24,509 bases of DNA from a virus. Both the position numbers and the translations under genes were made by a program. Positions 1 to 24,509 of this stretch are shown in pieces (position 1 is the stretch's first letter; each line of letters opens with the position of its first letter). The stretch covers positions 1 to 24,509 of the IMG/VR virus record IMGVR_UViG_3300037070_000184. One strand, 5' to 3'. The notes below the pieces were generated by a model. The model saw only the letters and a program-made list of their open reading frames with translations, did no database searches and was not told the DNA's origin.

Positions 1-2855
1 AGGAGTGCCGCTCCTCGTGTGGTTGTAGACCAAAGCTCGTCCATATCTTTGACGGCTTGTTCAGTCGCGCCCATGCGACGCGAAACCCGTGCGGGTGTGC
101 CTGTAAAGTCATCATATGATCTAAATAGTTCGTACTTGGTAGAGAACGCCAACGTGCCCGGTGCGGCATGTGGAACAGCTTCACCAATGGTCGGGTTGAA
201 CAACCTTCCCCTTGTCATGCGTCCGATGACAGTCGGAGCGAACCCTGCTCCGATAGTTGTAGCGAGCACAATAGCCATGGGGGCGAAGTCTTGGACCCTT
301 ACCTCAGCAGGACCAGCTACTGTATCGATCTGCTTAACGACACGTCCCTTGAGCATTTCGAGGTACTTATCAGCGGCTTCCTCTGAGTCGAATTTACCAA
401 AGTTGGCACCTGTACGATTGTACTGTTTGATTGCTAGCTCAGGCGGGAGCGTGAATGGTGCGTTAGGCTGGTTGGGGCGACCAAACACGGATGCATTGGG
501 TACAAGAACGACTGAACCGTCCTCTTGTACGAACTTGGTAGCATTGAGTTCAGTAGCCAATGCACCAACATCGAGGTTGCCCGGTGCGACGTGACCGGGT
601 ACGGCTGGTTCGAAGACGGGCACTGTTCCAGATGCCTTTTCCTCTTTGGGCTTCTTGGCTGGTGCGGCATTGGCGTCAGAGAAGTACCAGTTGAATACAT
701 TCAGCGGAGAGTCAGGTCGAGCCAATACGTTGACACCGTACGTAGCCATCGAAGCCACGCCAGTGGCACCTTTCCACGGTGTGACGCTTTCACCACCAAG
801 CTCAGCAAGCTTTTCAATAGCATTGCGAGGTGTCGGTTCGACACTGAGGCCTGATAATATCTGTGAGCCTGACTGAGATGATTTTAACAGATCACCAAAG
901 AACGAGTGAGCACGTTCTGCAAGTATCGGTTCTTTGCTTGGGCCTGCGACCTTTCGATATCCGGCCGCAGCAAGACCTGTGAGTGCGTGCGGGATACCGT
1001 AGACCAAGGCACCTCCCATGCCGAGGCCACCCTTCACGAATTGCTGCGATGGGCGGATGATTGTCTCAAGACTGTTGATGAGTTTCTGGTTGTCCGTTGC
1101 TGGTTCAGGTGACAACGGCATTGGCTCAGTCATGATATCGAAGTCTTTAGGCAACTCCTTGGGAGGTGACTGGTATGAATACTGTGCAGGAGAGAAATTC
1201 TGTTCAGGTGGCGTCGGTTCGCGGAGAGACTGTGGGCCTCGTGATGCGGGTTCGAAGATGTCCTCACCCCATTGAGGAGCGAGTTCATCTTTGATGTCAC
1301 GGAACTGTTGTCCTTCGCCCCATTGCGGAGCGACGAGTGACTGCAACTGTTCGACTGGATCGCCTTGTTTCTGTGTGGGATCGAGCTGTTCAGGGAGTTC
1401 GAACGACTGCGAGGGTATCGCATGCGTCATAGGGAACGGAGATTGATACGGTTCAAACTTCGCTGGTCCTGTATTCGGTACGACCCAAGGCTTTGTTTGA
1501 CTCAAACGGTCGAGTTCAGCCGCAGGGGACTCCTTGGTCTTGGTAACGATAGCAGCTTCGGTCTGAGGCGTTGCTGTCGTCGGTGGAAGCGCAGTACCTA
1601 ACCGTGACGATCTCGATTTGGCTGCTGTGATTGCCTCTGGAAGCGTGTTGAACGGTCCCTCGACAGGAGGGTTCTTACCCTTAGTCCAAAGGCCCGCGGC
1701 CTCCTTCGATGCGAGACGTTTACCGTTGATAATGGTAGGTATGTTGTAGAACTTGCCACTGTCATCTGTAACGGTGATGGTCTTCTCAGTCGAGACAGAG
1801 CCATCAGCGTTCTTGAGGATTGGCTTGCCTGTCGTGGGATGTACAGGAGCAGGAACTTCGGTTGGTTGCGCAACTGCGGTCGCAGGTTGCGCAGGTGCTC
1901 CGTACGGTACGAACCCACCTGATGCCTGTTGCTCAAGGGTCATCGGCGCAATTGCATCAGTGGTCATTCCAACCGGTTTGACCTTTGTAGTCTGTCCCTG
2001 AACCGGTGCTCCACCGCTCGTGCCCAACATGCGCCTTACTTGTATATTACCAAGCGGCTCCCACGTTCGGCTGACTTTGTTCCCTTGGTTGCCGCTGAGC
2101 ATCTCGATCTCAAGGCCGCCTTGACCGGCACGGACCTTGCCAGTAGCCATGCCAACGTGGCCACCAGTTTCGTTCGGTCCTTTGCCTTGTGGACGTACAA
2201 CAACATCGCCCTTTTGCAGCCTTCCAGTCGCTTGCTCACCCCAATTGAGGAAGCTCGTAGCTACCTGTGAGCCTGAACCTTCACCACCCGCGATCTTCAG
2301 TGTGGCATTGACGAACGCTGCGCACCACGCGACCTTGGCAGGGTCCATCCCTGCGCCGCCTGAGGCCAGATACTGCTGAATGTCACGTTGGTTGACACGT
2401 TCGTGCATGCCTTCCATGCCAATGGCACGGTCGACAGCAGTATTGAGCTTGGTGTTGATGGTCTGAGGTTCGTCAGGCACTCCTCCACTGAGCGGGGCTG
2501 GCTTGGTTGACAACGACTCGGGCTTGAGCAACGCGGCAGGCAACGGTCCTTGATCACGGCGTTGCAACCGTGGCTGCATCTCCTCGATTGGTGTCGGATT
2601 GAACAGTGCCGAGCGTACTTTGGCCTGCGACTGCTGAGGACCGACATCGGGTTGTTCAACTGTTTGACTCAAACTCTCTTGTGTCGGCACAGGCACCATC
2701 GACGCAGGGTATCGATCATCAAGTCCGCCGCCTCCGAATAGGTCAGGAGGACCTTGTGGCACAGGTCCCTGAGGCAACTGTGCCGCACCTTCATCAGGTG
2801 CGGCCTGTTCGTTTTCGAGATAACCAGTTTCGGGAGGTGCGCCGGGAGCACTCAT
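1..2855 (-). CDS. Large multidomain virion protein with N-terminal peptidoglycan hydrolase domain (3' end beyond window)
   Basis: An uninterrupted reading frame of 951 codons runs from ATG at 2855 off the left edge, so the C-terminus is missing. The ATG overlaps the upstream stop as TGATG and is preceded by AGAGGA at good spacing. Residues about 150-275 look like a TIGR02594/CHAP-type cysteine peptidase or amidase: WCAAFVNA with the likely nucleophile Cys178, then KGDVVV, GGHVGMATG with the likely His233, and LSGNQGN. Residues about 350-420 carry a second module seen in phage virion proteins (FYNIPTIINGKRL). The rest is Pro/Gln-rich linker with two APQWGE repeats near 510-530 and hydrophobic stretches near 600-640 and 855-885. 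As the last gene of the morphogenesis block it is probably an internal or tail-tip protein that opens the cell wall during DNA entry. The enzymatic family is a confident recognition; the virion location is inferred. It contains two in-frame copies of the 13-base palindrome. Confidence 0.8.
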   Translation of the reverse strand, partial: MSAPGAPPETGYLENEQAAPDEGAAQLPQGPVPQGPPDLFGGGGLDDRYPASMVPVPTQESLSQTVEQPDVGPQQSQAKVRSALFNPTPIEEMQPRLQRRDQGPLPAALLKPESLSTKPAPLSGGVPDEPQTINTKLNTAVDRAIGMEGMHERVNQRDIQQYLASGGAGMDPAKVAWCAAFVNATLKIAGGEGSGSQVATSFLNWGEQATGRLQKGDVVVRPQGKGPNETGGHVGMATGKVRAGQGGLEIEMLSGNQGNKVSRTWEPLGNIQVRRMLGTSGGAPVQGQTTKVKPVGMTTDAIAPMTLEQQASGGFVPYGAPAQPATAVAQPTEVPAPVHPTTGKPILKNADGSVSTEKTITVTDDSGKFYNIPTIINGKRLASKEAAGLWTKGKNPPVEGPFNTLPEAITAAKSRSSRLGTALPPTTATPQTEAAIVTKTKESPAAELDRLSQTKPWVVPNTGPAKFEPYQSPFPMTHAIPSQSFELPEQLDPTQKQGDPVEQLQSLVAPQWGEGQQFRDIKDELAPQWGEDIFEPASRGPQSLREPTPPEQNFSPAQYSYQSPPKELPKDFDIMTEPMPLSPEPATDNQKLINSLETIIRPSQQFVKGGLGMGGALVYGIPHALTGLAAAGYRKVAGPSKEPILAERAHSFFGDLLKSSQSGSQILSGLSVEPTPRNAIEKLAELGGESVTPWKGATGVASMATYGVNVLARPDSPLNVFNWYFSDANAAPAKKPKEEKASGTVPVFEPAVPGHVAPGNLDVGALATELNATKFVQEDGSVVLVPNASVFGRPNQPNAPFTLPPELAIKQYNRTGANFGKFDSEEAADKYLEMLKGRVVKQIDTVAGPAEVRVQDFAPMAIVLATTIGAGFAPTVIGRMTRGRLFNPTIGEAVPHAAPGTLAFSTKYELFRSYDDFTGTPARVSRRMGATEQAVKDMDELWSTTTRGAAL
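1495..1507. repeat. 13-bp palindrome, exact copy, inside a CDS
   Basis: GTTTGACTCAAAC on the plus strand. It is read on the minus strand as part of Leu-Ser-Gln-Thr in the long hydrolase gene, shortly after the IPTIING module. Confidence 0.9.
2662..2674. repeat. 13-bp palindrome, exact copy, inside a CDS
   Basis: GTTTGACTCAAAC on the plus strand, coding Leu-Ser-Gln-Thr at about residues 62-65 of the hydrolase gene, upstream of the catalytic domain. Confidence 0.9.
2782..2804. repeat. Inverted repeat, 8-bp arms, 7-nt loop
   Basis: GCCGCACC and GGTGCGGC flank a 7-base loop, about 50 bases inside the 5' end of the hydrolase gene. No T-run follows on the minus strand, so it does not look like a terminator. 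It may simply be coding sequence. Confidence 0.5.
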
Positions 2856-3040
2856 CAGATGTCCTCTTCGTAACCCTCAAGCTTGCGTTGTAAGTCAGGA
2901 GGGAAGTCCTGTACACGTATTCCGACGTTCCGCATTTCAACCATCAGGTCTTCAACGGCTTCTTTGTCGTTCGCATCTAATGCCTGTCGTATCTCGGTTT
3001 CGAGTTCTTTGTAGACCGCCTTCGGTACGTTACGATCCAT
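2855..3040 (-). CDS. Small charged protein, function unknown
   Basis: A 61-residue, highly charged, probably helical protein (MDRNVPKAVYKELETEIR at the start, ending LEGYEEDI). I recognise no family. Its stop overlaps the ATG of the long hydrolase gene as TGATG, so the two are likely translationally coupled. Its own ATG lies one base after the TAA of the preceding gene; the ribosome-binding site is weak (GAGAAG). The tight packing and the even distribution of charged residues make it a real gene rather than a chance frame. It may be a chaperone or partner of the large protein that follows, but that is only inference from position. Confidence 0.7.
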   Translation of the reverse strand: MDRNVPKAVYKELETEIRQALDANDKEAVEDLMVEMRNVGIRVQDFPPDLQRKLEGYEEDI

Positions 3041-3041
3041 C

Positions 3042-3668
3042 TTACTTCTCGTCGGTGCGTGTGGTCCGTCCTGATTGAGTCTCCTCCCAATCTTCGTCAG
3101 TCATCGCATATTCATCAGGTGAACTAGACGGGTCGCCACCTTCTGAAAGGACTAATTCGCGCATGTAGTCAGGGAAGGTCTGGAAGAAGTCAGCTAACAC
3201 ACCATCGGTCGGGTTCTCTTTGACATACGCAAGATCCTTTGCAGTAGGAGTGCCTTCGCCTTCCCAACCAGCTTCGTCGTCACCCATCTGTCCGCCCATC
3301 TGCGCACGGACATTAGCCAGTTCGCCCTCGGTCTCATCGCGAACAGGATCGTCAGATGCCATGTCTCCCGGTGTTGTCATATCAAGCGATCCGGGTCGGC
3401 TGTTGTATTGATACGCATCCTCGTCCATCTGTCCACGAGGCTCTTGTGCCGACGGAGGATATGCTGGTAATGCTTGTTCATTTTCAAACATAACCGAGTT
3501 CATGCCATCGTCCATACTAGGCGCAGTCATGGATCGTTGCATTTGCGACTGCGGACTGATTGGTGCGATTGAGGCTTGCTGTGCCCCGGGTTGCATTGCA
3601 GGCATGTTTCCTGCACCGCCTTGTTGCATCAACATCCGTAGGATGTCCTGCATCGGATTGCCCGGCAT
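3042..3668 (-). CDS. Low-complexity acidic virion-associated protein, paralogue A
   Basis: 208 residues. The N-terminus is Met/Gln/Pro-rich (MPGNPMQDILRMLMQQGG), the middle is acidic, and a conserved block near residues 140-195 (KDLAYVKEN, DFFQTFPDYMRELVLSEG, DEDWEETQ) matches a block in the next upstream gene at 3670-4200. The start follows the upstream stop by one base, with AAGGGA upstream. No known family is recognised. The shared block with its neighbour shows gene duplication within the block that also holds the candidate ejection proteins, so a structural or scaffolding role inside the virion is plausible but unproven. Confidence 0.75.
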   Translation of the reverse strand: MPGNPMQDILRMLMQQGGAGNMPAMQPGAQQASIAPISPQSQMQRSMTAPSMDDGMNSVMFENEQALPAYPPSAQEPRGQMDEDAYQYNSRPGSLDMTTPGDMASDDPVRDETEGELANVRAQMGGQMGDDEAGWEGEGTPTAKDLAYVKENPTDGVLADFFQTFPDYMRELVLSEGGDPSSSPDEYAMTDEDWEETQSGRTTRTDEK

Positions 3669-3669
3669 A

Positions 3670-4200
3670 TCAGTATTCCCTTTCTAATCGTGCGTTTGGA
3701 TCTTCTTCAGGTTCTTCATCGGGATAGCTTTGAGGATCGATCTGGGTCGATCTGAACTGCTGTGTGTGCTCCCATTCGCCTTGAGTCAACGCGCGGTCAT
3801 CTGGTGTCACGCCCGGGTTGCGACCCTCATGTATCATTAACTCTCGTGTGTATTTGGGGAACCTAGTAAAGAAATCCATAAGCGTCTCGTCGTCCATGTT
3901 GTCGTTGACGAAAGCCAAATCCCGCTGTGAAGGTGTCTGTATCCCCTCCCATGGCTCTGGTGTGTCATCACGCGGCGCGCCACCTTGCATACGTGCAATA
4001 TCCTGCCTCGTTGGGACCACTGGTGGATCGTTGCGACGGTCCTCAATGTTTGGAGACTGCGGAGCGGGATCGAATTTCGTAAGAGGTTGTGCTAACTGCG
4101 TTAACAAGCCCGGTTGTATCTGCTGTACCATCGGTCCTAATTGAGCCAACATCTGCGGGTTCTGTGCAACCATCCTCATGATCAACTGCAACGGGTTCAT
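3670..4200 (-). CDS. Low-complexity acidic virion-associated protein, paralogue B
   Basis: 176 residues. The N-terminus is helical and Gln/Leu-rich (MNPLQLIMRMVAQNPQML). A C-terminal block, RDLAFVNDN, DFFTRFPKYTRELMIHEG and EWEHTQ, aligns with the block in the gene at 3042-3668; both end in acidic tails. The ATG overlaps the upstream stop as ATGA and has GGAGGG just upstream, so the start is secure. The family is not recognised. The conserved phenylalanine/tyrosine-rich block is the part most likely to fold, the rest is probably disordered. Confidence 0.75.
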   Translation of the reverse strand: MNPLQLIMRMVAQNPQMLAQLGPMVQQIQPGLLTQLAQPLTKFDPAPQSPNIEDRRNDPPVVPTRQDIARMQGGAPRDDTPEPWEGIQTPSQRDLAFVNDNMDDETLMDFFTRFPKYTRELMIHEGRNPGVTPDDRALTQGEWEHTQQFRSTQIDPQSYPDEEPEEDPNARLEREY

Positions 4201-4619
4201 ATCCGCCCTCCAGCCATCTGCATCAGTATCTGTTGAATGGCCTCAGGTGGCAGGCCCATTGCTAGCAACATATCCACCACAGCCTCTTGGTCTCCTCCTC
4301 GTTCGTCGCCTGTGTGACTCAAACGGGACGGACCAAAGTCACGTCCCTCCATCGGCCCGGGCATTGTACTGGACGGTCCTGCGCGCCCAACCGCCATTAA
4401 CGGGACCTGAGGCCCACCGGGCTTCACCGGGCCTGTGTCAACCGGTGTTGTGCCACCGTCCGATGCAGGCCCGGGAATAGCCTCGAAGTTGCCCCCATGT
4501 CGGTCGTACGAATACGGTTGAACAGCGGAACTGAGCGTCCCGTCTTTGACAGGCGATTGCGAACCACGGGCCAATTGCGCCACGATTTCCGCAATTGCTG
4601 GGTTCTGAACGCCTTGCAT
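4197..4619 (-). CDS. Small Pro/Gly-rich protein, function unknown
   Basis: 140 residues from ATG at 4619. This ATG overlaps the TAA of the upstream gene as TAATG and has GGAG seven bases before it; a TTG two codons earlier (4625) is possible but less likely. The protein begins MQGVQNPAIAEIVAQLARG, has a Pro/Gly-rich middle and ends in a short helix (PPEAIQQILMQMAGGRI). The short helical Gln/Met-rich segment resembles the N-termini of the next two genes, so the three may be diverged relatives, though only the other two share a clear conserved block. A one-mismatch copy of the 13-base palindrome lies inside the gene. Function unknown. Confidence 0.65.
   Translation of the reverse strand: MQGVQNPAIAEIVAQLARGSQSPVKDGTLSSAVQPYSYDRHGGNFEAIPGPASDGGTTPVDTGPVKPGGPQVPLMAVGRAGPSSTMPGPMEGRDFGPSRLSHTGDERGGDQEAVVDMLLAMGLPPEAIQQILMQMAGGRI
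4312..4324. repeat. 13-bp palindrome, one-mismatch copy, inside a CDS
   Basis: GTGTGACTCAAAC on the plus strand; read on the minus strand as Leu-Ser-His-Thr in the small Pro/Gly-rich gene. Confidence 0.7.
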
Positions 4620-5611
4620 TACCAATCTCCACTGCTGGCTACCCAGCGGTCGCCTTCGAACGTGTTATCATACGTGGGCTGTTGTAATACACTATACTCA
4701 GGTTGGTCTGAATATTGTGCCTGCTGTTTCTGTCCCTTACCACCGCCGCCAAGTCCACTCAGTGACTTCGCAATCGAACTGAAGTCAGGCGATTTACCAG
4801 ACGAGTCAGCCAACGCCTTAAACGCGCCACCCACATTTGACGCTTCGTGTTGAAATGCAGCTCCGATACCTTGGGCCTGCTGCTGTTGTAAGGTCGCCAA
4901 TGCACCCGGTGTATCGGAGAACCGCAGTGGCATGTCCCCGCCCATGTCCATGAGCTTCTGAAGTTCTTGCATAACGGGCAGAGTGGACTGCATATGCTGT
5001 TGTGTCCTAGTTGCGAACTCCTGTGCCGCTTGTTGTTTGGCCTGAAGCATGTTTCCTGCCAGTGATGTCCCAGACGACTCACTGATGTTCTTGATAATTC
5101 CCGGGACATCACTTCCTCTTCCCTCACGCATCGCAGCGGTGATCATCTGTGCCTTTGTCTGATTAGCCTTCTCATTCTGTACACCAGCGAGGAGGTTAGT
5201 CAGTTCATCACGCATCGACAGTTCGGACTTCGGACCACCAAATCTCCATTGCGCCAGAACACGTTGGTAGTCCTTGCCAGCCTCCAGACCACGTTCGCGT
5301 TGCTGGACTTTAATGGCTCGATTGCGTGCAGCGTCCTCTGTCAGCGACCGCAACTGCTCCTGCTCACCAGCCTTCATGATCCTGTTTTGAATGGGAGTGA
5401 GTGCGATCTTCCATTCATTCAGGATGTCGTCGTATGACTGTTTGTTACCATACGCGTCACCGCGTGCGGCCTGAGCGAAACGGTTCTGCTTGTCGGCGTT
5501 CTTCTTCTGGAACTGCAAATTCATGTAGTTGATGATATTTGCAGTCTGTTGAGCTTGCGCTTGCAGGCCTGCTCCGACGAGGCCAGTAATCGCGCCTAAT
5601 GCCTCTGCCAT
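4619..5611 (-). CDS. Candidate internal virion / DNA ejection protein
   Basis: 330 residues. The N-terminus is a Gly/Ala-rich amphipathic segment (ALGAITGLVGAGLQAQAQQ) followed by long, Gln/Ala/Lys/Arg-rich stretches that look helical, e.g. NADKQNRFAQAARGDAYGNK and LRSLTEDAARNRAIKVQQRE, and a Gly-rich, then Tyr/Gln-rich C-terminus. This architecture and the position after the tail nozzle and before the wall hydrolase fit podovirus internal core or ejection proteins. I do not recognise a named family. The start is clear: AGGAG seven bases before ATG at 5611, directly following a copy of the 13-base palindrome (5624-5636) that shares its terminal base with the upstream stop codon. Confidence 0.7.
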   Translation of the reverse strand: MAEALGAITGLVGAGLQAQAQQTANIINYMNLQFQKKNADKQNRFAQAARGDAYGNKQSYDDILNEWKIALTPIQNRIMKAGEQEQLRSLTEDAARNRAIKVQQRERGLEAGKDYQRVLAQWRFGGPKSELSMRDELTNLLAGVQNEKANQTKAQMITAAMREGRGSDVPGIIKNISESSGTSLAGNMLQAKQQAAQEFATRTQQHMQSTLPVMQELQKLMDMGGDMPLRFSDTPGALATLQQQQAQGIGAAFQHEASNVGGAFKALADSSGKSPDFSSIAKSLSGLGGGGKGQKQQAQYSDQPEYSVLQQPTYDNTFEGDRWVASSGDW

Positions 5612-5623
5612 GAGACTACTCCT

Positions 5624-5636
5624 GTTTGACTCAAAC
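5624..5636. repeat. 13-bp palindrome, exact copy, gene junction
   Basis: GTTTGACTCAAAC on the plus strand. On the coding strand the first G is the last base of the upstream TAG stop, and AGGAG of the next gene follows one base after the motif. Confidence 0.95.
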
Positions 5637-6547
5637 TAGAACAGTGGAGTCGCTGCCGTCTGTTCCTCTTCTTTGTCTGGATCGACAGTATCCGTCGTTC
5701 CACCAGCCATCACGTTTGGATCGAATGGTGTGTTACGACCACCCATTGCAGCGCCAGCAACGTTGCCTAGTCCTGACGTGCTGAACAGATCACCAGAGAT
5801 GCGTGATCTGATGCCCGTGCCGAGGTTGGCCAAGAACTCACCCGCGATGCGGTCAGCTTCAGAACCAAAGTCCTGTGCATTAAACGCCTGATCGACTTTG
5901 AGGTTCGCAGCGCCCTGACGACCGCGATTGGCAACGTCTTTGAGTGACTGCTGCCCAGTGCCGATTAAACCTGTACCGATTTCGTTCAGACGCGACTTCA
6001 CACCAGCACCTTGCTTGTTAAGGTCTTCCATCGCAGCATTGTAACCTGACTGCGTAATCACGCCACGATCGAGCATGCGGCGAATTGTTTCGTCGGCACT
6101 CGATCGTTGCTCAGCTTCGACTGCTGCGAGGTACGGATCATCGACCGTGAACGGCAAACGCTTCGTCTCGAAGTCAGGCGAGAATAAGGTGTCGAGTTCC
6201 CGTCCTGCTTTGGTGCGACTAGCGTTTTCGAGTTCACCGTAGACCGAAGAGCCTACATCTTTGAAGTAACTGCCTGGGTTTGGATCATCTGGTGCGATAC
6301 CAGACAAGATCGAGTTGATCTTCGACTCAATGTCACCACCGTGTCGAGAGACATCGACGCCTTGTGAACGAAGGTAGTCCTCGGCTGAGGATCGTCCGCC
6401 AGATTGGGCACTGCTGCGGAGTCCCAACAGTTCCTGTTTACGCGCTTCGGCCTTTTTGTCTTCAGCCTCTTGTCGACGCTGGGCTTCAGCCATCCTCATT
6501 GACTCAACCTGAGCCGAGTTGTCGGGAGGCATAGAAGGTGCTGACAT
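5636..6547 (-). CDS. Virion-type protein, third member of a tandem paralogue family
   Basis: 303 residues, with a Gln/Glu/Arg-rich helical N-terminus followed by the diverged version of a domain shared with the two genes upstream. Shared landmarks in order: IESKINSILSGI, AEQRSSADETIRRMLDRGVI, then LNEIGTGLIGTG, and a Gly-rich tail ending in Pro-Leu-Phe. The start has AAGGAG seven bases before ATG at 6547, right after a palindrome copy. This is the most diverged of the three. No family name is recognised; its place between tail nozzle and ejection-type genes suggests an internal or tail-associated virion component. Confidence 0.75.
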   Translation of the reverse strand: MSAPSMPPDNSAQVESMRMAEAQRRQEAEDKKAEARKQELLGLRSSAQSGGRSSAEDYLRSQGVDVSRHGGDIESKINSILSGIAPDDPNPGSYFKDVGSSVYGELENASRTKAGRELDTLFSPDFETKRLPFTVDDPYLAAVEAEQRSSADETIRRMLDRGVITQSGYNAAMEDLNKQGAGVKSRLNEIGTGLIGTGQQSLKDVANRGRQGAANLKVDQAFNAQDFGSEADRIAGEFLANLGTGIRSRISGDLFSTSGLGNVAGAAMGGRNTPFDPNVMAGGTTDTVDPDKEEEQTAATPLF

Positions 6548-6561
6548 GATCGTGCTCCTTT

Positions 6562-6574
6562 GTTTGAGTCAAAC
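6562..6574. repeat. 13-bp palindrome, exact copy, gene junction
   Basis: GTTTGAGTCAAAC on the plus strand. It shares a base with the TAG stop at 6574-6576, the same geometry as at 5624 and 23222. AAAGGAG of the next gene follows one base after it on the coding strand. Confidence 0.95.
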
Positions 6575-7539
6575 TAGAATAGGACTTCCTGTCCGGTCTT
6601 GTCTTCGTCGTCATTCGGATCAACGTTTTGGCCGCCACCACCAATAGCGCCGCCTCCAACAGTACTACCACCAGTGCCTTGACTTGCGCCTTGCGATCCA
6701 CCAAAGCTCGATGTGTTAAAGAACTTCTTGCCGCCAAGCGCACCCTCAATGCCTGTTCCAAGCGTACCGATGAAGTCTGTGGCCAATTGATTGAGACCTT
6801 TGTAGTCGGCTTCCACGTCATATGGTTGGTCGATCTTCAATGTATCATACGAAGCAAGCTTTTTCGCCTGTTCGGCGTCAATGTTGCTCTCACCTGTGTT
6901 GATCAGACCAGTTCCAATCTCACTAAGCTGTGGAAGAGCCAGACCTTTCTGTCTATCCAGTTCCTTATACGCAGCCGTTGCTCCGTCATCGGTCAACAAG
7001 CCACGAGATAGCATGTTCTTGACGTAATTGTCTGCCTCTGTACGCTGCCCACCAAGGATTGACTCAATAAATGCGTCATCCGCCGTCATAGGAACCCAGT
7101 CTTTGGGCATCTTTGCACTAAGTGCCGTCTTGGCAGTGTTCCGATACGGAATTTCCATGTCTGTGAGTAGCTTGTCTCCTAGACCTGCGAACAGCGGATC
7201 GAAGTTATCATTCTGTGTCGTCGGAACGTTGCTAAGGATCGAAGCAATCCTACCCTCGATGTTGGTGCCATATTTGGCAGGGTCTAGACCGTACTTCGTA
7301 AATGCTTCATTGATACCTGTGCGGCCTTTACCCACCGCTTCATCTAACAACGCCTTACGGATAGCACTGTTGTCGACCTTCTTTACATCGAAGTTCGCAC
7401 CACCATCAGCACGGAGTTCATCGTAATCGGGATTAAACCGACGCACTGAACCGTCGGCTTGGACAGTGTCTCCGGGTCGCATATAAATGACGTCGCCGGG
7501 ACCGCCACGGGTATATTCAGGTGTGTAGTCGGATGCCAT
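6574..7539 (-). CDS. Virion-type protein, second member of a tandem paralogue family
   Basis: 321 residues. From about residue 60 to 275 it is closely similar to the upstream gene: RKALLDEAVGKGRTG, EAFTKYGLDPAKYG, PYRNTAKTALSAKMPKDWVP, DDAFIESILGGQR, NMLSRGLLTDDG, AYKELDRQ, EIGTGLINTG and NIDAEQAKKLASYDTLK. The N-terminal 55 residues differ from its paralogue. The C-terminus is Gly-rich and ends DEDKTGQEVLF, almost the same as the paralogue's ending. AAGGGG overlapping the upstream stop serves ATG at 7539. Function unknown; the family appears to have arisen by serial duplication. Confidence 0.8.
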   Translation of the reverse strand: MASDYTPEYTRGGPGDVIYMRPGDTVQADGSVRRFNPDYDELRADGGANFDVKKVDNSAIRKALLDEAVGKGRTGINEAFTKYGLDPAKYGTNIEGRIASILSNVPTTQNDNFDPLFAGLGDKLLTDMEIPYRNTAKTALSAKMPKDWVPMTADDAFIESILGGQRTEADNYVKNMLSRGLLTDDGATAAYKELDRQKGLALPQLSEIGTGLINTGESNIDAEQAKKLASYDTLKIDQPYDVEADYKGLNQLATDFIGTLGTGIEGALGGKKFFNTSSFGGSQGASQGTGGSTVGGGAIGGGGQNVDPNDDEDKTGQEVLF

Positions 7540-7550
7540 GTCCGTGCCCC

Positions 7551-8621
7551 TTAAAACAGAAGCTCTTGTCCAGTCTTGTCTTCTTCTGGTACGTAACCGG
7601 GTGCAGTTGCCGCTTGTTGTCCACCACCACCAGACTTATTTACAACAGGTGCGGCGGTATCACCACCCTGCGACGCTCCTGCAAGCGCACCAAGGCTTGA
7701 TGTGTCGAAGTACTTCTTCGTTCCAATGCCTGTCCTGAGCCCCTGCCCAAGACTTGAGATAAAGTCAGTCGCCATTTGGTTCAAGCTACCATAATCAGTG
7801 TCCACGTTATACGGTTGGTCAAACTTCAACGTGTCGTATGCAGACAGTCTTTTCGCTTGCTCCGCATCGATGTTGCCTTCACCAGTGTTAATCAAACCGG
7901 TTCCGATTTCGCTCAGTTGCGGACGCGCCAGATCGCCTTGACGATCAAGCTCCTTATACGCAGCAGTTGACCCTTGTTCGTTGATCAGACCACGTGAGAG
8001 CATGTTCTTGACGTACGTATCGGCCTCGCCACGTTGTTCGCCAAGGATCGACTCGATAAATGCATCATCTGACGTACCGGGCACCCAATCTTTGGGCATC
8101 TTCTTGTTGAATGCATCTTTAGCAGTATTCCTGTATGGGTTTTCGAGATCACCAAGCAATCGATCACCTAGTCCTGTGAAGTACGTATCGAAGTTGTCAC
8201 CCTGCGTACCGGGGATGCCTGCAATGGTTGAGGCAATTCGTCCCTCGATCTGACTACCGTATTTTGCTGGGTCCAGTCCGTACTTGGTGAAGGCTTCATT
8301 AACGCCTGTACGTCCTTTGGCTGTCGCGGTGTCTAACAGAGCCTGACGTACTGCCTTTGGATCGACCGCAGGCGTCTGCCCTTCGACCGTGAACTGTTTG
8401 TTGCTCTCACCGGCTCCTGTAGTGAGTGCGGGCAATCCACCCGGTACGCCTTCGGTCATCAACGGACCATTCTCACCGGGCTTGAGAAAGCCCAGTTGTA
8501 TAGCCTTCTCGACAGGTATCTCCCCAGTCGGGGGAATGCCCATCATTGCCAACCCAGCGATCATCCAACCGTCGGTGATCGTACCCGGCTGGAAGACTTG
8601 GTACATGCCCGGTGCGGCCAT
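7551..8621 (-). CDS. Virion-type protein, first member of a tandem paralogue family
   Basis: 356 residues. An N-terminal region unique to this copy (residues 1-88, with a mildly hydrophobic WMIAGLAMMGIP) is followed by the shared domain from residue 91: VRQALLDTATAKGRTG, EAFTKYGLDPAKYG, PYRNTAKDAFNKKMPKDWVP, DDAFIESILGEQR, MLSRGLINEQG, EIGTGLINTG. The tail is Gly-rich and ends EEDKTGQELLF. The stop of the GNAT gene is one base away from this ATG (TAAAATG), with GAGG seven bases before it. The family is unnamed to me; neighbouring genes suggest a structural or ejected protein. Confidence 0.8.
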   Translation of the reverse strand: MAAPGMYQVFQPGTITDGWMIAGLAMMGIPPTGEIPVEKAIQLGFLKPGENGPLMTEGVPGGLPALTTGAGESNKQFTVEGQTPAVDPKAVRQALLDTATAKGRTGVNEAFTKYGLDPAKYGSQIEGRIASTIAGIPGTQGDNFDTYFTGLGDRLLGDLENPYRNTAKDAFNKKMPKDWVPGTSDDAFIESILGEQRGEADTYVKNMLSRGLINEQGSTAAYKELDRQGDLARPQLSEIGTGLINTGEGNIDAEQAKRLSAYDTLKFDQPYNVDTDYGSLNQMATDFISSLGQGLRTGIGTKKYFDTSSLGALAGASQGGDTAAPVVNKSGGGGQQAATAPGYVPEEDKTGQELLF

Positions 8622-8622
8622 T

Positions 8623-9165
8623 TTACTGCCTCGTCACTGATGTTTCGTTCGCGGGCATGTGTGGCTTGTAGTAATAGATCGTACCAATCGGTTCGTAACC
8701 ACCGTAGCGTTGCAGCAACTTGCCCAATTGGTCTTGTTTGTATCCACCTGTTTGAGTCGCACTGATTATCGTCGCGCCTCGGTCGATTGCCCAGTCACGA
8801 TATGCGAACATGAGCTTGAGTACGTTCGGCAAGCTACGCCACTCAGGGTCAATGAACAGGAATATGTCGCCGGTCATCTTGTCATATGACAGTAACTGGG
8901 TCACACAGTATCCGCACACGCCACCAACGAGGGTCCCATCTGGTTTTGAAAGGACTCGACACATGAATTGGTCTTCACTGATGAGGCCTGCACGTAGGAC
9001 TTGTTCTAACCGCTGTGCGTTGACTGTGATCCCAGCGTAATGCGGGAGTTTGGGGACTTCGACCATGACACGGCCACACAGACCCGGTATGTCACGCTCT
9101 TCGAATTTGCGGACAACAAGTTGTTGCCTGTTCGAACCAGTATTCATTGTTTGACTCAAACTCAT
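8623..9165 (-). CDS. GNAT-family N-acetyltransferase-like protein
   Basis: About 180 residues with the GNAT layout: an N-terminal VVRKFEERDIPGLCGRV strand-helix, a central strand pair (MCRVLSKPDGTLVGGVCGYC), a segment GDIFLFIDPEWRSLPN where the acetyl-CoA-binding motif A is expected, then AYRDWAIDRGATIISA and a C-terminal RYGGYEPIGTIYYYKPH. Acetyltransferase-like genes occur within morphogenesis clusters of some podoviruses; the substrate is unknown. Two starts are possible. ATG at 9165 overlaps the upstream stop (ATGA) with GGAAGG eight bases upstream. ATG at 9147 follows a palindrome copy by one base, exactly like the tail nozzle gene, and would remove six residues (Met-Ser-Leu-Ser-Gln-Thr). 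A degenerate palindrome lies within the gene at 8750. Confidence 0.75.
   Translation of the reverse strand: MSLSQTMNTGSNRQQLVVRKFEERDIPGLCGRVMVEVPKLPHYAGITVNAQRLEQVLRAGLISEDQFMCRVLSKPDGTLVGGVCGYCVTQLLSYDKMTGDIFLFIDPEWRSLPNVLKLMFAYRDWAIDRGATIISATQTGGYKQDQLGKLLQRYGGYEPIGTIYYYKPHMPANETSVTRQ
8750..8762. repeat. Degenerate palindrome copy, two mismatches, inside a CDS
   Basis: GTTTGAGTCGCAC on the plus strand, in the GNAT gene. It may be a decayed copy or a chance match. Confidence 0.4.
9149..9161. repeat. 13-bp palindrome, exact copy, at the start of the GNAT gene
   Basis: GTTTGACTCAAAC on the plus strand. It ends one base before the alternative ATG at 9147, and codes Leu-Ser-Gln-Thr if the upstream ATG (9165) is used. 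Confidence 0.95.
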
Positions 9166-10802
9166 CGCCTGAACCTTCCCTTGGAGAACAAATACCTAAT
9201 CCCTGCGATGATCAGTGGCTCTTTGGCCGATCCGGTAATCTTGACTTTGACAGTCTTGAACTTGAGTGGGAAGCCGTACAATTGAGGATCGTTCGACTTG
9301 ACACCGGCACCTGCATCGTTGCCTACATAGTTCGCGAATAATGCAGACGCGGCATTGAAATCTATGTATGCGTCGACACGGAATGGTGCAGTGCCTCGTG
9401 AGTCAATAGACATGAAACGTAACTGTTTCACTCGCATCGGTGTGCGCCCATCCACCCATGGCAACTCCATAAGGAAGTTGATAGCAGTTCCTGTATTGGG
9501 GTCTGTCGTCGTCTGGAGATCGGCATGAAATTCTTCGTTCGGGAAGATATCATTACCTAACTGATAGACAGTTGTTCTCGCATTGACGTGTCCTGCAACG
9601 TAAACACGTCCTAAGAATGACTTGCAACCGCACACCATTCGAAGGCCTGTACCTTCGTAACGTGTCCACGATGAGTACTTCAGTTGTTCCTGTGATTGAA
9701 ACACATACGTTGTTCCAACTGAGTCATTGGTAAACATATATGTGCAGTGATCTATTGGATTAAACACCATGAACGGTGCCATTGTAAGCACTGTTGGCAA
9801 GTCTTCGCGCCATGCAGGTTCTATGAGTTCGCTCAGGAACTTACTGTCAATGTTACCAGAGAACAGATTACGCTTTGCGCTTGCCATGCCATCGTAACCG
9901 GCGAAGCGCAGATCATTCTCGACTGTAACAATGCAGCGATGATTGATCAGTCCGAACTGTGGCATTTCATCGATGAACTCGGGAATGTGCTTAGGAGGGT
10001 CTGAGGCATCGAATACACCGAGCTTCACAATCAATGACGCACCACGGAAGAACACAATAAGAAACTGTCTGTATCCAGCGAGACCTAAAATCAACGGCGC
10101 ACCAGATGGAGCATACGCACCAACATCGATACTAATCGCGTTGTTTGGCGCTCCGTCTCCCGGGAACGTACCCGATGTGCCTTTTGAGCTGATGTACACA
10201 GTTGTTGGATAACCAGAGATGCCACCAACACAATGGAAGTTGGCTGCGATACAACCGTACTTACCAATCGGTACGTTGAATACACTTCCAGATGCTGGAT
10301 CGGTTAGGAATTTAAACACATACGATGCATTCATAATCAATGGCTTGTCGATGCCATTATGAATGATTAGATACTCTTTCCAATGAACGAAATCAACTTG
10401 ACTCGTTGCGCTCCAACCCGTCGATGGCGGGTCAGGAGGTGTTACTGGCAACGCACCTGCGATTGTAGGGTTCCAAACAGCAACGACTGCACCGGCACTA
10501 TCGATTGTTGCGATTTGACCAGTCGACGACACAACAACGAGCCTGTTGTTGAAATACTCCATGTCGATGATGTTGCCAGTGATTGCAGGAGAGACATTTG
10601 CAAACACTTTCGATCCAAAGCGTAACTTCTGTGCTCCTGATGGCGTGCGACGGAAGTTGACCAAATCCGGTTGGTACTTGGCCTCCATATTGGTGTCTTC
10701 GTCGATGACATTCCAGCCGCCGCCGAAGCCCCGAAGAGTGATCTCTTCGAGGCGGCTCTTAGGTTGTTTCTGAGGCTTAGTGAGGAATAAAGACACGTTC
10801 AT
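9162..10802 (-). CDS. Tail nozzle / tail stabilisation protein (T7 gp12- or P22 gp10-like)
   Basis: 546 residues from ATG at 10802. The protein is rich in short beta strands and aromatic/Gly turns (GFGGGWNVIDEDTNM, NRLVVVSSTGQIATID, WKEYLIIHNGIDKPLIMNA, RFAGYDGMASAKRNLFSG), and its early segment (ITLRGFGGGWNV, then DLVNFRRTPSGAQKLRFG) is the usual opening of podovirus nozzle proteins that fold as beta-propellers. It follows directly the gene for the adaptor, as expected. An in-frame GTG at 10814 lies inside the palindrome and is a less likely start. The ATG follows the palindrome by one base; the nearest other candidate, AAGG, is about 15 bases away. The role is inferred from fold-like pattern and context. 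Confidence 0.75.
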   Translation of the reverse strand: MNVSLFLTKPQKQPKSRLEEITLRGFGGGWNVIDEDTNMEAKYQPDLVNFRRTPSGAQKLRFGSKVFANVSPAITGNIIDMEYFNNRLVVVSSTGQIATIDSAGAVVAVWNPTIAGALPVTPPDPPSTGWSATSQVDFVHWKEYLIIHNGIDKPLIMNASYVFKFLTDPASGSVFNVPIGKYGCIAANFHCVGGISGYPTTVYISSKGTSGTFPGDGAPNNAISIDVGAYAPSGAPLILGLAGYRQFLIVFFRGASLIVKLGVFDASDPPKHIPEFIDEMPQFGLINHRCIVTVENDLRFAGYDGMASAKRNLFSGNIDSKFLSELIEPAWREDLPTVLTMAPFMVFNPIDHCTYMFTNDSVGTTYVFQSQEQLKYSSWTRYEGTGLRMVCGCKSFLGRVYVAGHVNARTTVYQLGNDIFPNEEFHADLQTTTDPNTGTAINFLMELPWVDGRTPMRVKQLRFMSIDSRGTAPFRVDAYIDFNAASALFANYVGNDAGAGVKSNDPQLYGFPLKFKTVKVKITGSAKEPLIIAGIRYLFSKGRFRR

Positions 10803-10803
10803 T

Positions 10804-10816
10804 GTTTGACTCACAC
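10804..10816. repeat. 13-bp palindrome, one-mismatch copy, gene junction
   Basis: GTTTGACTCACAC on the plus strand, GTGTGAGTCAAAC on the coding strand, one base before the tail nozzle ATG. It lies in the gap after the adaptor gene stop. Confidence 0.9.
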
Positions 10817-10829
10817 ACCTTGCAACCGA

Positions 10830-11510
10830 TCAATGCGGATTGACGAACCAGTTGTTAGGCACCGATGTGCGCTCAGCGAAGGCCGTCTTCTGGTTAGCGA
10901 GTGAGTTCATTATATCCCGGTACTTACTGTCCATCATTGCTTGGACGTCTTGTTTAGCCTGAGGGTTCAAGTCGTCACCAGACAAGGCAACGAAGGCGGT
11001 TCCGAATGCGAGGAGATCACGATCTAAGTACACAGTCGTCGATTGTTGCCAATCCGTGCCAACTGGGAGAGGATGCACCCGTGCTCGGATGTTCATAATC
11101 CCAGTCGCCGTGATCGGATAGATTTGCAGCTTCTTGCCTGCGTAGTTCGGATCTGTCACAGGTAAGCTCGTCCAAAACAGCGCGGTCGTCCCTGTCGCAC
11201 CAACAGGGTTCATGTCTTCCGGCAGTGTTGGTAGTCCTTTGCTTTGCTTGTCACGATGCACAGCCAAGAAGTCATCGAAGTCCAACACCTGTGTGAACGG
11301 GGATGTCATAAACGTCCCAGTCGTACCGTCAAGAGTCACCGTTTGCCACGGAGAGTATTGCTTCCACCAGTGCTTCTTGAACAGCATATTAAATGCGCGC
11401 CCCGCATCTTTGACCATGCGGGGCTCGCTGTAGAGTTGTGTGCCTACTCCGGTAACCTCGCCCAAGATACCGAGCGCATCTTGGACGAGTTGCTGGATGG
11501 TGACGGACAT
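10830..11510 (-). CDS. Portal-tail adaptor (head-to-tail connector) protein
   Basis: 226 residues. The opening MSVTIQQLVQDALGILGEV, a middle with DFDDFLAVHRD, and the closing helices (RDLLAFGTAFVALSGDDLN, then QDVQAMMDSKYRDIMNSLANQ) match the pattern of podovirus adaptor proteins such as T7 gp11 and P22 gp4, which ring the portal and hold the nozzle. The position between the head genes and the nozzle gene supports this. ATG at 11510 has GGGA seven bases upstream and lies 15 bases after the preceding stop. It contains a strong inverted repeat near its 5' end (11399-11424). Specific membership of one of the two families cannot be told by eye. Confidence 0.7.
   Translation of the reverse strand: MSVTIQQLVQDALGILGEVTGVGTQLYSEPRMVKDAGRAFNMLFKKHWWKQYSPWQTVTLDGTTGTFMTSPFTQVLDFDDFLAVHRDKQSKGLPTLPEDMNPVGATGTTALFWTSLPVTDPNYAGKKLQIYPITATGIMNIRARVHPLPVGTDWQQSTTVYLDRDLLAFGTAFVALSGDDLNPQAKQDVQAMMDSKYRDIMNSLANQKTAFAERTSVPNNWFVNPH
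11399..11424. repeat. Perfect inverted repeat, 9-bp GC-rich arms, 8-nt loop
   Basis: GCCCCGCAT and ATGCGGGGC lie in the adaptor gene, about 85-110 bases inside its 5' end (codons 29-38). The RNA could form a stable hairpin. No T-run follows, so it does not look like an intrinsic terminator. Confidence 0.6.
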
Positions 11511-11525
11511 GAGATCGTCCCTGTC

Positions 11526-12209
11526 CTATGCGTAATACTGTCTGATCCCGTGCAGTCCACCGTTACCGTTTGCATTGACCGAGGCGTCACCAATCATTGC
11601 GACGATGATCTCCTTGGTCCCATCGAGCGCAATTGTTGGGTTGTACGTACCACGCGGATCACCCGAAGCAGACGTTGCCGGATCAGTCGTGACACCCGGT
11701 ACGAACTGCGCCGCGACGGCGACCATGACGCCGCCTTCGCGTGCCCACGTGACGTCACCACGGTAGGGGAGGCCGAGTGCGTCACCTGACGTGATAGACC
11801 ACGTAACGGCATTGGTCGACACCGTGACCACGCGTGCGCTGACGATGCGTTTGAACGCCTTCAACCCAACGATGGGCGTAGACGAACCGTTCACACCACC
11901 GACACGCTGGAGGATCGGCTGTCCGAGATAGTCGAACCCTCTCCAGTCGATCTGACCGCCTGCCGAGCCCGGATCGCCGGACGGTGTGAAGATCAAAGTC
12001 CTACCGTACGGCTCTGGGACGATGAGATCAACTGCCGTCACCGTACCGATTGCTGCGTTGGCAATGATACCGGCCTTGAGCACGGCATTCGCAGCAGGGG
12101 CACCGAGAGAGAACTGCTGCGGCTGCGTGTGGTTGATAGCATTCGAGTACTGCATAGCCGGGACGTACGCATTGATGCCCGGCTCGAATTGTTTACGATC
12201 GCGAAACAT
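11526..12209 (-). CDS. Probable minor head or decoration protein
   Basis: 227 residues, Gly/Ala/Thr/Val-rich, predicted mostly beta from alternating hydrophobics (AVDLIVPEPYGRTLIFTPSG, RIVSARVVTVSTNAVTWSIT, EGGVMVAVAAQFVPGV), with no signal peptide or membrane segment. The position between the capsid region and the adaptor gene suggests a head decoration or head-fibre-type protein; I do not recognise the family. The ATG at 12209 has AGGAG six bases upstream; an ATG inside that spacer runs straight into a stop. Upstream lies an 80-bp gap with a cluster of palindrome copies, which makes this gene a candidate for special regulation. Confidence 0.65.
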   Translation of the reverse strand: MFRDRKQFEPGINAYVPAMQYSNAINHTQPQQFSLGAPAANAVLKAGIIANAAIGTVTAVDLIVPEPYGRTLIFTPSGDPGSAGGQIDWRGFDYLGQPILQRVGGVNGSSTPIVGLKAFKRIVSARVVTVSTNAVTWSITSGDALGLPYRGDVTWAREGGVMVAVAAQFVPGVTTDPATSASGDPRGTYNPTIALDGTKEIIVAMIGDASVNANGNGGLHGIRQYYA

Positions 12210-12225
12210 TCACATCTCCTGTGTT

Positions 12226-12295
12226 GTGTGAGTCACTGTGTTTGAGTCACTGACCGATTACGCAACCGGTGTGAGTCACTGTGTTTGAGTCAAAC
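12226..12295. repeat. Cluster of four palindrome copies within a 43-bp-spaced direct repeat
   Basis: Copies centred near 12232, 12246, 12275 and 12289. The last, GTTTGAGTCAAAC at 12283-12295, is exact and contributes the TGA stop of the upstream gene. The other three have a degenerate right arm (GTGTGAGTCACTG at 12226 and 12269, GTTTGAGTCACTG at 12240). A 24-base exact direct repeat (12226-12249 and 12269-12292) spans two copies each, so the unit was duplicated. Confidence 0.85.
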
Positions 12296-12733
12296 AACGG
12301 CTTCGGCTTCGTTCAACCGGAACCCACCTTTGCCCATCTGCTCGGGCATGATGACAGTACCAGTTTTCGCAGTGGCCAATCGGATCACTTGATCCTCCAT
12401 TGAACGCCACGCGCCTTTGCGAGTGATGTCATCTTGAGCCGAGAGCATGCGGCCGATTGGACTGTTAGGATCGCTCAGCCCTTGCATGTTGATGATCGGA
12501 GCCTCACCTTCACGCAGGTTGTAGTGAGCTAATGCGTCCTTGTCCTTGAGCCTCACAACATGCCCACGCGGGAAGTACACGATGTACCCCGCGTCTTCCT
12601 CGACCATGACGGTTTGGAGCCCCTTCCCGGCTTCGTACCGGTTCTGCTCACGTTTCACCGTCCCTTTCAGATGGATCACCACATAGGCGAGCCTAGCACC
12701 GGTCCTATTGCGTACCATAGAGATATCGGACAT
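12290..12733 (-). CDS. Small head-region protein, function unknown
   Basis: 147 residues. It opens MSDISMVRNRTGARLAYVVI, contains a charged central part with YIVYFPRGHVVRLKDKD, and closes with a helix-rich segment (RMLSAQDDITRKGAWRSMED). I do not recognise the family. It follows the capsid gene directly; ATG at 12733 has GAGGT five bases upstream and sits seven bases after the capsid stop. The stop codon TGA lies inside a palindrome copy, so the last bases of the gene and the repeat overlap. Genes in this position in podoviruses are often decoration or head-completion proteins, which is only an inference here. Confidence 0.7.
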   Translation of the reverse strand: MSDISMVRNRTGARLAYVVIHLKGTVKREQNRYEAGKGLQTVMVEEDAGYIVYFPRGHVVRLKDKDALAHYNLREGEAPIINMQGLSDPNSPIGRMLSAQDDITRKGAWRSMEDQVIRLATAKTGTVIMPEQMGKGGFRLNEAEAVV

Positions 12734-12740
12734 TTTGACC

Positions 12741-13709
12741 TCAGTTCGTCAGGTACGCATGGGTCCTGTATTGACGCCACGTACACAGTTGACCTTCCCA
12801 CACGACACGGCGGCCGATGGCATCCATGTCCCACGGAGCGACGAGCTTCTTGACCTTCATGTTCACACCCTTGAGAACATGGAGGGTCAGATATTCTTCG
12901 TTGACGAAGTAGCAGACGTTGGCGGGGAGCTTCTCGTCGAACAGGAGAGGGACGCCGTTGTGTGTGGTTCCCACGATACCAAGATTGACCAACGCTTTGC
13001 CGGTGCCGGTAGCATTGAGGGCGATCTGCTGCTTGTCTCGGGCTGCGGCTTTGTGCATCCGGTAGATGTTGCGTCCTGCGAAGATGACGGTGGGCTTGGG
13101 CGACGCTTGTCCATCCGACTTACGATTGAGATCAAGCTCGATGATGTCATCGAAGGCTTCCTCTATGTTCTCCGGCGTGAGCGTGCCAGCGAAATTGTAA
13201 GAAGAGGAGCGCCACTGTGCTTCTGACGCAAGGCTAATGCCACCGACAGAGCCAGTTGTCGGGTCAGCAGGAATGAGGTTTCCAAGCCCGTTAGGATCAG
13301 TGCCTGTGCCAACAGAGGTGTGGTATGTGGCAAACTGACGACTGATCGACTCGTCCAGTGCCTTGATCTTACCTGTGATGATCTTGAAAATTTCTGCCCG
13401 TCCTTGGTTCTCATCATCCTCTTGGTCCGAGATGATCAAACTGCCGACGACGCGGGACATGAAGTACTCGACCGTGGTGAACTCGTTCGTCTGATCGACG
13501 GGCAGTTGATCGTAGTACTGCATCGACGTGACGTTGGGATTGAGTCCAACGATGAGCGGATTGGAGATCTGCGGACCACCGTCTTCAACGATGACGCGTT
13601 TTTTGGCATGGAGATATGCGCTCACGGTGCCCGAAATCGCGGAAGCCATGATCAGCTTCGCCCGACTCCGCGTCAGCATTGCGTGAACCACTGTATCGAG
13701 TGCGGCCAT
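12741..13709 (-). CDS. Major capsid protein (HK97-fold type)
   Basis: 322 residues. Typical capsid features: a variable N-terminal helix, then NPLIVGLNPNVTSMQYYDQL, the segment VVGSLIISDQEDDENQGRAE, IFKIITGKIKALDESISRQF, then a NGLGNLIPADP loop, and late strands such as TVIFAGRNIYRMHKA and KLPANVCYFVNEEYLTLHVL. Placement directly downstream of the scaffold and portal genes is diagnostic. Length and pattern resemble other podovirus capsid proteins of about 320-350 residues. The ATG at 13709 has only a weak ribosome-binding site (GAGA) 30 bases after a palindrome copy, which is surprising for what should be the most abundant virion protein. Confidence 0.85.
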   Translation of the reverse strand: MAALDTVVHAMLTRSRAKLIMASAISGTVSAYLHAKKRVIVEDGGPQISNPLIVGLNPNVTSMQYYDQLPVDQTNEFTTVEYFMSRVVGSLIISDQEDDENQGRAEIFKIITGKIKALDESISRQFATYHTSVGTGTDPNGLGNLIPADPTTGSVGGISLASEAQWRSSSYNFAGTLTPENIEEAFDDIIELDLNRKSDGQASPKPTVIFAGRNIYRMHKAAARDKQQIALNATGTGKALVNLGIVGTTHNGVPLLFDEKLPANVCYFVNEEYLTLHVLKGVNMKVKKLVAPWDMDAIGRRVVWEGQLCTWRQYRTHAYLTN

Positions 13710-13738
13710 GTGGGTTCTCTGCTGCTGTGTTTGGGTCT

Positions 13739-13751
13739 GTTTGACTCAAAC
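13739..13751. repeat. 13-bp palindrome, exact copy, gene junction
   Basis: GTTTGACTCAAAC on the plus strand, three bases after the scaffold stop and about 30 bases before the capsid ATG. A degenerate half-copy (GTTTGGGTC) lies just downstream of it on the coding strand. Confidence 0.95.
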
Positions 13752-13754
13752 TGG

Positions 13755-14894
13755 TTACATCCCTGCTTCTGCCATCACACTGCGGGCGATCTGCTCGTAG
13801 GATTGATTGACATCGGCCATTCGACTGCCTTGTTGGACGGGCATGCGGCCACGTCCATTCGGGAATGCACCGCGTTGGCGGGTTCGGTCCCCAGACTGTC
13901 CTTCCCGTTGCTGACGTTGCACGAGGAACAGTTGCAGCTTCGCCCAAATCTCATTGAGCGACATCTGTGGGTGCCGCTGGAGGACGGCATCCAACACCGG
14001 AAGATACGTACGTGCATCCGGGTTCTGCGCAAAGAATTGAGCGACGTGTACCTTCGCGTCACCGAAGGCTCTCTGTTGTTGTGCTTGTTCTTGTTGTGCT
14101 CTCTGCTCCGCTTCGGTGCGCTGCCGAAGGGGTTGCATCTGCTGTTGAATTTCGCCTCGTAGCATGTCTGCTAGGGACTTCATATCGGCACCGCCGCTGA
14201 GTCCCAGCTCAGATAAATCTATACCATTTGCAGCGGCTCGGGTCAAGAGTTGCTTCAACGCCTGAATAGGGTTGGTCTTAGACATAGCCACAAGTTGCAT
14301 GGCTTCGAGTTGTTCCTGAGGACTGATACCAAGCTTTTGCATCTGAGCGTTCTGCCCCTGAAGGGCTTCGAAACGGCCATAAACTTCCTTGCCGATTTCG
14401 ACAGCGCGCTGTAAGCGGTTGGTCAGATCACTTACCTGAGCCTGAGCTTGGGCTTGGAAGGACTGGAGTTGACGCGATGCATTGGCCGCCTGTTGGTAGA
14501 AGCGAGCTTCCTTACCAGAACGCGCAACGATATTGCCTCGCGCATCGACAAGGTTGCCTTTGGCATCGGGTCGAACCTCAGCAGAAGACGGGATTGGTCC
14601 TCGCTGTGGCTGTTGTGCGGCGTCTTTGCGCTTGGGCTCACGTCCGAATTGGTCCTTTGAGCGACGTGCGGGCCTTTGACCTTCACCCATATCGACTTCG
14701 GAGTCTGCGGCAGTGAACCGGTTGTCCCCTGTTGCGCGTCCAAGGCCATCTCCTGAGTCACTGTCACTACTGTCTCCTTGATCCACACCAATATCATATC
14801 CTGCGTCGCCATCGCTCTCAGACACGCCAAGATCGTCTGCGGTAATGCCCAATGAGGCAGCTTTACCATTGCCTTCCATTGTACGGTCACTCAT
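13755..14894 (-). CDS. Capsid scaffolding protein
   Basis: 379 residues from ATG at 14894. The N-terminal third is acidic and Gly/Asp/Ser-rich (DQGDSSDSDSGDGLGRATGD); then long helical Gln/Ala-rich segments (QLQSFQAQAQAQVSDLTNRL, EIQQQMQPLRQRTEAEQRAQ), and a basic C-terminus (RQRGAFPNGRGRMPVQQG). The alternation of acidic, coiled-coil and basic tail segments, and a place between portal and capsid genes, fit a scaffold that directs capsid assembly. A TTG at 14918 in the same frame lies inside the palindrome; ATG at 14894, with AGGGAG six bases upstream, is clearly better. Confidence 0.8.
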   Translation of the reverse strand: MSDRTMEGNGKAASLGITADDLGVSESDGDAGYDIGVDQGDSSDSDSGDGLGRATGDNRFTAADSEVDMGEGQRPARRSKDQFGREPKRKDAAQQPQRGPIPSSAEVRPDAKGNLVDARGNIVARSGKEARFYQQAANASRQLQSFQAQAQAQVSDLTNRLQRAVEIGKEVYGRFEALQGQNAQMQKLGISPQEQLEAMQLVAMSKTNPIQALKQLLTRAAANGIDLSELGLSGGADMKSLADMLRGEIQQQMQPLRQRTEAEQRAQQEQAQQQRAFGDAKVHVAQFFAQNPDARTYLPVLDAVLQRHPQMSLNEIWAKLQLFLVQRQQREGQSGDRTRQRGAFPNGRGRMPVQQGSRMADVNQSYEQIARSVMAEAGM

Positions 14895-14907
14895 GTTGTT
14901 CTCCCTT

Positions 14908-14920
14908 GTTTGAGTCAAAC
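14908..14920. repeat. 13-bp palindrome, exact copy, gene junction
   Basis: GTTTGAGTCAAAC on the plus strand, two bases after the portal stop and 13 bases before the scaffold ATG, with AGGGAG between. Confidence 0.95.
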
Positions 14921-14922
14921 AA

Positions 14923-17223
14923 CTACGCGACAGGTCGTGCTGCGTCTGCCGGTGGCTGTTGTGCTACGTTACTTGCGGGTGCGCCTTGTGGTGGTGCGGC
15001 TTGTGGTGGTGTAGCACCCTGTGCACCACCTCCACCCTGCGGCGCCGCATTCATCTTCTGTGCCTCTTGGATAGCGTATTCGATGATCTGCTTGGCAGGC
15101 ACACCCTTCTCACGCATCTGCATGATGCGCTGTTTCACTTCATCAGGTAACGCCTGTAAGATTTTCGCAACGTCTAGACCCTGACCCTGTGCTGCGGCAG
15201 GGTCTGCTTGTCCCGGTTGACCACCTTCCGCACCTCCCACCTGCTGACCCGTGCTCACACCCTGCTGCATGGTCGCACTGATCTCCTTACGCATCAGATC
15301 GAACTGTTCAGGCTTGATCGTGATGTCAGTGAATGCCTTCTGGAACAGATCGAGCATGATCCATAGCGTCGAACCCGGAGCAGCCTGTGCAAATTGTCCA
15401 ATAGCCTGAGCAGCTTGGATAGCCTCTCGTTTTTTGAATACGCTATTCGGCTTCTCCATCGAACCCGCGACGAGCATGAGCGTGTACTGCGAGGCGAATA
15501 TCTCAAGGGGCATCTCCTTCCACGCCTGCGCCTTGGAGTTACCGATGAGCCCAGTTACCTCCTCTTGTCCCATGTACTGAACGCACATCTCGGCCAATGA
15601 CACGGCGAGATCGGCAATGGTGTCCTCGATAACGTCTACCTTGGCACCAATGCTCAGTCGCATGCTCTCTTGGTAGCTTTCGACCGCACTCTCATTCGTG
15701 TAGGCTTTGAATTGCACTCCGCGCAGAGCATCGTTCGTGTTTGTGATCCGATCCATCGACTGTTTGATCGGATCTTTGGCGAATAAGGCCTCGTAATCGA
15801 TAGCGGGAGGCTTAACGGACTCAATCAGGTCTGTAATCTTGTGCTCACCGGCTTTGATAGCCAAAAAGTGCTCACCATCGTCCGAAGGGCTCATCAACGC
15901 CTTCAAAAACTTCTCCGCGTCGTCTTTGTTGATCTTGGAGGAGTTGTAGTAGAAGTAATTGAAGATCGTACGCCTGATTTTGGCCACCTGACGATTGATT
16001 TGATTGATTTCATCCTGTTGATCAAGAATGTACGCAGTTTCCCCAACACTGACTGATCCTCCTGTGCTGAAACCGTATCCGATAATGAAGTACGGGTAAA
16101 AACGGGTGATATTGACCAATGAACGTGCGTCCCACACCCATACAGGCCACGTCCAATCATCTCCAGCGAACAGCATTACGCGACCTGCGGCTTTGTCCCA
16201 CACGTAGAAGCATTCAGTGTAGTACATTTCAATATAGGCCGTTCTCTCGTCCTCTGTGTGGGCAGTTACCAATTGATTTGACTCAATCGCCTTCATCACG
16301 ATGCCAAGGCCTTCGTCGCGTTCACCTTCGCCACCAGTGAATACGGCTTTGTGAGTGGGCTTATAGACCAAAACACGTGCATCTGAGGCATTTCCCTCAG
16401 AGTCAGGGTCAGGTTTCGTGAACTGAGCGTTGAGGTAATTAGTCGCCAGCATCGTCCGTTCGATCATCCACTCCGAGTCCATGCCGTCTTGCTGTTCGGC
16501 ATTCGGATCGATGATCAGGTTCTGCGGTAGTATGTTGGACAGGCCCGGACCAGAGGGTTTACGCACTTCCATATTTTGCTCTAGAGCCTCTAATTGACCA
16601 TAGAGCATATCCAGTTCTTCTTGTTTCTTCGTTCGAGCCATCGACTCCATGATCCGGGCCATCTCTTGCTGCGCCATCTCACGGCTGTCGTCCTTGCGCG
16701 TCCATTCGAGCTTAAGGACGCCAAAGTTCGTGAGTAGCGCAAAACCAGCGGCGCGTTTGATCTTCTGTTTCGCACCCAATTTGTCCTTGCGACGCATAAG
16801 CGTGTTGATAACGTCCTGCAATGCGTTACAGAACGGCTCGTCTTCCTGATCGGTTGTGGAACACGTGAAATGTGGGTCTTTGCTGTACGTAGCAGGCAAC
16901 ATGACGTTCAGGTTCGAATAGATCATGTTCTCCGTGCTGTCGCCACGCTTGAAAGTACCCATCACGGTCTGTTGGGTCTTGGTCTGATGGTTGTTGTAAT
17001 AGCGAAATACTTCATCCCACACGAGGTGGATTTGTTCATATGTAGCAATGGCTGAGTCGTATTTCTTCTTCCACGCAGGACCGACGGTCTTGCCGACAAC
17101 GATCTTGGAGTCCTCGTAAATGCGAAATAAGGGCTGAGGCCCCTCGGGTTGTTCTGGCGTCTCGGATTGTGGATCGAATACGTCGGTGTCGTCGAGAGGG
17201 TCTTCGGTGAGATTGTCAGACAT
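14923..17223 (-). CDS. Portal protein
   Basis: 766 residues. A large acidic, helix-rich protein with the portal pattern: an acidic N-terminal leader, IYSNLNVMLPATYSKDPHFT, NTLMRRKDKLGAKQKIKRAA, the central stem region (GETAYILDQQDEINQINRQV), and a C-terminal, Pro/Gln/Ala-rich tail with a short coiled coil (KQRIMQMREKGVPAKQIIEY). Its place directly after the large terminase gene and before the scaffold is the usual portal order. ATG at 17223 follows a palindrome copy by two bases and shows no separate good Shine-Dalgarno; the motif's own GAG lies eight bases upstream. Long for the family: many podovirus portals are about 500-750 residues. Confidence 0.9.
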   Translation of the reverse strand: MSDNLTEDPLDDTDVFDPQSETPEQPEGPQPLFRIYEDSKIVVGKTVGPAWKKKYDSAIATYEQIHLVWDEVFRYYNNHQTKTQQTVMGTFKRGDSTENMIYSNLNVMLPATYSKDPHFTCSTTDQEDEPFCNALQDVINTLMRRKDKLGAKQKIKRAAGFALLTNFGVLKLEWTRKDDSREMAQQEMARIMESMARTKKQEELDMLYGQLEALEQNMEVRKPSGPGLSNILPQNLIIDPNAEQQDGMDSEWMIERTMLATNYLNAQFTKPDPDSEGNASDARVLVYKPTHKAVFTGGEGERDEGLGIVMKAIESNQLVTAHTEDERTAYIEMYYTECFYVWDKAAGRVMLFAGDDWTWPVWVWDARSLVNITRFYPYFIIGYGFSTGGSVSVGETAYILDQQDEINQINRQVAKIRRTIFNYFYYNSSKINKDDAEKFLKALMSPSDDGEHFLAIKAGEHKITDLIESVKPPAIDYEALFAKDPIKQSMDRITNTNDALRGVQFKAYTNESAVESYQESMRLSIGAKVDVIEDTIADLAVSLAEMCVQYMGQEEVTGLIGNSKAQAWKEMPLEIFASQYTLMLVAGSMEKPNSVFKKREAIQAAQAIGQFAQAAPGSTLWIMLDLFQKAFTDITIKPEQFDLMRKEISATMQQGVSTGQQVGGAEGGQPGQADPAAAQGQGLDVAKILQALPDEVKQRIMQMREKGVPAKQIIEYAIQEAQKMNAAPQGGGGAQGATPPQAAPPQGAPASNVAQQPPADAARPVA

Positions 17224-17225
17224 CT

Positions 17226-17238
17226 GTTTGACTCACAC
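17226..17238. repeat. 13-bp palindrome, one-mismatch copy, gene junction
   Basis: GTTTGACTCACAC on the plus strand, two bases after the large terminase stop and two bases before the portal ATG. Confidence 0.92.
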
Positions 17239-17240
17239 AG

Positions 17241-18782
17241 TTAGAATGCATTGCGAAGTTGATTGTCTTCAACTTCTCGCCATTTCATCCAAGGCTTCTG
17301 ATCGATGGGTATCGGTGGTTTGATCTCACTCGGCTGCGGCAAGAATGCTAGCATATATTTCAGTGTGTTCATAGCATGATCGTTGTGTTCCTGAGGCACC
17401 TCAGCCAATCGACCTTGACTGTCACGCTTCCAGTAATAGTTTGCGATTTCGTCCTGAAACCACGACAGATCATCGACAACGTACAGCATTGGACCGGCGA
17501 GGCGATCATCCTGTGTCAGATGTGGAACGTTAAACCTATCTGCAAGGTACGCATTCACCTTAGCAATCCCAGGCATGACATCATTAGAAGCAGGACGAAT
17601 ATCAAGACCATCACCTTCAAGGAGGTTAGCAATGGTCTCGCCCGTCTCTCCATGATGTTTGACGACCTGTTGCTTATAAATGGAAGGGTCAGCATTGATA
17701 GGATCATCACAACGCAAACGACCACCAAAGCTAGACAGGTATCGTCCACGGATCATCTCGATTTCGTTCTTGTGTTCGGTATAGTTGAGGTTCGGCTTGT
17801 AGAACCCATCGATTACGATCACACGACCGAGATCGTCGATGAAACCCAGCATGTACACAGTAGGGGCACTGAGTCCAAAATCATAACCCTCGACTAACCT
17901 GACACGGACATGTCGAATGATACAATCGTTCAGATGGTCAAGAGCTTCCTGTCTCGTTAGACCATGTACACGGATATCGAATATACCGTGTACGAGTCCT
18001 TCGAAGGCGGCCCAACCTCCCATAAGGAAGCGTTCCCGCATCTGACCGTGATACATAGCTTCGAGGGTTGCGATATAATCGGGGGCCAGATTGTCCTTAT
18101 TAGTGTACGTGGAGCCTTCCCATAGGTCCAAGATGCATTCACCGGAAATCGGGTCCACTGGGAGATTGGGCGTCTTGATACCACGATCCCTCCAGATCAT
18201 GAACGGGTGTATCAGTTCCTTGAACACCCAGTTCGCCGTAGGGTTGCAAGTCAACATCATCCAGCGCGGGCCTGTGTTTGGCATCGTAGGGTCGTCTTCG
18301 CCAACCGGACGATATGGCGTGTCGCCACGAAGGCGGCCCAACAGATCAAGTATATCCTTATGCGTAATCTCGGGGTCTTCGACTTGGTCAATGCCAAGCC
18401 AATCATACGATGCGCTGAGCAGGTTGGACGTCGTTTGGCCATCTGACTGCTGCCTACCACGTTGATTGATGTACCTGAAGTCTACCTTTGATCCGTTTTT
18501 GAAGACGCAGGTGTTTTCGTCTTTGGTGGGCATACGTTCGATCCAGTCGCTTGGGCACCAGTCGAAGAAGACGCGTTGAAGCGTGCCGCGAAGCTTAGGA
18601 TATGTCGCACGACCCAGGAGGCCAACACTACCCGGATAGTCAGATACCAATTGTAGGGCTTTGATAGCCAACGCAGTAGTTTTGCCATTACCAAAGCCTC
18701 CACCCATCACTTGGACCTTGTGACGGGACTTATTGAACCCGTATTGGATCGACGGCTCACGTAAGTTGTAGACGCTTGTCAT
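17241..18782 (-). CDS. terL: Terminase large subunit (DNA packaging ATPase-nuclease)
   Basis: 513 residues. Walker A at residues 28-35 (GGFGNGKT, Lys34), Walker B near 128-136 (WLGIDQVED, Asp132 with the catalytic Glu135), and the coupling motif LTCNP near 177-181 make up the ATPase half. The nuclease half starts with an acidic strand VEGYDFGLSAP near residue 300, with IDDLGRVIVIDGFY after it and a later Asp (NADPSIY); these are the metal-binding candidates. It pumps DNA into the capsid through the portal. ATG at 18782 overlaps the upstream TGA (ATGA) and follows a palindrome copy by two bases, with no other good ribosome-binding site. A small subunit is not adjacent; the candidate lies about 5 kb upstream. 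Confidence 0.93.
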   Translation of the reverse strand: MTSVYNLREPSIQYGFNKSRHKVQVMGGGFGNGKTTALAIKALQLVSDYPGSVGLLGRATYPKLRGTLQRVFFDWCPSDWIERMPTKDENTCVFKNGSKVDFRYINQRGRQQSDGQTTSNLLSASYDWLGIDQVEDPEITHKDILDLLGRLRGDTPYRPVGEDDPTMPNTGPRWMMLTCNPTANWVFKELIHPFMIWRDRGIKTPNLPVDPISGECILDLWEGSTYTNKDNLAPDYIATLEAMYHGQMRERFLMGGWAAFEGLVHGIFDIRVHGLTRQEALDHLNDCIIRHVRVRLVEGYDFGLSAPTVYMLGFIDDLGRVIVIDGFYKPNLNYTEHKNEIEMIRGRYLSSFGGRLRCDDPINADPSIYKQQVVKHHGETGETIANLLEGDGLDIRPASNDVMPGIAKVNAYLADRFNVPHLTQDDRLAGPMLYVVDDLSWFQDEIANYYWKRDSQGRLAEVPQEHNDHAMNTLKYMLAFLPQPSEIKPPIPIDQKPWMKWREVEDNQLRNAF

Positions 18783-18973
18783 TTGTTTGACTCAAACTGT
18801 TTACAGTCTTTGACCATTTGTGCAATCAACGTATCGCGACGAACACCAGCCTCAGCAATTGATTGTAGCGTCCACGTACTGGCTCCTATGAAAAGGACAT
18901 TAATGACGATTATAACCAAGGCGAACGGATGATCGCGTAGGGTGTGGATGACATCCTCAACGATCTTGACCAC
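18779..18973 (-). CDS. Small single-span membrane protein, possibly part of lysis
   Basis: 64 residues from a GTG start with GAGGAG eight bases upstream. One hydrophobic segment at about residues 16-33 (PFALVIIVINVLFIGAST) follows a charged N-terminus; a charged tail follows and ends FESNK. The end of the gene contains a whole palindrome copy, read as Phe-Glu-Ser-Asn, and its TGA overlaps the terminase ATG. Size and topology are compatible with a holin, antiholin or spanin component, but nothing diagnostic is visible. There is no lipobox and no clear partner gene beyond the membrane protein directly upstream. Confidence 0.6.
   Translation of the reverse strand: MVKIVEDVIHTLRDHPFALVIIVINVLFIGASTWTLQSIAEAGVRRDTLIAQMVKDCKQFESNK
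18785..18797. repeat. 13-bp palindrome, exact copy, in the last codons of a gene and before terL
   Basis: GTTTGACTCAAAC on the plus strand, coding Phe-Glu-Ser-Asn at the end of the small membrane protein, and ending two bases before the terL ATG. Confidence 0.95.
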
Positions 18974-19049
18974 GTTTGTAACTCCTCAACACCCCTTGCA
19001 GATCGACGGCGGTGGTGGTGGGTACGGAGGCAAAGGGCCTACTTGACTC
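18974..19049. other. Short gap between two small membrane-protein genes
   Basis: 76 bp between the two membrane-protein genes. It holds the GAGGAG ribosome-binding site of the downstream gene and a Cys/Pro-rich reading frame with no usable start. A fragment GAGTCAAG resembles part of the 13-base palindrome but is not a full copy. Confidence 0.5.
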
Positions 19050-19265
19050 TCACCGGAGCGAGGGAACGTGAAGATTGCCTCCCGCTAGCAAGGTGAGGCC
19101 TGCAATCACGATCAGGATCAACACAACGATGTAGATACCACGTTTGATGTTCTCAGGCACCACCAAACCAAAGTTGGCGAGCGCATAGAACACAAGCCAC
19201 AGCACACCAAGTAGAACGAGTATCCCGATCAACAACCACAGGATTTGAATGGCGAGTGAGATCAT
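19050..19265 (-). CDS. Small two-span membrane protein, candidate holin
   Basis: 71 residues with two hydrophobic segments at about 4-29 and 43-61, separated by a short loop (VVPENIKRG). The shape resembles small phage and bacterial membrane proteins of the Thivi_2564 type, by pattern only. AGAGGAG lies seven bases before ATG at 19265 and the start overlaps the upstream stop (ATGA). A holin role is suggested by size, topology, and location in the late region next to another small membrane protein, but no endolysin gene is present nearby, so this is inference. Confidence 0.65.
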
Positions 19266-19651
19266 TTTGGTTCTCCTCTGTTTGACTCAAACTCAGGAGC
19301 AATGTCCGCTTGTGCTTCGAGCATCGCAACGAACGCATCAGTCATGACTTCAAGCTGCACCATAAGTTGTGCGAACCTCGGAGGCGAGAACTCATTCGGC
19401 ATGGTGTGAATTGTGTCACGAACCGACTTGGCAGTGATCAATGCGGCTTCGATCCCTGCCGTGATGCGTGCATTGGCATCGGGGATCGGGAGAGGTGGTG
19501 GAAGGGATGGAGGTGCAGGATCAGGTGTATTAGGTACAGCTAACCATGCTTCATATTCAATACGATCACGATTGGCCGGATCGTTCGGGATGGATGCGTG
19601 ATCCGCAGTGCGAATGACGACATCGGTTGCGGTGAGTTGATAATCTGCCAT
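19262..19651 (-). CDS. Small tail-fibre-associated protein
   Basis: 129 residues from ATG at 19651, which overlaps the upstream stop as TGATG and has GAGG five bases before it; a GTG one codon earlier (19654) is less likely. The N-terminal half has the pattern [20 protein letters not shown] followed by a PNTPDPAPP linker, a sequence style common in small proteins next to phage tail fibres. The C-terminus is helical ([20 protein letters not shown]) and ends with FESNRGEPK, where FESN is a palindrome copy. The exact function is unknown; a fibre assembly helper or partner is plausible from context. Confidence 0.7.
19280..19292. repeat. 13-bp palindrome, exact copy, near the end of a gene
   Basis: GTTTGACTCAAAC on the plus strand, coding Phe-Glu-Ser-Asn nine codons from the end of the fibre-associated gene, just before AGAGGAG of the next one. 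Confidence 0.95.
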
Positions 19652-21183
19652 CACAACCTCGCGTCTGCTGTCCAGTGAAAATATAGCGTACTGGCACTTG
19701 TTGTATCTTGCGTTCCTCCCGTAAAGCCAGCTTCGCCCGCATCTTGAACTTCACCTAGTTTTCCGTTGGCTTGTTTATACACCTTCCCCGCTGCGCCGAC
19801 AGCATCATACAAGACGAGTGTTGGTGTTGTGCGCATTCGTGTTTTAAAATAAACTGGAGTAAACAGCCCGAAGATGGTGGCGTCTCCGACTATAAGTCTG
19901 GACGCTCCATCTTGTGGTGTAGATCCCGGTGCGTTGCCGTAATTATAACTCTTCTGCCAATACCTTTGACACATCACCAACTCCTGATCAAACGGACGCA
20001 TGATCAGCGGTGATTGTGCTGCGGTGGGAGCTTGTGTGCCGGGGAGAAAACACACACCTGTAATGCGGAACACATCTGATGTTGCAGCTAAACCGTTAAC
20101 TTGTCCAACAAGTCCAGTATAATTTACGTTATGCCAAACACCAGCAGTCGGAGCAAGTGTAGTTGGCCCCGACCCCATAACGAACATGAACGAACCCCAC
20201 GACAAATTCGGCGCGGTTCCCCACACACCATCCGTACAGCCGGGAATAGTTACTGAATTGTATTGCCACACATTCGATGCGGCTTGCGTATACGAGAATA
20301 CACACGAACGATCTGTCGCAGCATTACGTACTGCTCCACTGTACAATCCAGTTCTGTTATGACATGACCAAAAACACAGTGTTACAGGTTGCGCATTAGG
20401 CGTGCCCCACCTCAACCTCTCTGCACGGTAACGCTCAATGTGCTGATTGAATTGTACTCTCTCCGCTCCAGATAATGATGCTTGCGCTGTTGTTACTCCA
20501 AGTGAAATACAACGGTCGAATTGCTTGTTGTTTGTTGGCACTGTAAGCGAGTCAATCTTATAATCTACTAAGGCTGTCGCTGTGTTATTGAAGAATATGA
20601 AACCGTCTGCGACACGCGCGTTTAGTAATGATGAACTAACGTCATATCCAAATTCTTGCCCAACATCTATCGACCCGTTGAATTGCATCCCGTTATACGC
20701 CATCGCATCGAGAAGTGCAGCAGGAACGCCGTTGAGTAGCACCTGACCTGTTGAACGCACAATACGAAATGCCTCACCAATACCAGAACCATCATCATTA
20801 TAACGAGAGATATTAAAATCTGATCCTGCATTGTTACCTGTCTCAGCATCACTAGTACCCAAACCCATAACCCAACGATTGAGTGTGCCAACTCGACCTG
20901 AAATGGTAGATTCCACACCTGATGCTGGCCTGACTAATCGGAAGCGTACATCACCAGCAGCAGGTTGTATATGAACAGGTGCTGCAACATTCAACTGCCC
21001 CGTCATGGTGTCGCCAGCTTTAGCAACCTTCAACGCATCTTGTGCATCTGTATATACCTTCGTTGCATAATCCTCACCGATGCCGCCTTTACGGACCCAA
21101 CCCTGTCCGTTCCACACATACACCGCACCGCCAGAGGTGAACTCTTGACCAACGGCAGGCCCTAACGGGAAATCGTATGCCAT
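19651..21183 (-). CDS. Tail fibre / receptor-binding protein with fibre head domain
   Basis: 510 residues. The N-terminus ([20 protein letters not shown]) is a typical short attachment segment, followed by [11 protein letters not shown] and a module, [20 protein letters not shown], that is repeated in the upstream fibre gene. The C-terminal two thirds match a widespread phage receptor-binding domain ([77 protein letters not shown]), which probably recognises the bacterial surface. ATG at 21183 has GGGAG seven bases upstream, and the preceding stop is one base away. I cannot say which surface polymer it binds. Confidence 0.85.
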
Positions 21184-21184
21184 A

Positions 21185-23188
21185 TCAATGCACTCCCGGT
21201 CGAGTTTCGCCTGTTTGACTCAAACGGTCTTCAAGGTCTTTGACCCGAGAGCGTAACGCTTTCAACTCCTGCAATAAGACTGGTACGTATTTGGAATAGT
21301 CGATGCCCCACCATTCGTCACGGGCAGGACCGGCTTCGCTCTTGCCTACCTTACCAGTGTGCGTGACGGCCTGCGGATATACGTCGTATGCCTGCTGAGC
21401 GATCACACCATACGCGCGCTCCTTGGTGGACTTCCACGCGAAGTCATACACATTCGTGTTGTCGATGATGTTGCCTGCGTCGAATGATTTGAGGTCTTCT
21501 TTGAGGGCTGCGTCGGAGGAGGTGTTGTAAATAGTCGTTGTTGATGTACAACTAAGTCCACCGATAAGCACACCTGATCTACTACATGGCATCAACCAGC
21601 CATCACTGTTCCTATTTATATTTATTGGCTGTCCATTGGCACAACTTAAAAACATCGTGTTAGAAGCAGTCGATATACCAACGTCTGTGTTAACATTTCC
21701 GGGTGCCGTGCCTGCTGTTGTTCGAATGCCAATCTCCGTACCAATATTAACAGCACCACCAACCCCCAAGCCCCCAAATACAGTCAACGCACCTGTTGTT
21801 GAGGAGGTGGAAGGTAGTGTGCTTGTTGCCAACACGCGACCATTTAAAGCAATGTCACCGGCACCTCTGGTTATTTGTACTATTGCATTTATTGCAACAC
21901 CAGCATCGTTGTATCTATTGATAGAGAAGTCGGAGCCAATGTCGCCTCCTGTTTCAGCGAGAGCACTTCCTAAAACAATCGACCAACGGGCTAATCCATT
22001 CTTCCTACCGAAGATTTCTGCTCTGCTAGCATCAGATTTGTCTAAGTTGATTGTTGGCGTAGACTTAACAACCGTCACATCACCAGCGGCATTGATCGCA
22101 CCACCAACACCTAATCCACCAGCTACAGTTAATGCGCCGGTAGTTGGTGAGGTGGAGGGAATACCCAGACCCAAACTAACACGACCTGATGTTCTAAAAA
22201 TTGTAAGCGGCGCAACACCCTCTGCATCAATGTTCAAGCCATCATCACCGTAACGAACAAACTCTAACTGCCCTCCACCATTGCCACCAGTTTCTGCACT
22301 GTTAGGACTTAATCGCATCGCCCATCGCGGTGAGTTTGCTGTGTATAAATTCACGCCAGCAGAAATGCCTAATGCTCCACTCGGCCTTTGTACTTTAAGA
22401 GCCGCACTTACAGCAGACGGAGCAATCGTCAAATCACCCGTCATCGTATCGCCGGTCTTCTGTATAAAGTTCCCGTACGCTGAGGCCCCTCCGACCTCAA
22501 CCCATTGTACAGACGTACCGTCGTTGTAATACATCCACAATATACCGGTGTCCGACTCCCACCACAATATGCCTTGGATCGGACCGGCCGGTGGCGTGTC
22601 GGCAATCTTGACCGCGCCTGTATTGGTCGCAGCAATCGCCTCGACGAACTGTCTAGTCGCAGCGTGGAGTGGCAGTTGTGGATTATCATTCAGGGTCAGG
22701 AACCCTGTCATGGTGTCTCCTGCACGGAGCACACGATCACTAATCGCCGGGACGAGGAGGTCGACGTATTGTTTCGTCGCCGCGTGCATGTTCTGCGTTG
22801 GCGTCGCGTGGAGAAACAGAAAACCGGACATATTATCTCCGGCCTTGAGCACGCGAAGATTATCGGCTGCACTTGTCGTACTATCGACGTACGCTTTGGT
22901 CGCAGCGTGTAACGGGTTCGTAATAGCAATACCCGGCAAAGTTAAAAGGCCGGTCATTGTATCACCGGCCTTCGCAACGTATCCTGTAGTTACGCCGCTG
23001 AGTGTTGCATCCACATACGCCTTCGATGCAGCATCTGTTGGGTTCACGGGTGGGCTGACCAAGGTCAACTGCCCCAACATATTACGCGAGCCATCACGGA
23101 CAACGTAGTCAGTCTCGACATACACGAATGGATCGGTCGAGGCTGCGAAGCTCTGCATAAAACGCGGGCGGCCGATCCTGTGGCGCAT
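21185..23188 (-). CDS. Tail fibre with C-terminal S74-type intramolecular chaperone domain
   Basis: 667 residues. The N-terminal 230 residues hold about four and a half copies of a repeat of about 30-50 residues ([12 protein letters not shown], then HAATKAYVD and variants). Two copies of TGALTVAGGLGVGGA-like segments lie in the middle, and a RWSIVLGSALAETGGDIGSD module is shared with the next gene. The last 113 residues (from N555) look like a Peptidase_S74 chaperone: a SSDAALKED motif with the likely Ser/Lys pair near 557-563, GVIAQQAYDVYPQAV, WWGIDYSKYVPVLLQELKAL and a terminal coiled coil. Such domains help trimerisation and then cleave themselves off. ATG at 23188 has GGGAG before it. A palindrome copy lies in the last codons. 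Confidence 0.88.
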   Translation of the reverse strand: MRHRIGRPRFMQSFAASTDPFVYVETDYVVRDGSRNMLGQLTLVSPPVNPTDAASKAYVDATLSGVTTGYVAKAGDTMTGLLTLPGIAITNPLHAATKAYVDSTTSAADNLRVLKAGDNMSGFLFLHATPTQNMHAATKQYVDLLVPAISDRVLRAGDTMTGFLTLNDNPQLPLHAATRQFVEAIAATNTGAVKIADTPPAGPIQGILWWESDTGILWMYYNDGTSVQWVEVGGASAYGNFIQKTGDTMTGDLTIAPSAVSAALKVQRPSGALGISAGVNLYTANSPRWAMRLSPNSAETGGNGGGQLEFVRYGDDGLNIDAEGVAPLTIFRTSGRVSLGLGIPSTSPTTGALTVAGGLGVGGAINAAGDVTVVKSTPTINLDKSDASRAEIFGRKNGLARWSIVLGSALAETGGDIGSDFSINRYNDAGVAINAIVQITRGAGDIALNGRVLATSTLPSTSSTTGALTVFGGLGVGGAVNIGTEIGIRTTAGTAPGNVNTDVGISTASNTMFLSCANGQPININRNSDGWLMPCSRSGVLIGGLSCTSTTTIYNTSSDAALKEDLKSFDAGNIIDNTNVYDFAWKSTKERAYGVIAQQAYDVYPQAVTHTGKVGKSEAGPARDEWWGIDYSKYVPVLLQELKALRSRVKDLEDRLSQTGETRPGVH
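21213..21225. repeat. 13-bp palindrome, exact copy, near the end of the S74 fibre gene
   Basis: GTTTGACTCAAAC on the plus strand, coding Leu-Ser-Gln-Thr in the C-terminal coiled-coil end of the fibre chaperone domain, about 30 bases before the next start. Confidence 0.95.
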
Positions 23189-23221
23189 TGACTTCTCCCA
23201 TAACCGTTGTATGACAGCTCT

Positions 23222-23234
23222 GTTTGACTCAAAC
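23222..23234. repeat. 13-bp palindrome, exact copy, gene junction
   Basis: GTTTGACTCAAAC on the plus strand, sharing a base with the TAG stop at 23234-23236, about 33 bases before the start of the S74 fibre gene. Confidence 0.95.
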
Positions 23235-23434
23235 TAGAACGATGTCAACGCAACCCACACATCATTGGTCACGCCCATTGCCTTCCACAACACGTTGTTC
23301 GTTGTATCCATCACGATCTCGCCCGCGTACTGCGGTGCCAGCGTACCGTTCGGCTCACCTGCCATACGCCGGTTCCATGTCGTCCACGGATAATCCAATT
23401 GCGTCACACCAGCCCGATCAGGGACGATTGCCAT
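23234..23434 (-). CDS. Small virion-type protein upstream of the tail fibres
   Basis: 66 residues. The second half (QYAGEIVMDTTNNVLWKAMG) is a familiar style of short sequence at the start of phage fibre or tail proteins, here as a protein on its own. ATG at 23434 has AAGGA seven bases upstream. It follows the 122-bp gap and leads into the two fibre genes, so it may be a baseplate-like or fibre-attachment part. The family is not named with certainty. Confidence 0.7.
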   Translation of the reverse strand: MAIVPDRAGVTQLDYPWTTWNRRMAGEPNGTLAPQYAGEIVMDTTNNVLWKAMGVTNDVWVALTSF

Positions 23435-23556
23435 AGCACTATCCTTATGGTTGTATCGCCTATATAGATATCGAACAACTGGGTGGGGTGAGGGGCTTGT
23501 TGGGGGGATCCACCCAGCTATCCGATCCGTGTTGTACCGGGTCAGGCCAACACAAA
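23435..23556. other. Largest intergenic gap, with inverted repeat and G-rich run
   Basis: 122 bp between the small acidic gene and the fibre block. It contains the AAGGA ribosome-binding site of the next gene, and an inverted repeat with 8-bp arms (CTGGGTGG at 23479-23486 and CCACCCAG at 23510-23517) whose 23-base loop holds four G-runs on the plus strand. AT-rich sequence around 23459-23473 (TATATAGATATC) might be promoter-like, but no convincing -35/-10 pair was found. No protein-coding frame is supported. Confidence 0.6.
23479..23517. repeat. Inverted repeat enclosing a G-quadruplex-type motif
   Basis: 8-bp arms CTGGGTGG and CCACCCAG. The plus strand between 23481 and 23507 has GGG-T-GGGG-TGA-GGGG-CTTGTT-GGGGGG, which fits the usual four-tract G-quadruplex pattern with loops of 1, 3 and 6. 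The plus strand is the template here. A terminator is not clear because no T-run follows on the coding strand. Confidence 0.65.
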
Positions 23557-23895
23557 TTACTTGGTCTCATCCTTAGATGCGGGCTCAAGTGCCTCAGCAG
23601 GCTGTGTCTCAGGTGTCGGAGTGGCGACGCACTCCTCACCGTCCTTGCTGAGCCTAACACCCGAGTCAACAAGGGCCTGAGCCTGCGCATCACTCAGATG
23701 CACCATCATTTCTTCTCCAGCCGGGACGTCAGGCTTCGGGTAGTAGATCCCGTCAATGATAGTTCCTGGGTCCAAGACTTCGTACCCTTCGGCCTGTGCA
23801 GAATAATCACGTTTGGTATCGGTATCTGGCGTGTCAACGTCGTCGTCCCGAGGATCATCTTCTGCGCTGGCGTATCCTTTGGTTCGTTTTGCCAC
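23557..23895 (-). CDS. Small acidic protein, function unknown
   Basis: 112 residues from a GTG start at 23895, with GAGGAG at 8-9 bases upstream. Residues 10-30 are very acidic (AEDDPRDDDVDTPDTD). The middle (PGTIIDGIYYPKPDVPAGEE, then VHLSDAQAQALVDSGVRLSK) looks folded, and the tail is Pro/Glu-rich. No family is recognised. It lies between the probable small terminase and a 122-bp gap, with a palindrome copy just upstream. Position does not decide its role; head-tail joining or a regulatory partner are both possible. Confidence 0.65.
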   Translation of the reverse strand: MAKRTKGYASAEDDPRDDDVDTPDTDTKRDYSAQAEGYEVLDPGTIIDGIYYPKPDVPAGEEMMVHLSDAQAQALVDSGVRLSKDGEECVATPTPETQPAEALEPASKDETK

Positions 23896-23918
23896 TGTCC
23901 TGTCTCCTCTGCCTCGTT

Positions 23919-23931
23919 GTTTGACTCACAC
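23919..23931. repeat. 13-bp palindrome, one-mismatch copy, gene junction
   Basis: GTTTGACTCACAC on the plus strand, GTGTGAGTCAAAC on the coding strand. It contains the TGA stop of the probable small terminase gene and precedes the ribosome-binding site of the next gene. Confidence 0.92.
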
Positions 23932-24509
23932 ATCTATGTTACTCACATCAATCGTTGCGTCCCCCTTGATGATAGAGATACGCAAGCTCGTGGTCTTCCC
24001 CTTCTCACGCTCACTCTGGTCGGCAGCTTTCGTCCCCGCACGATCCAGTATGTCTCTATTCGCCGCCAATCGTACATCATCACGCTTCGCCGTCGCCGCG
24101 ATCTTCACCACATTCGTCAACGCACCGTGAGCGTAACCGGCGATACGTGCCTGCAACGATGCACTGTTCGCGTTGATCAACTCCTTGTAACACGCGTTGA
24201 AACAATCCACGTACACGTCGTGACTACGTGCCTTAAGTAGTTGCTCATCCGATATCTTCAAGACCTCGAGGATCTCACGGTCACTGATACCAAGCATGGT
24301 CATGGTTAGTATCGCTGAACACGCAATCACCATGCGTGGCTCAGCCGCAAGGTCCTCCATATTGCGTGTGCGTATAGGACGAAAATCCTTTGGCTCAACG
24401 TCAATAGGAATGGGATCGGTGAGACCCAGATCGGATAAGCTATCCGGCTGAATGATCCTGCCATCTGACAAGACCAATGGATCGCCCGGGTTCGGCAACA
24501 ACGGTGTTC
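23926..24509 (-). CDS. Probable terminase small subunit (5' end beyond window)
   Basis: At least 191 residues. The frame is open to the right edge, so the start is missing; a TTG at 24501 is not a credible start. The N-terminal part (DPLVLSDGRIIQPDSLSDLG) is followed by a helix-turn-helix-like segment (SDREILEVLKISDEQLLKA) and helical segments ending VRLAANRDILDRAGTKAADQ, a layout typical of small terminase subunits that recognise phage DNA for packaging. Identification rests on the HTH and C-terminal pattern and on its place at the head of the packaging and structural block. It is separated from the large subunit by seven genes, which weakens the claim. Confidence 0.6.
   Translation of the reverse strand, partial: TPLLPNPGDPLVLSDGRIIQPDSLSDLGLTDPIPIDVEPKDFRPIRTRNMEDLAAEPRMVIACSAILTMTMLGISDREILEVLKISDEQLLKARSHDVYVDCFNACYKELINANSASLQARIAGYAHGALTNVVKIAATAKRDDVRLAANRDILDRAGTKAADQSEREKGKTTSLRISIIKGDATIDVSNIDV

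Follow-up and report, generated by a model that had tools for sequence, protein, structure and literature searches.

Two dispersed short elements of mycobacteriophages are the closest described counterparts of the sequence element studied here. The stoperators of Cluster A mycobacteriophages are described as sites of 13-14 bp with tens of copies in a genome, some of them at promoters and most not, and with a consensus that varies between phage lineages; they have no dyad symmetry and follow the direction of transcription, and the protein that binds them is a monomeric repressor of temperate phages, which blocks elongation (PMC6550527). The Start-Associated Sequences (SAS) of Cluster K mycobacteriophages are reported as a 13-bp dispersed element that lies directly before many starts, in the position of a Shine-Dalgarno (SD) sequence, and within which upstream stop codons can fall. 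They are asymmetric, contain AGGAG and are confined to the non-structural half of the genome, and their function is given as unproven (PMC3203893, PMC12699233). Assigning such dispersed short phage repeats to either transcription or translation has been hard so far.

The window of this study, meaning the whole stretch of DNA that was analysed, comprises 24,509 nucleotides of the virus record IMGVR_UViG_3300037070_000184; a 13-bp palindrome recurs in it, and all of its called genes lie on the minus strand. As far as stoperators are described in the source, the palindrome resembles them in its tens of short dispersed copies, including copies at promoters, and in its lineage-dependent sequence (PMC6550527). 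With SAS, as presented in the sources, it shares the length of 13 bp, the dispersal, the association with starts and the fact that an upstream stop codon may lie within the site (PMC3203893, PMC12699233).

Copies of the palindrome in the window

Comparison with PHROGs assigned terL (17241-18782), the portal gene (14923-17223, a weak match), the major capsid gene (12741-13709), an acetyltransferase gene (GNAT, 8623 to 9147 or 9165) and two tail-fibre genes (starts 21183 and 23188), all on the minus strand. A putative nozzle gene (9162-10802, minus strand) carries a label from the first-pass annotation; only one of eight homologues had a match to a virion protein, a weak one, and no match was found among PDB sequences, so that the name rests on gene order. 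An Rfam search of the window gave no match.

The 13-mer GTTTGANTCAAAC is present in 12 exact copies and 4 copies with one mismatch, compared to 0.03 copies of either kind expected by chance (100 first-order Markov sequences). All copies are given here as read on the minus strand, the coding strand of the called genes. Directly upstream of terL, GTTTGAGTCAAAC (18785..18797) ends 2 nt before the start at 18782. The imperfect variant GTGTGAGTCAAAC, one mismatch off the palindrome, ends 2 nt before the portal start at 17223 (17226..17238) and 1 nt before the putative nozzle start at 10802 (10804..10816). As the first-pass annotation had stated, the centre base is G in all three cases, the resulting GAG ends 8, 8 and 7 nt before the ATG, respectively, and a separate SD is lacking between site and start. 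A further centre-G copy (9149..9161) overlaps the 5' end of the GNAT gene and is followed after 1 nt by an ATG at 9147, which had been proposed as an alternative start with the same geometry. This start is not conserved and not supported: a relative, G010, carries GAG in place of that codon, and its GNAT gene begins with a GTG that lies directly ahead of the palindrome and follows GGGGAGG. The position that matches the G010 start is 9165, with AAGG upstream.

Copies with C at the centre of the coding strand had been said to come with a strong SD of their own. This holds for the copy at 6562..6574, 14 nt before a gene start at 6547 with AAGGAG in between, and for that at 14908..14920, 13 nt before a start at 14894 with GGGAG in between. 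The third copy (12283..12295) fits less well; two degraded copies and an AGGAG do follow it ahead of the start at 12209, but this start is 73 nt away, and the TGA within the copy terminates an ORF at 12290-12733. A separate SD also accompanies five copies with centre G, located at 5624..5636 (12 nt before the start at 5611; AGGAG), 19280..19292 (14 nt before an ORF start at 19265; GAGGAG), 21213..21225 and 23222..23234 (29 and 33 nt before the tail-fibre starts at 21183 and 23188; GGGAG in both) and 23919..23931 (variant GTGTGAGTCAAAC, 23 nt before a GTG start at 23895; GAGGAG). The centre-G copy at 13739..13751, 29 nt before the major capsid start at 13709, has no SD according to the word list. 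The remaining copies lie within ORFs, two of them (1495..1507 and 2662..2674) in ORF 3-2855 and one, the variant GTTTGAGTCACAC (4312..4324), in ORF 4197-4619. Within the window, the link between centre base and SD is thus one-way only, and the numbers are too small for a test. Since three cases cannot test a rule, relatives of the phage were examined.

Distribution of the palindrome in related phages

Viral contigs were scanned with TerL, portal and capsid sequences (one of these scans kept 80 of 584 matches), and the loci were reduced to 89 non-redundant IMG/VR contigs with a total of 1.33 Mb, which include the window and ten longer records. Three patterns identified 975 copies of the site in this set, and a control pattern with swapped core halves identified 2. 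The ten longer records (40-48 kb) hold 36-43 copies each when forms with one mismatch are included, while 21 of the 89 contigs, several of them short or carrying hybrids, had no palindrome above the recurrence threshold.

The common form among close relatives of the window is GTTTGAnTCAAAC, and other relatives carry GTGTGAnTCACAC, GTATGAnTCATAC, GTGTGAnACACAC or CTTTAAnTTAAAG. The main arm types are palindromic, i.e., two half-sites surround one free base, and both arms change together from lineage to lineage and are kept within a lineage. In most lineages the core reads GANTC, with N as the free base, and GANTC is under-represented elsewhere in many of these genomes. Some relatives carry hybrids of arm types, such as GTGTGAGTCATAC; the hybrid GTGTGAGTCAAAC is represented by 76 copies.

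Tandem gaps are densest in copies (7.8 per kb), followed by convergent gaps (6.0 per kb; 10 copies over 11 junctions) and divergent gaps (3.4 per kb), and gene interiors contain 0.11 copies per kb. Furthermore, two copies frame a TTGACA/TATAAT-type promoter in 11 contigs, the first located 10-13 nt upstream of the -35 element and the second 34-55 nt downstream of the -10 element. These positions bear on the possibility that the palindrome acts as an mRNA hairpin with a 5-bp stem and a 3-nt loop, as the target of either a phage translational regulator or a nuclease, and in this way controls translation of the next gene. The arms indeed remain complementary across lineages, most copies (692/975) lie in tandem gaps close to starts, and a hairpin was predicted for five of the six palindromic or wobble-paired forms that were folded, with -0.7 to -3.2 kcal/mol for six of eight strings. 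However, no fold was predicted for the CTTTA form or for the GTGTGAGTCAAAC hybrid, common as the latter is, copies upstream of the -35 element fall outside the transcript of that promoter, and copies at convergent junctions are difficult to reconcile with such a role. We therefore consider the hairpin unlikely, and both the positions at promoters and convergent junctions and the forms without an RNA fold favor a site in duplex DNA over an RNA element.

Judged from sequence and predicted structure, the palindrome is probably a genome-wide operator of a putative phage-encoded protein, for which a family of small proteins with a ribbon-helix-helix pattern is a candidate. This family was present in 22 of 22 near-full relatives that have GTNTG-type arms and hold the corresponding region; it was not found in G008, which has CTTTA arms, nor in G001, a 40-kb record that seemingly lacks the region. 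One member is encoded at L061:623-820, minus strand. The predicted fold of the family (mean pLDDT 80.8) closes with a strand followed by two helices, the meaningful matches among PDB hits were TacA2, NikA and CopG (all with E-values above 1), and Pfam TacA1 scored just below the cut-off. The residues of the predicted strand gave no clean match to the arm types, and a winged-helix-like family is as widespread (15/16) and represents a second candidate. Therefore, we leave the binder unnamed. Helix-turn-helix (HTH) and LuxR-type proteins were rejected as binders, as they were present in only 4 and 1 of 12 sequence sets, respectively. A lysogeny repressor is not indicated, since a search of 10 relatives yielded no integrase.

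The phage group is without a close cultured relative in the collections searched: a search of the phage collection with the portal gave no match, the capsid had matches of only 24-27% identity in 8 records, and the whole genome of one of these, Bradyrhizobium phage ppBjS10J-1, has no such palindrome. A capsid scan of genome contigs for a host via prophages found no relative either.

The centre base and the distance to the start codon

Each copy was paired with the first in-frame ATG of a called gene within 60 nt, and SD sequences were not used in the choice of the start; the starts are predictions, and SDs were scored by a word list. By this rule, 485 of the 975 copies could be paired, and the other 490 have no start within 60 nt. 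The distance between palindrome and start is bimodal, with 159 copies at 0-3 nt, 18 at 4-9 nt, 271 at 10-25 nt and 37 at 26-60 nt. At 0-3 nt, the centre base on the coding strand is G in 147 copies, A in 6, C in 6 and T in none, and not one of the 159 has a separate SD. At a distance of at least 10 nt (n = 308), G (144) and C (124) are used at similar frequency, T (29) and A (11) occur as well, and a separate SD is present in 261. After merging of similar contexts, centre G was found in 118 of 128 close copies versus 113 of 246 far copies (Fisher p = 1.7e-20), although copies in related contigs are not independent and the counts carry no full tree correction. When the centres were shuffled within contigs (5000 times), the number of G averaged 107.9 and never exceeded 123, compared to the 147 observed.

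A second definition of starts, by homology in 20 gene families, led to the same picture: close copies had G in 94, A in 4 and C in 2 cases, with an SD in none of the 100; all 11 copies at 4-9 nt had G; and copies at a distance of at least 10 nt (n = 246) had G in 123, C in 86, T in 28 and A in 9 cases, with an SD in 197. It should be noted that homologous starts lacking the motif numbered 338, among which 250 had an SD and 88 had none by the word list, so that an SD is not strictly needed in these phages. A centre C beside a start that lacks an SD, which is the kind of case that would count against a meaning of the centre base, is rare with either definition (6/159 and 2/100).

Single loci and additional sequences provide further comparisons. 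The gene at 13755-14894 has a site with centre C, and its orthologue in L001 has one with centre G, both at 13 nt and with GGAG. The portal site lies at 13 nt with AAGGA in G010 versus 2 nt without an SD in the window. Seven contigs contain at least two far copies with A or T at the centre; their close copies have G or A and never T, with a single C (in G006). Finally, a further scan yielded ten stretches that had no counterpart in the first set according to an overlap check; in these, centre G was present in 16 of 16 close copies versus 24 of 41 far copies (at least 10 nt). One of the stretches (L255) is another part of an already sampled contig, and one (L236) is closely related to L206.

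Close copies recur in the same eight gene families (terL 25, portal 21, nozzle 16, and others), and the counts are therefore inflated by ancestry. This raises the question of whether centre G is unrelated to ribosomes and instead stems from the common origin of a few genes or from the orientation that the bound protein prefers relative to the following gene. The hybrids are in fact intrinsically oriented, with the GTGTGA half on the side of centre G in 76 versus 32 cases. However, the bias towards G appears within a family only when the site is close. In the fibre family, centre G was found in 11 of 11 close versus 3 of 16 far copies, and in the portal family in 21 of 21 versus 12 of 26, while terL shows no such contrast (22/25 close, 5/5 far). 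Within gene families, the odds ratio between centre and distance was 19.6, and when each combination of family, distance and arm was counted once, G remained at 28 of 30 close versus 65 of 134 far. Moreover, far sites have little strand preference, the seven contigs with far A or T centres behave as described above, and the GAG of close sites falls into the window of SD spacing. Ancestry or orientation as the full cause is, in our view, quite improbable.

The centre base thus has a translation-related meaning, as the first-pass annotation had suspected when it proposed to compare the centre with the presence of a separate SD. Its observation was real and pointed in the right direction, but the evidence in the window was too thin, and it is the relatives that show the link.

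Reading of the element and comparison with known systems

Of the 156 sites that have centre G and lie 0-5 nt from a start, 147 place the end of GAG 6-9 nt ahead of the start codon, which is also the window most used by GGAG in genes with far sites and in genes without the motif. The GAG of close sites lies within the 5-10 nt before the start where an SD is positioned, but substantial pairing with the 3' end of 16S rRNA, the second hallmark of an SD, was not found. Predicted pairing of close sites with the anti-SD averages -2.36 kcal/mol and weakens to -0.44 when the centre is turned to C; genes with far sites reach -7.2, and even the best pairing of random 22-mers (-3.4) is stronger than that of the close-site GAG. 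According to these energies, centre G is the best that the free position offers, yet it does not make a good SD. The upstream stop is often located no more than a few bases from the site, and sometimes is the TGA of the site itself, so that reinitiation probably helps. The context of a UGA stop was rejected as the cause of centre G: far sites at which TGA is the upstream stop have G in 13 of 23 cases, which cannot account for the 147 of 159.

That the palindrome is a plain ribosome-binding element, whose centre selects use with or without a separate SD, agrees with the G bias and the missing SDs of close copies but is very improbable, because the arms are lineage-specific and add little pairing to the anti-SD, copies lie at convergent junctions, upstream of promoters and inside genes, and most copies at a distance of at least 10 nt have an SD of their own. 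What stands of this earlier proposal is the translation-tuned centre; the half of the copies without a start within 60 nt, the positions at promoters and convergent junctions, the joint change of the arms and the weak anti-SD pairing argue that the element is not primarily a ribosome site. The proposal was thus wrong as stated, and an operator with a translation-tuned centre probably takes its place.

The distribution of the sites, the co-change of the arms, the bimodal spacing and the position-dependent centre G are computed observations, and we consider it likely that they are best explained by a dispersed operator whose free centre is kept as G at those sites that take the place of an SD. 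According to this model, the 13-bp palindrome would be a dispersed double-stranded DNA site in phage genomes of about 45 kb, which marks gene boundaries and promoters and is most likely bound by a putative dimeric DNA-binding protein encoded by the phage. At a gene junction, the site would be placed in one of two ways: either at least 10 nt upstream, leaving room for a normal SD before the start, or 0-3 nt from the start, where it would itself be in the SD position. In the latter case, the free centre base would be held at G on the coding strand, so that GAG lies 6-9 nt before the start, in the window of the ordinary SD sites of these phages, and may be read by the ribosome as a weak SD, probably together with termination-reinitiation from the upstream stop. 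More tentatively, we suggest as a realistic possibility that the element is read twice: a DNA-binding protein of the phage would recognize the arms and punctuate transcription at numerous junctions, and the ribosome would recognize the free base. If this is true, the bound protein would use one element both to gate transcription and to cover the site where translation of terL, portal and further virion genes begins. The hundreds of natural copies amount to an evolutionary experiment in which one degenerate base separates both constraints, as the arms track the lineage and the centre tracks the distance to the start. This helps the prediction of start codons and points to a regulator in a large group of uncultured phages.

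Several other systems share individual features with the palindrome. Ribbon-helix-helix operators of the TacA, CopG and Arc type are short palindromes bound by small dimeric proteins. The phage site is likewise a short palindrome, and relatives encode a protein with a predicted ribbon-helix-helix pattern; in contrast to these systems, the fold matches have E-values above 1 and the family was not found in G008. CcrM methylates GANTC sites, which recalls the GANTC core of most lineages and its depletion elsewhere in many genomes, but the core is absent from the lineages with GTGTGAnACACAC and CTTTAAnTTAAAG, and a CcrM site was therefore rejected. The N4 virion RNA polymerase uses hairpin promoters of a size similar to that of the palindrome; this option was rejected on account of copies on both strands and at convergent junctions. 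A search for PF00940 (T7-type polymerase) in 10 relatives gave no match, as did its search control, and no polymerase family was found in the 1800-aa virion protein of G010. Among the literature matches listed for the motif strings, none concerned phages by title, and among those listed for elements of this kind, no title describes one.

The closest described systems differ from the palindrome in informative ways. Those parts of the stoperator and SAS literature that were considered here do not mention any link between a centre base and start distance (PMC6550527, PMC3203893). Unlike stoperators as they are described, the phage palindrome is symmetric, its distant copies have little strand preference, no integrase accompanies it in the 10 relatives, and its centre follows the distance to the start (PMC6550527). 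As for SAS, the position directly before a start applies to 159 of the 485 paired copies (0-3 nt), with 308 at a distance of at least 10 nt. Furthermore, unlike SAS in the accounts cited above, the palindrome is symmetric, offers GAG at best, often stands ahead of a separate SD, and is found in structural as well as non-structural regions, including the positions before terL, portal, capsid and tail genes.

Palindrome spacing and arm composition

Across the 89 non-redundant contigs of the window and its relatives, the distances preferred between the 13-bp palindrome and the start codon are 2, 11, 14 and 17 nt, a pattern to which the rule of taking the first in-frame ATG within 60 nt may itself contribute in part; at each of these distances, the TGA of the palindrome lies in frame with the start. 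Within the contigs with GTTTG arms, copies 0-3 nt from the start frequently combine a 5' arm GTGTGA with a 3' arm TCAAAC: 16 are of this mixed form, against 15 perfect ones (GTTTGA/TCAAAC). Among far copies (at least 10 nt from the start), the mixed form is rare, with 10 copies compared to 65 perfect ones.

Promoters framed by palindrome copies

In 11 contigs differing in arm type, two palindrome copies flank a promoter of the TTGACA-17-TATAAT type, one 10-13 nt upstream of the -35 element and the other 34-55 nt downstream of the -10 element. These include the relatives' contigs L047 (4627-4727) and L039 (927-1026) as well as nine more.

Gene content and conservation

A single homology cluster takes in three adjacent genes of the window (5636-8621), the last two of which share a 300-nt stretch with 71% identity; in most relatives, this cluster is represented by a single copy. 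Over ten lineages, the capsid protein (window, 12741-13709) is 73-100% identical, whereas TerL reaches just 46-86%. In the relative G010, a Family A DNA polymerase (L060, 14909-17404, minus strand) carries a uracil-DNA-glycosylase domain at its N terminus.

GANTC outside the palindromes

Outside the palindromes, GANTC is depleted: the ratio to expectation is 0.46 for the window and 0.30 for the relative G002, though close to 1 for the relative L143. The depletion hints that the host methylates or restricts GANTC.
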